Part shown: positions 1-64,000 of the stretch, piece by piece
Layout of the letters: every line of letters starts with the position of its first letter
How positions within the stretch are numbered: position 1 is the first letter of the stretch
NCBI GenBank assembly: GCA_903858815.1
Contig: CAIOKE010000243.1
Location: forward strand, 1-64,000
DNA from: an uncultured Planctomycetaceae bacterium
GTDB lineage: Bacteria; Planctomycetota; Planctomycetia; Planctomycetales; Planctomycetaceae
DNA: 64,000 nt
Reading direction: 5' to 3'
Program-made: the position numbers and the translations under genes
Notes under the pieces: generated by a model
Database searches by the model: none
Told to the model about the DNA's origin: nothing
Seen by the model: only the letters and a program-made list of their open reading frames with translations

Positions 1-5
1 GGGAT

Positions 6-160
6 GGCGAGGCTCCTGCCGAGCCGAACGGCCTGTACCCGCAGTACAGGCGAGGCGTCAGCGTGATCTGACGGGTGTTGTTGCTGGTCGTTCCCGAGCT
101 GGTGCTCGGGGGGCCCAGGGGAGTTCCCCCTGGGAGGGCGAGGCTCCTGCCGAGCCGAAG
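6..160 (+). repeat. Dispersed repeat cluster, copy A (three palindromic modules)
   Basis: Module 1 (GGCGAGGCTCCTGCCGAGCC) occurs at 6-25 and again at 137-156. Module 3 is a hairpin at 57-72 (GTCAG/CTGAC arms) followed by ACGGGTGTTG. Module 2 is a hairpin at 93-110 with arms CCCGAGC and GCTCGGG around a TGGT loop. The same modules recur at 327-424 and 61275-61372. Translated, module 1 gives an EGEAPAEP-like peptide that I recall as a frequent spurious peptide in planctomycete genomes. Repeat identity is seen directly; its mobility is inferred. Confidence 0.7.
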
Positions 161-326
161 TCAATTGTCCGTCTTCAGTTGTCGTTGTTCGCCCACAGCC
201 GCAGCCCCGTCATTCCTGCGTGGCCGTCTTTTGCCCAAACACAGCCGCGACGCGGCGCATGTTTGCCCGTCGCTCTGCCAGTCCGTGGGCTGATGACCAA
301 TACGAAAGGGGAGCCTCGGCATCGGC

Positions 327-424
327 ACCGAGCTGGTGCTCGGTGGTCGTAACATGGGCACCAGCCCGTGTCGTCCACCGCGTTCAAGCCCCCGAGGCGA
401 GTCGTTAGCGTAAGCTGACGGGTA
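327..424 (+). repeat. Dispersed repeat cluster, copy B
   Basis: A hairpin at 327-344 has arms ACCGAGC and GCTCGGT around a TGGT loop. A second hairpin at 404-419 has arms GTTAGC and GCTGAC around GTAA and is followed by GGGTATT. These correspond to modules 2 and 3 of copy A. The outer pair of module 2 is A-T here and C-G in copy A, a compensatory change that supports selection or recent spread of a structured element. Confidence 0.65.
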
Positions 425-652
425 TTATCGATTGCGTCTGAGCGGTTGTGTTTTTCGTGGCACGGAAGCAGTATCCGGTGCGTTTTTCACCAACCCCATC
501 GAACTGCGACCTGCAGCTGCGCAGATGATTTTTCGCTGAACCTGCATATGGGCGGTTCAGCAGCAGCAAGGGAGTTTAATCGCGTGGCTGGCCGTAGTGC
601 CTTTGGCTGGTGATGATGTTTTTGCGCAGCAGACACACGAACGACGCGGGGG

Positions 653-688
653 ACACGAGTCGGTTTGTGTCAGCAAACCGACTTGTGT
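653..688 (-). terminator. Long hairpin downstream of the heme protein gene
   Basis: The 15-base arms at 653-667 and 674-688 pair fully, with one G-T wobble, around a 6-base loop. The hairpin lies about 75 bases past the stop of the minus-strand gene ending at 762. There is no T-run after the stem on that strand, so it may act as an RNA-stabilising or factor-assisted terminator rather than a classical intrinsic one. Confidence 0.5.
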
Positions 689-761
689 GCACTGAACCAC
701 TCAGAATTCCGGACGGTTACGGGCCGATCAGGCATGCCGGGCTGCCCTTCTGCAGATCTTC

Positions 762-3599
762 TCAGGGCTGGAAGTTGGGGTGTCGAGGGTCACCCAGTGA
801 TTCCAGATAGGCCAGCAGATCAAGGATTTCGTCCTTTGAGAAGGTATTGAGCAGTCCGGTTGGCATTGGCGACGTGCGTGACAGTTCACGGTTCTCGATG
901 TCGGATTTCAGTACCGTGACGGTCTCTGGTGCCAGTGGATTGGGGCGCAGTACGATCTGTTGTTCATTTTCTTCGACGATCCGACCGATCACCACCTGTC
1001 CGGCTTTGGTTTCGATTGCCGTGTTCATGTATTGCTCGGACAGCACCTTTGAAGGTTCGGTCGAGGATTCCAGGAGATCCTGGCGTTTGAAACGTGTGGC
1101 AACTGCAGTCAGGTCTGGCCCGACGGCTCCACCTTTATCGCCGTAGCGATGACATGCACTGCACTGTGCCTGATAGAACACATCGCGACCGCGCTGGAAA
1201 CTACGCCCCTTGCCGACCAGAGCCAGTGAGGTTTGCAGATCGGCTGTCGTCCACTCCTGCACCAGTTTTCTGGAGCTGAGAGGTGGAGCGGGTTCCTGTT
1301 GATGCTGGGAACTGTATTCGGCGAGGACACTGCTGAGTGCGAGAATTTCGTCGGCCGTCAGCGTAAACTTGGCTTCTTCATGGGCATTGGCCATGAAGTT
1401 GGCATAGCTGGCCCCGTTGTTGAACGGGATACCGGCGTCTTTGAACCAGTTCAGTACTTCGGTGCTGTGCGTTGTGGAAGCCTTTCCGTTCCACCATTCA
1501 AGGTAGCTGCGACGCAGGTCCGGATTCCAGCCCTGTTTCTGATTTCGCAGCTGAACGATGCTGCTGATCTGCTCTTCCTGAGTTTCTGCGGTCTGCAGCA
1601 GTGCAATGGTGCGTGCGACCACATTGGGGGCGTTCATGGCGATCAGGATTTGTGAGAGTTCCCGATTGAGAGCCGCACTGGTGGCTGGATAGAGCTGGTC
1701 AATATCTGCCAGAATCAGTTTTGCAGTAGCCTCAGCGGGAACGCCGTGTCGAGCGATGGACACCTGAATCACTCGCAGCTTTTCCAGTAGTTGCTGTTCT
1801 GACAGCCCATGGGAAGGGATCGAGGTCAGTGCTTTCAGAGCTGCTGGCTGTGCTTCCTGAGTTCCGAGGCGAGCCAGTGCCAGAAGAGCGGTGAAAGCGG
1901 CGGTCGGGGACTTTTCTGCAAGTGCTCGGGCCTGCCATTCGCTGACGGGATTTCGTTCGACTGCAAGCCGCGCAGCGTAGCGGATATATCGATCAGAGCT
2001 GTTCAGGTGTGGCCATGCGACAGCCACGGTCTGCGGGTCTGGTCTGACGTTCAGGGATTCCAGTTTGTGTCGCAGTTCGCGATTACTGCGAGCGGTCTGA
2101 TCAGCCAGTTGTTCGACGGGCAGTGGAGCCGTTTTTTGAGGGCCCTGCCATGACACCCGGAACAGGCTGGCCTGAGTGCCTCGACCACCGATGGTGAAGT
2201 AGAGTGCCCCGTCGTCACCGATCAGGGCATCGGTCAGGTTGAGAGGCACACGAGGGCCTTTGCCACGCAGGGATTTGGGGGCTACGAAATTTTCAAAGCG
2301 ACCTGTATAGCTGGCACCATCCGGTTTCAGGTGGACCGCGATCAGGCGACCATAGGTCCAGTCGCAGATGTAGAAAGCCTGCTGGTATTCTTTCGGGAAT
2401 GCGGCCCCGGTTCCGAAGGTGACGCCGGTTGGACAGCCGATTCCGATGGTTGTGGTTTGTGGCAGGCCATCCGGGTAATACTGGGGCCATTTGGCAGTGC
2501 CCTCGCGGAAGCCGTTATCACCACCGCGAACGGAGTGAAAAACGTGTACCGGGCGATACCATGGAGTACCCCAGTCCCACTCCATATCGCTGTCCCAGCC
2601 GAAAAGTTCACCATCGGCATTAAAGGCGATGTCGTAGGTGTTGCGTTGCCCAGAGGAGAACAGTTCGATGTTTTTTCCATCCAGATCCATCCTTGCAATG
2701 TAGCCTCCGGGAGGTTTGGCACCGGCACCGAATCCATTGCCATCCTCCATGCGAGGCAGCGCGAGGTCATCGGCGTAGTTGCGGTGGGGGGACGTTTCTG
2801 TCAGATCCTGGGGCAGTCCGGTGAAGTTACCACAGACGGCGTAGAGCATGTTATCGGGGCCGAGGACAAGTCCGTGGGACCCGTGTTCACCGCCGCCGCC
2901 GCGCCATTCTCTGAGGAATTCGACATCGTCGTAGCTGTCGTTGCCTTTTGTGTCGCGGCACCGATACAGTGCAAATCCTCGACTGCCGGCTCCGCTGATA
3001 TACAGGGCGTCATTGATGAAGAGCATTCCCATGGTTTCGCTGACGGGAATACTGAGAATTTCCTGCTTGATCACTCGGCCTTCCTGCAGGGTTACGCGAG
3101 TAATGGGCTGTCCATTCTGGCCTCCCAGCAGCAGTCGACCTTTGGGATCTTTGGCCATGCAGATCCACGACCCATTGACCGAGGCGTCAGCCTGCAGGAC
3201 TTGTTCGATGGCAAAGCCCGGCAGGGTATCAAGGAATTCTGCGGGCCGTGAGTAATCAAGTGGTTTTGAGCCGTCAGCCGGACAGTAGAGGGCCTTGATG
3301 ATTACCAGTTCCTGTCCTGCCGGGGCGGCAATTTCAAGCCGGCCACCTTCACTGGTTTCGGCGACGTCCTGTTTGTCACCGATCCGGTATTCGACCTGCA
3401 GTTTCTTGGGCACGCCGGGGACGGTGTCGCCGAATGTCTGGTTGCTGGCGTCGATTGTCAGTCGATTGTCGCTGACAGCAGCGACAACTTTTGCCGTGAC
3501 ATCCGTCTTATCAGCAGCGGTGCAGAAGGCGGGCCACAGAACAGTGAAGACAACAGTCAACAGCAACGAGCAGCCGATGCGGCGGAGTGAACGTTTCAT
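762..3599 (-). CDS. PVC-type heme-binding beta-propeller/HEAT protein
   Basis: A 945-residue secreted protein with an N-terminal signal peptide (hydrophobic stretch about residues 9-28). The region after about residue 130 resembles the glucose/sorbosone dehydrogenase-like propeller of planctomycete 'membrane-bound dehydrogenase' proteins. A helical HEAT-like segment follows (about 500-700). The C-terminal PVC-type cytochrome c domain has CxxCH at 813-817, a VGPDL segment and a conserved tail. Family members are thought to act in periplasmic electron transfer or sugar oxidation; the substrate is unknown. The start at 3599 is the first Met before the signal peptide and has no clear ribosome binding site. 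It is monocistronic as far as visible, with a strong hairpin past its stop. Confidence 0.85.
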   Translation of the reverse strand: MKRSLRRIGCSLLLTVVFTVLWPAFCTAADKTDVTAKVVAAVSDNRLTIDASNQTFGDTVPGVPKKLQVEYRIGDKQDVAETSEGGRLEIAAPAGQELVIIKALYCPADGSKPLDYSRPAEFLDTLPGFAIEQVLQADASVNGSWICMAKDPKGRLLLGGQNGQPITRVTLQEGRVIKQEILSIPVSETMGMLFINDALYISGAGSRGFALYRCRDTKGNDSYDDVEFLREWRGGGGEHGSHGLVLGPDNMLYAVCGNFTGLPQDLTETSPHRNYADDLALPRMEDGNGFGAGAKPPGGYIARMDLDGKNIELFSSGQRNTYDIAFNADGELFGWDSDMEWDWGTPWYRPVHVFHSVRGGDNGFREGTAKWPQYYPDGLPQTTTIGIGCPTGVTFGTGAAFPKEYQQAFYICDWTYGRLIAVHLKPDGASYTGRFENFVAPKSLRGKGPRVPLNLTDALIGDDGALYFTIGGRGTQASLFRVSWQGPQKTAPLPVEQLADQTARSNRELRHKLESLNVRPDPQTVAVAWPHLNSSDRYIRYAARLAVERNPVSEWQARALAEKSPTAAFTALLALARLGTQEAQPAALKALTSIPSHGLSEQQLLEKLRVIQVSIARHGVPAEATAKLILADIDQLYPATSAALNRELSQILIAMNAPNVVARTIALLQTAETQEEQISSIVQLRNQKQGWNPDLRRSYLEWWNGKASTTHSTEVLNWFKDAGIPFNNGASYANFMANAHEEAKFTLTADEILALSSVLAEYSSQHQQEPAPPLSSRKLVQEWTTADLQTSLALVGKGRSFQRGRDVFYQAQCSACHRYGDKGGAVGPDLTAVATRFKRQDLLESSTEPSKVLSEQYMNTAIETKAGQVVIGRIVEENEQQIVLRPNPLAPETVTVLKSDIENRELSRTSPMPTGLLNTFSKDEILDLLAYLESLGDPRHPNFQP

Positions 3600-3722
3600 G
3601 CGGAATAACTCTGGGCAGAGGTGGGAATGGAGGCAAGGGACACACTGGCATATGCGAGGTATAGCGGAGGTCAGGACGGAAAGCGACTATGAATGGTTTC
3701 TGCATGAGGCAGCCGGCGAGTT

Positions 3723-6700
3723 TCAGGGGGTACGGACCTCGACCACATTGTCCTTCGGGGTCCTGTCGATGAGGATTAGAAACGGATCAATTCCGGCAGT
3801 TTCAGGACGTTCCTGAGTCTTGAAGGTGATGGAATTGCTGCCGGATTTCAGCAGATGCAGTTTCTGATACAGGGGTTCTCCAAACCTGCGTCCCCCCTGC
3901 GGCGCACTGAACGCGCCAACTTCGACGAATTGCTCGAAGGGAATGTCCTGTTCCCTGCCATCGCCATCCGACCTGATCTTGCGGCACTCGACCAGCAGCG
4001 TCACCTGCCACGTGTTGTCAGGCAGTTTCTGTGCAGTGGCGCTGCGAGTCTGGTTTTGAAAGAGGGTGATCTGATTGAAGAGTTCGTCAAGAACCTGATG
4101 GTGTTCAATGGGAGTCTGCTGTCTGAGTGATTCCAGCAGATCGAGTGATGTTGCGTAGGGTGGATTGCCGCCTCCGAATTTCTGCAGCAGGTTTCGCAGG
4201 GCTGTGTTGATGCGATCTTCACCAATCAGTTGCCTGAGGTGATACATGACGAGGCTGCCCCTCGAGTAGAAGAGGTGGCCCTGGTCAATACGTGATCTGG
4301 CCAGTGGGGGTTCTGAGTCCTCCTGAGCGAGGCGACTGCTGAGATAATGATTGGTGCGATGTTCGAGGAATCTGCGTGTGAACTCTGCGCCGAATTCCCG
4401 TTCAAAGACCATCATAGCCGTGTAGTCGGCCAGAGTTTCGAGGAGGACTTTGCCACCCTCGATGTCAGCTGGCAGTAATTGGTAACCCCACCACTGATGA
4501 GCAACCTCGTGCGACACCACGTAAAACGCTGTATTGAAGGACGCCGGATCCCTGAGATCAGATGTGAACCCACTGGATTCTGAGTAGGGCATGACGCCAG
4601 GGAAGGCGATTCCTCTGAGAGACTCAGAGTGGACTCGGGGGAACTCAAGAACGCGACAGAAGCTGAATTGATAGGGGCTGAAATTTCTGCTGCCATACTC
4701 AAGAGTTCGATGCATGCCAAGCATCATATCAGGCACATTCCACGCATGGTCGGGGTGGTAGTAAATTTCCGTGTCCACTCCATTCCAGACTTCGCGAGCA
4801 ACTTTGAATTGTGCTGAGAGGATCACGGGGTTGTGGACCGAGGGCGGATCCATCCGATAATGGAAATACTGGCGATCTTTCTGTCGCCATGTGTTCACGA
4901 GTGTCCCGGGTGCAACTGCGATCTGATCTGCCGCAGTGCCGATGACGGTTTCGAAACGAGTCAGGCGTCCGTATGGATCGAGCAATTGTCTTCTGCGGGC
5001 CTGTTGATCAGCAGGATCCAGCGACTGCTGAGACGATCGATCTTCAAGGTTGTGCGTCCGTCGCAGCGTTTTGCCCTGCAGTTCACCGGCACTGCGGTAG
5101 CCGATCAGCGTGAACTCATCTGGACTCAGAAATGAGCCGTTCGGCAGGACGAGTTTGTTTGAAATATACAATTCTGCTGCAGTTGGAGCGTAGTCCACTG
5201 ATGCTCGCAGGTGAATACGCTCACCTTTCAGTAGTGGGGGGTCCAGACGATAGATACTGCACATGAGTTCCGGGTAATCTTCCAGCAGATACCCGCGATC
5301 AATCCGGACAGTGGTGCGAAATCCTCTGCGAGTATTCAGGATGACTGTGGTTTGGGGTTCGGAGTCGGTGTTTTCGAGCGTCAGGTCGGTCTTCAGTTTG
5401 AAGGCGCGGCGATCAGGAAACAGGTCTATGTCATATGCAGCGCTGGTGACGACAGGGTGGGGAAGGTGTTCAAATCGCCTGCGAAGTAACTGCTCATACT
5501 GCGCTGCATGCGCGATATGCTCTTGTGCAGAAAACTGATGATCTGGCTGATTCAGGAGTAAGAACAGAATGTAGCCAGTTGTCAGAACACAGAGTGCACC
5601 GGCAGCGGGCTTCAGAGGGCCTGTGAGCCGATGGCGAATTTCTGTCAATCGCACGAGGTAAGCGCTGTCAACGCCACGTTTCCACAACAGGATTACGGCA
5701 GTGTGGAACAGTCCGAACAGCAGCAGGTTCCAGATACCTGTTGTCAGCAGTGATCTGAACCACGGCGCATAACCATGGAAGTCAGAATAGACGACCTGCG
5801 GAAACGCTCCGAAGACTGGCAGCACTCCCCCGTCCAGTATCGGCACCATCAGGGCTGATACTGAAGCCCCGCAAATCAGCAGCAGATACCCGGTGATTTT
5901 TCCCGGGGCGAGCGTTTGTACGAGCATAGCGGCAACAGCGATGCAACAGTACTCCCAGGTAACGGGGCCAAAAAGTGCAGAGAGATACACCGGAATCTGA
6001 AGGTGCCAGTAATCCCGTGTCGTCTGGCTGAGAATTCCCGTCAGGATTCCGATGAATGGCAGTATGAGGATTGAGAGCATGAGGGCCAGCAAACGCCCTG
6101 TTGGTATGACGACTGCAGAGTGAGGAAGACTGTCCATGATCTCGTGAAAGCGGGTATCACGGTCACGATGCACGAGAAGTCCGGCAGCGACCACGATGAA
6201 AAATCTGGTGGCTGTGTCGCTGGCTTCGATGATCTGATCAATAATGGCTGACGTGACAGGTAATGATCTTGTTTTGAACTCGTCGACGTCAAAGAAGAGT
6301 GGCAGGCACAGGAAATACAGGAAGTACATAGTCAGGATCATGAGCAGAGGGCTGAGGACGGTATGTCGAAGGTTGAAGAAGGTGACGTGCAGGAGTTTCA
6401 GCAGGCTGTCTGGCAGTAGTGCAGCAACCTGATCGAAGGCCGACGTTTCCATACGCAATCGTCGAACTCCGACTGTTCTGCGCCTGCTGTTCTCATCAGT
6501 GCTTTGCTCAGAGAACTTATATGTTCGGCAGGTGATCATCAGCACGGCACAACTTACGGAAATCCACAGTAGCCGATTCAGCAGCAGCGGGACGGTGAAT
6601 CCCACAACGCTGGTGGAACGTTCCTGGGCCGTCCAGTACCAGAAGTGCTGATAAAAGCCTATGTGTCCGTTGGGATCAAGGAGGGCTGCCAGTGCCTGAT

Positions 6701-7301
6701 AATCCCTGTCGATCAGCAGGTTCAGAATGAGTGAAATGGCATATGTCAGTGAAGCAAACAGCAGGATTGGAGTGTGAGCGTTTTTCAGTCGGAGAGTCAG
6801 TACAAATCCGCATGTGGTATACAGCAGTATGGTGGGTGCGCAGAACAGTATCAGGCCGTAGAGATGGGGCAGAAAACTGTTGGCAGTGAATTTTTCGTGG
6901 TCAATCCATGGGCTACAGGTGGCGAGGAGGAATCCAGCGAGGATGCCGAGGGCGGGCATGGTCGCGACAATCGCGGTGGCAGCGAATCTTCCAAGGAGCC
7001 ACGGAACTTCTGAGACTCCTGTGGAAAAGATGATTCCGGTTGTGCGGCAGGTGAAGTCCCGACTGGCGGCAAGTACAGCGACTGCCACAATCATGAGGTC
7101 GCACAAATCGCTGTAGAGGATGTAGTGGTTCTGGACGGCTATGGGGGAATTCAGGAATCGGGCGCCGAGGGGTGCGCGGATTCGGATGAATTCAGTGGTT
7201 AATGAGAGATATGTCAGAGTGAAAGTGAACAGCAGGCAGAGGGCAAGGAAACGACTGCGCATCCAGAATGCAAGTTCAAACAGAAATACGGTCCTGAACA
7301 T
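3723..7301 (-). CDS. ABC-2 permease fused to M1 aminopeptidase
   Basis: About 1192 residues. The first half contains many membrane segments in two ABC-2-like bundles. The second half is a large extracytoplasmic region with an M1 gluzincin site: HEVAH at about 931-935, QWWGY, and the third ligand Glu in LLETLADY. One more residue separates the zinc motif from this Glu than in classical M1 enzymes; I recall the same spacing in permease/M1 fusions. I chose ATG 7301 (MFRTVFLF) because it directly precedes the first membrane segment; ATG 7340, which overlaps the upstream stop, and ATG 7427 are alternatives. It lies just downstream of an ABC ATPase gene and is probably co-transcribed. Likely role: an exporter with a coupled surface peptidase; the cargo is unknown. 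Confidence 0.8.
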   Translation of the reverse strand: MFRTVFLFELAFWMRSRFLALCLLFTFTLTYLSLTTEFIRIRAPLGARFLNSPIAVQNHYILYSDLCDLMIVAVAVLAASRDFTCRTTGIIFSTGVSEVPWLLGRFAATAIVATMPALGILAGFLLATCSPWIDHEKFTANSFLPHLYGLILFCAPTILLYTTCGFVLTLRLKNAHTPILLFASLTYAISLILNLLIDRDYQALAALLDPNGHIGFYQHFWYWTAQERSTSVVGFTVPLLLNRLLWISVSCAVLMITCRTYKFSEQSTDENSRRRTVGVRRLRMETSAFDQVAALLPDSLLKLLHVTFFNLRHTVLSPLLMILTMYFLYFLCLPLFFDVDEFKTRSLPVTSAIIDQIIEASDTATRFFIVVAAGLLVHRDRDTRFHEIMDSLPHSAVVIPTGRLLALMLSILILPFIGILTGILSQTTRDYWHLQIPVYLSALFGPVTWEYCCIAVAAMLVQTLAPGKITGYLLLICGASVSALMVPILDGGVLPVFGAFPQVVYSDFHGYAPWFRSLLTTGIWNLLLFGLFHTAVILLWKRGVDSAYLVRLTEIRHRLTGPLKPAAGALCVLTTGYILFLLLNQPDHQFSAQEHIAHAAQYEQLLRRRFEHLPHPVVTSAAYDIDLFPDRRAFKLKTDLTLENTDSEPQTTVILNTRRGFRTTVRIDRGYLLEDYPELMCSIYRLDPPLLKGERIHLRASVDYAPTAAELYISNKLVLPNGSFLSPDEFTLIGYRSAGELQGKTLRRTHNLEDRSSQQSLDPADQQARRRQLLDPYGRLTRFETVIGTAADQIAVAPGTLVNTWRQKDRQYFHYRMDPPSVHNPVILSAQFKVAREVWNGVDTEIYYHPDHAWNVPDMMLGMHRTLEYGSRNFSPYQFSFCRVLEFPRVHSESLRGIAFPGVMPYSESSGFTSDLRDPASFNTAFYVVSHEVAHQWWGYQLLPADIEGGKVLLETLADYTAMMVFEREFGAEFTRRFLEHRTNHYLSSRLAQEDSEPPLARSRIDQGHLFYSRGSLVMYHLRQLIGEDRINTALRNLLQKFGGGNPPYATSLDLLESLRQQTPIEHHQVLDELFNQITLFQNQTRSATAQKLPDNTWQVTLLVECRKIRSDGDGREQDIPFEQFVEVGAFSAPQGGRRFGEPLYQKLHLLKSGSNSITFKTQERPETAGIDPFLILIDRTPKDNVVEVRTP

Positions 7302-7326
7302 TGTGGTGTCCACTGAACTAACGCGA

Positions 7327-8205
7327 TCAGTTGCGGCCATCTGGGGAGGTTTGCCAGAAGAAAAAAGTCTCGAGATCCGCCTCGCAGGGCATGAAATCGC
7401 CGTCGGGTTGTGTGTCTGAAAAGACAACGATCTCGGTGCGGCCCATGAGTTGTCGTGTGGACAGCACCTGAAACAGTTGGCGACTTTGAGGCAGATCAGC
7501 GATATGGATGGATTTTTTCCAGATTCTGGACTTTAAGCGGCTGACAGCATCCGCCGTAGGACCCGCATAGAGTATGCGACCGCAGTCAATGACGGCCATG
7601 TTCGGGCACAACTGCTGAATGTCATGCACAAGGTGTGTCGAGAGGATTACGACCGCCTGTTCTGAGATTGCGACGAGCATGTCACAGAAGCGATTACGTT
7701 CGGTCGGGTCAAGTCCCGCAGTCGGTTCGTCGACAATCAGCAGGCGCGGGTTGCCAAGTAACGCCTGTGCAATGCCGAAACGTCGCTTCATCCCTCCAGA
7801 AAACGTCTCGACCGCCCTGTTTCGGTCATTGTAGAGTTGTACCTGTTGCAGCATTGCGGTGACTGCATCGCGACGAGAGCGTGGATCTGTCATTCCCTTG
7901 AGAGTGGCAATGTGATTCAGGAGATCGAGAGCTGAGGTTCGAGGGTAAACACCGAAATCCTGTGGCAGGTAGCCCAGCAGACTGCGAATCAGCGGCTTTT
8001 GTTGCAGTACATTGATCTCGTTAAAAAAAATGTCCCCGGAGTCCGGGTTCTGCAGTGTCGCCAGTATTCGCATCAATGTCGATTTTCCAGCACCGTTTGA
8101 GCCGAGCAGTCCAAATAATCCGGCTGGGATCTGCAGGCTGACGTTATCCAGTGCCTTGATGCCACACTGATAATTCTTACACAGCCGATCGATGCGCAGC
8201 AGCAT
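7327..8205 (-). CDS. ABC transporter ATP-binding protein
   Basis: A 292-residue cytoplasmic ATPase with Walker A GSNGAGKST near residue 35, signature FSGGMKRR, Walker B LLIVDEPTAGLD and switch His in LSTHLV. The order and spacing fit the drug/NatA-type exporters that pair with ABC-2 permeases. Its partner is the permease/M1 fusion that follows immediately; the coding regions meet or overlap around 7301-7340, depending on the permease start. The C-terminal about 60 residues are a variable extension typical of this subfamily. No membrane segment is present. Confidence 0.9.
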   Translation of the reverse strand: MLLRIDRLCKNYQCGIKALDNVSLQIPAGLFGLLGSNGAGKSTLMRILATLQNPDSGDIFFNEINVLQQKPLIRSLLGYLPQDFGVYPRTSALDLLNHIATLKGMTDPRSRRDAVTAMLQQVQLYNDRNRAVETFSGGMKRRFGIAQALLGNPRLLIVDEPTAGLDPTERNRFCDMLVAISEQAVVILSTHLVHDIQQLCPNMAVIDCGRILYAGPTADAVSRLKSRIWKKSIHIADLPQSRQLFQVLSTRQLMGRTEIVVFSDTQPDGDFMPCEADLETFFFWQTSPDGRN

Positions 8206-8300
8206 TCAGTGGCTATCCTGACTTCCGTGGGTGTCGGTTTCGTTGATGATTATGTTAGATTTCGCAGACGGGAAAGCAACAGGAGAATCAGATTCCGCCG

Positions 8301-9545
8301 TCAGATCTGTGGCAGTGCGTTCAGCAGAAAACTGGACTGTTCAGACCGCAGTTCGGCTCTGGACTTCAGCGTACGTGCCCGGCGTATCCACCAGAGCCAT
8401 GGATGGGGTTCAGAAATTCGAATTTGAAACTGAAGGTCTGACGGACACTGCCGCAGCAGGGCATCGATCACGCCGGCCTGAAAACGGTCTTCGGGCACGA
8501 GGGGGCTGGCAGTCGCTGCCAGAGACATGCGATCGAGTCCCAAAGGCTGCCATCCGTCGATGATTGTGGTGCTGAGCCATGGCTGCAGGTAAGCGGGAAG
8601 GCGTTCGCTCTCGTCGCGCCGGATCCACAGCTGCCACGACTCCGGACGGCTGGAATACAACTGCCAGGACGGCCAGTTATCAGCGAGGCCAAACAGACCA
8701 GACAAGGCAAACAACCACAGAATTCCGCCTGGGACCCATCGCAGAAGCCGCTGTTTTGCCGTTTCGTCACCCATTTTGTCCAGCTGTGCAGCAGATCTCC
8801 TGGGAGCCGTGATTGCCAGCAGCGGCGCCAATAACAGCAGTTGCAGGTTCCACAGCAGCACCGCCGAGTGATGGCGCAGGCCGAATGGTCCCAGCGCGGC
8901 AAGCAGTGGCAGATGAACTGCGACAGCCATTGCTGCAGCAACTTGTGGATATCGGCCGGCACCCAGCAGCGTCAGTCCCGCAAGGATTTCGAAACCACTG
9001 GCCAGATGGCAGCAGCAGCGGAGGGTTTCCACAGTGACTGCATCAGGTCCGACAAACGACAAGAGCTGTCGTACGATCATTCCTGCCGGCCCCTGCTCCG
9101 GAAACTCTGTCAGGCGTGACAGTCCGGAGCAGACATAAATGGTGGCGATCGCGGACTGCAGGCATATCAGGGGTTGCGACAGCAGGCTGCTGGCAAGTGT
9201 CAGCAGAAACAACCAGTGCCATGCCTGCAGGCAGTGTTGATTCAGCAGCACCGGCAGACAGGCAGTGGCGAGGCAAAGCAGAATGGTGCGGCGACAGGCG
9301 TTGGTTGATCTTACAAAGCCGCCGGCCAGCAGCAGGCACCCCGCAGCGAGGACGCAGGCTGCCCCTGTCAGTATCTGATGGGGCAGCCATACGGCAATCA
9401 GCGGGACTCGTGGAAAACTGTCGGGGTACAGCCACAGTTTCCACGTCGCGGCCATCAGCAGTAGCTGAAAAACGGATGCAAGTCGAACGATGGAGCGGGC
9501 CAGTGCGGGCTCGGAAACGAGCTGCAGTCGGCGGAAAACACTCAT
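8301..9545 (-). CDS. Multi-pass membrane protein of unknown function
   Basis: About 414 residues with roughly eight to nine hydrophobic helices in the first 270 residues and a soluble C-terminal part of about 130 residues. The spacing and the segment around SGLSRL and LLWNLQL recall HTTM/DoxX-like membrane proteins, but I cannot assign a family firmly. I chose ATG 9545 because its ATGA overlaps the stop of the upstream gene; a GTG at 9554 is an alternative. It is the third gene of a tightly coupled minus-strand operon with the double receiver-like protein and the DapA-like lyase. Confidence 0.7.
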   Translation of the reverse strand: MSVFRRLQLVSEPALARSIVRLASVFQLLLMAATWKLWLYPDSFPRVPLIAVWLPHQILTGAACVLAAGCLLLAGGFVRSTNACRRTILLCLATACLPVLLNQHCLQAWHWLFLLTLASSLLSQPLICLQSAIATIYVCSGLSRLTEFPEQGPAGMIVRQLLSFVGPDAVTVETLRCCCHLASGFEILAGLTLLGAGRYPQVAAAMAVAVHLPLLAALGPFGLRHHSAVLLWNLQLLLLAPLLAITAPRRSAAQLDKMGDETAKQRLLRWVPGGILWLFALSGLFGLADNWPSWQLYSSRPESWQLWIRRDESERLPAYLQPWLSTTIIDGWQPLGLDRMSLAATASPLVPEDRFQAGVIDALLRQCPSDLQFQIRISEPHPWLWWIRRARTLKSRAELRSEQSSFLLNALPQI

Positions 9546-10381
9546 GCCACCCACCTGCGTAACAGGTCAGTGGCCTGCAGCGAGAATTCGCTTTTGTCCA
9601 GCAGAGCCTCTGCCCAGTCCGGTTGACGGCAGCCGGTGAAGCCGGTCACTGCCACAACTCGCACACCGCCCTTTGCGACCCGCGCTGCAAGGCCCTCAGG
9701 TTGAGTGGCGTCATCAAGATCCACAAACAGCAATTCCGGCGGTGCGACCGGTGTCTGTGTCAGGAGTGCTGCAAGGACATCGTCGTTGCCGGATTCTGCC
9801 TGCACTCCGGCTGTCTGCAGAACTGCCTGCAGGGTGCTGCGAAGCGCGAGATCGGACGACATGACAAACGCTCGCACTGCCCTGCTCTGCCCTTTGCGTA
9901 CAGCCAGTGCCGAGTGTTCTGCAGCGGTGGCGTGGACCGTAAAGACTTCCTCGGCTGCAGCGATTGGCGAGACTGGCGCCTGCTGCTGCAGGAACCCCTG
10001 CAACTCGTGCATGATACGCGCCTCGGCCGTCAGCAGCTCCGTTCGACAGGCGATGGGCCAGACGTCATGCGTTCGACCGTCCGAAACGCACCACGCTGTA
10101 CTGCAGCAAAGTAATCGACTGAACAGCACTCGACCGATCAGGTGACTGACATCCTGTGGTGCGTATTGATCGCTGTACTCCCGCAGAACAATAGTCAGAT
10201 CCGGCGGTTGAGCAGCCAGCAGTGAAGATTCGAGGGCCTCGGCAATTGTGCGAAAGTTTCCCGCAGGGCCTCGAGGCAATGCATCTTTCAGCCACTGGCG
10301 CAGTCCGCTGAACACAGGGGACTGCGGCCCAATGACCACCACAATCGGAAATCCGGCAGTCTTCGCCTGCATCTGTTTCAA
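9542..10381 (-). CDS. Double receiver-like (pseudo-REC) protein
   Basis: A 279-residue soluble protein. The C-terminal about 115 residues follow a response-regulator receiver pattern: a first strand VRAFVMSSD, an acidic strand end LLFVDLDD, a Ser/Thr-type strand VVAVTGF and a Lys in DKSEF before the last helix. The N-terminal about 120 residues (PIVVVIGPQSP onward) look like a more decayed copy of the same fold. No output domain and no histidine kinase gene are adjacent. It is coupled by ATGA overlaps to the genes on both sides. The receiver assignment is an inference from pattern, not from a profile search. Confidence 0.6.
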   Translation of the reverse strand: MKQMQAKTAGFPIVVVIGPQSPVFSGLRQWLKDALPRGPAGNFRTIAEALESSLLAAQPPDLTIVLREYSDQYAPQDVSHLIGRVLFSRLLCCSTAWCVSDGRTHDVWPIACRTELLTAEARIMHELQGFLQQQAPVSPIAAAEEVFTVHATAAEHSALAVRKGQSRAVRAFVMSSDLALRSTLQAVLQTAGVQAESGNDDVLAALLTQTPVAPPELLFVDLDDATQPEGLAARVAKGGVRVVAVTGFTGCRQPDWAEALLDKSEFSLQATDLLRRWVA

Positions 10382-11298
10382 CCTGGAATCGGAGCCTGCA
10401 GCAGGCTTTCAGCGGCCGCCCGAATGCGAGGCACGGCTGACTGCGGTACCCCCGACAGCAGTGGCAGGTGTCGGCCCGTCTCTGCAATACCAGCAAGCGA
10501 GACGGCTTCGTGCAGCACTCGAATCGGATTGATTTCATTCCGCAGGTCTTCCAGCGGCTGAAATGTCTGACGAATGGATTCGGCGAGCGGAAGTTCACCG
10601 GCCAGCACAGCTTGCAGCATCCGCTGAGAGAGCCCGGGATTCACACAGACACAGCCGGAGGTGTACCCAGTCAGGCCGAATTTTCGCAGATGCACGATGG
10701 CTGGTTGCTCACCAATACCACTGCAGATCAGTGCCGGGTCAACAAGGGCAGTGAGGCGGTCCAGATAATCATCCTCCGCCGGATCCCGGCGGACGATCGC
10801 GTATTTGATGAATGAAACGAGGCCATCGCGGACCAGCTCGGCTGCTCCTGCAGGACTGATGTAGCCCTCTTCCTTGATGTAGAGGACGGCTGGACGTCCG
10901 AAAACCTGCACAAACCGGCGGAATCCGGTCATCAGTCCGGCTTCCGTCATGATGGCTTTTGTTGGCAGCACCATCGCCGTTGGAAACTGCATGTCCTTCA
11001 GCACATCGGCCTGATCCATCATCAGTCCATAGGATGGTCCGACTGAGGGAATCACGGCAGTCTCCGGGCCGGCGGTCTGCTGCAGCATTTCGAGCAGTCC
11101 GGCGTATTCCGTCAGTCTCACATGATAAAGATTCGCATTGCCTCCATACAGCAGCATGGAAACACCACCCTGTTCAAGATGCCGAATCAAACGGGCGTTC
11201 TGCTGCGGGCAGATTCTGTCCGACTGATCACGGGCGAGCGGGGGCACTGCCAGGACCGAACGGTGAAAATGTGCGGGCTGGATAGGTGTCGTCTGCAT
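10378..11298 (-). CDS. Dihydrodipicolinate synthase family (DapA-like) lyase/aldolase
   Basis: A 306-residue TIM-barrel protein. The Schiff-base Lys is probably K165 in FIKYAI, with a Tyr in AVLYIK (about 140), close to the K161/Y133 pattern of E. coli DHDPS. The usual GTTGE loop is replaced by YGGNANLYH, so the substrate is probably not aspartate semialdehyde. Other members of this class I aldolase superfamily cleave or build 2-keto acids. It is the first gene of a three-gene operon with a pseudo-receiver protein and a membrane protein, which is an uncommon setting for a metabolic lyase. Confidence 0.75.
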   Translation of the reverse strand: MQTTPIQPAHFHRSVLAVPPLARDQSDRICPQQNARLIRHLEQGGVSMLLYGGNANLYHVRLTEYAGLLEMLQQTAGPETAVIPSVGPSYGLMMDQADVLKDMQFPTAMVLPTKAIMTEAGLMTGFRRFVQVFGRPAVLYIKEEGYISPAGAAELVRDGLVSFIKYAIVRRDPAEDDYLDRLTALVDPALICSGIGEQPAIVHLRKFGLTGYTSGCVCVNPGLSQRMLQAVLAGELPLAESIRQTFQPLEDLRNEINPIRVLHEAVSLAGIAETGRHLPLLSGVPQSAVPRIRAAAESLLQAPIPG

Positions 11299-11403
11299 AG
11301 TGGTATCGACAGTTTCTACGGTTGGTAAGCCACGAGCAGTCAGGCTCGCAGCAGGGAGTTGTCAGGCGTTTTCAGGAACTCAGGGAATATCCCCCGGCAG
11401 GCA

Positions 11404-11435
11404 GCGGCCGGCGGGACTGGTGTCCCGCCGGCCGC
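11404..11435 (-). terminator. Perfect 14-bp hairpin with TGGT loop
   Basis: Arms at 11404-11417 and 11422-11435 are perfectly complementary and GC-rich, around the tetraloop TGGT. The hairpin sits 27 bases past the stop of the M13 peptidase gene, so it is placed as its transcript end. There is no T-run on the minus strand. The loop is the same TGGT as in the dispersed module 2 hairpins. Confidence 0.55.
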
Positions 11436-11461
11436 TTCTGTGCCGTGTGTGACGAGGTTGA

Positions 11462-13495
11462 TTACCAGATCTGAATGCGTTCTGCTGGTGCCTTATACAG
11501 CCGATCTCCGGGCTTGACGGCAAAGGCTTCATAAAACGCGTCGAGATTTGAGACTGGTCCATTGGCACGATAGGCAGACGGTGAATGCGGATCAATCAGC
11601 AGTCGGCGCACCATTTCGTCATCGCGGTACTTGCGTCGCCAGATCTGTGACCAGCCGAGAAAGAACCGCTGGCCGGGGGTATAGCCATCCAGAGTTTTTC
11701 CACCGTTCTGGCCCAGTGACAGCATGTAAGCCTTGTAGGCAATGGCCATACCACTGAGGTCTGCGATATTTTCGCCCAGAGTCAGCTTGCCATTCAGTTT
11801 GCGTCCCGGCAGTGGCTCGTAGGATTCGTACTGGGCAACGAGTCGACTGGTGAGCTCCTCGAAGGCCTTTCGATCAGCTTCCGTCCACCAGTTGCGCAGG
11901 TTGCCGTCACCGTCGTATTTGCTGCCTTCGTCATCGAATCCGTGGCTGATTTCATGTCCGATGACAGCGCCGATACCGCCGTAATTGACAGCATCATCGG
12001 CTGTTGCGTCGAAGAAGGGTGGCTGCAGGATTGCGGCAGGAAAGACGATTTCATTCAGGCTGGGGTTGTAGTAGGCATTGACGGTCTGGGGAGTCATGCC
12101 CCATTCATTGCGATCGACTGCATCTTTCAGTCTGTTCACCTGACGGAAATGTTCGAACCGACGTGAACGCATGATGTTGCCGATCAGATCATCAGCAGTA
12201 ATCTGCAGATCCGAGAAGTCTCGCCAGACATCCGGATAACCGATTTTTGTAGTGATTTTACTGAGTTTTTCGAGGGCTTTCTGTTTGGTGTCCGCTGTCA
12301 TCCACTTCAGACCGTGAATGCTCTGTTCGTACGTTTTCATCAGATTACCGACCAGTTCGATCATGCGTTTCCGTGATTCCGGAGGGAAGTGTCGGCGTAC
12401 GTACAATTGTCCGAGTGGTTCTCCGAGGACGCCAAAGTCCCCGGCGCCGGCCCCGGATGTCGCATCGACTGCCTTCTTCCAGCGTGGCTTCTGCTGAGGC
12501 ACTCCGGAGACCGCCTTGTCGTGCAGTTCGAAGTGTGCGTCCACGAAGTCTTTGGGCAGGTAGGGGGCGGCGGCATCCAGCAGGTGAAAGCGGGCATAGG
12601 CCTTCCAGGCTTCCATTCCGGCGGCGGTGGCGACACCACCGAACTTCTCGAAGTAGCTGGGGGTGACGACATTGACTTCGTCTACACCAGAGACTCCGGA
12701 AACATCCATGAAGACATTCCATGAGATGACTGGAGAGATGGCTGCCAGTTTCTCGGCGGACATCAGGTTGTAGCGTTTCTCGGCGTCGCGAAGTTCTGTG
12801 CGGGACCACTGAATCTCCGCGAGTGAAGTTTCGAGCTGAAGAATCTGATCGGCCGCAGTCGCTCCACCGCTGATGTCGGCCAGTTCGAACAGTCTGGTGA
12901 TATAGGTTCGCAGTGCTTCCCGAGCAGTCCTGTAGTCAGGGCGATCGCCGAGGTAATAGTCGCGATCCGGCAGCGTGAGTCCGCTCTGGACGACGTGTAC
13001 GAGGTAGCGTTTGGAGTTTTTGTCATCGACACCCACATAAAACCCGATGGGACCAGTCATGCCGTAGATGCCGGCACTGGCAAAGAAGCGGGTGACCTGA
13101 TCGGGTGATGACATCTCATCGATGGCAGTCAGCTGTTCTTTCAGTGGTGCAAGACCACGGGCTTCGATCAGCTGTTCGTTCATGTAACTTTTGTAAAAGT
13201 CACCGACTTTGCGGCTGATGGGATCCGCCGGGTTGGCAACAGCCTCTTCAATGATTTTGCGAATATTGTCGCGGGCTTCATCATCGAGACGTGTGAAGGA
13301 GCCGTAATTGGATTTGTCCGATGGGATCTCAGTGGACATCAGCCAGCGGCCATTCACGTGCAGGAACAGGTCATCCTGGGCGCGTACAGATTTGTCGAAG
13401 CCGTCTGGGTCGAGGCCGGAGTGTGGTTCATCGGCCAGTGCCAGTGCCGGGGCACAGAGGCAAAGCAGAGCGGGGAGCAGCATTCGGCGAAGCAT
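11462..13495 (-). CDS. M13 family metallopeptidase (neprilysin/PepO-like)
   Basis: About 677 residues with a cleavable signal peptide (LLPALLCLCAPALALA), so it is exported. The zinc site is complete: HEISH followed by FDDEG, the third ligand in ENIADLSG, and the substrate-binding NAYYNP segment. Length and domain order match full-length M13 oligopeptidases. ATG 13495 is chosen because it opens the signal peptide and has AGGA upstream; further upstream Mets run into the neighbouring gene. It probably degrades short peptides in the periplasm. A strong hairpin follows the stop. Confidence 0.9.
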   Translation of the reverse strand: MLRRMLLPALLCLCAPALALADEPHSGLDPDGFDKSVRAQDDLFLHVNGRWLMSTEIPSDKSNYGSFTRLDDEARDNIRKIIEEAVANPADPISRKVGDFYKSYMNEQLIEARGLAPLKEQLTAIDEMSSPDQVTRFFASAGIYGMTGPIGFYVGVDDKNSKRYLVHVVQSGLTLPDRDYYLGDRPDYRTAREALRTYITRLFELADISGGATAADQILQLETSLAEIQWSRTELRDAEKRYNLMSAEKLAAISPVISWNVFMDVSGVSGVDEVNVVTPSYFEKFGGVATAAGMEAWKAYARFHLLDAAAPYLPKDFVDAHFELHDKAVSGVPQQKPRWKKAVDATSGAGAGDFGVLGEPLGQLYVRRHFPPESRKRMIELVGNLMKTYEQSIHGLKWMTADTKQKALEKLSKITTKIGYPDVWRDFSDLQITADDLIGNIMRSRRFEHFRQVNRLKDAVDRNEWGMTPQTVNAYYNPSLNEIVFPAAILQPPFFDATADDAVNYGGIGAVIGHEISHGFDDEGSKYDGDGNLRNWWTEADRKAFEELTSRLVAQYESYEPLPGRKLNGKLTLGENIADLSGMAIAYKAYMLSLGQNGGKTLDGYTPGQRFFLGWSQIWRRKYRDDEMVRRLLIDPHSPSAYRANGPVSNLDAFYEAFAVKPGDRLYKAPAERIQIW

Positions 13496-13562
13496 GGAAA
13501 TTCCTGGAGAGTGAAGTTTCAGTGACAGAGACCTGGACGTGGAGCGAGCGTGAGAAGGAGAT

Positions 13563-14525
13563 TCAGCGGACGCCGTTGACAACATTCGGCAGCGGTTCAC
13601 CGCGGAGGGCGGCGAGTGCCAGCGACGCAGCTGTTTCCCGCAGTTTTTTGACTGCCGGGACACTGGCTGAGGCGATATGGGACGCGAGGACAACCTGCGG
13701 CATCAGGCGAATCGGGTGATCAGCCGGAATGGGTTCCGGATTGAAAACGTCCAGTGCAGCGGCAGACACATGTCCTGCCTGCAGTGCCGCTGTCAGTGCC
13801 TGGGGATCGATCAGATCTCCGCGGGCCAGGTTGACGACGATGACGCCGGGTTTGGTGAGCTGCAGTGACGTCTCATTCAGCATGCCGCGTGTGCCGGCGG
13901 TTGAGGGGCAGTGCAGAGAAATAGCATCAGCCTGTGCCAGCAGATCTGCAAGTGAACAGGGTTCGGCGCCAGCCGCTTTGACCTGCTCGGGCGAAATGAC
14001 CGGGTCATGCACCAGAATGCGGCATTTGAAGGGGCGCAGGCGAGCACAGACTTCCTGACCAATGCGGCCAAAGCCGACAAGGCCAACAGTCAGGTGTTTG
14101 AGTGTTCGAAGTGCCTGAAGTGGGGTAGCCAGTCCCCAGTGGCCGGCGGCAATGTGCTGAGTATTGGGGACAACCTGACGAGTCACGGCGAGCAGGAAAG
14201 CGAGTGTGTGGTCAGCGACTTCGTCAATGCAGTAGTCGGGGACATTGCAGACCGGGATCCCGCGAGCTGCGGCCGCGGCAAGGTCCACATTGTCGACACC
14301 GATACCGTAGCGCACGATGACTCGTGCTTTGTTCATGGAGCCGATCACATCCGCATTGAGGGGTGCGAACTGAGTAATGACTGCGTCAGCATCGGCGACA
14401 AGAGCTGGCAATTCAGCGGCCGATTTTTTTTCCTTCCAGGCATCGAGAGTGAACCCAGCGCCCTGCAGGATGGCAGTTTCAACGCTGAGATCCGGGAACG
14501 AGTAGTCAGTGACAACAGCGCGCAT
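13563..14525 (-). CDS. D-isomer 2-hydroxyacid dehydrogenase (CtBP/SerA-like)
   Basis: About 320 residues. The NAD-binding site is GLVGFGRIGQEV in the middle, with an acidic end of the next strand at LVHDP. The catalytic Arg is in NLARGDLID and the catalytic His in LASHIAS. It has no ACT domain, so it is not a full-length SerA; the closest group is C-terminal-binding-protein-like dehydrogenases. The start at 14525 (MRAVVTDY) has AGGAG upstream. It lies 67 bases upstream of the M13 gene on the same strand. The substrate is not apparent. Confidence 0.85.
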   Translation of the reverse strand: MRAVVTDYSFPDLSVETAILQGAGFTLDAWKEKKSAAELPALVADADAVITQFAPLNADVIGSMNKARVIVRYGIGVDNVDLAAAAARGIPVCNVPDYCIDEVADHTLAFLLAVTRQVVPNTQHIAAGHWGLATPLQALRTLKHLTVGLVGFGRIGQEVCARLRPFKCRILVHDPVISPEQVKAAGAEPCSLADLLAQADAISLHCPSTAGTRGMLNETSLQLTKPGVIVVNLARGDLIDPQALTAALQAGHVSAAALDVFNPEPIPADHPIRLMPQVVLASHIASASVPAVKKLRETAASLALAALRGEPLPNVVNGVR

Positions 14526-14914
14526 CAGTGAACAGCTCCTGTGATTCTGCCCGGCAGTGTCCGACGTCGGCCGGCGGGGGAGAGGGGGTGGTAATTGAAG
14601 TGGTTGAGTGGCTGCTGGCCGGATTCTGGTGTGCTGAGGCTTCGAAGGCAACTGTTTCCTGTGGCGTTTTCTGATGTGTCGAGGTGGATCTGATCTTGGC
14701 AAAATGCGAAAAATCGCGATGATATGTCATGCGTCAGTCGGCAGAGAGCGTGTTGGGCGCAGCGGGCTGTGCAGGATCAGAGGCAGAACAAAAGTCAACA
14801 AAAATGCGATCCGAATTCGCCAGTTACGGCATTTCCTCGCGTTTTTGCGTGTTTTCGGGCTGATATGGAGTTGTCAGTGCCGGTGAAACGGGCCCAGGGA
14901 CAGGGTGGGGAGAC
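14526..14914. other. Divergent intergenic region
   Basis: This 389-base gap separates the minus-strand dehydrogenase from the plus-strand gene at 14915 and should hold both promoters. A possible plus-strand promoter has -35 TTGGCA at 14696-14701 and -10 GATGAT at 14718-14723 (16-base spacer). A small dyad GCGA-AAAA-TCGC lies in the spacer at 14706-14717. No gene is seen. Confidence 0.35.
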
Positions 14915-15400
14915 ATGGAATTCAATGTGCGACCTCCGGGCAGAAACTGCTCCGTTTCGGGGCGGGCCTTTCGTCCGGGTGAATCCTGCTGGTCCGTGCT
15001 GGTTGAGAAGAACGGCGAAGTGGTCCGGCAGGACATCGGGGAGGAGTACTGGCAGGGGCCACCTGAGGGGGCGATCGGCCACTGGAAGTGTGCAGCCAAT
15101 GCTGCTCCTGAAAGTCAGCGTCTGAAGCTGGACACCGAATCCTTGTTTGAGTATTTCCTGCAACTGCAGGAGTCGCCGAACGTGGTGCAGCAGCAGTACC
15201 GGTATGTGCTTGCGTTGCTGCTGCTGCGAAAACGGCGGTTGATTCTGGAGGAGGTTGTCGAGGTGGATGATCGTCCGGCCATGAGGCTGGCGGGCAGTGC
15301 GGGTGAAGGCCCGTTTGATGTTCCGGAAGCGGAGCTTTCGGAAGACGAGATTGGTCGGTTGCAGCATCAGTTGTTTCAGTCTGACCGTGCGGTGGCCTGA
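14915..15400 (+). CDS. Small conserved hypothetical protein
   Basis: A 161-residue soluble protein without signal peptide. The N-terminal half has a compact pattern (CSVSGRAFRPGE and WSVLVEKNGEVVRQD) that looks like a small beta-rich domain. The middle is helical with a hydrophobic stretch YVLALLLLRKR followed by an acidic tail. GGGGAG precedes the ATG at a good distance. The lipoprotein gene follows 22 bases later on the same strand, so the two are probably co-transcribed. I do not recognise the family. Confidence 0.65.
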   Translation: MEFNVRPPGRNCSVSGRAFRPGESCWSVLVEKNGEVVRQDIGEEYWQGPPEGAIGHWKCAANAAPESQRLKLDTESLFEYFLQLQESPNVVQQQYRYVLALLLLRKRRLILEEVVEVDDRPAMRLAGSAGEGPFDVPEAELSEDEIGRLQHQLFQSDRAVA

Positions 15401-15422
15401 GTTGATGGCAGGGAAGTGAGTG

Positions 15423-16433
15423 ATGTTACGGATGCGACGACTGCTGACTGTTCTGCTGCTGCTGCATCTCGGTGGGTGCCAGATGAGTCAGTACTGGTTG
15501 CGCACAGAGCGTCGCAATGTCGAGCCGGTGCTGTCGCCTGGGATCACAGCGGACGAACTGGTGTCGTGGTTGAACGGTCGGACCGAAGGATTGTCATCGT
15601 GGCGCAGCAATGATGTGCGTGTGCAGGTCCGGATGCCGGGGTTGCCACTGCCTCAGAAGCTGACTGGTTCGCTTGCCTGCAGTGCTCCGCGAAGTTTTCG
15701 TCTCGTGGCTCAGAACCTTGCCGGGCTCGCGGATTTTGGTTCCAACGACGACTTCTGCTGGGCCTATGCTCGGCCCGGTGAGCCTGTTGTGCTGACGTGG
15801 CAGCACGAGGATGCCGGCATGTTGTCGTTGTTACCCGGGGGGCTGCCACATCTGGATTCCGAGTGGTTGATGACGATTCTTGGTGTGGCACCACTGGAGC
15901 CTGCTGACTGGAGGCTGGAGTCTGCTGTGAATCGGACGGTTCGTCTGGTGTCGACCGAGACGGACACTGAAGGGCGAACGCTGGAACGCAGTATTGTTGT
16001 GGATCTGATGACGGGCGAGGCGCAGGAGCATGTGCTGCGGGATGGGTACGGGGATGTGCAGGTGCGAGTCCAGCTTTCGGATTATCGTCCGCAGGGTGGT
16101 GCGGACCTGCCGCATATTGTGCGGGTGAGTTTTCCGTCGTCTGAAACGGAGCTGGTGATTTCGATCGGGAAAATCTCTGAGAATCTGCCGCTGGAGGCCC
16201 GACTGTGGGAGCCTCCGAGCGGTTCCGGGATTCAGAGGCTTGATGTGCGCGAGGTATTGGCACAGCTGGAGCGTGTCGGTAGTCGTGCAGCGGACGCTGA
16301 GTCCACATCGGAGGCTCGTGCCAATGCGACTCTGCAGCAGATCGCTGACCGCCGTGATGTTGAGAGTGAGCCGGTGTTTGATGAGCCGGCAGTGGCACCG
16401 CGGCGGTTCCGCTGGTTTCCGTTCTGGCCATGA
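15423..16433 (+). CDS. Lipoprotein with LolA/DUF4292-like fold (putative)
   Basis: About 336 residues. The N-terminus is a lipoprotein signal (MMLRMRRLL..., hydrophobic core, LGGC lipobox), so Cys near residue 20 is the likely lipidated residue. The body is beta-rich with an ADFGSNDDFCWAY segment and repeated strand patterns typical of outer-membrane lipoprotein-sorting-like proteins; this resemblance is tentative. GTG 15420 immediately upstream and ATG 15432 are alternative starts. The stop overlaps the next gene (ATGA), a secreted dipeptidase, suggesting a cell-envelope operon. Confidence 0.65.
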   Translation: MLRMRRLLTVLLLLHLGGCQMSQYWLRTERRNVEPVLSPGITADELVSWLNGRTEGLSSWRSNDVRVQVRMPGLPLPQKLTGSLACSAPRSFRLVAQNLAGLADFGSNDDFCWAYARPGEPVVLTWQHEDAGMLSLLPGGLPHLDSEWLMTILGVAPLEPADWRLESAVNRTVRLVSTETDTEGRTLERSIVVDLMTGEAQEHVLRDGYGDVQVRVQLSDYRPQGGADLPHIVRVSFPSSETELVISIGKISENLPLEARLWEPPSGSGIQRLDVREVLAQLERVGSRAADAESTSEARANATLQQIADRRDVESEPVFDEPAVAPRRFRWFPFWP

Positions 16434-17605
16434 AGGGGTGGGTCATGGATTGTGTGCGGACCGTGTTTGGGGTGGTGTTAAGTGGGTTCCTGCTGTCAGG
16501 TTCGGTCTGCGGCCAGACTGATGGGGTGCGATCACGTCCGGTGACGGTCAGTGAGGAAGCTGCGGAGATTCACAGCAGCGGCATGCTGTTTGACGGACAC
16601 AATGACCTGCCGTGGGAAATTCGGGACAAGGGCAAGTCATCGTTTGATCAGCTGGATATCGGCCGTGAGCAGTTGAGTCTGCACACGGATATTCCAAGGC
16701 TTCGTCGGGGGGGGCTGAAGGCTCAGTTCTGGTCGGTGTATGTGCCTGCCGAGACAGCCGAGACGGGCGATGCTCTGCTGCAGACGATGCAGCAGATTGA
16801 TATTGTGAGGGCGATGCTGAGGCGGTATCCGGAAACCTTTGAGCAGGCGTCAACAGCAGCGGACGTTGAGCGGATTGTGAAGGCGGGACGTGTGGCATCG
16901 ATGATGGGTGTTGAGGGTGGCTACAGCATAGAAGAGGATCTGGCCAATCTGGAGCGCCTGTATGCGGCTGGCTGCCGCTATATGACTCTGACGCATTCGA
17001 AGTCTCTGTCGTGGGCTGATTCGGCAACAGACAAGCCGAGGCATGGGGGATTGACGGACTTTGGTCGAGAGGTGGTTCGGGAGATGAATCGGCTGGGCAT
17101 GCTGGTGGATCTCTCGCATGTTTCGGTGGAGACGATGAAGCAGGCGCTGGCCGTCACAAAGGCTCCTGTGATCTTTTCGCATTCCAGTGCGCGAGCCATC
17201 TGTGATCATCCGCGGAATGTTCCCGATGATGTCCTGCCGCTGGTGCGTGAGAATGGCGGCGTGATCATGGTGAATTTTTACTCGTCCTTCATCGTGCCAA
17301 CGGCACAGTTGAAGCAGAACAGGGAAGCGGCCGGCACGATTTATGATGTGGTGGATCACATTGACTATCTGGCAAAGCACTGTGGTGTGAAGCACGTGGG
17401 GATTGGCTCAGATTATGACGGTGTTCCGCGATTGCCGGATCAGCTGGAGAGTGTGGCAGCGTATCCACGAATTACTCAACTGCTGCTGGAGCGTGGTTAT
17501 GACAGAGCAGCGATTCACGCGATTCTGGGCGGGAATGTGCTGCGTGTGCTGCGCGAGGCCGAGTCTGTCAGTGCGACACTGCAGGCGGCGGCAGGAAAGC
17601 AGTAA
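16430..17605 (+). CDS. Membrane dipeptidase (peptidase family M19)
   Basis: A 391-residue exported zinc dipeptidase with a short signal peptide (VFGVVLSGFLLSGSVCGQ). The metal ligands of renal dipeptidase are recognisable: HNDLP near residue 55, the bridging Glu in GVEGGYSI, His in LSHVS and SHSSAR, and Asp in GSDYDG. It hydrolyses dipeptides, possibly with D-residues, in the periplasm. The start overlaps the upstream lipoprotein stop by ATGA; a second Met at 16445 is possible. The epimerase gene follows 85 bases downstream. Confidence 0.9.
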   Translation: MKGWVMDCVRTVFGVVLSGFLLSGSVCGQTDGVRSRPVTVSEEAAEIHSSGMLFDGHNDLPWEIRDKGKSSFDQLDIGREQLSLHTDIPRLRRGGLKAQFWSVYVPAETAETGDALLQTMQQIDIVRAMLRRYPETFEQASTAADVERIVKAGRVASMMGVEGGYSIEEDLANLERLYAAGCRYMTLTHSKSLSWADSATDKPRHGGLTDFGREVVREMNRLGMLVDLSHVSVETMKQALAVTKAPVIFSHSSARAICDHPRNVPDDVLPLVRENGGVIMVNFYSSFIVPTAQLKQNREAAGTIYDVVDHIDYLAKHCGVKHVGIGSDYDGVPRLPDQLESVAAYPRITQLLLERGYDRAAIHAILGGNVLRVLREAESVSATLQAAAGKQ

Positions 17606-17690
17606 TTCTGATCGTTGCCGGGCGACTGAAGCTGTTGCCGCAGGTTTGCAGTGTGATCTGGTTTTTCGGAAGAGAGTGTGGGCAGCGGTG

Positions 17691-18707
17691 ATGGTGCAGC
17701 TTGCGGCAGCGGATGTGCTTCTTGTGACGGGGGGGACGGGGCTTGTGGGCAGCCACGTGGCCAGTCAGGCGGTGCAGCGTGGTCTGCGAGTTCGTTGTCT
17801 TGTTCGTCGAGCTGCGGCGGCTGGGTTTCTGAAGTCACTGGGGTGTGAGCTGGTCGAGGGGGATCTGGATCAGCCAGAGAGTCTGCAGCGTGCTGCTGCG
17901 GGTGCGACTGTTGTGGTGCATTGTGCGGCGAAGGTGGGTGACTGGGGACCGACGGAGGATTATCGGCGGGTGAATGTGGAGGGGACGCGGGCATTGCTGG
18001 ACGCGGCGCTGGCCGCCGGTTCCCTGCGGCGCTGGGTGCAGATCAGTTCGCTGGGGGTGTATGAGGGGCGTGATCACTTTGGTACGGACGAAGCAACGCC
18101 TCCCAGTACAGTCGGGATTGACGGATATACGCTGACCAAGGTGGAGTCCGAGTTGCTGGTGATGCGATATGTGCGTGAGCGTGCTCTTCCGGCGGTCGTA
18201 TTGCGACCGGGATTCATTTATGGGGTTCGTGATCGGACTGTACTTCCGCGACTGCTGGAACGTCTGCGTTCCGGAAAGTTTGCCTATCTTGGTGATCCCG
18301 GAAAGCTGATGAATAATACGTGGGTGGAGAATCTCTGTCAGGCGGTGTGGCTGGCGATTGAGCGGGACCATGTGGTGGGGGAGGTGTTCAACATTCGTGA
18401 TCCGCGAGCGGTGAGCAAGCGTGAGTTCATTGAGACGGTGTGTCAGGCTGCGGGTCTGAAGAGCCCGCAGAAGGTTGTACCATTGCCGGTAGCGCGACTG
18501 CTGGCAGGTTTGATGGAGCGATTGTGGAAGCTGCTGGGGCGTCAGGAAGCTCCCTTGCTGAGCAGTGCGCGCATCAAATTTCTGGGTCTGAATCTGGACT
18601 ACAGCATTGACAAAGCGAAGCGTGTGCTGGGGTATGGTGCGGGGGTGGATTTTCGGGATGCGATGCCTGCCGCGGTGCGGGACGTGATGGGTGTGCAGGG
18701 ATTGTGA
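17691..18707 (+). CDS. NAD-dependent epimerase/dehydratase (3-beta-HSD-like extended SDR)
   Basis: About 338 residues. A Rossmann motif TGGTGLVGSHV lies at the N-terminus, VVHCAA after strand four, ISSLGVY and the catalytic pair GYTLTK (Tyr-x3-Lys). LRPGFIYG is typical of extended SDRs of the 3-beta-hydroxysteroid dehydrogenase/dihydroflavonol reductase type. The start is uncertain: ATG 17691 gives MVQLAAADVLLVTGG, and GTG 17676 would add five residues. It may oxidise a sterol/hopanoid-type or sugar substrate; nothing in the context decides between them. Confidence 0.8.
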   Translation: MVQLAAADVLLVTGGTGLVGSHVASQAVQRGLRVRCLVRRAAAAGFLKSLGCELVEGDLDQPESLQRAAAGATVVVHCAAKVGDWGPTEDYRRVNVEGTRALLDAALAAGSLRRWVQISSLGVYEGRDHFGTDEATPPSTVGIDGYTLTKVESELLVMRYVRERALPAVVLRPGFIYGVRDRTVLPRLLERLRSGKFAYLGDPGKLMNNTWVENLCQAVWLAIERDHVVGEVFNIRDPRAVSKREFIETVCQAAGLKSPQKVVPLPVARLLAGLMERLWKLLGRQEAPLLSSARIKFLGLNLDYSIDKAKRVLGYGAGVDFRDAMPAAVRDVMGVQGL

Positions 18708-18747
18708 TGTTGCCGCAATGCAGCGTGTCGTCATAATCCACAGTGTA

Positions 18748-18776
18748 TTGACGGGCCAGCAGAATTCGGGAAGATT
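18748..18776 (+). promoter_or_regulatory. Possible sigma-70 promoter of the Rpn-type gene
   Basis: TTGACG at 18748-18753, a 17-base spacer and AAGATT at 18771-18776. The -35 is strong and the -10 weak. It sits about 40 bases before the ATG at 18817. Confidence 0.25.
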
Positions 18777-18816
18777 TCAGCTGTCCCCATGCGGTATCTC
18801 GTTAATCGTGTAGTAC

Positions 18817-19773
18817 ATGTATGAATTCCACCCTGCGAATCCTCATGATCACTTCGTGCGACGAACGTTTGACGTCGTTGATCACGCAAAGGTGCTGTTG
18901 GTCAGTCTGTTGCCTGCCGATCTGCTGACAGAGATCGATCTGCAGTCGCTGCGACCGACCAAAGAGACCTTTCTGTCAGCGGACGAAGGCGAGAATCGTC
19001 TGGATCTGCTGTATACAGCTCGTCTGCGCGGGGGTGAGGAAGTTCTGAACTATCTGCTGTTCGAGCACAAAAGCTGCATTGATCGTCAGATTGCCCTGCA
19101 GCTGCTGCGGTATGTGCTGAGGATTCTGGACTGGCGGAATCGCAATCGGCAGCCTTTGAGCGTGGTGATTCCGCTGGTGCTGTATCACGGTGATGATGCA
19201 TGGGACGAACCGACATCGCTGCGGGACAAAGTGCAGACCTGTCCGCAACTGCGGTGCTTTGTACCGGATCAGGGTGTGATCGTGGTGGATTTTGGCCGAC
19301 TGGCCCCGGGTTTTCTGGGGGCATACCCGGAACTTGAGGCTCGCATTCGAACGCTGCAGATTGCTCGCAGGTCTGAGCTGGCCTGCGAGTCGGTTACAGA
19401 GATTTTTCGTCTTTTGTCTTCATGGCAGAAAATCCATGCACAAATGGATGCTTTGAACGATATTATCATCTATCTGTACACGGTGTTTGATGCTCGCAAC
19501 CTGCCGTGGTTTGAGCAGGCAATCAGAGCAGGACTGCAGACTGATTCGGAGAAACCAATGCCGACGTGCCTTGAAGCGATGATTGAAAAGGGAATTGAAA
19601 AGGGAATCGAGCGTGGCGTTGAACGCGGTTTGATGGTGGGGCGTATACAGACTCTGCAGCAGTTTCTTCGTCAGTCGGTTACAGCCGAGCAGGAACTACT
19701 GGGGCAATCCGTAGAGCAGTTGCGGGAATTGTGTCTGCAATTGCAGGAACAACTGGGGCAGCAGCAATCCTGA
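18817..19773 (+). CDS. Rpn family nuclease (PD-(D/E)XK, transposase_31-like)
   Basis: A 318-residue protein. The nuclease core shows ENRLDLLYTARL (Asp), LLFEHKS (E-x-K) and the helix QIALQLLRYVLRILD, followed by VVIPLVLYHGDDAW, a hallmark of the Rpn/YhgA group. These proteins promote RecA-independent recombination in E. coli and are often called putative transposases. The C-terminus has short repeats EKGIEKGIERGVERG, forming a predicted charged helix also typical of the group. It is a lone gene without visible terminal repeats, so insertion-sequence status is not supported. No Shine-Dalgarno is seen. Confidence 0.8.
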   Translation: MYEFHPANPHDHFVRRTFDVVDHAKVLLVSLLPADLLTEIDLQSLRPTKETFLSADEGENRLDLLYTARLRGGEEVLNYLLFEHKSCIDRQIALQLLRYVLRILDWRNRNRQPLSVVIPLVLYHGDDAWDEPTSLRDKVQTCPQLRCFVPDQGVIVVDFGRLAPGFLGAYPELEARIRTLQIARRSELACESVTEIFRLLSSWQKIHAQMDALNDIIIYLYTVFDARNLPWFEQAIRAGLQTDSEKPMPTCLEAMIEKGIEKGIERGVERGLMVGRIQTLQQFLRQSVTAEQELLGQSVEQLRELCLQLQEQLGQQQS

Positions 19774-19806
19774 AGGCGATGCATTTGGCTGCTGCAAAGT
19801 TGACAG

Positions 19807-19827
19807 CAGCGGCCTGTTCGGCCGTTG
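19807..19827. terminator. Hairpin between convergent genes
   Basis: An 8-bp stem (807-814 with 820-827, one G-T wobble) with a 5-base loop, between the ends of the Rpn-type gene and the DUF1501 gene. It could terminate both. Confidence 0.4.
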
Positions 19828-19834
19828 CGTTCCG

Positions 19835-21304
19835 TCACGCCAGTATGTCGTTCAGCACATGACCGTGCACATCAGTCAGGCGATAGTCACGTCCCTGAAA
19901 GCGGAAGGTCAGTTGTTCGTGATTGAAGCCCAGCAGGTGCATAACGGTTGCCTGCAGGTCGTGCGGTGTGACTTTGTTTTCCACAACGCCGAAACCCAGT
20001 TCATCCGTCTGCCCATAGTTAAAGCCTCCGCGAACACCTCCACCGGCCATCCACATGGTGAAGCAGTCCGGGTAATGGTCACGTCCCAGTACGACGCCAC
20101 CTGCGGTACGTCCTTCACGAAACGGCGTACGTCCGAATTCTCCGCCGCAGATGATCAGAGTGTCTTCGAACATGCCGCGTTCCTTCAGGTCATTAATCAG
20201 TGCGGCGATGGGTTTGTCGGTGCGGGCCCATTTGCTGGTCAGTCCATCGGTAAGTCCTTCACCGGGACCGGTCCCATGGAAGTCCCAGCCCCAGTCGAAC
20301 AACTGCACGAAACGCACGCCCTGCTCTACCAGGCGTCGGGCCAGCAGGCAGTTGTTGGCGAAGCTGGATTCTCCTGGGACAGCGCCGTAGGCATCCTGCG
20401 TCTGTTTCGATTCGCGTGCAATATCCATAACTTCGGGAACGGATGCCTGCATGCGATAGGCCAGCTCGTACTGTGAAATGCGAGTCGCGGTTTCAGGGTG
20501 TCCAAGCTCTCTGGACTGCAGTTCATTCAGCCGTTTCAGTGAATCCAGTGAGCGACGACGAATGGAACGGTTCATTCCCGGTGGATCGGAAACATACAGC
20601 ACCGGGTCACCTTTGGAGCGACACTGCACACCCTGAAAGACAGAGGGAAGAAAACCGCTGCCGTACGAATTGGAGCCTCCGTTTGGCTGCACGCCACTGC
20701 TGATCAGCACCACGAAACCGGGCAGGTTTTGATTTTCAGTTCCAAGGCCGTAGGTGACCCAAGCGCCCATGGAGGGGCGTCCGGAACGGGGCGAACCCGT
20801 GTAGAGCAGCAGTTCTGCGGGCGCATGATTGAACTGGTCTGTATTCATCGAGTGAATAAAGCAGATATCGTCTGCTACGGTCTGCAGGTTGGGCACAGCA
20901 TCGGACAGCCAGGTGCCGGACTGGCCGCACTGCACAAACTTGCGCGGGCTGCCGAGGAGTTTGGGGACACCGGATGTGAAGGCGAAGGTTCGCCCTTTCA
21001 GAAATTCGTCGGGGCAGTCCTGTCCGGTTCTGGCGACCAGAGCCGGCTTGTAGTCGTAGATGTCCAGATTTGGAGGTGAGCCTGTCAGGTGCAGGTAGAT
21101 AACCTGTTTGGCTTTACCGGCATGATGTGGGTGGCGTTGTTCGAGCGGGGCAGAATCCCGGATCGGGATATCTGCGACGGCAGAACCCGGGGTGACAGCA
21201 GATCCGGTCAGGGATGACAGCGCGATGGCCCCAAGTCCCACACCGGATCCGGAAAGAAAGTGCCGACGAGTTGCCTGTTCCAGCGGAGTGTAATCGGGCA
21301 GCAT
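19835..21304 (-). CDS. DUF1501 domain-containing protein, Tat-exported
   Basis: About 489 residues. The N-terminus RRHFLSGSGVGLGAIALSS is a twin-arginine signal. The body matches the DUF1501 family (sulfatase/phosphatase-like fold): VIYLHLTGSPPNLDIYDYKP, HSMNTDQFNHAPAELLLYTG and GGEFGRTPF. ATG 21304 is preferred because a good promoter lies at 21383-21412 and the Tat signal starts soon after; an upstream in-frame extension to 21580 has no family character. DUF1501 genes in planctomycetes normally sit beside a DUF1549/DUF1553 cytochrome partner; none is next to this one. The function is unknown. Confidence 0.88.
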   Translation of the reverse strand: MLPDYTPLEQATRRHFLSGSGVGLGAIALSSLTGSAVTPGSAVADIPIRDSAPLEQRHPHHAGKAKQVIYLHLTGSPPNLDIYDYKPALVARTGQDCPDEFLKGRTFAFTSGVPKLLGSPRKFVQCGQSGTWLSDAVPNLQTVADDICFIHSMNTDQFNHAPAELLLYTGSPRSGRPSMGAWVTYGLGTENQNLPGFVVLISSGVQPNGGSNSYGSGFLPSVFQGVQCRSKGDPVLYVSDPPGMNRSIRRRSLDSLKRLNELQSRELGHPETATRISQYELAYRMQASVPEVMDIARESKQTQDAYGAVPGESSFANNCLLARRLVEQGVRFVQLFDWGWDFHGTGPGEGLTDGLTSKWARTDKPIAALINDLKERGMFEDTLIICGGEFGRTPFREGRTAGGVVLGRDHYPDCFTMWMAGGGVRGGFNYGQTDELGFGVVENKVTPHDLQATVMHLLGFNHEQLTFRFQGRDYRLTDVHGHVLNDILA

Positions 21305-21382
21305 GGCAGGAGGTTCTTGTTTGCGTGCAGAGAAAGGCGACGTTGAATCTGAGGGAGCCGAACCGCAGTTCGGTTGAGTGAA

Positions 21383-21412
21383 AGCATACCCTGAATCAGG
21401 TGGGAATGCCAA
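21383..21412 (-). promoter_or_regulatory. Candidate sigma-70 promoter of the DUF1501 gene
   Basis: Read on the minus strand: -35 TTGGCA at 21412-21407, an 18-base spacer, -10 TATGCT at 21388-21383. It predicts a 5' leader of about 70 bases before ATG 21304 and argues against starts further upstream. Confidence 0.5.
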
Positions 21413-21594
21413 CAATTCATGGCGAGGAAAGGGTTTGGGGAAGTTCGCGAGAACGGCGGAGTTCCGGAAAAACCGGGGGACCTTGCGGAGTCGTGCCGGG
21501 AAGAATGCAGGGCCTGTCCGGTTTCTGCAGCTGGTTGATTGCGTCCAGTCGCAGGGGCTCGGTAGGATGTTCCGCGTCATTGCTGGAGTCTTTT

Positions 21595-22950
21595 ATGTCT
21601 GTCGAAAAATCAGGCGGAAGTTCTGCCCGCGAACCGTGGAAAGTGTGCCGTGGACCAGCCAACTGGTTCACCTTTCGCTGTCCGGACGGAATTGAAGTGC
21701 GGCAGGATCAGACTGTTCTTGAACTGCTCTGGAGAGCACCTGGGGATGGTCTGTCGCAGGTTGGGTCGGCAACTGAGGGGCTGCGGGGACTGTTGTCGAT
21801 CGTGGCCTGGTGGGACGAATCAGAGCCTGTCGACGGTGCTGTTCCGGCTGCTGCTTCCGCCCCGGACCCTGCTCTTCTGTTTCCCCGAGTCACCTCGGTT
21901 CGCGTTCAGCGGCCTTTGCGGATGGAACTGTCCAGCGAAGTCTGGTCGGGCGTGTCGCGCCGTCCGCTGTCCGGCCACTGGTTATCACGCATGATCTTCC
22001 GTGGGCGTCAGTATTCCTGGCGGCTGTGGGTATTCCGCCAGGGGCGGCTGACGATTGTGGCGACGACGCAGAGTGCTGATGGTGAAGCTCTGTCGCGCGA
22101 ACAGGTGCTGATTTGTGAACGTCTGCTGATGACTCTGGAAGTCGCTGACAACCCCGCATGGCCTCCTGATGTCTTCCAGAAGCATGTGCTTAAGCTGGCT
22201 CGGCAGCACTACCCACTGCTGCAATCCAGTGTGTCCCGCGGTTTTTCACTGCGGCTGGGACAAAGTGAAATGGGGCTGTCGAATCTGTACCGAATTTATC
22301 TGCAGCAGCCGCAGAATTTTCGTCGGATCGTGCTGCCCGGTCTGACCTCCATGGTCCGGCTGCAGGAGCTGGGTCCGGACCAGTTGACTCCGGAATTCAG
22401 TGCTGTGCAGTCTCGCATCCTGCCCATGCTGTCTCCGGATGACCAGTCCTGCAGTGATGATCGTGTACGACAGCCGTGGGTTGGTGGCCTTTCGATCGGG
22501 TATGTGATTGATGAGGATGATTCATATCGTCATGTGCACGAGCAGATGCTGGACGACTGGGGCATTTCCATGGATGAGCTGCATGATGCCAGTCTGCAGA
22601 ACCTGCGCAGGTGGTCTGCCGACCATCCGCTGGAGGTGACGGTCGTGGGATCAGAAGAGCAGCCACGGATGCTGATGCCCGTACGACCTGATGCCTACAA
22701 CTGTTCGAGATTGCTGGATCCTGATTTTCACGTGCGTCTGCGTGGTATGTTCGGCAACCAGCTTGTGCTGGGAATGCCGAATCGTGATTTCTTCGTGGCG
22801 GTGTCACTGCGGCAGTCGGAACTGATCCAGCATGTGCGTGATCGTGTGGACGTGGATTTTCGGATGATGCACCATCCGTTGACTCGCAGTCTGCTGCTGC
22901 TTTCGCCGGACGGAGTCAGCGAATTTCAGGATGATTTAACGCTCGGATGA
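21595..22950 (+). CDS. DUF1444-like protein (YtpQ-type)
   Basis: About 451 residues, soluble. The C-terminal half reads like DUF1444 (PF07285): ISIGYVIDEDDSYRHV-like strand, then DDWGISMDELHDASLQNL and the later FGNQLVLGMPNRDFFVAVS segment. The N-terminal about 190 residues are an additional domain I do not recognise. ATG 21595 is chosen for its GGAG at good spacing; longer in-frame versions are possible. The stop overlaps the murG start by ATGA, so the two are translationally coupled. The biochemical role of DUF1444 is unknown. Confidence 0.7.
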   Translation: MSVEKSGGSSAREPWKVCRGPANWFTFRCPDGIEVRQDQTVLELLWRAPGDGLSQVGSATEGLRGLLSIVAWWDESEPVDGAVPAAASAPDPALLFPRVTSVRVQRPLRMELSSEVWSGVSRRPLSGHWLSRMIFRGRQYSWRLWVFRQGRLTIVATTQSADGEALSREQVLICERLLMTLEVADNPAWPPDVFQKHVLKLARQHYPLLQSSVSRGFSLRLGQSEMGLSNLYRIYLQQPQNFRRIVLPGLTSMVRLQELGPDQLTPEFSAVQSRILPMLSPDDQSCSDDRVRQPWVGGLSIGYVIDEDDSYRHVHEQMLDDWGISMDELHDASLQNLRRWSADHPLEVTVVGSEEQPRMLMPVRPDAYNCSRLLDPDFHVRLRGMFGNQLVLGMPNRDFFVAVSLRQSELIQHVRDRVDVDFRMMHHPLTRSLLLLSPDGVSEFQDDLTLG

Positions 22951-24077
22951 ACACCACTGACAGTCCGTTGTTTGTGTTTGCCGGCGGTGGTTCGGGCGGG
23001 CATTTGCAGCCCGGTCTGGCGATTGTCGCTGAGCTGCAGCAGCGGCTGCCCGGATCGCAGTTTCTGTTTCTCTGCAGTGGTCGTCCGATTGACCAGCAGA
23101 TTCTGAGTGCCGCTGCGGCTGCTGATGCACGAATTCGCTGGAACGTGGTTGCCGGCAGCCGTGGCAGCAGCGGACTGTATCGCTTAATGGAACCCCTGCG
23201 GCTGAGCATCGAGTGCTTTCGTGCCGTTCGTCTGCTGCGTCAGCAGCGACCGGCGGTTGTCATCGGTCTGGGATCGCGGGCCAGTCTGGCGGGTTGCCTC
23301 GCCGCGCGGATGCTGGCGGTACCTGTGCTGCTGTTGGAGCTGAATTGTGTTCCGGGGACTGCAACGCGATTGCTTAGTCGCTTCGCGAAGTTGTGTCTGA
23401 CCGGTCTGCCACTGGCTGAGGAAGCGTTTGTTGCGATGCATTGTGCGGTGGAGCAGGCAGGCGTACCGGTGCGTGCCGGCATCGCGGAACTGCATGGTGA
23501 GTTGTATGTGGCGGAACCGGCGCAGCCACGACTGCTGGTGCTCGGGGGCAGTCAGGGAGCTCAGACGCTGAACGCGGCAGTCCTGCAGTCGCTTGAAACA
23601 GGCACAACTCTGCCCGGGGACTGGCAGATCGTGCATCAGGCGGGTGATCGTGATGTCGCCGAACTCCGTGAACGTTATCGGCAGCTGGGGTTGCAGGCGC
23701 GGGTGGAGCCTTATCTGCGGGAGATGGCAGAGGAGCTGCGTTCAGCGACATTAGTGGTATCTCGGGCAGGGGCTGGAACTCTGGCGGAACTGGCCTGTGC
23801 TCGTCGCCCGGCCGTACTGCTGCCTCTGCCGTTGTCCGCCGGCGACCATCAACGGCGGAATGCGCGACTATTTGAGGATCATCAGGCGGCTGAGGTGGTG
23901 GAGACTGCGGCAGGGACAGCGACGGTGGCGACGGAACTGCGGAAGAAGCTGGCACGGCTGTCAGGTGATGCTGAGGAGCGGCAGCGGATGTCCATTGCAG
24001 CAGCCCGATTGGCCGTGCCGGACGCCGTGCAGCATGTGGTGCAGCGAGTTCTGGAGATTATCACTGCGTCCGACTGA
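22947..24077 (+). CDS. murG: UDP-GlcNAc:MurNAc-pentapeptide-PP-undecaprenol GlcNAc transferase
   Basis: A 376-residue GT-B glycosyltransferase that makes lipid II from lipid I on the inner face of the membrane. The nucleotide/lipid loop GGGSGGHLQPG is at about 13-23, the second glycine-rich loop is LVLGGSQGAQTLN, and the donor site is SRAGAGTLAELACARRPAVLLPLPLSAGDHQ followed by N-A-R. The length is normal. It stands outside a division/cell-wall cluster and is coupled to a DUF1444-like gene upstream. Its integrity supports peptidoglycan synthesis in this organism. Confidence 0.9.
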   Translation: MNTTDSPLFVFAGGGSGGHLQPGLAIVAELQQRLPGSQFLFLCSGRPIDQQILSAAAAADARIRWNVVAGSRGSSGLYRLMEPLRLSIECFRAVRLLRQQRPAVVIGLGSRASLAGCLAARMLAVPVLLLELNCVPGTATRLLSRFAKLCLTGLPLAEEAFVAMHCAVEQAGVPVRAGIAELHGELYVAEPAQPRLLVLGGSQGAQTLNAAVLQSLETGTTLPGDWQIVHQAGDRDVAELRERYRQLGLQARVEPYLREMAEELRSATLVVSRAGAGTLAELACARRPAVLLPLPLSAGDHQRRNARLFEDHQAAEVVETAAGTATVATELRKKLARLSGDAEERQRMSIAAARLAVPDAVQHVVQRVLEIITASD

Positions 24078-24119
24078 TCATGCGGAATCGGAAGCCTGCG
24101 ACCGCCACTGGATGGAGCG

Positions 24120-25160
24120 TCAGAAAAAACGATCAATGACGGTGACACCGCTGCCTGGGAATGCGTGCATCTGAGGCAGCAATTCAGCGGCTTCTGAAAG
24201 CGTGACGCGATTGCTGATCAGCAGGTCGGGCTGGAGCTGTCCGGCGGTGATCATTCGCAGCATGCGGGGGTATTCGAAGGCCTGCATACCGTGGCTGCCC
24301 AGCAGCTCCAGTTCACCTGCAATCACAAGGCTCATCGGGATTGGTGGATTGGCATCTGCCCCGGCCATCAGGCCGATCTGGACGTGCCGTCCGCGTTTTC
24401 TGAGGCTGCGGACGGAATTCCAGCAGGTGCGTTTGCTGCCGAGTGCATCGACTGAGACGTGAGCTCCGCCGCCGGTCAGACTGCGAATTGCCTCGACGGG
24501 ATCCGTGGCTTCAGCATTGATCAGGTGTAATGCTCCGCAGCGTTGTGCCAGTTCAAGGCGATCGGGCCGGACGTCCACAGCCACCACTTGTGCGCCGAGG
24601 GCAGCGGCAATCATGACAGCAGACAGGCCGACTCCACCACATCCGTGGACAGCCAGCCAGTCGCCGGGTTGCAGGCGTCCCTGTACGGCCACGCCACGAA
24701 ATGAGGTGGCAAAGCGACACCCGAGGCTGGCGGCAGTGACAAAATCAATGGCATCGGGCAGTTCCACGAGATTGACATCGGCGTGCCGGATTTCGACGTA
24801 TTCCGCGAAAGCGCCCCACTGGGTGAATCCAGGCTGGGTGTAACAGTCACAGATCTGCTGGTTACCACTGGTGCATTGAAAGCAGGATCCACATCCACAG
24901 CAGAATGGCACTGTAACTCGCTGCCCGGGTTGCCAGCGACTGACCTGACGACCGACAGCGAGGACGGTGCCGGCCAATTCGTGGCCGGGCACGTGTGGCA
25001 GGTGTACGTCTGAGTCATGTCCCATCCAGCCATGCCAGTCACTGCGACATAATCCGCAGGCCTTGACCGCAATGATGGCTGAATCCGCGTGCGACTGCGG
25101 GTCAGCCACGTCCTGAACGTGGATGGGCGTTCGAAAGGATTCGAAGACTGCTGCTTTCAT
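24120..25160 (-). CDS. Zinc-dependent alcohol dehydrogenase (MDR family)
   Basis: A 346-residue medium-chain dehydrogenase. The catalytic zinc ligands are recognisable in KACGLCRSDWHGW and GHELAGTV; the structural zinc Cys cluster is CGCGSCFQCTSGNQQIC. The NAD-binding loop is GCGGVGLSAVMIA. It is closest to the sorbitol/threonine-dehydrogenase-like 'alcohol dehydrogenase catalytic domain' group; substrate not predictable. It converges with murG (42-base gap). It has its own upstream region shared with the plus-strand gene at 25441. Confidence 0.88.
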   Translation of the reverse strand: MKAAVFESFRTPIHVQDVADPQSHADSAIIAVKACGLCRSDWHGWMGHDSDVHLPHVPGHELAGTVLAVGRQVSRWQPGQRVTVPFCCGCGSCFQCTSGNQQICDCYTQPGFTQWGAFAEYVEIRHADVNLVELPDAIDFVTAASLGCRFATSFRGVAVQGRLQPGDWLAVHGCGGVGLSAVMIAAALGAQVVAVDVRPDRLELAQRCGALHLINAEATDPVEAIRSLTGGGAHVSVDALGSKRTCWNSVRSLRKRGRHVQIGLMAGADANPPIPMSLVIAGELELLGSHGMQAFEYPRMLRMITAGQLQPDLLISNRVTLSEAAELLPQMHAFPGSGVTVIDRFF

Positions 25161-25440
25161 GGGTGTCGATTGTGATCTGCTGGAGGGTACTGACGGAGGG
25201 CGACGGCCGGTGGGCTGTCAGGTGAACTGGCGGACATCCTGCGAATGGGCTTGCGCGGCTGGAACCCTAACCTACAGGGGAGTCCGGGACAAGCATCGAG
25301 CCGTCCATTGCGAGCTCTGGCGGTAAGTTTACTGAGGACCAGGGCGACTGATTTGCCCCGTTGCGTTCCGCCGGTTAGGATGCTGGGGGTCTGCAGTTTT
25401 CCTGACAACACATTGGGTAAATCCCCTGGGGGCACAGAGT
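25161..25440. other. Divergent intergenic region
   Basis: Separates the dehydrogenase (minus) from the secreted protein (plus). It holds the candidate promoter at 25353-25381. A stretch around 25240-25320 resembles a degenerate dispersed repeat (GGCTGGAACCC type) that I recall from related genomes, but only one copy occurs in this window. Confidence 0.3.
25353..25381 (+). promoter_or_regulatory. Candidate sigma-70 promoter
   Basis: TTGCCC at 25353-25358, a 17-base spacer, TAGGAT at 25376-25381; each box matches consensus at four of six positions. It lies about 60 bases before the ATG at 25441. Confidence 0.4.
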
Positions 25441-26538
25441 ATGCTGTTGAATCGGATTCTTGGGTTTGCTGCTGCCACTGCGGCACTGGCAGCTTCCGTT
25501 CAGGCGGGTGATATCTGGGGTTTGAAGCCGGGCAAGCCAGTGCTGAAGTCCGCCTCGACTCTGGCGTTTGGTCCTGAGGACATTCTGTTTGTGGGGGACG
25601 CCCAGTCCGCAACCATTTTCGCAATCGCGACTGGCAACAAGCAGGGTGATGCAGCAGCCGCTGCGATCAATATTGAAGATCTTCCGGCGGTGCTGGCGGG
25701 GGAATTGAAAGCGACGAAGGTGGATATCACTGACATCGCCGTGAATCCGCGCACTGGCGCTGCCTTCGTTTCCGTGTCTGCAGATGGTGCTCCGGCGATC
25801 GTCCAGATTGACGGTGTCGGCAAGGTGACCGTTCTGTCTCTGGAAAACGTCAGTTTTTCCAGTGTGACTTTGGCGGACGCGCCGGAAGACAAGGTGGTTG
25901 GCGAAGGTCGACGGGCTCAGAATCGGCGAACAGAGTCGATCACCGACATCGCCTTCTTTGAAAACAAACTGCTGGTCTCCGGGCTCAGCAGTGCAGCAGC
26001 TCCATCTACGGTTCGCGAGCTGAATTTCCCGTTTGCCGATGCGGACAAGGGAATCACCGTTGAGATTTATCATGCTGCGCACGGCAAGGTCGAAGACTAC
26101 GCCGCCATGCGGACATTCGTACCCATGATGATTGATGGTGAACCAGCAATTCTGGGGGCCTATGTCTGTACTCCGCTGGTGCGGATCCCGGTGGGAGAGC
26201 TGTCGAAGGCAGGTGACCGGGTGAAAGGCACGACTGTGGCAGAACTGGGGAATCGGAATCGTCCGCTGGACATGGTTGCCTACTCAAAGGGCAACGCCGA
26301 TTTTCTGCTGCTCAGCAACAGTGCTCGCGGGGTCATGAAGATCACTGCTGCCGGTTTGAAATCCGCAAAGGCGCTCACAGAGCCCGTGGGTGGTGGTGGC
26401 ACAGCCGGCCAGCAGTTTGAAACAGTGGAGTCGATGAAGGGTGTTGTGCAGCTGGATAAACTGAATGCCACTTCAGCTCTTGTGCTTGTTCAGAGCGAAG
26501 CTGGTCGACAGGATCTGAAGACGGTCGCTCTTCCCTGA
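25441..26538 (+). CDS. Secreted beta-propeller-like protein
   Basis: A 365-residue protein with a signal peptide (LLNRILGFAAATAALAASVQA). The mature part repeats strand pairs such as DIAVNPRTGAAFVSVS, DIAFFENKLLVSG and LDMVAYSKGNADFLLLS, the look of a six- or seven-bladed propeller. No catalytic motif or CxxCH is present. A strong hairpin follows at 26563-26596, and a PVC heme protein starts 176 bases downstream. I do not know its function. Confidence 0.7.
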   Translation: MLLNRILGFAAATAALAASVQAGDIWGLKPGKPVLKSASTLAFGPEDILFVGDAQSATIFAIATGNKQGDAAAAAINIEDLPAVLAGELKATKVDITDIAVNPRTGAAFVSVSADGAPAIVQIDGVGKVTVLSLENVSFSSVTLADAPEDKVVGEGRRAQNRRTESITDIAFFENKLLVSGLSSAAAPSTVRELNFPFADADKGITVEIYHAAHGKVEDYAAMRTFVPMMIDGEPAILGAYVCTPLVRIPVGELSKAGDRVKGTTVAELGNRNRPLDMVAYSKGNADFLLLSNSARGVMKITAAGLKSAKALTEPVGGGGTAGQQFETVESMKGVVQLDKLNATSALVLVQSEAGRQDLKTVALP

Positions 26539-26562
26539 GGAGTGTGTGGGGCGGTCTGAAGT

Positions 26563-26596
26563 GACACAGTTCCGGGGCAAGTCCCCGGGCTGTGTC
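26563..26596 (+). terminator. Hairpin after the propeller-like gene
   Basis: Outer arms GACACAG (26563-26569) and CTGTGTC (26590-26596) enclose an inner CCGGGG/CCCCGG stem. No T-run follows. It lies 25 bases past the stop at 26538. Confidence 0.5.
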
Positions 26597-26714
26597 AGGG
26601 GGCCCGTGTGTGGCTTCCCGTGTGTGCTTGTGGTGATTCCGCGTGTCCTGCCACTGGGCCTGCGGTGTAACCGGCTGTCTTTTGTCTGATTGACTTGTCA
26701 TTGAAGTTGTTGCC

Positions 26715-29700
26715 ATGAATTCGCTTCGCAATCAGTTTCTGGCATTGTTTGTTGCACTGCCCATGTCCGCAGCTCCGTTGTGTGCACAGCCTCCGGCGAA
26801 AAAGGACATTCCTGCTCCGGACCCGGCGCTTGAGCAGGCCACATTTCGGGTTCCCGAGGGTTTTGAGGTTTCGCTGTTCGCGGCAGATCCGGCGATTGCG
26901 AAGCCGATTCAGATGAATTTCGATGAAGAAGGGCGACTGTGGATCGCCAGTTCAGAGGTGTATCCGCAGATTGTTCCGGGGGCTCCGGCGACGGACCGCA
27001 TTCTGGTGGTCGAAGACCGTGACCACGATGGCCGGGCTGATCAGACTCACGTGTTTGCAGAGGGCCTGCTGATTCCTACCGGGGTTGCTCCGGGTGACGG
27101 CGGTGCCTGGGTAGCCAACAGCACCGAGCTGCTGCATTTTGCCGATACGGATGGTGATCTGAAGGCGGATTCGAAGCGTGTGGTGCTGTCGGGTTTCGGT
27201 ACTGAGGATACTCATCATATTCTGCACACTCTGCGGTGGGGATATGACGGCTTTCTGTATTTCAATCAGTCGATATATATTCACAGCCATGTGGAAACGC
27301 CATGGGGTGTGCGGCGACTGAATGCCGGAGGGATCTGGCAGTTCCGTCCGGAGACTCTGGAGCTGGGCGTGTTCCTGCGTGGTCTGGTGAATACCTGGGG
27401 GCATCATTACGACCGTTATGGTCAGTCATTCGCAACAGATGGTGCTGGCGGCGAGGGGATCAACTATGTGATTCCTGGTGGTTACTATTTCACGGCGGCG
27501 GATGCGGAGCGGCTGGTGCGGGGATTGAATCCCGGCAGTCCGAAACACTGCGGTCTTGAACTTGTGGATACTCCGATGCTGCCTCCGGACTGGCAGGGAA
27601 ATGCCATCACCAACGACTTCCGTGGACATCGTGTGGTGCGATTTGTGCTGACCGAGGAGGCATCGGGTTATGTATCGCGTGAGCAGCAGGAAGTGATCTG
27701 GTCGAATCATGTTGCGTTTCGACCGATCGATGTGAAGATCGGTCCGGACGGTGCGATTTATGTGGCTGACTGGTACAACCCGATTATCCAGCATGGTGAA
27801 GTGGATTTTCGTGATGAGCGACGTGACCGGACTCACGGGCGCATCTGGCGTGTGGTCTGGAAGGGGGCTCCAAAGCGTCCATTTCGCCCCATGTCAACTC
27901 GCAGCACGCCTGAGTTGTTTGAAGCACTGCGTTCGAATGATGGCGTTGAGCGTCAGAATGCCAAACAGATACTGCGACAGCGTGGTCCGCAGATTGCTGA
28001 TGAGCTGCAGTCGTGGCTGCAGCAGGTGCAGTTGACGGACGCTGAGCGTGAGCGTGTGCAGTTGGAGGCGTTGTGGTGTTTCCAGACAGCTCGTTCGGTG
28101 CAGCCCGGGCTGTTGAAGGGATTACTGCAGAGTACAGACGGGCGGATTCGGGCCGCTGCGGTGCGTGTGCTGAGTCACTGGAAGTTTCTGCTGCCTGATT
28201 CGCTGGAACTTCTGAAGGGACTGGTGCAGGACGGGCATCCGCGTGTGCGTCTGGAGGCGATTCGGGCCTTATCGTTTTCGCCGCTGCAGGATTCGGAAAG
28301 GCAGCTGGCCGATGGCAGTGCCTTCGGTGAGAGTCCAGCGCCGGAATCGGCAAAAACGGTGGCCCAGTACCAGGATCCACGATTGATTGAGACGGCTCTA
28401 TTGCCACTGCGGCAGCCTGTCGACGTGAATATCGACTATGCTTTGTGGTTGACATCGAAGGAGTTGGCACCCAGTTGGCGACCTGCGTTTGAGGCTGGGC
28501 AGATGAATTTCGGCAGTGACGCTGAGCAGGTGGCATTTGCCTTCTCAGCGATCAACGCTGGTGCTCCTGTGGAACTGCTGATGCGCGATCTTTATGGAAC
28601 TGATGTTTCGGCGGACAAGCGAGCACGACTGGTGGAGCTGATTGGGGTCAGTGCTGATGCGAATCAGCTGGGCCGACTGGCAACCGCTGCGATTGGTGCC
28701 GGAGATGCAGCTACGATTTCCACTGTCCTGACAGTCGCAGCAACGCGTCGGGTGACTCCAGTTGTTGAAGCCGGCGAACTGCAGAAGCTGTTGACTGGGG
28801 ATGATGTGGTACTCCGCAGACTGGCCCTGCAGGCCGTTGGTCAGTGGAACATCGGGGCATTGAAGCAGGTCCTGCAGAATCTGCTTGCCTCTGCTGATGC
28901 TAATGCTGGTGATCTCGCTGCCGGGCTGACGGGGATTGTTCAGGGCAAAGATGCGGCACTGCTGGATCGGATGCAGACGCTGGCTGCTGATCCGCAGCGC
29001 AGCGCGACGGTCCGAGCTGCGGTGCTTGAACGCCTGTCGGTGGCTCGACCTGCAGTGGCCGCGAAGCTGGTTGCCGGATTACTGGCCGAGCTGCCGGGGC
29101 CTGCAGTTGCGGCCGGTGCAACTCGCTCACTGTTGAATGAGAAAAACGGTCCCAAACTGCTGACTGAAGCTCTGGCTGATCGTGAACTGCAGACAGACGT
29201 GGCTTTGGAAGTCCTGCGAGTCCTGCGTGAGAGCGGTCGGACTGACGCTGAACTGGAAGCAGCTCTGAAGAAGTCCGGGCGAGTTGCGGCTCGCAGGACG
29301 CTGACGGAAGAACAGAAACTGGCCATTCTGAAAAAGGCCACCACGGATGCAAAGGCGGCTGATGGTGAACGGATCTTTCGCACGGAATCCCTCGGGTGTC
29401 TGAAGTGCCATGCGATTGGGGCAGCCGGTGGCCTTGTGGGCCCTGACATGATCAGTCTTGGTGCCAGTGCGCAACCGGATTACCTGCTGGAATCATTGCT
29501 CAATCCCAATGCGAAGGTGAAGGAAAACTATCACACGACAGTGATTGCCACGGTTGAGGGGCAGGTCATTGCTGGTGTGCAGATTCAGAAATCGGACAAG
29601 GCGATCACTGTCCGGACGGCTGAGAACAAAGTTGTGGTCGTGCCGTCGGAACTGATTGAGGATGTGGGTCAGGGGGTGTCTTTGATGCCGGAGGGTCTGG

Positions 29701-30227
29701 TGGATGCTCTGACGGACGATGAAATCGCAGCGTTGGTACGATTCCTGTCGGAACTTGGCAGAACTCCGGAGTACACATTGTCACGTCGCCGGTTGGCGCG
29801 GACCTGGCAGGTGCTGCTGCCGACTCCGGAAGGTATGCACCAGATTAATCGCACCAGTTTCAGCAAGGTGGCGGCCAGTGATCCGGCTTTCACGTTTGTT
29901 CCGCGGTATACGGTAGTCAGCGGTCATTTGCCTCTCGCTGACATTCCGTCAATGAAACTGCGTGGACAATCCGTGGGGTTTGCTCAGACGCAACTGAATG
30001 TCACTACGCCTGGCGAAATCACTTTCCGGCTGAATTCTGCAGTGGGAGTTGAAGTGCGGGTGGATGGTGTGCCCATGCCGGCGGCGGTTGAATTCAGCAC
30101 AGCGCTGGGTGCCGGCAGCCATACGGTGACCGTGACTGTTGACACAGGAGCACGAACAGAGCCGCTGCAGCTGGAATTGCTGGACAGTCAGAAGCAGCCA
30201 GCAGGCAACGCAGAACTGGTGAACTGA
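26715..30227 (+). CDS. PVC-type heme-binding dehydrogenase-like protein with HEAT region
   Basis: A 1170-residue secreted protein. After the signal peptide comes a propeller 'membrane-bound dehydrogenase' domain (EVSLFAADPAIAKPIQM, DRILVVEDRDHDGRAD, YVADWYNPIIQHGEVD). An alpha-helical HEAT-like block follows at about 400-850. The cytochrome domain has CLKCH at 895-899 with VGPDM downstream. A C-terminal about 170-residue beta-rich module, possibly carbohydrate- or surface-binding, is absent from the first heme protein at 762-3599. It probably transfers electrons during oxidation of an unknown substrate in the periplasm. No Shine-Dalgarno is visible. Confidence 0.87.
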   Translation: MNSLRNQFLALFVALPMSAAPLCAQPPAKKDIPAPDPALEQATFRVPEGFEVSLFAADPAIAKPIQMNFDEEGRLWIASSEVYPQIVPGAPATDRILVVEDRDHDGRADQTHVFAEGLLIPTGVAPGDGGAWVANSTELLHFADTDGDLKADSKRVVLSGFGTEDTHHILHTLRWGYDGFLYFNQSIYIHSHVETPWGVRRLNAGGIWQFRPETLELGVFLRGLVNTWGHHYDRYGQSFATDGAGGEGINYVIPGGYYFTAADAERLVRGLNPGSPKHCGLELVDTPMLPPDWQGNAITNDFRGHRVVRFVLTEEASGYVSREQQEVIWSNHVAFRPIDVKIGPDGAIYVADWYNPIIQHGEVDFRDERRDRTHGRIWRVVWKGAPKRPFRPMSTRSTPELFEALRSNDGVERQNAKQILRQRGPQIADELQSWLQQVQLTDAERERVQLEALWCFQTARSVQPGLLKGLLQSTDGRIRAAAVRVLSHWKFLLPDSLELLKGLVQDGHPRVRLEAIRALSFSPLQDSERQLADGSAFGESPAPESAKTVAQYQDPRLIETALLPLRQPVDVNIDYALWLTSKELAPSWRPAFEAGQMNFGSDAEQVAFAFSAINAGAPVELLMRDLYGTDVSADKRARLVELIGVSADANQLGRLATAAIGAGDAATISTVLTVAATRRVTPVVEAGELQKLLTGDDVVLRRLALQAVGQWNIGALKQVLQNLLASADANAGDLAAGLTGIVQGKDAALLDRMQTLAADPQRSATVRAAVLERLSVARPAVAAKLVAGLLAELPGPAVAAGATRSLLNEKNGPKLLTEALADRELQTDVALEVLRVLRESGRTDAELEAALKKSGRVAARRTLTEEQKLAILKKATTDAKAADGERIFRTESLGCLKCHAIGAAGGLVGPDMISLGASAQPDYLLESLLNPNAKVKENYHTTVIATVEGQVIAGVQIQKSDKAITVRTAENKVVVVPSELIEDVGQGVSLMPEGLVDALTDDEIAALVRFLSELGRTPEYTLSRRRLARTWQVLLPTPEGMHQINRTSFSKVAASDPAFTFVPRYTVVSGHLPLADIPSMKLRGQSVGFAQTQLNVTTPGEITFRLNSAVGVEVRVDGVPMPAAVEFSTALGAGSHTVTVTVDTGARTEPLQLELLDSQKQPAGNAELVN

Positions 30228-30239
30228 ATCATCGAAGAA

Positions 30240-30272
30240 CTGCATTGCCGCTGGACAGCAGCGGCAATGCAG
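30240..30272. terminator. Bidirectional hairpin between convergent genes
   Basis: Perfect 14-base arms (30240-30253 and 30259-30272) with a 5-base loop, 12 bases past the heme gene stop and facing the end of the EF-hand gene. On the minus strand it is followed by TTCTTC. It probably terminates one or both genes. Confidence 0.6.
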
Positions 30273-30330
30273 ACCGTTCTGCTGGACATCCGGCGACCGG
30301 CTGTTTCAGAGGGGCCGGTCGAGCGGAGGC

Positions 30331-31563
30331 TTAGCGGCCACCCTGCTGCTGTCCGGCCGCAGCACTTGCTTTTTCCAGGTTCTTCGTGAACGTGGCAAGA
30401 TCCATCGCGTCAAGTCTGATGCCGGCCTGTTCGAACATGCCGCGGACGCGACGGCTTTGTTCCCACTCTTCCGGGTCAATTCGACCGTTCTGATTCAGGT
30501 CCAGACGCTGGAAGTAGGATGGAGCCATGGCAGCCTCGCCACCGGGTTGTCCTCCCCAACTGCCTCCGCCCCATTGAGAGCGACCGTCAGAACGTTGTTG
30601 ATCACCGCCGCGTTCACCGCGTCCGTTGTCGGACTGTGGAGCATTCTTCGGACGTGCCGGCGTACCCGTGACGATGGTGAGTCGCTTACGTTCATCGGTG
30701 GATGCCACGTTCTGGCCCGCAGCTGCGGCGGCCTCAGCCGCCTGCAATTCTTCGGGAATCAGGTAGCCGTCAAAATCGAGATCCATCGCCTCGAATTGTT
30801 CCAGGTCAGCGCGACGGGTCATCATCCACTCGTGCATCCCCAACTGACCGTCGAAGTCCGTATCAACTTCGGCGTAGGCTGGAGGCAGCTCGAGCGTCAT
30901 GGGCTTTTTGGGTTTCATGCGATAGGGCGTCAGGGCCTTCGGTTTGTTATTGCCGCTTTCACCAGGCTGTCCGGGATTCTGGGGAGACCCCGGGGGGCCA
31001 CCTGAAAAACCCGAACGGAAGGAATTCCGCATGTCATCGAGTGACATCCCTGGTTTCAGTTCGATCCCGCGTGCTTTCATCATGTCGCGAACGAACGAAG
31101 GCATCCGGTCCAGTTCTTCCTGATCGATCTTGCCGTTGCCATTTGAGTCCATCATGGAGGTGAAGCGACTGCCGCGATCACTGTCGCCACCGCCTGGGGG
31201 GCCGCCACCGAAACCACCAAAACCACCCGGGGGGCCACCGCCGAAGCCTCCGAAGCCACCCGGTCCACCCCCGCCAAAGCCTCCAAATCCAGCCGGTGGT
31301 CCGCCACCGAATCCTCCGGGACCGCCGCCACCGAATCCCCCGGGAGGTCCCCCACCGAAGCCTCCGAAGCTGCGACCACCCATGTCACCGCCCCGGTCAC
31401 CGCCTCGATCACCGCCTCGATCACCCCGGTCACCGCCTCGGTCGCCCCGATCACCGCCTCGGTCGCCGCGACTGCCGCGACCAAAGCCACCGTCCTGAGC
31501 CAGCAGGGATTCGGACCCAAGCAGGAAAGAACCCAGCAATAGGGATGTGAACATTTGTTTCAT
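30331..31563 (-). CDS. Secreted EF-hand protein with Gly/Phe- and Gly-Asp-Arg-rich repeats
   Basis: A 410-residue protein with signal peptide. Residues 33-60 are GDRGGDRG repeats. Residues 64-125 are a Gly/Phe/Pro low-complexity tract of GGFGGGPP units. Four EF-hand-like calcium loops follow: DSNGNGKIDQEE (139-150), DTDFDGQLGMHE, DLDFDGYLIPEE and DLNQNGRIDPEE. A Pro/Gly/Arg linker separates the last two. EF-hand secreted proteins are frequent in planctomycetes; partners are unknown. It is divergent from the type II secretion locus, whose first protein also ends in a Gly/Phe-rich tail. The repeats are mirrored in the DNA at about 31193-31490. Confidence 0.85.
   Translation of the reverse strand: MKQMFTSLLLGSFLLGSESLLAQDGGFGRGSRGDRGGDRGDRGGDRGDRGGDRGGDRGGDMGGRSFGGFGGGPPGGFGGGGPGGFGGGPPAGFGGFGGGGPGGFGGFGGGPPGGFGGFGGGPPGGGDSDRGSRFTSMMDSNGNGKIDQEELDRMPSFVRDMMKARGIELKPGMSLDDMRNSFRSGFSGGPPGSPQNPGQPGESGNNKPKALTPYRMKPKKPMTLELPPAYAEVDTDFDGQLGMHEWMMTRRADLEQFEAMDLDFDGYLIPEELQAAEAAAAAGQNVASTDERKRLTIVTGTPARPKNAPQSDNGRGERGGDQQRSDGRSQWGGGSWGGQPGGEAAMAPSYFQRLDLNQNGRIDPEEWEQSRRVRGMFEQAGIRLDAMDLATFTKNLEKASAAAGQQQGGR
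31193..31490 (-). repeat. In-gene tandem repeats of the EF-hand protein
   Basis: Two adjoining low-complexity tracts: Gly/Phe/Pro-coding units at about 31193-31370 and Gly-Asp-Arg-coding units at about 31381-31490. They are imperfect at DNA level with varied third codon positions, which suggests selection on the peptide rather than fresh slippage. Confidence 0.7.
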
Positions 31564-32002
31564 ATTTTGTCTCAGGCTGTGAAGAAATCTTGCGCTGGAC
31601 TGCGGACCGATCGTTCTATTATGCCTTCAAACCCCGATTGTCCCCCCTCGTTTCGGGAATCTTTCCAATTTTTGCAGACCCTCACGCGAGAATTGTGGGT
31701 TTGAGAGCGAAGGAAGCTGGGGGATCCAGGCAGAAAAACCGGGGTAATAGTCAACTCAGTAGTCCGTAATTCGGTCTGCTGTTTGATTGGCTTAGTCGCC
31801 ACTGTCTGTTCGGGCGGTGTTGGTTGGCCCATCTGTACACGTGTTTTCCCCTGGTATCCTCGTCAGGACCTTCACTTTCGCGGGCAGCTGCTCTCGGTCC
31901 GGGGGATTCCCCGGGTTCTGGTCATGCTGGCTGGCAGAGAACGCGAAGAATAGCAGGATGTACCCAAGCCTGTGTGAGTGTACATTTGTAACGGATCTGA
32001 TT
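31564..32002. other. Divergent control region of the EF-hand gene and the secretion locus
   Basis: A 439-base gap that should carry promoters in both directions. A small hairpin with CCGGGG/CCCCGG arms lies at 31899-31914, and an 8-base palindrome ACACGTGT at 31837-31844. I found no convincing -35/-10 pair. In-frame codons upstream of 32003 exist but do not look like coding sequence. Confidence 0.4.
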
Positions 32003-35000
32003 ATGCGACCTGGATGGAATATTCCCGTGAGCAGTATGTTTCTGGTGATGCGTCGGGCCTGTCTGTGTGGCGGGCTGCTGGCGATGTGGGTGCTGGCGTC
32101 CTCGGCCGTTCAGGCTCAGGGCCAGACTCGCGCTGGTTCCGAGGCTGACTTGCTGCGTCGCGACGAGGTGCAGCAGGAGCTTGGGCTTTCCGAGACACAG
32201 AAGACACAGCTGTCGGAAGTGGCGGCTGCCGGGAATCCTGGCCGTGAGGTATTTGATCCATTTTTGCAGCGGATGAAGGATGAGAAGGACGAGGCGGCGC
32301 GGACGAAGATCCGTGAGGAGATGCAGGCGGCGATAGTGGCTGCCAAGGAGGGTGTTTCCGGGAAGGCTCTGGCATTGCTGGACAGTCGGCAGCTGAAGTT
32401 GTTGCGTACGATTTACATCCGCGAGGCTGGTGTGCGTGCTCTGTCGGATGCTCGGGTATCAGCCGATCTGGGGCTGACGGCCGAGCAGAAGAAGCAGTTG
32501 GAGACATTATCTGCAGAGCGTCGGGAGGCTTCGGCGGCGTTGGGCTTTAACGCGACTGAAGAGCAGCGGGCAGAGTTTACAAAGCAGTGGGACGACAAGT
32601 ATCAGGCGGTCCTGACGGCCGAGCAGAAAGCGAAGTGGACAGAGCAGGCGGGGCCACCGGCGGTAGCTGTTGCGGCAGTTCCCGGGGCAGTTCCGGCTGC
32701 TGGTTCACCGGTTGTGTCGGGTGCAGCGGCCTATGATCCTCAGGCTCAGGGCATGGCTCCTCCGGGTGCCGTCGTGGTGTCCAGTTTTGGGGCAGCAGCG
32801 GTACCGGGTGAGCGGGCAGAGAAGCTGTCTTTCAACATGCGTTACGCTCCGTGGGATCAGGTGCTGCAGGACTTTGCGGCAGCGGGTGGCTACACGCTGG
32901 ACATTACTCAGTTGCCCACCGGCACGTTTACTCACATCGATTCTGCGGAGTACACCATTTCGCAGGCGATGGACATCATCAATGGTTATCTGCAGCGGAA
33001 GGGATACACGCTGGTTGTAAAGGACAACTTCCTTGTCTGCGTGAACGTGGACAAGACGATTCCGCCCAATCTGATTCGTGATATTTCGCTGGATGATCTG
33101 CTGAAGGTTGACAGTGGCGCGCGGGTGATTGGTGAGAACGAAATTGTGCGTATTGAGATTCCGCTGGAGAAGCTGGACGTTGGCGTGATGGCTCAGGAGG
33201 TTGAGCAGTTGCTGGGACCTCTTGGCACCATGACTGCGTTTACTCAGTCCGGGACTCTGATAATCGCTGACACGGGTGCCAATCTGCGGCGGATCAAGAG
33301 TTACGTGGATTCTGCTCTGGGTCGCATGGAGGACGAGCTGGTGTTCAAGTCTTATTACCTTGAGCACATTGCGGTTGAAGAGGCTGAGTTCATGCTGTTA
33401 GCGCAATTCGGCATGCGTCAGGGTGTGACCAACGTCAGTGCTGGCGGTGGTGGTGACCGTCGTGGTGGTCCGCCGCAGGCTCAAACACCAGCTCGAACCA
33501 GTACTCTGCAGGTCTTCTCGGATACTCGCACCAACAGTCTGCTGGTGACAGCTTCTCCGGATCAGCAGAAACTTGTGGAAGAGATCGTGAAGACGCTGGA
33601 TGTTGACAAGGACCCAAAGGGAAATCCTCTGGACGGCACAGATCGTCGTGGTCCTTATCTGAAGGTTTACAAGGTGTCCGGGCGTGCCGACCAGGTGGCT
33701 CAGAGTATTGACGCGATGATGCCTGGTGTTGTTGTGAATGAGGACGGTCAGGCCGGGACTGTGCACATCTTTGGCACGACCAAGCAGCACGATCAGATTT
33801 CTGAATGGGTGAAGTCGTTCAGCGAGGGGACTGGTTCCGGCGGGTCGGTGGCGGTGATTCCACTGGTGAAGATGGACCCGCTGACAGCAGCGGCAACTTT
33901 GCGGAACCTGTTCATTGCCGAGGGCAATGCGGCTCCGACTGTGGAGACCGATCTTTATGGTAACCGGATTATCGTGAAGGGCACGGCGGCTCAGGTGGAG
34001 CAGATTCGTCAGGTCCTGCGTGATCTTGGGGAAGAGGGGACGGGGGTCCGCACGAAGGGTGAGGGCGGTCCGATTCGTCGTTATTCACTGCGTGGTCGAG
34101 ATCCGGCTGAATTCTTTGAGTATCTGCAGAAGGAGTGGCAGGCCTCGGAGAAGTCCAGCATTCGCATCGTGGTTCCGGCAAAGAGTGGTCCGATTCGTGA
34201 CCTGAAGACTCCTTCGGGTTCACTGGATGGCGAAAAGTCTGCTCCTGAGGCTCCGGCCCCGGGTACGACCGGCGAGCAGCCGACGACGACCTATCATGGC
34301 CGTCGCGGCGCTGCGGGAGCAATTCGCAAAGAGACGTTTTATTATCCGGTTCGTCAGGAGGCTTCAGCAGCGCCACCGTTGCCGGCGCGTCCGGCTGCTC
34401 AGGACGAGTCAGTCGCTGGTGCTCAGGACATTCAGATTGTGGTGGACGGGGACGACCTGCTGCTGCTGTCGAAGGATGAGGATGCACTGGATCGTCTGGA
34501 AGAGATGATGGATTTTCTTCAGGAGTCCATTCCGTTCAGGACTCGCTGGACCGTGTTTTATCTGCAGGCCTCAGATGCCACGGAGACAGCCGGCTTGCTG
34601 GAGCAGTTGATTCCCAGCAGCAGTGTCACCAGCACTGCTGCGGATTCGTCATTCAGTCTGAGTTCCATGTTCAGTCCGATTACTCAGTCGGTCTCCAGCA
34701 TGACGGGTCTGTCGGGGCTGGGCGCGAATCCTCAGACGCTGCGAATCATTCCGGATCCGCGAGCCAACTGTTTGTACATCACTGGTCCGCAGGCTGCGGT
34801 TGACGAAGCTGAGTCGTTGCTGCGGGTGCTGGATTCCAATGAAATGCCTGAATCACTGCGTGAATTGCAGCCGCGGCGTCTGGCGATTCAGCATGCTGAT
34901 GTGGACGAAGTGGTGACGATTGTGAATGACGCCTTCAAGCCCTATATGGAACCTGCGGGTGGGCGTGGTCAGCAGAACAATCCGCTGGCTGCGATGTTTG

Positions 35001-35593
35001 GCGGTGGTGCTGGCGGTGGCCGGGGTGCTCGCAATGAACCCACGGGTGTGCAGATGACTGTGGCCGTGGATCGACAGAACAGCACGTTGATTATTTCCAG
35101 CAGCGAGGCTTTGTTTCAGAAGGTGAAGTCGCTGGTGGACGAAGTGGACCAGACGGCTCAACAGGCGAATCGCACGGTGCGTGTCGTGCAGTTGCAGCAT
35201 TCCGATGCAGCGACTGTGCAGCGTTCACTGACCAGTTTGTTTCCTCGCGTGACCACCAGTTCGACTCGACCTTCCACCTCGTCTTCTTCTTCATCCGGTG
35301 GTTCTGGGAGTGCCGGATCGAATGCTCCGGGAAGTCCGGGCCCGCAGGCTCAGGATCCGATTCAGCAGATGATGATGGATCGCATGCGGCAGCGTGGTGG
35401 TGACAGTGGCGGTGGCCGAGGCGGCTTCAGTCCATTTGGTGGTGGCGGAGGCAGCCCATTTGGTGGTGGTGGTGGCAGTCCATTCGGCGGTGGCGGTAGT
35501 CCGTTTGGTGGTGGCGGTAGTCCGTTTGGTGGTGGACGAGGTGGTTTCGGTGGGGGTGGCTTTGGAGGTCGTGGCGGCGGCGGTGGCCGTTGA
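32003..35593 (+). CDS. Secretin N-domain protein (GspD-like) without visible barrel
   Basis: About 1196 residues, exported (RRACLCGGLLAMWVLASSAVQA). Residues about 45-215 are helical with two LTxxQ-like turns (LGLSETQKTQL, LGLTAEQKKQL), as in Spy/CpxP-type proteins. An N0/STN-like domain follows at about 274-350 (MRYAPWDQVLQDFAAAGGYTL). Several NolW-like N-domains come next, each with DTRTNSLLV/DPRANCLYI/DRQNSTLII strands. The end (from about 1130) is Gly/Phe/Ser-Pro repeats. The secretin barrel signature (VPxLGxIPxLGxLF) is not found. Starts at 32003, 32036 and 32048 are all possible. It heads the type II secretion locus and should work in the periplasm. Confidence 0.8.
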   Translation: MRPGWNIPVSSMFLVMRRACLCGGLLAMWVLASSAVQAQGQTRAGSEADLLRRDEVQQELGLSETQKTQLSEVAAAGNPGREVFDPFLQRMKDEKDEAARTKIREEMQAAIVAAKEGVSGKALALLDSRQLKLLRTIYIREAGVRALSDARVSADLGLTAEQKKQLETLSAERREASAALGFNATEEQRAEFTKQWDDKYQAVLTAEQKAKWTEQAGPPAVAVAAVPGAVPAAGSPVVSGAAAYDPQAQGMAPPGAVVVSSFGAAAVPGERAEKLSFNMRYAPWDQVLQDFAAAGGYTLDITQLPTGTFTHIDSAEYTISQAMDIINGYLQRKGYTLVVKDNFLVCVNVDKTIPPNLIRDISLDDLLKVDSGARVIGENEIVRIEIPLEKLDVGVMAQEVEQLLGPLGTMTAFTQSGTLIIADTGANLRRIKSYVDSALGRMEDELVFKSYYLEHIAVEEAEFMLLAQFGMRQGVTNVSAGGGGDRRGGPPQAQTPARTSTLQVFSDTRTNSLLVTASPDQQKLVEEIVKTLDVDKDPKGNPLDGTDRRGPYLKVYKVSGRADQVAQSIDAMMPGVVVNEDGQAGTVHIFGTTKQHDQISEWVKSFSEGTGSGGSVAVIPLVKMDPLTAAATLRNLFIAEGNAAPTVETDLYGNRIIVKGTAAQVEQIRQVLRDLGEEGTGVRTKGEGGPIRRYSLRGRDPAEFFEYLQKEWQASEKSSIRIVVPAKSGPIRDLKTPSGSLDGEKSAPEAPAPGTTGEQPTTTYHGRRGAAGAIRKETFYYPVRQEASAAPPLPARPAAQDESVAGAQDIQIVVDGDDLLLLSKDEDALDRLEEMMDFLQESIPFRTRWTVFYLQASDATETAGLLEQLIPSSSVTSTAADSSFSLSSMFSPITQSVSSMTGLSGLGANPQTLRIIPDPRANCLYITGPQAAVDEAESLLRVLDSNEMPESLRELQPRRLAIQHADVDEVVTIVNDAFKPYMEPAGGRGQQNNPLAAMFGGGAGGGRGARNEPTGVQMTVAVDRQNSTLIISSSEALFQKVKSLVDEVDQTAQQANRTVRVVQLQHSDAATVQRSLTSLFPRVTTSSTRPSTSSSSSSGGSGSAGSNAPGSPGPQAQDPIQQMMMDRMRQRGGDSGGGRGGFSPFGGGGGSPFGGGGGSPFGGGGSPFGGGGSPFGGGRGGFGGGGFGGRGGGGGR
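35433..35550 (+). repeat. In-gene repeats coding Ser-Pro-Phe-Gly4-5 units
   Basis: About five imperfect 24-27-base units at the 3' end of the GspD-like gene, coding SPFGGGG-type blocks. The last units are nearly identical in DNA, so the tract may vary in length between strains. Confidence 0.7.
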
Positions 35594-35643
35594 TTGGGTT
35601 TTCTGAGCTGGCGTCATCATCAAAGAATGGTCTGTGAACAGCT

Positions 35644-37329
35644 ATGGAACTTGGGCAACTGCTTATCAGTGAAGGTCTGGTGACTCGCGAGCAGGTCACT
35701 GCTGCTCGGGAAGCGCATGGTGGTTCGCGCATTGATCAGGCGCTGATCCGGATTGGTGCGGTCACAGAGGACCGGCTGTTGCGGACGTTGTCTGAGGAGT
35801 TCGGGATTCCGTATGTGGACCTGAAGGAGATCCAGGTTGATACGGATCTGCTGGCGAAGTTTCCGACATCGTCGATTTATCGCCATTCGCTGTTGCCGTT
35901 GTATCGTCAGAACGGCCATGTGGTGGTGGCCACTGCAGATCCTCTGAATCTTGAGGGCCTGGACGAGCTCAGTACGGTCAGTGGTTTCCGTCTGTCCCCG
36001 GTGTTGACTCGCAGTAGTGAGCTGGGCAGTCGGATTCACGAGCTGCTGGGTGTGGGTGGTGACACGATCAATGAGCTTGTGCGGCGTAAGGCTGACGAGG
36101 GCATTGAGCTGCTTGAGGAGATCAACGAGGACTTTGGCGAGCTGGCCGAGGGGGCTCAGGCCCCATCAGTGATCAAGCTCGTGAACGAGCTGTTGATGGA
36201 AGCGGTTAAGCTGCAGACCAGTGACGTGCATATCGAGCCGCAGGAAAACGGCATGCGTGTGCGTTTCCGTCTGGACGGTATGCTGCGCATCCAGCCGACT
36301 CCGCCTGAGATTGCTCAGTTTTATTCGGCGATTGTGACGCGTCTAAAGATCATGTCGCATCTGAATATTGCTGAGAAGAGACTGCCTCAGGACGGGCGTA
36401 TCAAGCTGAGAGTCTCCGGGCGTGAGGTGGACGTTCGCGTTTCGATCATTCCGATGCTGCATGGAGAAGGCGTGGTGATGCGTCTTCTGGATAAGGCGCG
36501 GATGACGTTTGATCTGAAAAACGTGGGGATGCCGCCTACGGTGATGAAGATATTTCGGCAGCTGATTGACCTGCCGCACGGCATCATTCTGGTGACAGGT
36601 CCGACGGGCAGCGGTAAGTCAACCACGCTCTATAGTGCTCTGAGTGAGATCAAGGATCCGACTGTGAAGATCATCACAGTCGAGGATCCGGTTGAGTATC
36701 AGATGGACGGGATCAGTCAGATTCAGGTTCACAGTCGAATTGGGTTGACCTTTGCTGCCGGTCTTCGCAGTATTCTGCGTCATGACCCTGACGTGGTTTT
36801 GATCGGTGAAATTCGTGACGGCGAGACGGCGCAGGCGGCCATTCAGGCGTCGCTGACGGGTCACCTCGTTTTCAGTACTCTGCACACCAACGATGCCCCC
36901 AGCGCATTTACTCGACTGGTCGACATGGGTGTTGAGCCGTATCTGGTGGCCAGTACGGTGGAGGGCATTCTTGCTCAGCGACTTGTGCGTCGTCTGTGTC
37001 AGCACTGCAAGGTGGCTGTGCCACTGGAACGTGCGGATCTGCCGGCCGATTTTCCGCGGGATCTGTGTGCAGTGGTGTATGAGCCGAAAGGGTGTCGTGA
37101 GTGTCGTGATACGGGTTATGCGGGGCGAATCGGGGTGTTTGAGCTGTTGCGAACGGATGCGACGGTGCAGCGGATGTGTGTGGAGCAGAAGAGCAGCACA
37201 GAAATTCGTGACTATGCCCTGAAGGCCGGGATGACGACCTTGCGGAGTAGTGGCTGGGAGCAGGTTGCGGCTGGTGTAACGAGTGTGGATGAAGTGGTTC
37301 GGCTGACGCGTGGTGATATTGTGGGCTGA
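35644..37329 (+). CDS. gspE: Type II secretion/type IV pilus assembly ATPase GspE
   Basis: A 561-residue hexameric ATPase that powers pseudopilus assembly at the inner membrane. It has a GspE N-terminal domain ([18 protein letters not shown]), Walker [10 protein letters not shown] at about 319-327, an Asp box EDPVEYQ, Walker [14 protein letters not shown] and the His box [13 protein letters not shown]. The C-terminal zinc-finger Cys are CQHC at about 452-455 and CREC further on. Full length. It follows the GspD-like gene by 50 bases and precedes gspF. Confidence 0.95.
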
Positions 37330-37390
37330 GGTTTCGGGGAGTGTGTGAGTTTGTGTGAAGTTCTGACGTTTTTCGGGTGGCAGTGGCTGT

Positions 37391-38599
37391 ATGCCAGACT
37401 TCAGGTATCAGGCAAGAGAATTGTCCGGAAAGCAGGTTTCCGGAGTGCTGACGGCGACCAGTGAGAAGGACGCCCTGTCCGTGCTGGCATCGCGCAGTCT
37501 GTTTCCGATCAGTGTGGCTTTGACAGCGCAGTCGAAGCAGCAGGCCACTGCTGGTTCGCGACGTGTTCCGACACGATTTCTGACGATCTTTTACAATCAA
37601 TTGTCCGACCTGTTGAAGTCCGGCGTGCCGTTGCTGCGTTCCCTGCAGCTGCTGGAAGAACAGACCTCGAATCCGATCCTGCGATCTGTGGTGCAGGATG
37701 TTCGAGAGCAGGTGGCTGATGGAACTCGGCTGAACGATGCGATGCGGCGTCATCCGAAGTCCTTCAACTTTCTTTCGATCAGTATGGTGAAGGCTGGTGA
37801 AGAGGGTGGGTTTCTGGAGGAGGTATTAAGTCGCATCGCGGTCTTCAACGAGCATCAGGAGGAGTTGCGTGGTCGGGTGACGGGTGCGATGGTGTACCCG
37901 ATGTTCCTGATGATTGTGGGGTTGGGCATTGTCACGGTGATGATGATCTTTTTCGTGCCTGAATTCGCTTCGATGTTTGAGCGTATGAAGGACCAGGGGA
38001 CTCTGCCGTGGGCCACGACGACATTGCTTGCGATCAGTGATCTGATTCAGCAGCGCGGTGCTTTACTGGCGCTGGCAGCAGCGGGAGTGATTGCGGGGAT
38101 CATTTGGTACTTCGGGACTCCGGAGGGGGCTCGCAACCTTGACCGTCTGAAACTGCGTTTGCCTGGTCTGGGCGGGATTCTGCAGAGTCTTGCGGTGGCG
38201 AGATTCTGTCGCATGCTGGGGACCCTGCTGAAAAACGGAGTACCAATTCTGCAGTCGCTGCGGATTGCCAAGGATGCCAGTGGCAATGTGATTCTGTCGG
38301 ATGCGATTGGAAATGCGGCGGAGAACGTGAGCAGTGGTCAATCGCTGGCTGTGCCGTTGCGTGCCTGTGGTCAGTTTTCTCGTGACCTGATTGAAATGAT
38401 TGCTGTGGGTGAGGAAGCGAACAATCTGGAGAACGTGCTGATCAATGTGGCGGACAATCTGGAAAAGCGGACCAGTCGAAAGATTGACATGGTGGTGCGT
38501 CTGCTGGAACCGATGCTGTTACTGGTAATGGCGACAATTGTGACGTTTGTGATTGCGGCTCTGCTGCTGCCTGTTTTGAATATGTCAGCGAACCGGTAG
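37391..38599 (+). CDS. gspF: Type II secretion inner-membrane platform protein GspF
   Basis: A 402-residue polytopic protein with two homologous GspF/PilC domains. Both domains carry the FxxxLxxLLxxGVPLLxxL type signature (FYNQLSDLLKSGVPLLRSLQ and CRMLGTLLKNGVPILQSLR), each followed by a Gly-rich turn with membrane helices at about 170-195, 220-240 and 375-400. It anchors the ATPase and interacts with the pseudopilins. Length and order within the locus are normal. Confidence 0.93.
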   Translation: MPDFRYQARELSGKQVSGVLTATSEKDALSVLASRSLFPISVALTAQSKQQATAGSRRVPTRFLTIFYNQLSDLLKSGVPLLRSLQLLEEQTSNPILRSVVQDVREQVADGTRLNDAMRRHPKSFNFLSISMVKAGEEGGFLEEVLSRIAVFNEHQEELRGRVTGAMVYPMFLMIVGLGIVTVMMIFFVPEFASMFERMKDQGTLPWATTTLLAISDLIQQRGALLALAAAGVIAGIIWYFGTPEGARNLDRLKLRLPGLGGILQSLAVARFCRMLGTLLKNGVPILQSLRIAKDASGNVILSDAIGNAAENVSSGQSLAVPLRACGQFSRDLIEMIAVGEEANNLENVLINVADNLEKRTSRKIDMVVRLLEPMLLLVMATIVTFVIAALLLPVLNMSANR

Positions 38600-38718
38600 T
38601 CGGCTGGGATCCTGAATCCGGTCCAGGAAATCTGTGTCTGCAGCGAATAGTGAAGTATCAGGCTGTGCGTTGCTGAGTTTGGTTTTTGAATTTGTAGTTT
38701 CTGTGGAAGTGTGAAATT

Positions 38719-39219
38719 ATGAAAAGGCTGAATCGAAATTCGCTGAACTGTGGTGGGAGTCGTCGTTCGCGACGTGCTGGGTTTACTCTGCTGGAACTGC
38801 TGATTGTGCTGGCAATCATTGTGGTGATTGCGGCGATGGTGGTGCCGAACCTGATTGGCAGCCAGCAGAAGGCCAACGAGGATGTGACTCTGGCAACAAT
38901 CAAAAGTATCGAGAAAAGTCCTGTGGGCACGTGGGCAGCAGACCATGACGGTGCCTATCTGAAGGCCAGTGGTCAGGAGGCATGGCAGCAGATGATGAAT
39001 CCGCAGGCTTACAAAGGGCGGAAGCTGCGACCTTACATTGAAGAGCCGCCGTTGGATGCGTGGGGGCGACCGTTGCAGTATGAGTGGAATGGTGACGGTC
39101 ACAGTAAGAAACAGAATGCTTTGAAGCCTGCCATCTGGTCGACTGGAGCCAATGGTCAGGACGAGGGTGGCGAGGGCGACGACATTCCCAGCTGGAAAAC
39201 TCTGGCTGCCACACAGTGA
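38719..39219 (+). CDS. gspG: Major pseudopilin GspG
   Basis: A 166-residue pseudopilin with prepilin peptidase site G/FTLLELLIVLAIIVVIAAMV (Glu at +5). The C-terminal half carries the GspG pattern PPLDAWGRPLQYEW and an acidic loop before SWK that corresponds to the calcium site of GspG family members. GGAAG lies about 13 bases upstream of the ATG. It is the main subunit of the periplasmic pseudopilus. A gap of 119 bases separates it from gspF. Confidence 0.93.
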   Translation: MKRLNRNSLNCGGSRRSRRAGFTLLELLIVLAIIVVIAAMVVPNLIGSQQKANEDVTLATIKSIEKSPVGTWAADHDGAYLKASGQEAWQQMMNPQAYKGRKLRPYIEEPPLDAWGRPLQYEWNGDGHSKKQNALKPAIWSTGANGQDEGGEGDDIPSWKTLAATQ

Positions 39220-39389
39220 TTCTGCGGGACCTGTCACCGTTGTGATGTCTGCGGGTGCTGGGGTTGTTCGCCGGGCGGGCCGATTCAGGGCTGTTCGCGA
39301 GCAGTCTGCAGCACCCGTGAGTGCTGATTCGGCGGGCTGATGGGTGCTGTTTCGGGTGAGTGTTTTTGGGGGAAGGCGGAGCGACCGGA

Positions 39390-40001
39390 ATGTTTCGGCA
39401 GCGTCACAAGCGGTGCGGTTTGCGGGCAGCGAAAGGTTTTTCGCTGCTGGAGCTGCTGCTGGCGCTGGCGGTGTTGATTGCGGTCTCGGCAGTTGCTGTG
39501 CCGCCGCTGATGGATCGTCTGCAGGCAGGGCGAGTGCAGGACGCGGCCGAGGCTGTCCGAGACGTGCTCGGAAATGCTCGCAGGTACGCCATTGACGGTG
39601 GTGTGGACTACCATTTTCGCTATGAGTTGAACGGTCCTGCGTTCGTCGCAATTCCGGCGGAGCCTGAGCCAACGCTGGCCAACAGTTACTCAGGTGACGA
39701 AACAGACACGCGTGTTGTGGTGGAGGCCGGGGAACTGGACGAGAATCTGTTTCTGCGGGCGGCGAATGATGGGGACGCGGGTGGGGAATCACTTGAAGCA
39801 CTGGCGTTCAATGATCTGCCGAACGCTGGCGAGTTAGCCGGGAAAACGTGGTCAAAGCCCATCGTATTTCGTTTCGATGGCACTGCTGAGGATCGTGTGT
39901 TTCGGGTTGTGGACGAGGTTGGTCGAACGGCAGAGATCACGGTGCGGGGCCTGACGGGGGCGATTCGTGTTTCGCAGGTTTTTGAGCTGGAGGAGCAGTG
40001 A
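39390..40001 (+). CDS. gspH: Minor pseudopilin GspH-like
   Basis: About 203 residues. Cleavage motif G/FSLLELLLALAVLIAVSAVAVP follows an 18-residue basic leader (MFRQRHKRCGLRAAK). The sequence RLQAGRVQDAAEAVRDVLGNARRYAIDGG matches the N-terminal helix of GspH/FimT proteins; the rest is a beta-rich globular domain. ATG 39390 has GGAG upstream; a GTG at 39360 is an alternative. Its stop overlaps the gspI start as TGATG. Confidence 0.85.
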   Translation: MFRQRHKRCGLRAAKGFSLLELLLALAVLIAVSAVAVPPLMDRLQAGRVQDAAEAVRDVLGNARRYAIDGGVDYHFRYELNGPAFVAIPAEPEPTLANSYSGDETDTRVVVEAGELDENLFLRAANDGDAGGESLEALAFNDLPNAGELAGKTWSKPIVFRFDGTAEDRVFRVVDEVGRTAEITVRGLTGAIRVSQVFELEEQ

Positions 40002-40456
40002 TGCGTACTGAATCCGGCGTGCGAGGCAGGGGGTGTGTTGGCAGCGTTTCTGATCGCCGTGGTCTGTCGCTTCTGGAAGTTTTGATTTCGGTGGCGGTGT
40101 TCATGGGGGCCATGACGGCCATTATGTTTGCATTAAGCGTGGGCCAGCGTGCCGAAGTGTCAGCACGCCTGCAATCTGAAGCGGTGTTGCGCTGTGAGTC
40201 CGTGATGGGGGAGATTGTGGCGGGTGCCGCGGAAGCGGTGTCGTCAGCGGACAATCCGTTTTTTGATGACGAGACAGGCACATGGTACTGGACGTCTGAA
40301 GTGACAACGGGCGGGGCCAGTGGCCTGCTGCAGGTGTCTGTGACGGTCGAGCATCGTCCGGATATGGATGGCGAACCGAATGCTGCGTTTCGCCTGATCC
40401 GATATATGCGTGATCCGCAGTTGTTCCTGGATGCTGCAATCGAGGGGGGCGGCTAA
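40001..40456 (+). CDS. gspI: Minor pseudopilin GspI-like
   Basis: About 151 residues with a 21-residue leader and site G/LSLLEVLISVAVFMGAMTAI (Leu at +1, Glu at +5). The stem ends in RLQSEAVLRCESVMGEIVAG, the GspI-type pattern (helix followed by a cross-strand domain with VSVTVEH). ATG 40001 overlaps the gspH stop, and its own TAA overlaps the ATG of gspJ, so the three are translationally coupled. Confidence 0.82.
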   Translation: MRTESGVRGRGCVGSVSDRRGLSLLEVLISVAVFMGAMTAIMFALSVGQRAEVSARLQSEAVLRCESVMGEIVAGAAEAVSSADNPFFDDETGTWYWTSEVTTGGASGLLQVSVTVEHRPDMDGEPNAAFRLIRYMRDPQLFLDAAIEGGG

Positions 40457-41526
40457 TGAAGACTGTGCCCTGCCCTGCCTGTGCTCGCAATGCTGCGGGC
40501 TTTACTTTATTTGAGCTGTTAATAGCAGTGGGACTGACGTCACTGCTGATGGCGGCTCTGTATTCCGCGATGAGTACGTATTTCGAACTGCAATTGGACA
40601 GTCACGAAGAGATTGCTCGTCAGCAGGTGGCCCGAGCGGTGCTGCGGCAGATGACTCGTGACATTCAGTCGATTGTGTTTGCGAAGCAGGAGGTGTTACC
40701 TGAGGACGAGGAGAGTTCCGGCACTGGTGCGGGGCTGAATGGTTCCGGTACCAGCGGGTTGAGCGGGTCGGGCACCAGTGGTCTGTCAGGTTCGGGCACG
40801 TCGGGACTGAATGGTGCGGCTGGGGGAGCGACTGGCGGTACGGGAGCGACTGGAGGAGCCGGTTCCGGGTCGTCATCATCTTCAACATCAACAACGTCCA
40901 GTGGTGACCTGGATGGTAACGCGTATGGTGAATCGACGATTGATCCGGAGACTGTGTCGACAACCTACACCAGTGGGCTCGTTGGTACCGCGACAGATCT
41001 GCAGCTGTTTGTGAGTCGGCCTGATCCCAGTCTGTCGTATGTGTCATCACAGGAATTAGCAACGCTGGACCAGCGGACTGGCGATCTGGTGATTATCCGT
41101 TATCTGATGGCGGACAAGCAGGGGGCTGGTTTAGGGTCAGAGATAGCTGACCGTGAGGCTCCGGGGCAGGACGATGGTCCGGTCGGATTAGCGAGAATGT
41201 CGGGGGATTTGTACGGTTTAAGCACAGCCGTTGAGAATTCTGAGGAAAGTCCCCAGTTGGCTGCTGCGAAGTTACTGGCTCGTGAGGTTGCGGCCGTGCA
41301 ATTTCGTTATTTTGACGGGATTGCGTGGCAGGAGGAGTGGGACAGTACGGCGTTGAATGCCTTACCGAAGGCGATTGAGATAGTGCTGACGGTGCGTGAC
41401 GAGGAGCAGGCTGCGAATGCTTCGTTTCTGGACGAGCCGGATCCTTATGCCCTGCCGTCCACGACTCATCGTGTGGTTGTACCGATTCCGGTTGCTGAGC
41501 CAGTTGTAGCGGAGCAGGTCCTGTGA
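40456..41526 (+). CDS. gspJ: Minor pseudopilin GspJ-like with Gly/Ser repeat insert
   Basis: A 356-residue protein, longer than usual GspJ (about 200). It has the site G/FTLFELLIAVGLTSLLMAAL and the helix QQVARAVLRQMTRDIQSIVF, followed by an about 60-residue low-complexity insert of GSGTSGLS units and a Ser/Thr run (about 94-155). The globular GspJ-like domain then resumes with LLAREVAAVQFRYFDGIAWQEEWDS and ALPKAIEIVLTV. The latter two are characteristic GspJ strands. Confidence 0.85.
   Translation: MKTVPCPACARNAAGFTLFELLIAVGLTSLLMAALYSAMSTYFELQLDSHEEIARQQVARAVLRQMTRDIQSIVFAKQEVLPEDEESSGTGAGLNGSGTSGLSGSGTSGLSGSGTSGLNGAAGGATGGTGATGGAGSGSSSSSTSTTSSGDLDGNAYGESTIDPETVSTTYTSGLVGTATDLQLFVSRPDPSLSYVSSQELATLDQRTGDLVIIRYLMADKQGAGLGSEIADREAPGQDDGPVGLARMSGDLYGLSTAVENSEESPQLAAAKLLAREVAAVQFRYFDGIAWQEEWDSTALNALPKAIEIVLTVRDEEQAANASFLDEPDPYALPSTTHRVVVPIPVAEPVVAEQVL
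40735..40815 (+). repeat. 24-base tandem repeat in gspJ
   Basis: About three imperfect 24-base units coding an eight-residue GSGTSGL(S/N) block. It lies in the insert between the pilin helix and the globular domain. Confidence 0.7.
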
Positions 41527-43163
41527 GACGATTCTCTGCAGACAGCGGGTGGAAATCTCAGCATCGCCGTGGCTTTGTGCTGCTGGTGGTGACTGTGGTC
41601 GTGATTCTGTTGTCTCTGGCGGCGTACAGTTATCTGGGAGAGATGGACACAGAGAACCGTGCGGCGGGGATGTTTGGTCGTGATGTCGAGGCTCGGATGG
41701 CGGCGGAGTCCGGCGTCGAGTATGTGGCTGCCCAGATTGGACTGCGGCAGACAGACGCGACTCTGGATCTTTACGATGATGCTTCGATGTTCAGTCGTCA
41801 GCCGATTGGTGGTGGTGGTGAGGCGCGTGGGCAGGTCCGATTTTCAGTGCTCAGCCCCAGCATGGTGGGGGCCTTCGATTCGCTGCCACGTGCGGGTCTG
41901 ACGACCGAAACAGCTCGCTTCAATGTGAATCGTCTGCTGGAACTGGAGAACGACACGGATGACACGACTGATCCGTATACGGCAGTCAGTTTCATTCCGA
42001 ACATGTCGGAAGACATCTGCAATGCGATACTTGACTGGATTGATTCGGACGAGGAAGCGCGGGCTGGTGGTGCTGAATCCAGCACGTATGAGGCGCTGGC
42101 GGTTCCGTATTCGGCGCGTAATGCGCCGATGCAGTCGATTGATGAACTGCTGCAGGTGCAGGGGGTAACTCCGCAGTTATTCTACGGCGAGGATGCGAAT
42201 CGTAATGGTCAGCTGGATCCGAATGAAGATGATGGTGGTGAAAGTGCGCCTGCGGATGATCAGGACGGGGTGCTTGATTTTGGTCTGCGTGACTATCTGA
42301 CGGTTTCCAGCCGCGAGCGAAACATTCAGACGACGGGTGAGAAGAAGATCAACATCAACAACGGGATCGTCGCTGAGATGTTTGATTTTCTGGAGGAGTC
42401 ATTTGATACGGAAACGGCCACGTTTGTGACGGGGTATCGCCTGACGGGAGATCAGCAGGCGGATGCTCAGGCTCAGGGGAAGCTGACAATCGAGCAGCAG
42501 CAGCTGGTGGACTGGATCGCGAAGAATCTGGCGAATGGTGAGCTTGGGAAAGTGACACGAGGTGGCATGGATCTGTCGAATCCTCCGCAGGCATCGTTTC
42601 GTTCGATCTATGACCTGATTGACGCTCAGGTGGCGGTGACGGTGGATGGTTCCGATCAGACTTTGAATAGTCCGTGGTCATCAACTGATCCGGCGGGTTT
42701 GATGGAGCAGATGCTGTTGCTGGAGGAGAAGCTGACGTGGTTGAACGACGAGTTCATTGATGGTCGGATCAACGTGAACATTGCTCCGCGTGAGGTGCTG
42801 CTGGCGATTCCGGACATGACGGAGACGATTGCGGATGCCATTCTGGGGGCTCGACCACCGGCTGGCGAGAATTCCGTGCAGGCGGCGCAGGTGATGTCGT
42901 TACGCCGATCACCGGTCTGGTTGCTGACGGAAGGGCTGGTGGATGTACCGACTTTCAAGCGGCTGGGACCGTGGCTGACTACGACGGGGGACGTGTATTC
43001 ATTTCAGGTTTTGGGGCATTTTGATCAGGGCGGTCCGACGACTCGACTTGAAGCCATGGTAGACGGGACGAAGAAGCCGCCGCGGATTGTTTTTCAGCGT
43101 GATCTGACGGGTCTGGGGCGTGGGTTTGCGCCAGCGGTTCTTGATGGGGTGGTGGACGAGTGA
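41523..43163 (+). CDS. gspK: Minor pseudopilin GspK-like
   Basis: A 546-residue protein. The leader ends in RRG/FVLLVVTVVVILLSLAAYSYL, without Glu at +5, as is usual for GspK. AESGVEYVAAQIGL follows the stem. A large alpha-helical domain contains SEDICNAILDWIDSDEEARAGGAE and a helix-hairpin-like PMQSIDELLQVQGV. A canonical EF-hand-like loop DANRNGQLDPNE (about 224-235) is inserted, and the protein is longer than typical GspK (about 320). It starts at GTG, overlapping the gspJ stop (GTGA). Confidence 0.85.
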   Translation: MRRFSADSGWKSQHRRGFVLLVVTVVVILLSLAAYSYLGEMDTENRAAGMFGRDVEARMAAESGVEYVAAQIGLRQTDATLDLYDDASMFSRQPIGGGGEARGQVRFSVLSPSMVGAFDSLPRAGLTTETARFNVNRLLELENDTDDTTDPYTAVSFIPNMSEDICNAILDWIDSDEEARAGGAESSTYEALAVPYSARNAPMQSIDELLQVQGVTPQLFYGEDANRNGQLDPNEDDGGESAPADDQDGVLDFGLRDYLTVSSRERNIQTTGEKKININNGIVAEMFDFLEESFDTETATFVTGYRLTGDQQADAQAQGKLTIEQQQLVDWIAKNLANGELGKVTRGGMDLSNPPQASFRSIYDLIDAQVAVTVDGSDQTLNSPWSSTDPAGLMEQMLLLEEKLTWLNDEFIDGRINVNIAPREVLLAIPDMTETIADAILGARPPAGENSVQAAQVMSLRRSPVWLLTEGLVDVPTFKRLGPWLTTTGDVYSFQVLGHFDQGGPTTRLEAMVDGTKKPPRIVFQRDLTGLGRGFAPAVLDGVVDE

Positions 43164-43341
43164 CGGGGGTGTGGCGTCTGCAGTGATCCGCTGTAATCGT
43201 CATATCCGCGCCAGGCGATGCATTCTCCATCCGGCTGGTTGTTGGGTGGCTGGATTTTGCTGTGAATCGGTGTCGGCAGTCGGATGGTGGTGTTGATTGC
43301 TGTAGTTTTGAGGATTGACAGAATCCGGAAGAGTAACGGCC

Positions 43342-44814
43342 ATGTCAGAGATCATCATTGAGTGGGATCGCGAGCGTTTGCTGGTGATTCAGGGTCAAGT
43401 TGTCGGGCGGCGGGTCGAGCTGAGTCTTGCTGAGGAGTTGCCGCGCGGTGAGAACTCTGAAGACACGCTCGAAATTGTGCAGCGTCTGCGACAGTTATTC
43501 CCGAGTGGTTCGGACAAACGTCGTTTGTCGGCGACGGTGGTCTTTCCGCGTCAGCAGGTGACGGTGCATCGGATTCAGCTGCCCCCGGTACCTGATACGG
43601 AAGTTCCGGACCTGTTGAAGATGCAGGCGGCTTTGAAGCTGACGGTTCCGGTGGACACAGTGGCGATGGATTTCACTCCACTGCCAATGCAGTCCTCTGC
43701 GGTGACTCGTGATGTGCTGCTGGTGACGGTGCCGAATGATCAGTTGGCTCTGGTTCGCCGAACTCTGGGCGATGCCGGGCTGGAACTGTCCGAGGCGCGT
43801 GTCAGTGGCTACTGTGTGGCGCAGTTGCTGGAGTCGGCGGGACTGTTGCGTGAGGGCCCTGAGGGAACTCGCGTCGATATTGTGGCGGTCATGCGGGCAG
43901 ACTTTCTGGAACTGACCTTTCTTCGTGGTCGTGAAGTTCTGTTTTCGCATAGTGGTGCATCGTGGTCGGCGGCTGATGCGATTGAGCGTACTCTGCGTTC
44001 GGAACTGTCGCGTGCGCGGATGTCGGCTGCGGACGTGCTGGGTGATCAGCAGATTGGTCGTATCGTGCTGCTGGGGGCTCATGAAATCACGGCAGCAGTC
44101 ACTGATCAATTGTCTGCTCGATTTGACGGTGCGACGATCGAGCGAGTGGATCCAGCGGTGCTGGTCGCGTCGGCTGGTGATGTATTAGTGACTGATATGG
44201 CAGCAGCGGCTGGTGCGCTACTGTCGCGTCAGAGCAGCAGTGTGCAGACGATTGATTTTGTGAATCCGCGACGTGCACCGGAAAAACGGGATCTGCGACG
44301 AGTCAAGGTGTTGGGTGGGGCGCTGGCGGCTGTGGTACTGTTTGCAGGTATCTGGAGCTACCGCCAGGGAAGGATAGCCGATCTGACTGGGCAAAAGGCG
44401 CGCTGGGATGCGGATAACGCAGAGATTCGTGAACGGCTGCAGGCTGGCGAAAAGGACCTTGAGTGGGCTGACAAAATTGGTCGGTGGGTCGATCGTGATG
44501 TGGAATGGCTGGATGAAGTTGATCGTCTGCGGCAGCTGATGCCTGGGACTGATCGAATGTTTGTGGATAACTTTACGTTTTCGACGGTCCAGCAGGGTGG
44601 TGTGGGACTGATGCGATTTGATGCGTGGGCGAAGTCAGAGGCAGAGATTAACGATTTCGGACGTCGATTGGCAGAGGCTGGATACCGCGTGAAGCCCTAT
44701 GAGACGGATGTGCGTCCGGCGGCGGTATCGCAGGAGTATCAGATCAAGGTGACGATGGAACTTGTGCTGCCGGAGGGGCGAGAGGACGCGGGGGCTGCTG
44801 AAACCGCATCCTGA
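43342..44814 (+). CDS. gspL: GspL-like protein (PilM/PilN-type fusion)
   Basis: About 490 residues. The cytoplasmic part (1-320) has the actin-like PilM/GspL pattern, with RRLSATVVFPRQQVTVHRIQ and LKMQAALKLTVPVDTVAMD. One membrane helix follows (VLGGALAAVVLFAGIWSY). A coiled stretch and a small periplasmic ferredoxin-like domain (MRFDAWAKSEAEINDF) correspond to PilN/GspL. It links the ATPase to the periplasmic GspM-like subunit. ATG 43342 is preferred; an upstream start at 43315 is less likely. A 178-base gap follows gspK. Confidence 0.82.
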   Translation: MSEIIIEWDRERLLVIQGQVVGRRVELSLAEELPRGENSEDTLEIVQRLRQLFPSGSDKRRLSATVVFPRQQVTVHRIQLPPVPDTEVPDLLKMQAALKLTVPVDTVAMDFTPLPMQSSAVTRDVLLVTVPNDQLALVRRTLGDAGLELSEARVSGYCVAQLLESAGLLREGPEGTRVDIVAVMRADFLELTFLRGREVLFSHSGASWSAADAIERTLRSELSRARMSAADVLGDQQIGRIVLLGAHEITAAVTDQLSARFDGATIERVDPAVLVASAGDVLVTDMAAAAGALLSRQSSSVQTIDFVNPRRAPEKRDLRRVKVLGGALAAVVLFAGIWSYRQGRIADLTGQKARWDADNAEIRERLQAGEKDLEWADKIGRWVDRDVEWLDEVDRLRQLMPGTDRMFVDNFTFSTVQQGGVGLMRFDAWAKSEAEINDFGRRLAEAGYRVKPYETDVRPAAVSQEYQIKVTMELVLPEGREDAGAAETAS

Positions 44815-44877
44815 AAGGGACGCTGCTGGCGGAGCCTTGGTGTGTGAAGCATGGTGTCAGTTGGGAAAGTCTGGGCG

Positions 44878-46875
44878 ATGGACGAGCAGAAACGTACAAA
44901 ATTGCTGGCAGCTGGTCTGGGAACCGTGGTCGCCGTGTACTTCGGCCAATCCGTTGTATCCAGCTGGGTGATGGGGCCGATCAGAGACCTTGAGCGCAAG
45001 GTTGCGTCTGCCGAGAGTCAGGCGGAGAAGCTGGCGGATGACGAAATTCAGCTCAATGTGGCTCAGCGTAATCTGAAGGACTGGAAACAAATCAGTCTGC
45101 CGGGTGACATTGATACGGCACAGCGTCTGTATCGTGAATGGGTCTTTGATCTGGCAAGGCAGTGCGGATTTTCGGGTTCTGGTTTTGAAGTCGTTCCGGG
45201 GGCTCGTTCCGCGCAGAAAGAGTTCAGCACGGTGAGCGTGGAGGTAAAGAAGGCGGAAGTTGACCTGCAGGGGCTGGCACGATTCCTGTACCTGTTTGAT
45301 CAGTCAGCACTTCTGCAGCGGATCAGTGGGGTCAAAATTGACAGCCCGGGAGCCACGGGAAACCCGCGTTTGAGTGTGACTTTGACAGCCGAGGGGATGA
45401 GTGTTACGGGAACGGACAATCGGGCGGAACTACTGCCGCGGACGCAGTTGACCGGGGCAATTGATGAGAAGGCTTTGCTGCTGAAGGCGGTTGCAAGCGA
45501 ACAGTTTCCCGCAGAGGCAGAGGGTTTTGAGCCGTTCCTTGTTCGATTGGATCGCGAGCTGGTACGGGTGACAGAAGTTTCAGAGGCGGGCTGGAAGATC
45601 GAACGCGGTTTTGCTGGCACAAAGCCTGCGGCTCATGTTGATAAGTCGATTGTGGAGTTATTTCCTGTGCTGTGGGATCGCAGCACGCGACGAATCGAAG
45701 ATTTTCAGGCCCTTGTTCAGGCGTCGCCGTTTGTGCTGCCGGCAGCACCGAAATCCTACAGTCCTCGTGTGGCTGGGGTTTCCGACAAGACGATCCGACC
45801 GGGTGAGTCTGTCAGTCTGACAGCGAAGCTGGACAACGCCGATCCTGAACTTGGTGCAGCGGCTTTTGCTCTGGAGGATGCAGCCGAGGGGATGGCGATC
45901 GATGCGGCAACCGGGCAGTTCACGTGGATGCCGGCAGAGGCATTGGCGCCCGGGAAATACTCGGCGGTCGTAGCCGCTGTGCAGTCTGGAAATCCTGCGC
46001 AGAAAATCAGTTCAAAGCTGACCATCACAATTCAGGAACAGAATGCTGCTCCGAAAATTTCACTGCAGCAGGCTGCCGTTGTCGTTCTGGGGCGTGAATT
46101 CAGTGCTCAGGCGTCGGCCACGGATGATGGTCCGCTGGACTCTTTGAAGTACAGTCTTGGCGGGGGGGCTCCGGAAGGACTGGGAATTGATGCTCGCACC
46201 GGTCTGCTGAAGTGGACACCGGCCCGATCATTTACACCGGGTAAGTACGACGTGACAGTAAACGTGACGGATGGTGGTCGTGAAGCAAAGTCAGCGACGG
46301 CGAAGATTTCATTGGATGTGCAGGATGATTTCGCGGCGATGACCACACTGACAGGGACAGTGTCCCGTGATGGTACGTGGTTCGCGTGGCTGCGAAACCG
46401 TGCTACGGGTGTGACATTGAAGATGAAGGCCGGTGAGACGGTCAGGATTTCTGAAATCGCTGCCGAGATCACCGAGATTACGGCTCGTTATGTACGGCTG
46501 AAGGATTCCGCCGGTATCTGGAAACTGGCGCTGGGTGGGGCTCTGCGAGATCGCGTCCTTGAGACTCCGGCTGAACCACAGGCTGAGGCAGTCAAGTCTG
46601 TGCCGAGTGCTGAAGGAGCGGCGCCAGCGACGGCGCCGGCAGCACCCGCTGCAGCACCTGGTGCGACACCTGAAACGCCGGCTCCTGTACCTGCTGAGGC
46701 GCCTGCTGCTGCGGTGCCCCCTGCTGAACCAGCTCCTGTGACGCCACCAGCTCCTGTGACGCCACCAACTCCGGACTCCGGTGCTGAACCAGTCCCGCAA
46801 CCGGCTGCAGAACCCCAACCGGCTTCAGAACCAACTCCGACAGCACCAGCCACCGGGGCGGCCGTCAGCAGTTGA
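44878..46875 (+). CDS. GspM/PilO-like protein with Ig-like, GspC/PilP-like and Pro/Ala-rich regions
   Basis: About 665 residues against about 160-200 for GspM. A membrane helix lies at about 10-30. A coiled stretch and PilO/GspM-like domain follow (to about 190), then a short beta module with GWKIERGFAGTKPAAH. Two Ig/cadherin-like domains come next (about 292-385 and 388-480; FTWMPAEALAPGKYSAVV and LKWTPARSFTPGKYDVTV). A segment at about 487-560 (LTGTV...AWL...ITARYVRLKDSAGIWKLALG) resembles the homology region of GspC/PilP. The tail (562-665) is Pro/Ala/Glu-rich. ATG 44878 is preferred; 44851 is possible. Last gene of the locus. The GspC-like call is inference. Confidence 0.75.
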   Translation: MDEQKRTKLLAAGLGTVVAVYFGQSVVSSWVMGPIRDLERKVASAESQAEKLADDEIQLNVAQRNLKDWKQISLPGDIDTAQRLYREWVFDLARQCGFSGSGFEVVPGARSAQKEFSTVSVEVKKAEVDLQGLARFLYLFDQSALLQRISGVKIDSPGATGNPRLSVTLTAEGMSVTGTDNRAELLPRTQLTGAIDEKALLLKAVASEQFPAEAEGFEPFLVRLDRELVRVTEVSEAGWKIERGFAGTKPAAHVDKSIVELFPVLWDRSTRRIEDFQALVQASPFVLPAAPKSYSPRVAGVSDKTIRPGESVSLTAKLDNADPELGAAAFALEDAAEGMAIDAATGQFTWMPAEALAPGKYSAVVAAVQSGNPAQKISSKLTITIQEQNAAPKISLQQAAVVVLGREFSAQASATDDGPLDSLKYSLGGGAPEGLGIDARTGLLKWTPARSFTPGKYDVTVNVTDGGREAKSATAKISLDVQDDFAAMTTLTGTVSRDGTWFAWLRNRATGVTLKMKAGETVRISEIAAEITEITARYVRLKDSAGIWKLALGGALRDRVLETPAEPQAEAVKSVPSAEGAAPATAPAAPAAAPGATPETPAPVPAEAPAAAVPPAEPAPVTPPAPVTPPTPDSGAEPVPQPAAEPQPASEPTPTAPATGAAVSS

Positions 46876-46901
46876 ACTCACTTGCTTTGTTGTGAGGTCA
46901 T

Positions 46902-49900
46902 TCAGTTGGTGTTCAGTGATTGTGTGGCAGGTATGAGCAGCGGTTGGTCATCGGGGTCTTCACCGTCTGAGCTGAGTGGCTGCGTTTTCATGCGGTGTGC
47001 CAGGACCTGATCGCGGTAGTCGCGAAGGGGAACAATCAGCGCTTCATTGATGTAGCGACGGCGATGCAGAAAGTCGCTGCTGCTGACTCCAATCTGTCCT
47101 GCCAGTTCCTGCATCTGATCCAGTGCAAGGTTGCTGATTCGCACTGACTGATCAACATCATTCTGCACTCGCACGGCTGACTTCGGTTCCCATGCGGTGC
47201 GTGCTTCCCAGCGTTCGATCAGTTTCTGCAGCAGTCCGTTGAGCTGATCGAATCGTTCGGATGGCTGTTGTACAAGTTCTGGTTGCCGCACCAGCTGATC
47301 GAGAGCCGTAATCACGGGCCGGACGGATGCATCTGAGGCTGCAGCAAAGAAGACGATATGCAGTCGGTGCTGTAATTCTTCTGCGGGTGCCGGGTGGTTC
47401 AACAGTTCGTGGAGTCGCACGATTTCGTAGTGTGAGAAGTGGCCCATCAGGGGATCACCTGAGCGAGCGAATCGCACGAGTCTGCGGACCAGTTCCAGCG
47501 CGGTCTGCTGATCGCTGGCGGCTGCCATCAGAGCGGCACCAAGTGTTCTGAAATACTGCTGTCGCTCTTCATCAAGTGGGTGTGACACTCGAATGATGCG
47601 CCCATTCTCGACTTTCTCCAGTGGTGGCCGCGGATGCTGCTGCATTTCCATTCTGAGTGATCTGCGATAGGTCCATGGCTGATCGGGCATACCGGCAAGG
47701 ATTTCGATCTGCTGGGCCAGTGAGGAGAGCCGGCGTTTGGCCTCATGATGGGCTTCGGTCACGGGCAGTGCGGAGGCCAGCTGTTTCTGCCACGGTGCAA
47801 ACGCCAGACGCAGCTCCTCTGCCTTATCGGCGATACGTGCTGCTTCTGCCGGCCAGTTCAGAGTGGTCTGTGCTGTGGATGCCGAGAGTGGCAGCGGACG
47901 GGATTCGCGACTGAACAATCCGATCGGGTCTGCTGCGTCTGCCAGTGGCAATACGGCCACCTGTGCCCAGTCCCAACCGCTCAGCATCAGTTCTGTTCGG
48001 ACGTGTTCTTTCTGCAGCCGATCCAGCAGTCCTGGGCTGATCAGGCCTTTTTCAGAAGTGCCGGCCAGCAGGATGATTTCACCGGGGACCGTCTGAATGG
48101 CTCCACTGGCAGGAAATACGCTGCTGAGCGTGGCGAGGCATTCACGGAGCGGTTCCGGTCCAAGATCCCGACCTCGGAATCGCTGGGCAAAAACGCCATC
48201 AGCCGTGAGTACGGCTCGGACAGCCGTATAGAACTCTTTGTTATAGAGCGACGCTGTGGATGCTGCTGATGCCGGCGGACCCGTGCAGACAACGACATCG
48301 AGGCTCTGTGGTCGGGCACTTCGAACTGCCAGCTCAATGGGCTTATGTTCAATCCGGACTCGAGCGTCATCCGTTGGTTTTTGCGGACTGTTGTTCCAGA
48401 CGTGGGCAGCGGCCAGCTGTGTCAGTTGTGAGTCCTGTCGGACAGCAAGGATCTGCTGGACCGGAAAGTGTGTGCTGCAGCGAAGTGCGGCTCCGGAATC
48501 ATCGCCCAGCAGCATCACCTGCCCGGGCTGCGGGTGATTGCAGATGGCCAGTATCAGTGGCAGTACATCTTCCGGTGGCTGTGGGGTCGTGTCGGGGCTG
48601 GAACTGACGGCTCCCTGAGAGATTCCATTGCGACGGAATTCGATGATATTGCCACCCAGTTTCCAGACGGCCACTTCGCCCACGGATGTCACTCGTGTTT
48701 CCACCAGTCGGCCCGGTGCGGACTGCGGTATCAGTTCCGGAGCGACATTGTGCTGCAGAGCTACGCGAGTGCGTTCTGAGAACATCAGTCGGGACAACGG
48801 GGCTGTCTGTGGACTGCCCAGTGTGGTGGCCAGTACGACAGTTACAGTAATCACGGCAAGGTGCATACGAGGAAACGGGCGGGGGCGAAGCTCGACAGCA
48901 GTCGCTTTCGTGAAACTGCCCTCTGGTCGAGTGAACATGGTCAGACTTGCGAGCAGGGTTGCTGCGATCTGCAACTGGCCTGTGGCTTGAAGCAGCAGAC
49001 CGCTGCTGAGTGCGATTATCGCACCGCCGGTGATTCCGCAGACGACGAGCAGCGTAGTCGGCTGACTGGGGTGACGCTGGCAGGATGCCAGTGCGATGGC
49101 GAGTGGAATTCCTGAAATGCTGAGTAACGTGGCCAGTTCGAAGAGTACGAGCCAGTTCAGTCCGGTGGTGGCCGTGTACATCATGTTCAGGCGAACCAGC
49201 GCTGAAAAGCTCAGTGGTGCCAGCAGCAGTACGGCTGGGGCTACCAGTTTCAGCAGCAGTCGCATACCTGGAGCAAATCTCAGAAACGGGCAGAAGGCAG
49301 CGAGAAGGCAGAGTGCCAGTGCTGCAGTGGTGCAGAGCAGAGGCAGAGAAAGCTGAGCGAAGATGTGGCTGGCGCGGAGTGCAGAGACGATGGCAATTCC
49401 CGTGACGACTGCTGTGGACAGCAGTTGCAGAACACTCTGCTGGGGCAGAGCTGCAGTTGAAGGAGACGTGGCTGGTCTGGTGGCAGAGAAGAAAATGAGA
49501 GTCAGGGCCAGCAGTCCGGTGGTGGCGGCAGCGGTCTCGGGATTGACAGAGAGTACAGAGCAGGTGGCGGTCAGCAGGCCGGCCAGCGCGATACCGGAGG
49601 TGCGATATTGTGTGCCCAATTCCGCCATCGTGAATTGCAGCCACGCAGCGATCGGCACCGTGGCGATAGCAACAACTGCTGCCGGCAGCAGGAAAGCGCA
49701 GAATCCGGAAACGAAGGACGATCCCCGGAACGACTCCGCGCCCACATTCAGAATTTCCGGCAGGATGTGCGGCATCGAAAAAGTCGCGAGCATTGTGGAA
49801 CCGAAGAGTGCTGCGGCGAGGGTAAATGCTGAGATTCCGGTGGCGGACCGTGTCAGAGGGCGCATTGCAAGCGTGAGCAAAAATCCCAGCAGCAGTCCGG

Positions 49901-50060
49901 TCTGAAGTGCCAGCAGCGACTGGGGGCTGGTGCCGCAGAGTGTCAGCCACACAGCGACGAGGCGACAGCAACACAGCAGTGTGACAGTCAGGCTGCTGGC
50001 TGTCAGTGCGATGGGAGGCAGAAATCGAAACGGGCGGACTGCGGGGCTGAACTGTATCAC
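46902..50060 (-). CDS. MFS/spermidine-synthase-like membrane protein
   Basis: A 1052-residue protein. Residues 1-450 hold about a dozen membrane helices. Residues about 480-720 look like a class I methyltransferase/spermidine-synthase fold (QVMLLGDDSGAALRC, LDVVVCTGP, YNKEFYTAVRAVLTADGVFAQRF). The usual GGGDGG loop is degraded to LLGDDSG. The remaining about 330 residues are helical. Fused MFS/spermidine synthase proteins are common in planctomycetes and their function is unclear. Enzyme activity is doubtful here. It is convergent with the secretion locus (26-base gap) and divergent from thrC. Confidence 0.72.
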   Translation of the reverse strand: MIQFSPAVRPFRFLPPIALTASSLTVTLLCCCRLVAVWLTLCGTSPQSLLALQTGLLLGFLLTLAMRPLTRSATGISAFTLAAALFGSTMLATFSMPHILPEILNVGAESFRGSSFVSGFCAFLLPAAVVAIATVPIAAWLQFTMAELGTQYRTSGIALAGLLTATCSVLSVNPETAAATTGLLALTLIFFSATRPATSPSTAALPQQSVLQLLSTAVVTGIAIVSALRASHIFAQLSLPLLCTTAALALCLLAAFCPFLRFAPGMRLLLKLVAPAVLLLAPLSFSALVRLNMMYTATTGLNWLVLFELATLLSISGIPLAIALASCQRHPSQPTTLLVVCGITGGAIIALSSGLLLQATGQLQIAATLLASLTMFTRPEGSFTKATAVELRPRPFPRMHLAVITVTVVLATTLGSPQTAPLSRLMFSERTRVALQHNVAPELIPQSAPGRLVETRVTSVGEVAVWKLGGNIIEFRRNGISQGAVSSSPDTTPQPPEDVLPLILAICNHPQPGQVMLLGDDSGAALRCSTHFPVQQILAVRQDSQLTQLAAAHVWNNSPQKPTDDARVRIEHKPIELAVRSARPQSLDVVVCTGPPASAASTASLYNKEFYTAVRAVLTADGVFAQRFRGRDLGPEPLRECLATLSSVFPASGAIQTVPGEIILLAGTSEKGLISPGLLDRLQKEHVRTELMLSGWDWAQVAVLPLADAADPIGLFSRESRPLPLSASTAQTTLNWPAEAARIADKAEELRLAFAPWQKQLASALPVTEAHHEAKRRLSSLAQQIEILAGMPDQPWTYRRSLRMEMQQHPRPPLEKVENGRIIRVSHPLDEERQQYFRTLGAALMAAASDQQTALELVRRLVRFARSGDPLMGHFSHYEIVRLHELLNHPAPAEELQHRLHIVFFAAASDASVRPVITALDQLVRQPELVQQPSERFDQLNGLLQKLIERWEARTAWEPKSAVRVQNDVDQSVRISNLALDQMQELAGQIGVSSSDFLHRRRYINEALIVPLRDYRDQVLAHRMKTQPLSSDGEDPDDQPLLIPATQSLNTN

Positions 50061-50206
50061 TCGCGAGGCATCCTTGCCGTGAGAGTCTGTTGGGTGGAGA
50101 AAGAAGGCTGGCTGGAGAATGGACAGGGCGAAGCCTGTCTGGCAGGATTCGACTGATTTTTACCGGAAAAGCGGTTTTTGTCTCAAGACCGAAGGAGATT
50201 GGAGTC

Positions 50207-51469
50207 ATGCATACGTCGCTGGAGTGTTCGTTGACGGGAGAATTTCACGAACCTGATCGCCTGCAGGGGCTCAGTCGTGCCGGGAAGCCACTCCTGGCGC
50301 GTTATGACCTTGGTGCATTGAGTGGTTGGACGCCGGCGATTGTGCGGTCTCGTCGTGAGCGATCGATGTGGAAATTCCACGAGGTGCTGCCGGTCAACGG
50401 TTTATCTGAGGCTGTGACACTGGGCGAGGGGTTGACGCCATTTTTGAAATGCGTGGAGCGTGGGGTATTTGCGGGGTTTGGGGATTTGTGGGTGAAGGAC
50501 GAGGGCTTCAATCCGACTCAGAGCTTCAAGGCTCGTGGTATGTCCGCAGCTATGACTCGCGCGGCGGCTTTTGGTGTGCAGACGGTCGCGTTGCCATCGG
50601 CGGGAAATGCCGCGGGTGCCGCGACAGCGTACGCAGCGCGAGCTGGGATTCGCTGTGTGATATTTGTCCCTGAGGATACTCCGCCTGCCAATATTCTTGA
50701 GTCGGCCTGTGGGGGTGCTCAGGTGGTGCTGGTTAATGGTCTGATCAGTGACTGTGGTCGATTGTGTCGAGCAGCCTGTGATCGTTTCGGGTGGTTTGAT
50801 CTGTCGACACTGAAGGAGCCATTTCGTCTGGAGGGCAAGAAGACGATGGGCTACGAGCTGGCCTTTGATCTGGCGGATGCGCGTGGGACTGATCAGTTGC
50901 AGCTGCCCGATGTGATTCTGTATCCGACGGGGGGTGGCACGGGGCTGATTGGCATGTGGAAAGCGTTTGACGAGATGGAGCAGCTGGGCTGGATTGGTTC
51001 GGCGCGTCCCCGCATGGTGGTTGTGCAGGCCGAGGGGTGTGCTCCGATTGTCCGTGCTTTTGAACAGGGGGCGACCTCTGCGCCGCTGTTTCCGAATGCT
51101 CGGACTGCGGCCTCTGGTTTACGAGTACCGGCAGCGGTGGGCGACTTTCTGATGCTCGATATTCTGCGGCGAAGCGGGGGGACAGCGATTACCATCAGTG
51201 ATGAGGAGTTGATGCAGGGTGTAGGTGAACTGGCCCGTTTTCAGGGCATTCATGGGGCTCCTGAGGGTGGTGCGGTTTGGCGAGCGGCCGTGCGACTGCG
51301 TGAATCGGGTTGGCTGCAGCCTGCTGAAACTGTTGTGCTGTTTAATACGGGAGCAGCAGTGAAGTACAACCATCTGCTGACGTGCGATGATGCTGTGCGA
51401 CTGGATCACACGGATCCTGAGGCACTGGTCAGACTGGAAAACTGTCTGTCAGGAACGGATTTTCTTTGA
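50207..51469 (+). CDS. thrC: Threonine synthase
   Basis: About 420 residues; a PLP enzyme converting O-phosphohomoserine to threonine. PLP Lys is K108 in NPTQSFKARG. The phosphate loop is SAGNAAGA with PTGGGTGLIG later. The N-terminal lid residues TLGEGLTPF are typical. GGAG precedes the ATG at 50207, and an in-frame extension upstream to 50090 is not needed. It converges closely with the TPR gene (13-base gap). The family also contains cysteate synthase and related enzymes, but the pattern fits ThrC best. Confidence 0.88.
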   Translation: MHTSLECSLTGEFHEPDRLQGLSRAGKPLLARYDLGALSGWTPAIVRSRRERSMWKFHEVLPVNGLSEAVTLGEGLTPFLKCVERGVFAGFGDLWVKDEGFNPTQSFKARGMSAAMTRAAAFGVQTVALPSAGNAAGAATAYAARAGIRCVIFVPEDTPPANILESACGGAQVVLVNGLISDCGRLCRAACDRFGWFDLSTLKEPFRLEGKKTMGYELAFDLADARGTDQLQLPDVILYPTGGGTGLIGMWKAFDEMEQLGWIGSARPRMVVVQAEGCAPIVRAFEQGATSAPLFPNARTAASGLRVPAAVGDFLMLDILRRSGGTAITISDEELMQGVGELARFQGIHGAPEGGAVWRAAVRLRESGWLQPAETVVLFNTGAAVKYNHLLTCDDAVRLDHTDPEALVRLENCLSGTDFL

Positions 51470-51482
51470 TCAGGCGAAGGAT

Positions 51483-53690
51483 TCAGGGAGCAGTGGCAGC
51501 TTCCAGTTGATCTGCCAGTTGCTGCTGGGCCTCTGCCTGCTGCGGATCATTGAGTCCAATCCAGACCTGTTGCAGCAGCCGGTGAACCTTCGGTCGGCTT
51601 CCTCGAATGCGCAGAGAATCCTCGAGATCGCGACGAGCATCTGTCCAGCGCTGCAGATTGACGAAGATTTCACCGCGAGTCGACAGCAGTTCGGGACTTT
51701 CAGGCAGCAGTTCCAGAGCCTGATTGATCAGGTTCAGTGCATTCTGTCCGGCGCCGGATTCACTGCGGGCAACGGAAAGTGCAAGGTTATTCAGCACAAC
51801 AGGATTGCGATTCATGGCAATTGTGTTGGCCTGCTGCAGCCAGTCGATGGCTTTGCCATAGCGTTCATTCAGCATGGCTACGGTTCCCATGATCAGCAGG
51901 ATATTTTCCGCATCGTCGCCGGTGGCGCGAAGTTCCAGCAGGAGATCTTCGGAACGGGTGGCTATGCCAGTTTCAAGCAGGCTGATGCGTGCGAGGCGAT
52001 CAACTGCTTCAGCTTTGACGGCAGGCAGCATGGTCGCTGTCCGCAGCAGAACCAGCAGTCGTGCAGATTCATTGCCACCGGGCATGACGGGCAGCCAGGC
52101 CGAAGGCGCCGCACGATTTTTGGCAGGGCGATTGACCGCCGCATCGAATTCGTAAATGCAGGCCAGCCCATAGACACGTGTCTGCAGCAGTCCTTGCGGC
52201 AGTTCACCGTCGTTCGCCAGCAGACGACGTGCTGCACTGTAATTGGCGGCGTTTGAGAGACACTCTGCAGCGATCAGGCGATCCAGCTCTGTGGCCTCTT
52301 TTTCGCGTGCCTTGCTGGCGATATCGGCGGCAAGTGCTGTGGCATCGGAATTACGGCCGGCCTGCATCAGCCAGAAGACCAGCCGCGGATATGATTGGGG
52401 CTGCTGGCTGACAATTGGCTGCAGGCGATCCGCAGCTTCTGAATACCGTCCGTCAAGTGCTGCAGCAAGAATTGGTCCAAGTGCCTGTGTGGATTGATCA
52501 GAAGTCTCTGTTGCCTTTGCTTTCCAGTGTGCATAAAGCGTTGCCGACTGGGTAGACGGGCAGATGGCCCCCATCTCTTCAAGGTCCAAAGCCAGCTGCA
52601 GTGCAGCGATGCTGTCTGGGTTCAACTGCAGGGCCTGCATAACAAGGCTGAGACACCTGTCCCGATTGATGACAGTGACATCCAGCAACTGTCTGGCAGA
52701 GGCCAGCAGCAGTTCGCTGTGATAGTTCCGCAGCTCTGCGGTGTCAGCAACAGTTCGCTGTTTTTCAATCAGTTGTGCTGCTTCGGCAATTCGATCCTGC
52801 AGCGCAAGTACCTGGGCAAGCCGTAGTTTGAGTGAGACATCAGTGCTGTCTCGTGCAATTCCGGCCATCAGTTTTTGCTCATACTCCTGCAGACGGCCTG
52901 AAGCGACCTGCTGTTTGCCCTGCATTCTCTGCAGTTCGATCAGTGGCACCAGCCATTCGTCTGACACTTCAGCAGCGGCTGCCAGATGCTGCTCGGCCAG
53001 TTGCCACTCCTGTTCGCCTGAGTACAGTTCGGCCAACAGAGCGCGTGCTTCAGCATTTCGCGGCTGGACTGCCAGAATGTGCAGCAGATGCTGCATCTGC
53101 TGGGCTGTACTGACAGGCCGCCACGGTTTTTCAGAACGGGCATTCTGAACGATCCACATGTGGGCGGGCGGAAAACCGTGGTCCCCCGATTCTGACAATT
53201 CGACAATGCTTTGCCACGCCAGATCCCTGCGATCGGAATTCCACAACAATTCCGCCAGCTGCATCTTTGCCCCTGGATCTTCAGGATCCAGCCCGATCAA
53301 TGCCCGCAGACACAATTCAGATGTCTGCTGGTCGCCAGCAGCCTGTGCCCCCGCAAGAATGGTGTTGTAGGTCGTCTGGGCTTTCTGCAGATCCACCGAG
53401 CGTCCCAGAATCTGAATACCAAGCCATACGGTGAGTGCCATGAAGGGAATGCCAGCCACAATCAGAAACGGGTTGCGGCTGAGGAACCACTCTTCTGCCC
53501 AGTTCGTGAGCAGTGGCAGCAATACGGAAGGACGCAGCAGCGACAGTACAGAATTCCGCCGCTGTTCCTCGCGTTCCAGCATCTCACGATAAAACTGTTC
53601 GCTGGTCTGATCGCCGAAACGCACGTCACCACTGAGCGAGGATTCCCACTCGGCGTCAAGTTCAGTGCTGGTGTGCTGGTTGGCCTGCAT
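51483..53690 (-). CDS. Membrane-anchored TPR protein
   Basis: A 735-residue protein. A cytoplasmic N-terminal acidic region of about 70 residues, including EREEQRRNSV, precedes one membrane helix (FLIVAGIPFMALTVWLGIQIL, about 75-95). The rest is a long array of TPR-like helices, e.g. LCLRALIGLDPEDPGAKMQLAELLW, ALLAELYSGEQEWQLAEQHLAAAAE and NLINQALELLPESPELLSTRGEI. It follows the exosortase-like gene by 21 bases and is probably co-transcribed with it. TPR proteins near exosortases are thought to act in envelope or polymer assembly; that role is inferred here. Confidence 0.82.
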   Translation of the reverse strand: MQANQHTSTELDAEWESSLSGDVRFGDQTSEQFYREMLEREEQRRNSVLSLLRPSVLLPLLTNWAEEWFLSRNPFLIVAGIPFMALTVWLGIQILGRSVDLQKAQTTYNTILAGAQAAGDQQTSELCLRALIGLDPEDPGAKMQLAELLWNSDRRDLAWQSIVELSESGDHGFPPAHMWIVQNARSEKPWRPVSTAQQMQHLLHILAVQPRNAEARALLAELYSGEQEWQLAEQHLAAAAEVSDEWLVPLIELQRMQGKQQVASGRLQEYEQKLMAGIARDSTDVSLKLRLAQVLALQDRIAEAAQLIEKQRTVADTAELRNYHSELLLASARQLLDVTVINRDRCLSLVMQALQLNPDSIAALQLALDLEEMGAICPSTQSATLYAHWKAKATETSDQSTQALGPILAAALDGRYSEAADRLQPIVSQQPQSYPRLVFWLMQAGRNSDATALAADIASKAREKEATELDRLIAAECLSNAANYSAARRLLANDGELPQGLLQTRVYGLACIYEFDAAVNRPAKNRAAPSAWLPVMPGGNESARLLVLLRTATMLPAVKAEAVDRLARISLLETGIATRSEDLLLELRATGDDAENILLIMGTVAMLNERYGKAIDWLQQANTIAMNRNPVVLNNLALSVARSESGAGQNALNLINQALELLPESPELLSTRGEIFVNLQRWTDARRDLEDSLRIRGSRPKVHRLLQQVWIGLNDPQQAEAQQQLADQLEAATAP

Positions 53691-53711
53691 ACAGGTTTTC
53701 TGAGAGTTGTT

Positions 53712-54743
53712 TCAAACGAACAGTCTGATGCACTGAGCCGTGAATACCACAGGAGTCAGCCAGAGACAGATGACCTGCCAGCCCCGGGGCATCTGAAACT
53801 CGTGGCGAGTGACACAGGTCAGAGGATCCATCGGCATGCTGGAAACCAGAGAGTTCCAGTGATAGACAAGTGGGCTGCACATACTGCTTAAAAGGGCAGG
53901 AGTCCGACCATCATCAGTTTCTGCTGGCTCTTCATTCAGAGGAATCGGCATGGTGAGCCCAACCATGGCTGCCTCGGCGCTGAACAGAAACAAAAGCGAG
54001 GGGACCAGCATCATGGCAGTTACCAGCAGATAGGTGGCGGTTGACGGGGAGACGCCCCCCGGACCAGCCATGATCGACAGAAGCAGAATGACCGAAGCGA
54101 GGTTGGCGACAAATCCTGTGATCAGGACAGCGGGCATCATCAGCAGTGACTGGATACAGGAACGCCGCTGCAGACTACCCCAAAGCAGTACGAGGAGCGC
54201 CAGCGAGGGCCACGAGAAGATGCCACCAGCCACCTGCTGAACATCGACCATCCCTGACAGGACCGACAGCTGCGACCCTTCACGGAAGTGATACAGCCCC
54301 TGATCAGAGGCCGCGTAACTGCTGACTGAGGTCTGCAGTTTCAGCAGCAGTGGCCACAGCTGACGTGACAGATCAGGAGGCAGCGAAAGCAGCAACAGTG
54401 GATATGCTGTCAGATAACTGAAATCACTGGTCTTCTGCCTGTTGACAGTGGAGATGCACAGGGACAGTAACAGCAGCCATGCTGCTGCCGCCGCCAGCCA
54501 CGCAGAGTTCGTCAGTACCGCAGCAGTCAGCAACACCACATCCAGCACGATCAGTAACCCGCCTCGAACTGTCCAGCGAGCGTTTTCTGCCGGCTTTTTC
54601 AGGGCCATCGCTGCTGCGAAGCCCGCACCGATAAAAGCGGGCCAGTAGAATGGTTCCTGAATCCGGTCCCAGAGGAATCGGAGCAGCAGCGGGGCATGTG
54701 CCGCCAACAGCAGAAGAATTGGTAAACGTCCCCGCCCCAGCAT
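53712..54743 (-). CDS. Exosortase-U-like membrane protein lacking catalytic residues
   Basis: A 343-residue protein with about eight membrane helices. The N-terminus (LLLLAAHAPLLLRFLW) and the segment MVDVQQVAGGIFSWPSL followed by RRSCIQSLLMM and GFVANLASVILL align by eye with exosortases. At the catalytic positions the usual Cys (ACSG) is Ala (VAGG), the Arg after the AN motif is Ser, and no His follows in the expected helix. The enzyme is therefore probably inactive or repurposed. A C-terminal membrane helix ends the protein. It precedes a TPR gene in the same unit. The family call is motif-based. Confidence 0.68.
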   Translation of the reverse strand: MLGRGRLPILLLLAAHAPLLLRFLWDRIQEPFYWPAFIGAGFAAAMALKKPAENARWTVRGGLLIVLDVVLLTAAVLTNSAWLAAAAAWLLLLSLCISTVNRQKTSDFSYLTAYPLLLLSLPPDLSRQLWPLLLKLQTSVSSYAASDQGLYHFREGSQLSVLSGMVDVQQVAGGIFSWPSLALLVLLWGSLQRRSCIQSLLMMPAVLITGFVANLASVILLLSIMAGPGGVSPSTATYLLVTAMMLVPSLLFLFSAEAAMVGLTMPIPLNEEPAETDDGRTPALLSSMCSPLVYHWNSLVSSMPMDPLTCVTRHEFQMPRGWQVICLWLTPVVFTAQCIRLFV

Positions 54744-54819
54744 TGCCCTGCCCTGCTAAATCCACGCAGATCGGTACTGATTCCAGGTCTGCAACAGATC
54801 ACTCTGCCACGTGTGAGGG

Positions 54820-54825
54820 AATATA
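54820..54825 (-). promoter_or_regulatory. Possible -10 box for the exosortase-like/TPR unit
   Basis: On the minus strand TATATT lies about 75 bases before the start at 54743. No good -35 is seen. Confidence 0.25.
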
Positions 54826-54853
54826 CCGAATCATCTGGGGCTTTTTGCAGGGT

Positions 54854-54887
54854 TTTCCCTTGAATTGAGAGCGGGTATTCAGGGAAA
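54854..54887 (-). terminator. Hairpin after the CRTAC1 gene
   Basis: Arms 54854-54865 and 54877-54887 pair over 11 bases with one bulge. The hairpin lies about 110 bases past the CRTAC1 stop and just upstream of the possible promoter at 54820, so it may separate two transcription units. Confidence 0.4.
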
Positions 54888-54993
54888 TCGGAACTCAATG
54901 AACGGTTTTTTCGATTATCGCCCTGAAATCGATCGTTTTCAGGCTGACGGTGACCGGGTTTACGGCCCGAATGGTTTGGCCAGCAGGCCGGTG

Positions 54994-56778
54994 TTATGGT
55001 TCCTGAACGGACTGGACGGCGTTCAGTGGCCCCGGAGACAGGGTTTGCCGGCGTCCCGACGGCCACGTAATGATCAGCTCCAGTGGCTGCTCATCCGGAC
55101 GGATTCCAAAGTGCAGGGCGGGCTGGTGAGTTGAAGCGTAACTGCCCCCACCCTTCAGCTGCCGCAGCAGAGTTCTTTGATCGGTCCGCAGCTCGGCGAT
55201 GCAGCCGATCGGGTGACGTGGCGAGCTGGTGCCCGAAAGGTGCAGGGTCAGCCAGCGTCCGACACTTGTGGACTCGTTCTGCAAAAGCGACGCTTTGGAT
55301 TCGACGGGCGTGGTCAGCATGTCCATTCGCCCGTCCATGTTCCAGTCCAGCAGCGCAAGACCTCGCCCATTCACCTGTTGCAGCAGAGCGGGTCCGGCCG
55401 CTGCAGTAGCCTCGCGAAACCATGAATGCTCAATATTCTCCAGCAGCAGCATTCTCTGCTTTGCGGGTGAATGCTGCGGAAACCGCACAACGTTGCCGTT
55501 ACAGACGGCGAGATCCTCGTCGCCGTCGAGATCAAAGTCGCAGAAGCCGGTTCCCCAACCTACATAATGGGCCCCGATGGCGGCAATGCCCGCTTCATCA
55601 CTGACGTGACGAAACATCATGCTGCCCTGATTTCGATACAGCGCAAAACTTTCCATTTCGAAGTTGGCAGCCCACAGATCGAAGCGACCATCATTGTCAA
55701 AGTCTGCGGCGTCCACACCCATACTGGCATCAGGAGAACCACGACTGCTGACTCCAGCGCCGCTGGAGATTGAGCGATCCTCAAAACGCCGGCCTTCCTG
55801 GTTGCGATACAGAAAGTTCATCATCACATCATTGCCAACGTAAACATCGATGAAACCATCGCGATCGATATCAGCCGCGACAACGCCAAGTGCCTTTCCG
55901 TCTGTCCGTACACCCCACTCCGCCGATTGATTCCGCCAGGTTCCGTCCGCCTGACTGAGAAACAGAAAGTCCGGGCAGGCATTGAACAGCTTGGGTGAGC
56001 AGTTGTCCCTGGTGACTCCGTCAGCAGCAAAACACGGCGGATCATTTTCAAAGGACCAGTCCACATATCCGGCCACGTACAGATCGAGACACCCGTCTCG
56101 ATTAAAGTCTGCCCACGCCGCTGATGAGCACCACGTTGGACATTGAATTCCGGAATTCGCCGTGTCATCTGCGAATGTCCCGTCACCCTGATTGCGGAAG
56201 TACAGTACGCCGCCGTAACCCGTCACCAGCAGATCAGGAAACCCGTCGTTATCTGCATCCGCAACGGCCAGTCCATGGTGATAAAGCGGTATATTCTGCA
56301 GTCCGGCAGCGGGCGTGTGATCGGAGAAGTGATTGCCGCGGTTACGAAGTACAAACACAGGTCTGCCGACAGGGCGTCTGCCCTCGAATGTGCCACCTCC
56401 GGCGATCAGTGCATCCGGCAGACCGTCTCGGTCAATGTCGGTTGCCGCAGCACCACCGCCGAGAGATTCAAGGATCGTGGCGTACCCGAATTCTTCCCCT
56501 CGGCGTGGAAACAGTTCCGGGAACCGGGTGTCTGCGACTGGCGTAAATCGCATTTCTGAGGCGGGAGTTGCGTCGTCGGTGGCGGGCACAATCGGCGGTT
56601 TCGGGGCTGAGAATGCAGGCTGTGAAACGACATTCGGCTGCGCCGATGTGCTGGCACTCTCGGGCGGGTTTGTTGTGCAGCCACAGAACGTCAGCACCGT
56701 GAGCAGGCCTGTCAGATACTGCCACGCGGATGCGCAGTTCTGCAGGAAAGATCCTACTGGCGACTCAGTTTGATCCAT
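54994..56778 (-). CDS. CRTAC1-type FG-GAP/ASPIC-UnbV lipoprotein
   Basis: A 594-residue surface lipoprotein; the lipobox is TFCGC near residue 33. The body is built of FG-GAP/VCBS propeller repeats with calcium-type DxDxDG loops (DIDRDGLPDALIAGG, DADNDGFPDLLVTGYGG, DFNRDGCLDLYVAGY, DFDLDGDEDLAVCNG). The C-terminal ASPIC/UnbV domain has HLSGTSSPRHPIGCIAELRT and ends with HFGIRPDEQPLELIITWPSGRRQ. It is probably an extracellular adhesion or carbohydrate-binding protein. The start overlaps the end of the ABC permease gene by 25 bases, which suggests co-expression with the exporter. Confidence 0.88.
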   Translation of the reverse strand: MDQTESPVGSFLQNCASAWQYLTGLLTVLTFCGCTTNPPESASTSAQPNVVSQPAFSAPKPPIVPATDDATPASEMRFTPVADTRFPELFPRRGEEFGYATILESLGGGAAATDIDRDGLPDALIAGGGTFEGRRPVGRPVFVLRNRGNHFSDHTPAAGLQNIPLYHHGLAVADADNDGFPDLLVTGYGGVLYFRNQGDGTFADDTANSGIQCPTWCSSAAWADFNRDGCLDLYVAGYVDWSFENDPPCFAADGVTRDNCSPKLFNACPDFLFLSQADGTWRNQSAEWGVRTDGKALGVVAADIDRDGFIDVYVGNDVMMNFLYRNQEGRRFEDRSISSGAGVSSRGSPDASMGVDAADFDNDGRFDLWAANFEMESFALYRNQGSMMFRHVSDEAGIAAIGAHYVGWGTGFCDFDLDGDEDLAVCNGNVVRFPQHSPAKQRMLLLENIEHSWFREATAAAGPALLQQVNGRGLALLDWNMDGRMDMLTTPVESKASLLQNESTSVGRWLTLHLSGTSSPRHPIGCIAELRTDQRTLLRQLKGGGSYASTHQPALHFGIRPDEQPLELIITWPSGRRQTLSPGPLNAVQSVQEP

Positions 56779-58310
56779 TGGTCACGAATCCACAGCTGCA
56801 GTGGCAACAGAGTGAAAAGCCATGTCCAGAACGCCGTAATGGCCCATGCAAACGCCCGACTGGGGCGATAATTGTGAGTGATGGCGATACGGTCCACGAC
56901 ATCAGGAATTGTCAGCACGGGACCGGCGATGATGAAGAAGGCAAAGAACGAGATCAGCACGGTTAAGGGCAGCGCGGCCCAGCGAGTGCAGAGGGACAGC
57001 AAGGCTGCCACGTGGCTACTGAATGCCAGCATCAGTGTCCAGACGACAATTGTCTCTATATCCACAAGGGTCGTTACACTGTGGTATGAAATACAGAGCG
57101 TCAACAGGGACCAGCAGGCCGAGGGCAGAATTGCCACCACGCACCCGGCAGCCTTCTGCAGCAGGATGGACGTGGGTGAGCAGGGAGTCATGGCGATGGT
57201 GGCCTGAGTGGACTGCCGCAACTCTGAGAACAGGGAACCTGACGAATACAGCAGCACCTCGACAGTCAGCACTGATGCGAACAGCAGCATGGCAGTCCAG
57301 CCGAAGTCGCCGTTCAGCGAAAAACTCCACTGCTTCGTGCCGACATACTGGATGACGACGAAGGCCGTGTAGACAGCAGCACCGCTGAAAAACTTCACAG
57401 CAAAAAACGGCCAGCCGCCTGTGTAGAAATGGAAATCACGCCACATCAGCGGAAGTCGCCAGCAGCGTTCGATCGGCATGCGGCGTTTCATCGGACCAGC
57501 TTCCGAGTCTGTTGCGCTGGCGTTACGAGCCCAGGCGGTCAGACGCAGCGTACTGATTCCGAAGCAGAGCGTGGCCAGCAACAGGCTGAGCCAGAACTGA
57601 GTACTGACAAAACTGGTCTTATCCCAGTCATTCAGTATGATCTCGATGCGGACCGCCGGTGACAGTACCTCGATCGCTGCAGGCAGATTCCGCAGTACGG
57701 TCATCAGAGCGTTTGGGAGGACGGCTGCAGGAATCGCGGTGATGGTTGTGCGAGTGACTGCAGGGAGCACAAAGAATACGACGGCGGCCGAGCCGGCAAT
57801 GGCAGCTGCGCGGCCGGATGTCGCACAGCGGGCACTGGCCAGCAGGGCGGCATTCGCAGTAAGTATCAGCCATGCGGCAAGTGCTGCCCACGCCGCCAGC
57901 AGCTGCTGCCACAGCACGCCACCCAATGTTACGGCAAGGAATGAAAACGGAATCTGGACTGCCAGCAGCATCAATGCACTGACCAGTCTGGATGTGGATT
58001 TTCCCAGAGTAATGGCGAGGGGAGACAACCCCGCAAGTTGCAGTAAAGCCAGAGTGCCGGCATCTTTTTCTTCGGTCACGGCTGTAGAAAAATAACTGAT
58101 CCCAGCCACTGAAATCAGCAGAATGTTCAGATAGCAGATCGTTTCAAAGTAACGCAGGCCGATACGGGTCGATCCGAAAGTGTTGGTCCACGCCAGCGAA
58201 AGTGTGAACAGCATCATGAAGGCGAAGCCGCCACGCACCACGTGGGGCCACACTGATCGACTGTCAGCGCGCAGAGTCCAGACGAACAAAGCCGTTGTGC
58301 CCGATATCAT
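56754..58310 (-). CDS. ABC-2 type transporter permease
   Basis: A 518-residue inner-membrane protein with about twelve hydrophobic segments. TAVTEEKDAGTLALLQLAGLSPLAITLGK is the coupling-helix motif of ABC-2 permeases and is repeated more weakly at about residue 370 (LRQSTQATIAMTPCSPTSILLQK), so the gene is likely an internal duplication. It is coupled to the ATPase gene by an ATGA overlap at 58307-58310. The substrate is unknown. Confidence 0.85.
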   Translation of the reverse strand: MISGTTALFVWTLRADSRSVWPHVVRGGFAFMMLFTLSLAWTNTFGSTRIGLRYFETICYLNILLISVAGISYFSTAVTEEKDAGTLALLQLAGLSPLAITLGKSTSRLVSALMLLAVQIPFSFLAVTLGGVLWQQLLAAWAALAAWLILTANAALLASARCATSGRAAAIAGSAAVVFFVLPAVTRTTITAIPAAVLPNALMTVLRNLPAAIEVLSPAVRIEIILNDWDKTSFVSTQFWLSLLLATLCFGISTLRLTAWARNASATDSEAGPMKRRMPIERCWRLPLMWRDFHFYTGGWPFFAVKFFSGAAVYTAFVVIQYVGTKQWSFSLNGDFGWTAMLLFASVLTVEVLLYSSGSLFSELRQSTQATIAMTPCSPTSILLQKAAGCVVAILPSACWSLLTLCISYHSVTTLVDIETIVVWTLMLAFSSHVAALLSLCTRWAALPLTVLISFFAFFIIAGPVLTIPDVVDRIAITHNYRPSRAFAWAITAFWTWLFTLLPLQLWIRDQWIKLSRQ

Positions 58311-59275
58311 ACCGGGACTCCGCGAGTTGTCAGGTCCATAAAGGCATCGTTCAGGTGTCGTCGCTGTTGTCCGATGGAAGCCACCGGAAGATCGAGGGGA
58401 ACCAGTTCCCGCAGCAGATCATTACCAGTCAGTCCTTCTGCGAGCTGCAGGGTGAAGTCACGTCCGTTACTGAATTCCGGTTCGGTGACTTCAGTGACTG
58501 CGGCTAATGTCCGCAGTTTGTCCATGATGCCTGGCAAAGCAGTTGTGAGTCGCAGGTTCCACGTGGTCTGCTGTGCTGGTGACTCAAGCAGCAGATCCAT
58601 TGGTCCGCTGTAGCGGACGTGGCCACGGTCGATAATTGTCACAGCGTCGCACAAGTCGGCCAGTTCACTGAGAATATGCGAACTGATGAACACTGTTTTG
58701 CCGATCCGCCGCAGCTCACGCAGGATTTCCATCAGTTCGATGCGAGCACGCGGATCAAGACCACTGGCTGGCTCGTCCAGCAGCAGCAGCTCGGGATCGT
58801 GGACCAGCACGCGGGCCAGACTGACACGCTGCTGCATTCCTCGGGACAGGCCTGAGATCAGATCGTTGCGACGTCCGTCCATGTCGGTCAGGTTGAGCAC
58901 ATCACTGATGACACGGTCCCGTTGTTCGGGAGTCAGTCCGTAGGCTGTGCCGAAAAAATCAAGGTATTCAGCGACGGTCATCTGGCGATACATACTGAAG
59001 TGGTCGGGCATATAACCGATGCGTCTGCGGATCTGTGCGGACTCACTTTTGATGTTGCTGCCGAAAATCTCTACTTCGCCGCGATTGGGCTGCAGCAGAG
59101 TACAAATCATCCGCATGGTGGTTGTCTTACCGGCACCATTGGGGCCGACAAAGGCATGCAGCGTCCGGGGCAGGACACAAAACGAAACGTTACTGAGGGC
59201 CTGGTGCCCGCGAAAGGCGTGCGACAACTGATTGACGAAGATGGCGGGGACTGTATCGCGAGTAATCGCTGGCAT
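58307..59275 (-). CDS. ABC transporter ATP-binding protein
   Basis: About 322 residues. Walker A is GPNGAGKTT, Q-loop YMPDHFSMYRQMTV, signature LSRGMQQRVS, Walker B LLLLDEPASGLD and the His switch is ISSHIL. It belongs to the NatA/CcmA-like exporter ATPases and pairs with the permease encoded next. ATG 59275 (MPAITRD) is chosen over a longer frame to 59371, whose extra residues lack family features; no Shine-Dalgarno is obvious. It is a different subunit pair from the exporter at 3723-8205. Confidence 0.88.
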   Translation of the reverse strand: MPAITRDTVPAIFVNQLSHAFRGHQALSNVSFCVLPRTLHAFVGPNGAGKTTTMRMICTLLQPNRGEVEIFGSNIKSESAQIRRRIGYMPDHFSMYRQMTVAEYLDFFGTAYGLTPEQRDRVISDVLNLTDMDGRRNDLISGLSRGMQQRVSLARVLVHDPELLLLDEPASGLDPRARIELMEILRELRRIGKTVFISSHILSELADLCDAVTIIDRGHVRYSGPMDLLLESPAQQTTWNLRLTTALPGIMDKLRTLAAVTEVTEPEFSNGRDFTLQLAEGLTGNDLLRELVPLDLPVASIGQQRRHLNDAFMDLTTRGVPV

Positions 59276-59524
59276 AACGGTGTACTGTTTTTTGAGAACG
59301 GATCTGTCCGTTTTTTTTTGCAGGAGTCTGCAGCTGGTTATTTTTGTCTGAGGGACCGGGAAAAACAACATCCACAGCTCGGATTCGGCAATTCGGACGG
59401 CGGATCACTTTCCTGTTGCCGGATTTACTGCGATGCTGACCGCTGACGGCAGTGTACCGTCGCTGTTTTCAGAAGCCGGGGCTGCAGGCCTGCGGCTTAC
59501 GGTGTGCAAGGGGAGGATTCGGCT

Positions 59525-61186
59525 GTGCCGCTGACATTCAGAATTGTGCTGGGTTGTCTGGGAATTGTGGCTGGGCTGGCAGGACTGCATTCGGGTGGGG
59601 GGTGTGCAGCTGCCGAGCGTCCGAATGTTGTTGTGGTGTTTGCGGACGACTGGGGACGATTTGCCAGTGCTTACGGCAGGCTTGAACCGGGCGGATTGTG
59701 CGATGTTGTGCAGACTCCGAACTTTGATCGCCTGGCAGCATCGGGGGTGCTGTTCACGCGGGCCTTCGTGAATGCTCCTTCCTGTACTCCCTGCCGCAGT
59801 TCGTTGCTGTCCGGGCAGTATTTCTGGCGTACGGGTCGAGGTGCCATTCTGCAGGGGGCAATCTGGGACGATCAGATTCCAACATTCCCGTTGCTTCTGG
59901 AAAGCTCGGGGTATCAGATTGGTCATACGGCGAAGGTGTGGAGTCCTGGCAGTCCGGGCAATGCGCCGATCGGTGCTGGTCGCACGGCGGTCCGAGGTGC
60001 GCGGGGACGGTTCAACGAGTATTCAGAAACGCTCAGTGCCAGTGACGACCCTGCAGCAACTGGTGAGCAGTTGCTGTCCGAGGTACGTGCCAATTTTCGC
60101 ACGTTCCTGCAGGCTCGTCGTCCGGATGCTCCTTTTCTGTACTGGTGGGGGCCGACAACAACGCACCGGACGTGGGTCAGGGGTTCCGGAAAACGTCTTT
60201 GGAATATTGATCCGGAACTGTTACGGGGCCGGATGCCAGGACATCTGCCGGATGTGCCTGAGGTGCGTGAAGATGTGGCCGATTATCTGGGTGAAGTGCA
60301 GGCGGTGGACGCCGGGTTGGGGGCAGTGCTGGAGGTCCTTGAGGAGACTGGTGAGCGTGAGCGGACGATGGTCATTGTCAGTGGAGATCATGGGATGCCG
60401 GGAGTCCCGGGAGGCAAATGCAATCTGTATGATGCGGGAACTCGAGTTTCACTGGCCGTTTCGTGGCCGGCGATGGTGCCGGCGGGGCGAGTTGTGGATG
60501 ATTTCGTCAGTCTGCCGGATCTGGCACCGACAGTCCTGCAGGCGGCTGGCGTTGAGGTACCGGCCGTAATGACGGGTCGAAGTCTGCTGGAGGTTTTGAA
60601 ATCAACCGCAGCCGGGCAGGTGGATGCGACCAGAGAGCACGTGGTGATTGGACGTGAGCGTCATGTGGCAGCAGCGCGGCCAGAGCTGCTGCCTTACCCT
60701 CAGCGTGCTCTGCGAACGGCCGATTTTCTGTACATTCGAAACTTTGCTCCGGAACGCTGGCCGATGGGTGTTGGCCCTGGCTTTGGAGCTCCAGCGGGCC
60801 CGTGGCCAGACTCTGAAAAACTTACCAATTCCACATACGCTGCGTTTGCGGACATGGATGCCAGTCCCACGAAGGCGTGGGTGATTGAGCAGGGATTGCA
60901 GCAGCCGGAATATCGAGTGTTCTTTGATCGCGCGTTTGCCCAGCGACCGGCGGAAGAGCTTTATGATCTGCGGAAAGATCCGGAGCAGGTTCGAAATGTG
61001 GCAACGGATCCGGCGTATGCCGAAGTGCTGCGGTCTGAGGGTGAGCGGTTACTGGCGATTCTGCGTGAATCGGGTGATCCGCGAGTGACGACGGAACCCT
61101 GTGTGTTCGACCTGCCCCCGTACGCTGGTGAGCTGGAGCCGTCAGGAGGCGGGAAGAAGGCGAAGAAGGCCGCGCAGGGGAAGTAG
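59525..61186 (+). CDS. Sulfatase (family S1, Cys-type)
   Basis: About 553 residues. A signal peptide (VLGCLGIVAGLAGLHSGGGCAAA) precedes RPNVVVVFADDWG with metal-binding Asp 41-42. The formylglycine motif CTPCR starts at Cys 87. The later HGMPGVPGGK and TGRSL segments fit. A GTG at 59525 is preferred because GGGGAGG lies eight bases upstream; a GTG at 59504 is an alternative. No sulfatase-modifying (FGE) gene is in the window. It is likely periplasmic and acts on sulfated polysaccharides, as in other marine planctomycetes; the substrate is not predictable. Confidence 0.9.
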   Translation: MPLTFRIVLGCLGIVAGLAGLHSGGGCAAAERPNVVVVFADDWGRFASAYGRLEPGGLCDVVQTPNFDRLAASGVLFTRAFVNAPSCTPCRSSLLSGQYFWRTGRGAILQGAIWDDQIPTFPLLLESSGYQIGHTAKVWSPGSPGNAPIGAGRTAVRGARGRFNEYSETLSASDDPAATGEQLLSEVRANFRTFLQARRPDAPFLYWWGPTTTHRTWVRGSGKRLWNIDPELLRGRMPGHLPDVPEVREDVADYLGEVQAVDAGLGAVLEVLEETGERERTMVIVSGDHGMPGVPGGKCNLYDAGTRVSLAVSWPAMVPAGRVVDDFVSLPDLAPTVLQAAGVEVPAVMTGRSLLEVLKSTAAGQVDATREHVVIGRERHVAAARPELLPYPQRALRTADFLYIRNFAPERWPMGVGPGFGAPAGPWPDSEKLTNSTYAAFADMDASPTKAWVIEQGLQQPEYRVFFDRAFAQRPAEELYDLRKDPEQVRNVATDPAYAEVLRSEGERLLAILRESGDPRVTTEPCVFDLPPYAGELEPSGGGKKAKKAAQGK

Positions 61187-61524
61187 TCTGCTGGTGATAA
61201 AAACGTGGGCACAACGTCACATGATGTGTGCGGTGTTGGTCAGTGGTCAGTAAACGCAAAGCCCCCCTCGAGAGGGCGAGGCTCCCGCCGAGCCGAAGTG
61301 CGGTGGATTACCGTTACCGAGCTGGTGCTCGGTGGTCCCAGGGGCGAGCCGTTGGCGGAAACCAGCGGGTGTTTTTTGCCACGGAATGCCACGGCGGGAC
61401 ATGCCTGCGTGAATGGCCAGCTTCTGTTTTTCGCCGGCAGCTTTTCGTAGGCCTCTGTCAAACTGCAAGTTGCAGGTGCGTGTGGGATTTCGCGTTGATC
61501 CCGAAAACGGGCGACTGGCGGGTC
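61187..61524. other. Non-coding region with dispersed repeat copy C
   Basis: A 338-base gap between the sulfatase and the small membrane protein gene. It contains the repeat cluster at 61275-61372. Nothing else is identifiable. Confidence 0.5.
61275..61372 (+). repeat. Dispersed repeat cluster, copy C
   Basis: The order is module 1 (GGCGAGGCTCCCGCCGAGCC at 61275-61294), module 2 (ACCGAGC/GCTCGGT around TGGT at 61316-61333, followed by GGTCCCAGGGG as in copy A), then module 3-like CGAGCCGTTGGCGGAAACCAGC followed by GGGTGTT. Module 1 differs from copy A by one base. Confidence 0.7.
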
Positions 61525-61899
61525 TTATGGAAACATCAGACTGATGAAGACGATTGAGAAGAAGCTGAGCAGCATGGCGGTGGAGACCACGATACCAATG
61601 ATTGCGAGGGTGTGTGAGCGTCTTTCGGAGACGCAGCTGAGCAGACTGAGTACGAGTGCGACGATGTTCAGTAGTGCGGCGCTGGCGGCCACGGTCATCA
61701 GGCGAGTGAGTGCTGGGGCATTTGTGGAGTATTCATTGAGTGCAGCGCGATTTGTTGGCAGCTGCAACAGCATTTGCCGCAGTACTGCGTAGAGTATGGT
61801 GGCGATGATGGCAAATCCGATGGCGACCCAGCCGAGATGATCGGGGTATTCGGGCGTCTCTGTCGCCGACAGATTCTCTGTAGTACGATCGCTGGACAT
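61525..61899 (-). CDS. Small membrane protein
   Basis: A 124-residue protein with three predicted membrane helices (WVAIGFAIIATILYAVL, MTVAASAALLNIVALVLSLL and HTLAIIGIVVSTAMLLSFFSIVFISLMF) and a polar N-terminus. No conserved domain is recognised; tiny proteins of this layout are common in planctomycetes. It is alone on the minus strand between the sulfatase and gpsA. Confidence 0.65.
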   Translation of the reverse strand: MSSDRTTENLSATETPEYPDHLGWVAIGFAIIATILYAVLRQMLLQLPTNRAALNEYSTNAPALTRLMTVAASAALLNIVALVLSLLSCVSERRSHTLAIIGIVVSTAMLLSFFSIVFISLMFP

Positions 61900-62071
61900 A
61901 GGGACGCGGCATTCTGAGGGAGTGTGACGCCAGAGTGGTTGTGATTTGAGAATCTGCGTGGGCAGGTCTCGGAGTCTGGCAGCGTACAGATTTGGCCCTG
62001 GGAAGTCGAAGTGATTGCCGGGATTCCCACTGAAATCCCTGGTCTGCGAGCGGGTTGCCGGGCCTGACTTC

Positions 62072-62080
62072 TGCTATACT
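62072..62080 (+). promoter_or_regulatory. Candidate extended -10 promoter for gpsA
   Basis: TGC directly precedes TATACT (62075-62080), an extended -10 element. A weak -35 would overlap GGGTTG. The predicted leader is about 45 bases before ATG 62130. Confidence 0.5.
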
Positions 62081-62129
62081 TTTCGTCTCTGGATCAGTTG
62101 GGATGAGCAGGTGTGGAGAAACGTCAGGT

Positions 62130-63131
62130 ATGGCTCGAACGGCGGTGCTGGGTGCGGGAGCGATGGGGACAGCCTGTGCGTGGCTGGCGGCTCAGCGGCA
62201 CAGTGCGGGCGTGTCTCTGTGGGCTCGAAATGCCGACTATGCCGCAGCAATAGCTCAGACTCGCTGCAACCAGCGGCTGTTGCCGCAGGTGTGTCTGCCT
62301 GACGATGTACTGGTCACGTCGGATGCTGCGTTGGCACTGGCATCTGCCGAGGTGGTCCTTGTCTGTGTACCGATGCGTGGGTTGCGACAGGCCTGCCAGC
62401 AGCTGCAGCCATTGATTCCATCCACGGCTGTTCTGGTCAGTACGATCAAAGGTATTGAGAACTCAACGCTGCAGCGTCCCAGCAGTCTGCTCAGACAGTT
62501 CTTCCCGGAGCAGCCGATAGTGGCGCTGGGTGGCCCCTGCCATGCAGAAGAGCTGGTGCAGCGGAAGCCTGCGACAATTGTCGCAGCTTCAGAAGATCAG
62601 TCTGCGGCGGAACGCATTCAGCAGCGCCTGGCGACTGAGTTTCTGCGGGTTTATGCCAATTCGGATGTGCTGGGGGTGGAGTTGGGTGGAGCATTGAAGA
62701 ATGTGATTGCGATCGCTGCCGGTATCTGTGACGGTCTGGGCTTCGGTGATAATGCGCGCGCTGCCGTGATTACTCGCGGTCTCAGCGAAATGGTGCGATT
62801 CGGGGCGTTACTGGGGGCAGAGCCGGCCACGTTTTTTGGCCTCGCCGGCATTGGCGACCTGGTGGCCACCTGTACCAGCCGACACAGCCGTAATCGCCAT
62901 GTGGGCGAGCAGTTGGGACGCGGATTGACGCTGCAGCAGATTGAGCAGTCGATGCAGGCTGTAGCTGAGGGCGTTCTGACTGCCCGCAGTGTGCAGCAGC
63001 TGGCAGCAGAAAAGCACATTGAGATGCCGATTGTGGATCAGGTTTGCGCGGTCCTGTTTGCAGCAAAGCCACCCCTGGAGGCAGCGGTGGACCTGATGAA
63101 CAGACCGCCAAAAGCGGAAAACGGAGCCTGA
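62130..63131 (+). CDS. gpsA: Glycerol-3-phosphate dehydrogenase [NAD(P)+]
   Basis: About 333 residues, making sn-glycerol 3-phosphate for phospholipids. NAD-binding AVLGAGAMGTACA is at about 5-17, VCVPMRG and STIKGIE follow, then GGPCHAEEL, and the catalytic Lys in GGALKNVIAIAAGICDGLG. GLAGIGDLVATCTSRHSRNR is the hallmark of the family. ATG 62130 is chosen over two upstream Mets because it opens the Rossmann strand. The LarA-like gene follows 81 bases later on the same strand. Confidence 0.92.
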   Translation: MARTAVLGAGAMGTACAWLAAQRHSAGVSLWARNADYAAAIAQTRCNQRLLPQVCLPDDVLVTSDAALALASAEVVLVCVPMRGLRQACQQLQPLIPSTAVLVSTIKGIENSTLQRPSSLLRQFFPEQPIVALGGPCHAEELVQRKPATIVAASEDQSAAERIQQRLATEFLRVYANSDVLGVELGGALKNVIAIAAGICDGLGFGDNARAAVITRGLSEMVRFGALLGAEPATFFGLAGIGDLVATCTSRHSRNRHVGEQLGRGLTLQQIEQSMQAVAEGVLTARSVQQLAAEKHIEMPIVDQVCAVLFAAKPPLEAAVDLMNRPPKAENGA

Positions 63132-63212
63132 GGGGCGGAATTCAGCGGAAGCAATTTGGTGTAAGTATCGGCAGAGCTGCCAGCAGGGGCCTGGATTTTT
63201 GGATCGGGAATT

Positions 63213-64000
63213 ATGAAGTCGACTGGTGAGACAAATCTGAGCAGTGGTGTGATCCGTGTGCAGGTCACGGGCAAATTTCAGCTGCCCTGCCCGACTCAGG
63301 CTGCAGTTGCCTCAGTTGCTGACCTGTGTGCTGCGGCGCTGAATGAGCCGTTGGGATATCCGGAACTGTCGCGTTGTATCTTTCCTGGCGACACTGTGGC
63401 TGTGGTGCCCGACCCGGAAACTCCTGCGCTGGCAGAGCTGTTAACTGTGGTTTTGCAGCAGCTGCGGCAGGCGGCTGACGGAACAGCGACGATACTGCTG
63501 GTTCTGCCACCAGATCCTGCGGGGCAGAAATGGGCATGGCTGCTTGAGCAGATGTCGGCGGCACTGCAGGGGGTGCAGGTGCACCATCATGACCCCGCTG
63601 ATCGCAACCAGTCGGGTTATGTTGCCAGTTCAGAGGGTGGGGAACGGTTATATCTGAACCGTCAGGTGTCAGAGGCTGACATGATCGTGACGGTGGGAGT
63701 GATCTGTTTCGACCGCGAGCTGGGCATGCGGGGCACGTCCAGCGCCTTGTTTCCAGGGCTTTCCGATCGTGAGACGCAGCAGCGAACGGGGTTTGTAACG
63801 GGGCAGCTGGCGGAGGTCAGTGTGGAGCTGCGTCGTGGTCTGATTGATGAACTGGGCTGGTTGACGGGGACTCAGTTTGCGGTGCAGGCTGTGCCGGGTG
63901 CTGCCGGAGTTCTGCAGGTGCTGGCCGGCAGTCCTGAGCAGGTACTGGAACGCGGCCGATTGTTGTGTGAAGAGTTGTGGGAGTTGGGCTCTGAGGCTCG
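63213..64000 (+). CDS. LarA/DUF2088-like protein, partial (runs off the right edge)
   Basis: An open frame from ATG 63213 reaches the window end without a stop, giving at least 262 residues. It resembles the N-terminal DUF2088 domain of nickel-dependent lactate racemase: LNEPLGYPELSRCIFPGDTV, then YLNRQVSEADMIVTVGV. The usual His of GTHRP is replaced in LLVLPPDPAGQ, and the His/Lys around the later PH-x-GFSGG-K segment are replaced in CFDRELGMRGTSSALFPG. Racemase activity is therefore unlikely on this part. It is not coupled to gpsA. The C-terminal half is not in the window. Confidence 0.7.
   Translation, partial: MKSTGETNLSSGVIRVQVTGKFQLPCPTQAAVASVADLCAAALNEPLGYPELSRCIFPGDTVAVVPDPETPALAELLTVVLQQLRQAADGTATILLVLPPDPAGQKWAWLLEQMSAALQGVQVHHHDPADRNQSGYVASSEGGERLYLNRQVSEADMIVTVGVICFDRELGMRGTSSALFPGLSDRETQQRTGFVTGQLAEVSVELRRGLIDELGWLTGTQFAVQAVPGAAGVLQVLAGSPEQVLERGRLLCEELWELGSEA

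Follow-up and report, generated by a model that had tools for sequence, protein, structure and literature searches.

A candidate natural fusion of the type II secretion subunits GspM and GspC in planctomycetes

In solved complexes of the type II secretion system (T2SS), the HR domain of GspC is bound to the N0 domain of GspD (PMC3169554), and the HR domain of GspB likewise binds N0 (PMC9239104). How many copies of GspM and GspC a T2SS contains is unsettled: models set six GspCLM units against a 15-fold secretin, and twelve GspC copies have been reported in Klebsiella (PMC11981180). In type IV pili, Korotkov and colleagues noted a few PilO–PilP fusions, for example Pseudomonas putida Q88CU9, and these few served as an argument for a 1:1 ratio (PMC3169554). 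A recognisable gspC is mandatory in the T2SS detection model of PMC6668835. Neither a GspM–GspC fusion nor the planctomycete architecture described below is reported in the literature searched, which included few subscription papers, so that absence is not proven. We consider it highly likely that the gene described here encodes a natural fusion of two subunits of the T2SS inner-membrane platform, GspM and the HR part of GspC, with the origin and role proposed below.

Layout of the gene and its operon

The window, that is, the whole 64,000-nucleotide stretch of DNA analysed, is part of a 72-kb contig; the genome measures 6.39 Mb and is 99.4% complete. It contains an operon with D-like, E, F, G, H, I, J, K, L and M genes, which the fused gene ends. 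The H and I genes show weak prepilin motifs only, and the L gene is without a clear Pfam family. The members placed by Pfam family or by position are:

31817–35593 (+), D-like gene: Secretin_N repeats and a Gly-rich tail, barrel not detected
35644–37329 (+), GspE ATPase: Pfam T2SSE 5e-135, MshEN
37391–38599 (+), GspF: Pfam T2SSF 1e-60
38719–39219 (+), GspG: Pfam N_methyl, T2SSG 6e-5
40456–41526 (+), GspJ: Pfam T2SSJ 4.9e-9
41523–43163 (+), GspK: Pfam T2SSK_1st 3.6e-17
43315–44814 (+), GspL-position gene, the expected partner of the M domain: placed by position, distantly like the PilM-like Amuc_1101 family

The D-to-M order had been proposed by a sequence-only reading of this DNA, and Pfam backs it for E, F, G, J and K. 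The matches to T2SSE, T2SSF, T2SSG, T2SSJ and T2SSK_1st support an operon of T2SS type. Convergent with the fused gene lies a gene for a large membrane protein (46902–50060, −), which is hydrophobic in its N-terminal half and ends in a soluble part.

The fused gene lies directly 3′ of the GspL-position gene, as GspM does in gsp operons, and its features are:

44878–46875 (+), whole fused gene: GspM, beta module, two Ig modules, HR domain and tail; an open reading frame of 665 aa plus stop
44902–44958 (+), single TM-like segment, residues 9–27: from hydropathy, with no other segment over threshold
45109–45402 (+), PilO/GspM-like domain, residues 78–175: helix, two strands, helix, two strands in the AF2 model; profile match to PilO
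45433–45666 (+), extra small beta module, residues about 186–263: AF2 strands and orthologue alignment
45703–45753 (+), degenerate pre-HR motif FQALVQASPFVLPAAPK, residues 276–292: equivalent of Y..I..RN.F.P in the short forms and in free C genes
45754–46035 (+), Ig/cadherin-like module 1, residues about 293–386: Pfam He_PIG and fold
46036–46323 (+), Ig/cadherin-like module 2, residues about 387–482: Pfam He_PIG at 402–477 and fold
46324–46560 (+), predicted HR domain (GspC/PilP/GspB type), residues 483–561: AF2, VIA-align, Foldseek and hhalign
46561–46872 (+), Pro/Ala-rich acidic tail, residues 562–665: composition

A second in-frame ATG at 44851 would give a frame of 674 aa (44851–46875, +); the start at 44878 is backed by the orthologue alignment. 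At 665 aa, the protein is about 4.3 times as long as GspM of E. coli K-12 (153 aa; locus 5083–5544); the sequence-only reading had put it at three to four times normal size. An assembly artefact was ruled out as the source of the long frame, as full-length orthologues occur in other genomes, and because the fused architecture is conserved in relatives it is not a product of chance.

The N-terminal part of the protein is PilO/GspM-like. In the AF2 model a long helix runs from the TM-like segment to about residue 69, and the topology of residues 78–175, judged from secondary structure at a pLDDT of mostly 68–89, is of the GspM/PilO type. The top PDB match of the M-domain profile is PilO 3jc8 (E 0.0025 over 127 positions). 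Relatives match T2SSM/XpsM weakly: T2SSM was matched in 2 of 15, with a best E of 0.0019 and scores under the curated cut-offs. One fused relative matches the GspM_XpsM and then the GspC_delta models, in that order.

The middle of the protein contains the two Ig/cadherin-like modules that the sequence-only reading had described. He_PIG matches there in two stretches (1.3e-15, Pfam), and residues 293–484 fold onto cadherin pairs with Z of 10.7–11.9 in a search with the full-length model, the matches of which are to the Ig/cadherin modules and are uninformative about the M and HR regions. The Pro/Ala-rich tail, also read correctly, comprises 104 aa, of which 31 are Ala and 30 are Pro. Two features go beyond that reading, namely the beta module at about residues 186–263 and the D-like gene with its N-type repeats and no detected barrel. 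The beta module is present in the two-Ig proteins and missing from the one-Ig and short forms; a Pfam scan of it gives no match, and its pattern is FP..PF.VR...E...V......W...RG..GT...H....V.L.

The HR domain by fold and by sequence

Residues 482–565 were modelled alone with 21 relatives, giving an AF2 pLDDT of 96.2 and a pTM of 0.84. The top nine rows of a VIA-align search with this model are all GspC, PilP or GspB, at Z of 8.9–6.1, and unrelated rows reach at most 5.0. GspC 3oss leads (8.9), followed by PilP entries (8.0–6.8), GspB 4wfw (6.8) and PulC-HR 6hcg (6.1); GspC 2lnv, at 4.7, falls within the range of the unrelated rows. A VIA Z below 8 can mean a common arrangement, and the HR rows stand apart nonetheless. 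In Foldseek, four PilP entries lead with modest E-values of 0.02–0.4. On the predicted model, residues 483–561 have the HR fold of GspC, PilP and GspB, that is, the GspC/PilP small beta domain that had been suspected from strand pattern in about 75 residues of this region. The search turned up neither a fold unlike that domain here nor a separate gspC elsewhere in the genome.

The high rank of PilP entries would also suit a type IV pilus-like or other type IV filament system, in which the protein would be a PilO–PilP fusion. Such fusions exist (PMC3169554), the M profile has PilO as its top PDB match and the L gene is distantly PilM-like. However, the gene order from E to M is that of a T2SS, as are the GspK, GspJ and GspG families, and the highest fold Z belongs to GspC 3oss, though it is tied within 1 with PilP. 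We regard a pilus-type gene set as distinctly unlikely.

By sequence, membership of the HR family depends on a broad profile, because single-sequence and narrow-family searches miss GspC and PilP. Searches of the HR region against the PDB and Pfam with a single sequence or a narrow alignment gave no GspC or PilP match, hhalign with the narrow HR alignment gave no GspC signal, and the domain does not reach the Pfam gathering score (T2SSC cut-off). The controlled signal comes only from broader alignments. In hhalign, the broad planctomycete HR profile and E. coli-type GspC align over 71 columns at a score of 31.4 (probability 84%), compared with at most 17.7 for 200 column-shuffled controls and 9.9 for the reversed profile; with the free homologues removed from the HR profile, the score is 29.1 against at most 17.6 for shuffles. 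In E. coli YghF and GspC, the same broad profile picks out the HR segments. Against the PDB it matches GspC 2lnv (E 0.002), GspC 3oss (0.06) and PilP (0.09), with generic beta or repeat proteins scoring above GspC. The top-scoring designed 'Pizza' proteins were set aside as artefacts of summed repeats, as each repeat matches about 28 residues and by itself has a poor E-value.

The misses by most searches with the family alone, the generic beta folds in the PDB profile search and the local D-like protein without a barrel could together mean that the C-terminal domain shares only a small beta-sandwich fold, by convergence or because the fold is generic, and that it binds something other than a secretin, for example peptidoglycan or substrate. 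Yet the nine top fold matches are all T2SS or type IV pilus HR domains with nothing else near, the hhalign score lies above all shuffles, and free homologues occur between M and D in T2SS operons, which is the connector's place. Such a convergent or generic origin is very improbable.

Distribution and origin of the fusion

Over the whole genome, Pfam T2SSC and PilP gave no match at E up to 10, and the HR profile gave three clear domains, with the next match at E 0.14. These lie in the window protein, in a 306-aa frame on contig C238 and in a 478-aa frame on contig C326, each on an M-type protein. No separate HR-domain gene was detected in the window or in the 99.4%-complete genome, and the sequence-only reading had likewise seen no separate gspC before the D-like gene. 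Two other explanations were rejected: that GspC was lost, since the HR domain is present, and that it is encoded elsewhere in the genome, since searches with T2SSC, PilP and the HR profile gave no free gene.

The C238 and C326 proteins belong to two further T2SS-type gene sets. In the C238 set (L146, 6018–10016 (−) and 11061–14861 (+)), a barrel-less D-like gene with 11 Secretin_N stretches sits beside E, and a separate barrelled secretin gene lies nearby on the opposite strand. The C326 set (L032, L148) is split: a barrelled D and E are followed by I-J-K in the opposite orientation, and F-G-H-L-M(HR) sits elsewhere on the same contig.

The fusion was surveyed across the Planctomycetota. An alignment led by the window protein gave 24 named loci, all planctomycete and many from Planctomycetaceae. 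Profile searches of 249 genomes of the class found an HR match in 128 and an M-domain match in 176. An M domain lies upstream in the same open frame for 136 of the 150 HR matches listed (115 genomes), and the remaining 14 may be unpaired partly since the M matches listed also number 150. Among the matches listed, the spacing from M to HR clusters at about 27–71, 112–138, 288–299 and 363–365 residues, and in inspected proteins the first three of these classes correspond to no Ig module, one Ig module, and the beta module with two Ig modules. Judged by these profiles, the HR matches in the class are as a rule fused to M, with 0, 1 or 2 Ig-sized spacers in between. Pfam T2SSC, run over 294 genomes of the phylum, matches in 48 at E up to 0.1, all outside the class, and its cut-off is passed by 3 of the 294. 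In one family (f3), M proteins occur in which the HR profile detects no HR domain. One of these (L040, 9501–11255 (+); 585 aa) belongs to a full T2SS operon, and its C-terminal region is HR-like by eye and carries an insertion.

Ig/cadherin-like domains are often ligand-binding. This property, together with the absence of any PDZ domain detected by Pfam in the window protein or the relatives scanned, would fit a reading in which the protein is indeed a connector and its Ig modules serve chiefly to bind substrate, in place of the PDZ domain of classical GspC, rather than as a spacer. In GspC, substrate binding is assumed for the PDZ-type region at the C-terminus (PMC11981180). However, 48 of the 136 fused relatives among the matches listed have fewer than 60 residues between M and HR and hence no Ig module, including a short-form paralogue in the same genome. 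A substrate platform, which is compatible with an M–C fusion, seems unlikely.

In planctomycetes outside the class, a small protein of its own mostly bears the HR domain. In six loci (L098, L114, L115, L152, L158 and L159) M and a separate HR gene are adjacent, and in five of them D then follows. In two of the six, L114 and L115, the stop codon of M and the start codon of C share a four-base overlap (ATGA and GTGA). Since M, a free HR gene and, in most cases, D follow one another in other planctomycete families, M appears to have fused with its neighbour C. The free C proteins have a pre-HR motif (VERNIFS, VDKNVFS), which shorter fusions keep (ILNRNFFSP, ILQRNLFAP, IVDRNVFVA, IVSRNIFAP) and which is degenerate in the window protein (VQASPFVLP); the Ig modules sit between this motif and the HR domain. 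On these sequence comparisons, C was most likely fused to M first, with the Ig modules added later.

In another planctomycete family, L120 (8913–9989, −) encodes an M–HR fusion that looks independent. Its M domain groups with the unfused M domains of L114 and L115 in a small tree (support 0.988), and it keeps the C-terminal LERLRQ.R tail common to the L114 and L115 M proteins. Because of this grouping and the shared tail, the fusion probably arose at least twice.

Proposed role and relation to known systems

In the proposed course of events, an ancestral M gene would have joined its downstream neighbour C; the C part would have lost its own N-terminal anchor or signal and kept the pre-HR motif, and the Ig-like modules would later have been inserted between this motif and the HR domain. 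The N-terminal TM and the linker to the HR domain, a GspC trait, are missing here, and the sole TM-like segment (residues 9–27) belongs to the M part. In the protein, the N-terminal helix would anchor the chain in the inner membrane, the M domain would join GspL, the folded spacers would carry the protein across the periplasm and the HR domain would dock on the N0-type domain of a secretin. GspM and GspC would in this way be fixed at 1:1, with folded modules replacing the flexible linker of C. In this proposal a single chain would serve both as GspM and as the GspC connector, and its Ig modules would stand where GspC has that linker.

The D-like protein of the operon comprises seven Secretin_N stretches, an LTXXQ (Spy/CpxP-type) region and a Gly-rich tail. 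The secretin barrel (PF00263) was not found on the contig at E up to 1, and neither Pfam nor a single-sequence search matched N0 in the D-like protein. Seven clear barrelled secretins and one split match lie on other contigs of the same genome. The barrel-less form is full length across the genus (60–91% identity) and occurs in another family of the class, and a one-Ig relative (L125) has a barrelled D directly 3′ of the fusion gene. That the connector has moved from C onto M, as the sequence-only reading proposed, is supported; because the operon's D-like gene is without a secretin barrel, its docking partner is presumptive, and a role as connector to the secretin would call for either a secretin from another locus or a partner consisting of N domains only. 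An extension to the whole class, in which one polypeptide bridges the periplasm, locks GspM and GspC at 1:1, has its span set by 0–2 Ig modules and meets secretin-like N-domain stacks possibly apart from the barrel, is conceivable but on the whole doubtful.

A natural M–C fusion running through much of a bacterial class would be strong comparative evidence for a 1:1 ratio and offers a system for testing this stoichiometry. Surveys that require a recognisable gspC, as the model of PMC6668835 does, may miss such systems.

Among known proteins, GspM and PilO (PF04612, PF10741, NF040576, PF04350) share with the window protein the N-terminal TM, the helix, the domain topology and the place after L, whereas the window protein is about four times longer and has an HR domain and Ig modules. 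GspB/OutB (4wfw; fold match Z 6.8) is likewise an inner-membrane protein with an HR domain that binds the secretin N0, but it is free of M and has a peptidoglycan-binding C-terminal extension (PMC9239104). GspC (PF11356, NF041515; 3oss, 2lnv, 6hcg) has the HR-fold domain and belongs to the same operon type, and its free homologues in planctomycetes lie between M and D; in contrast to GspC, the window protein is without a C-type TM anchor of its own and without the PDZ or coiled-coil C-terminus of most members, and its HR domain is joined to M, preceded by Ig modules and scores below the Pfam cut-off. The PilO–PilP fusion of P. putida (Q88CU9), compared by its published description (PMC3169554), unites the homologous subunit pair in one chain and in the same order. 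PilO–PilP fusions in type IV pili were thus already known; what is new here, as far as the literature was searched, is a putative GspM–GspC fusion, which differs from the pilus case in its T2SS-type operon, its frequency across a class and its Ig spacers.
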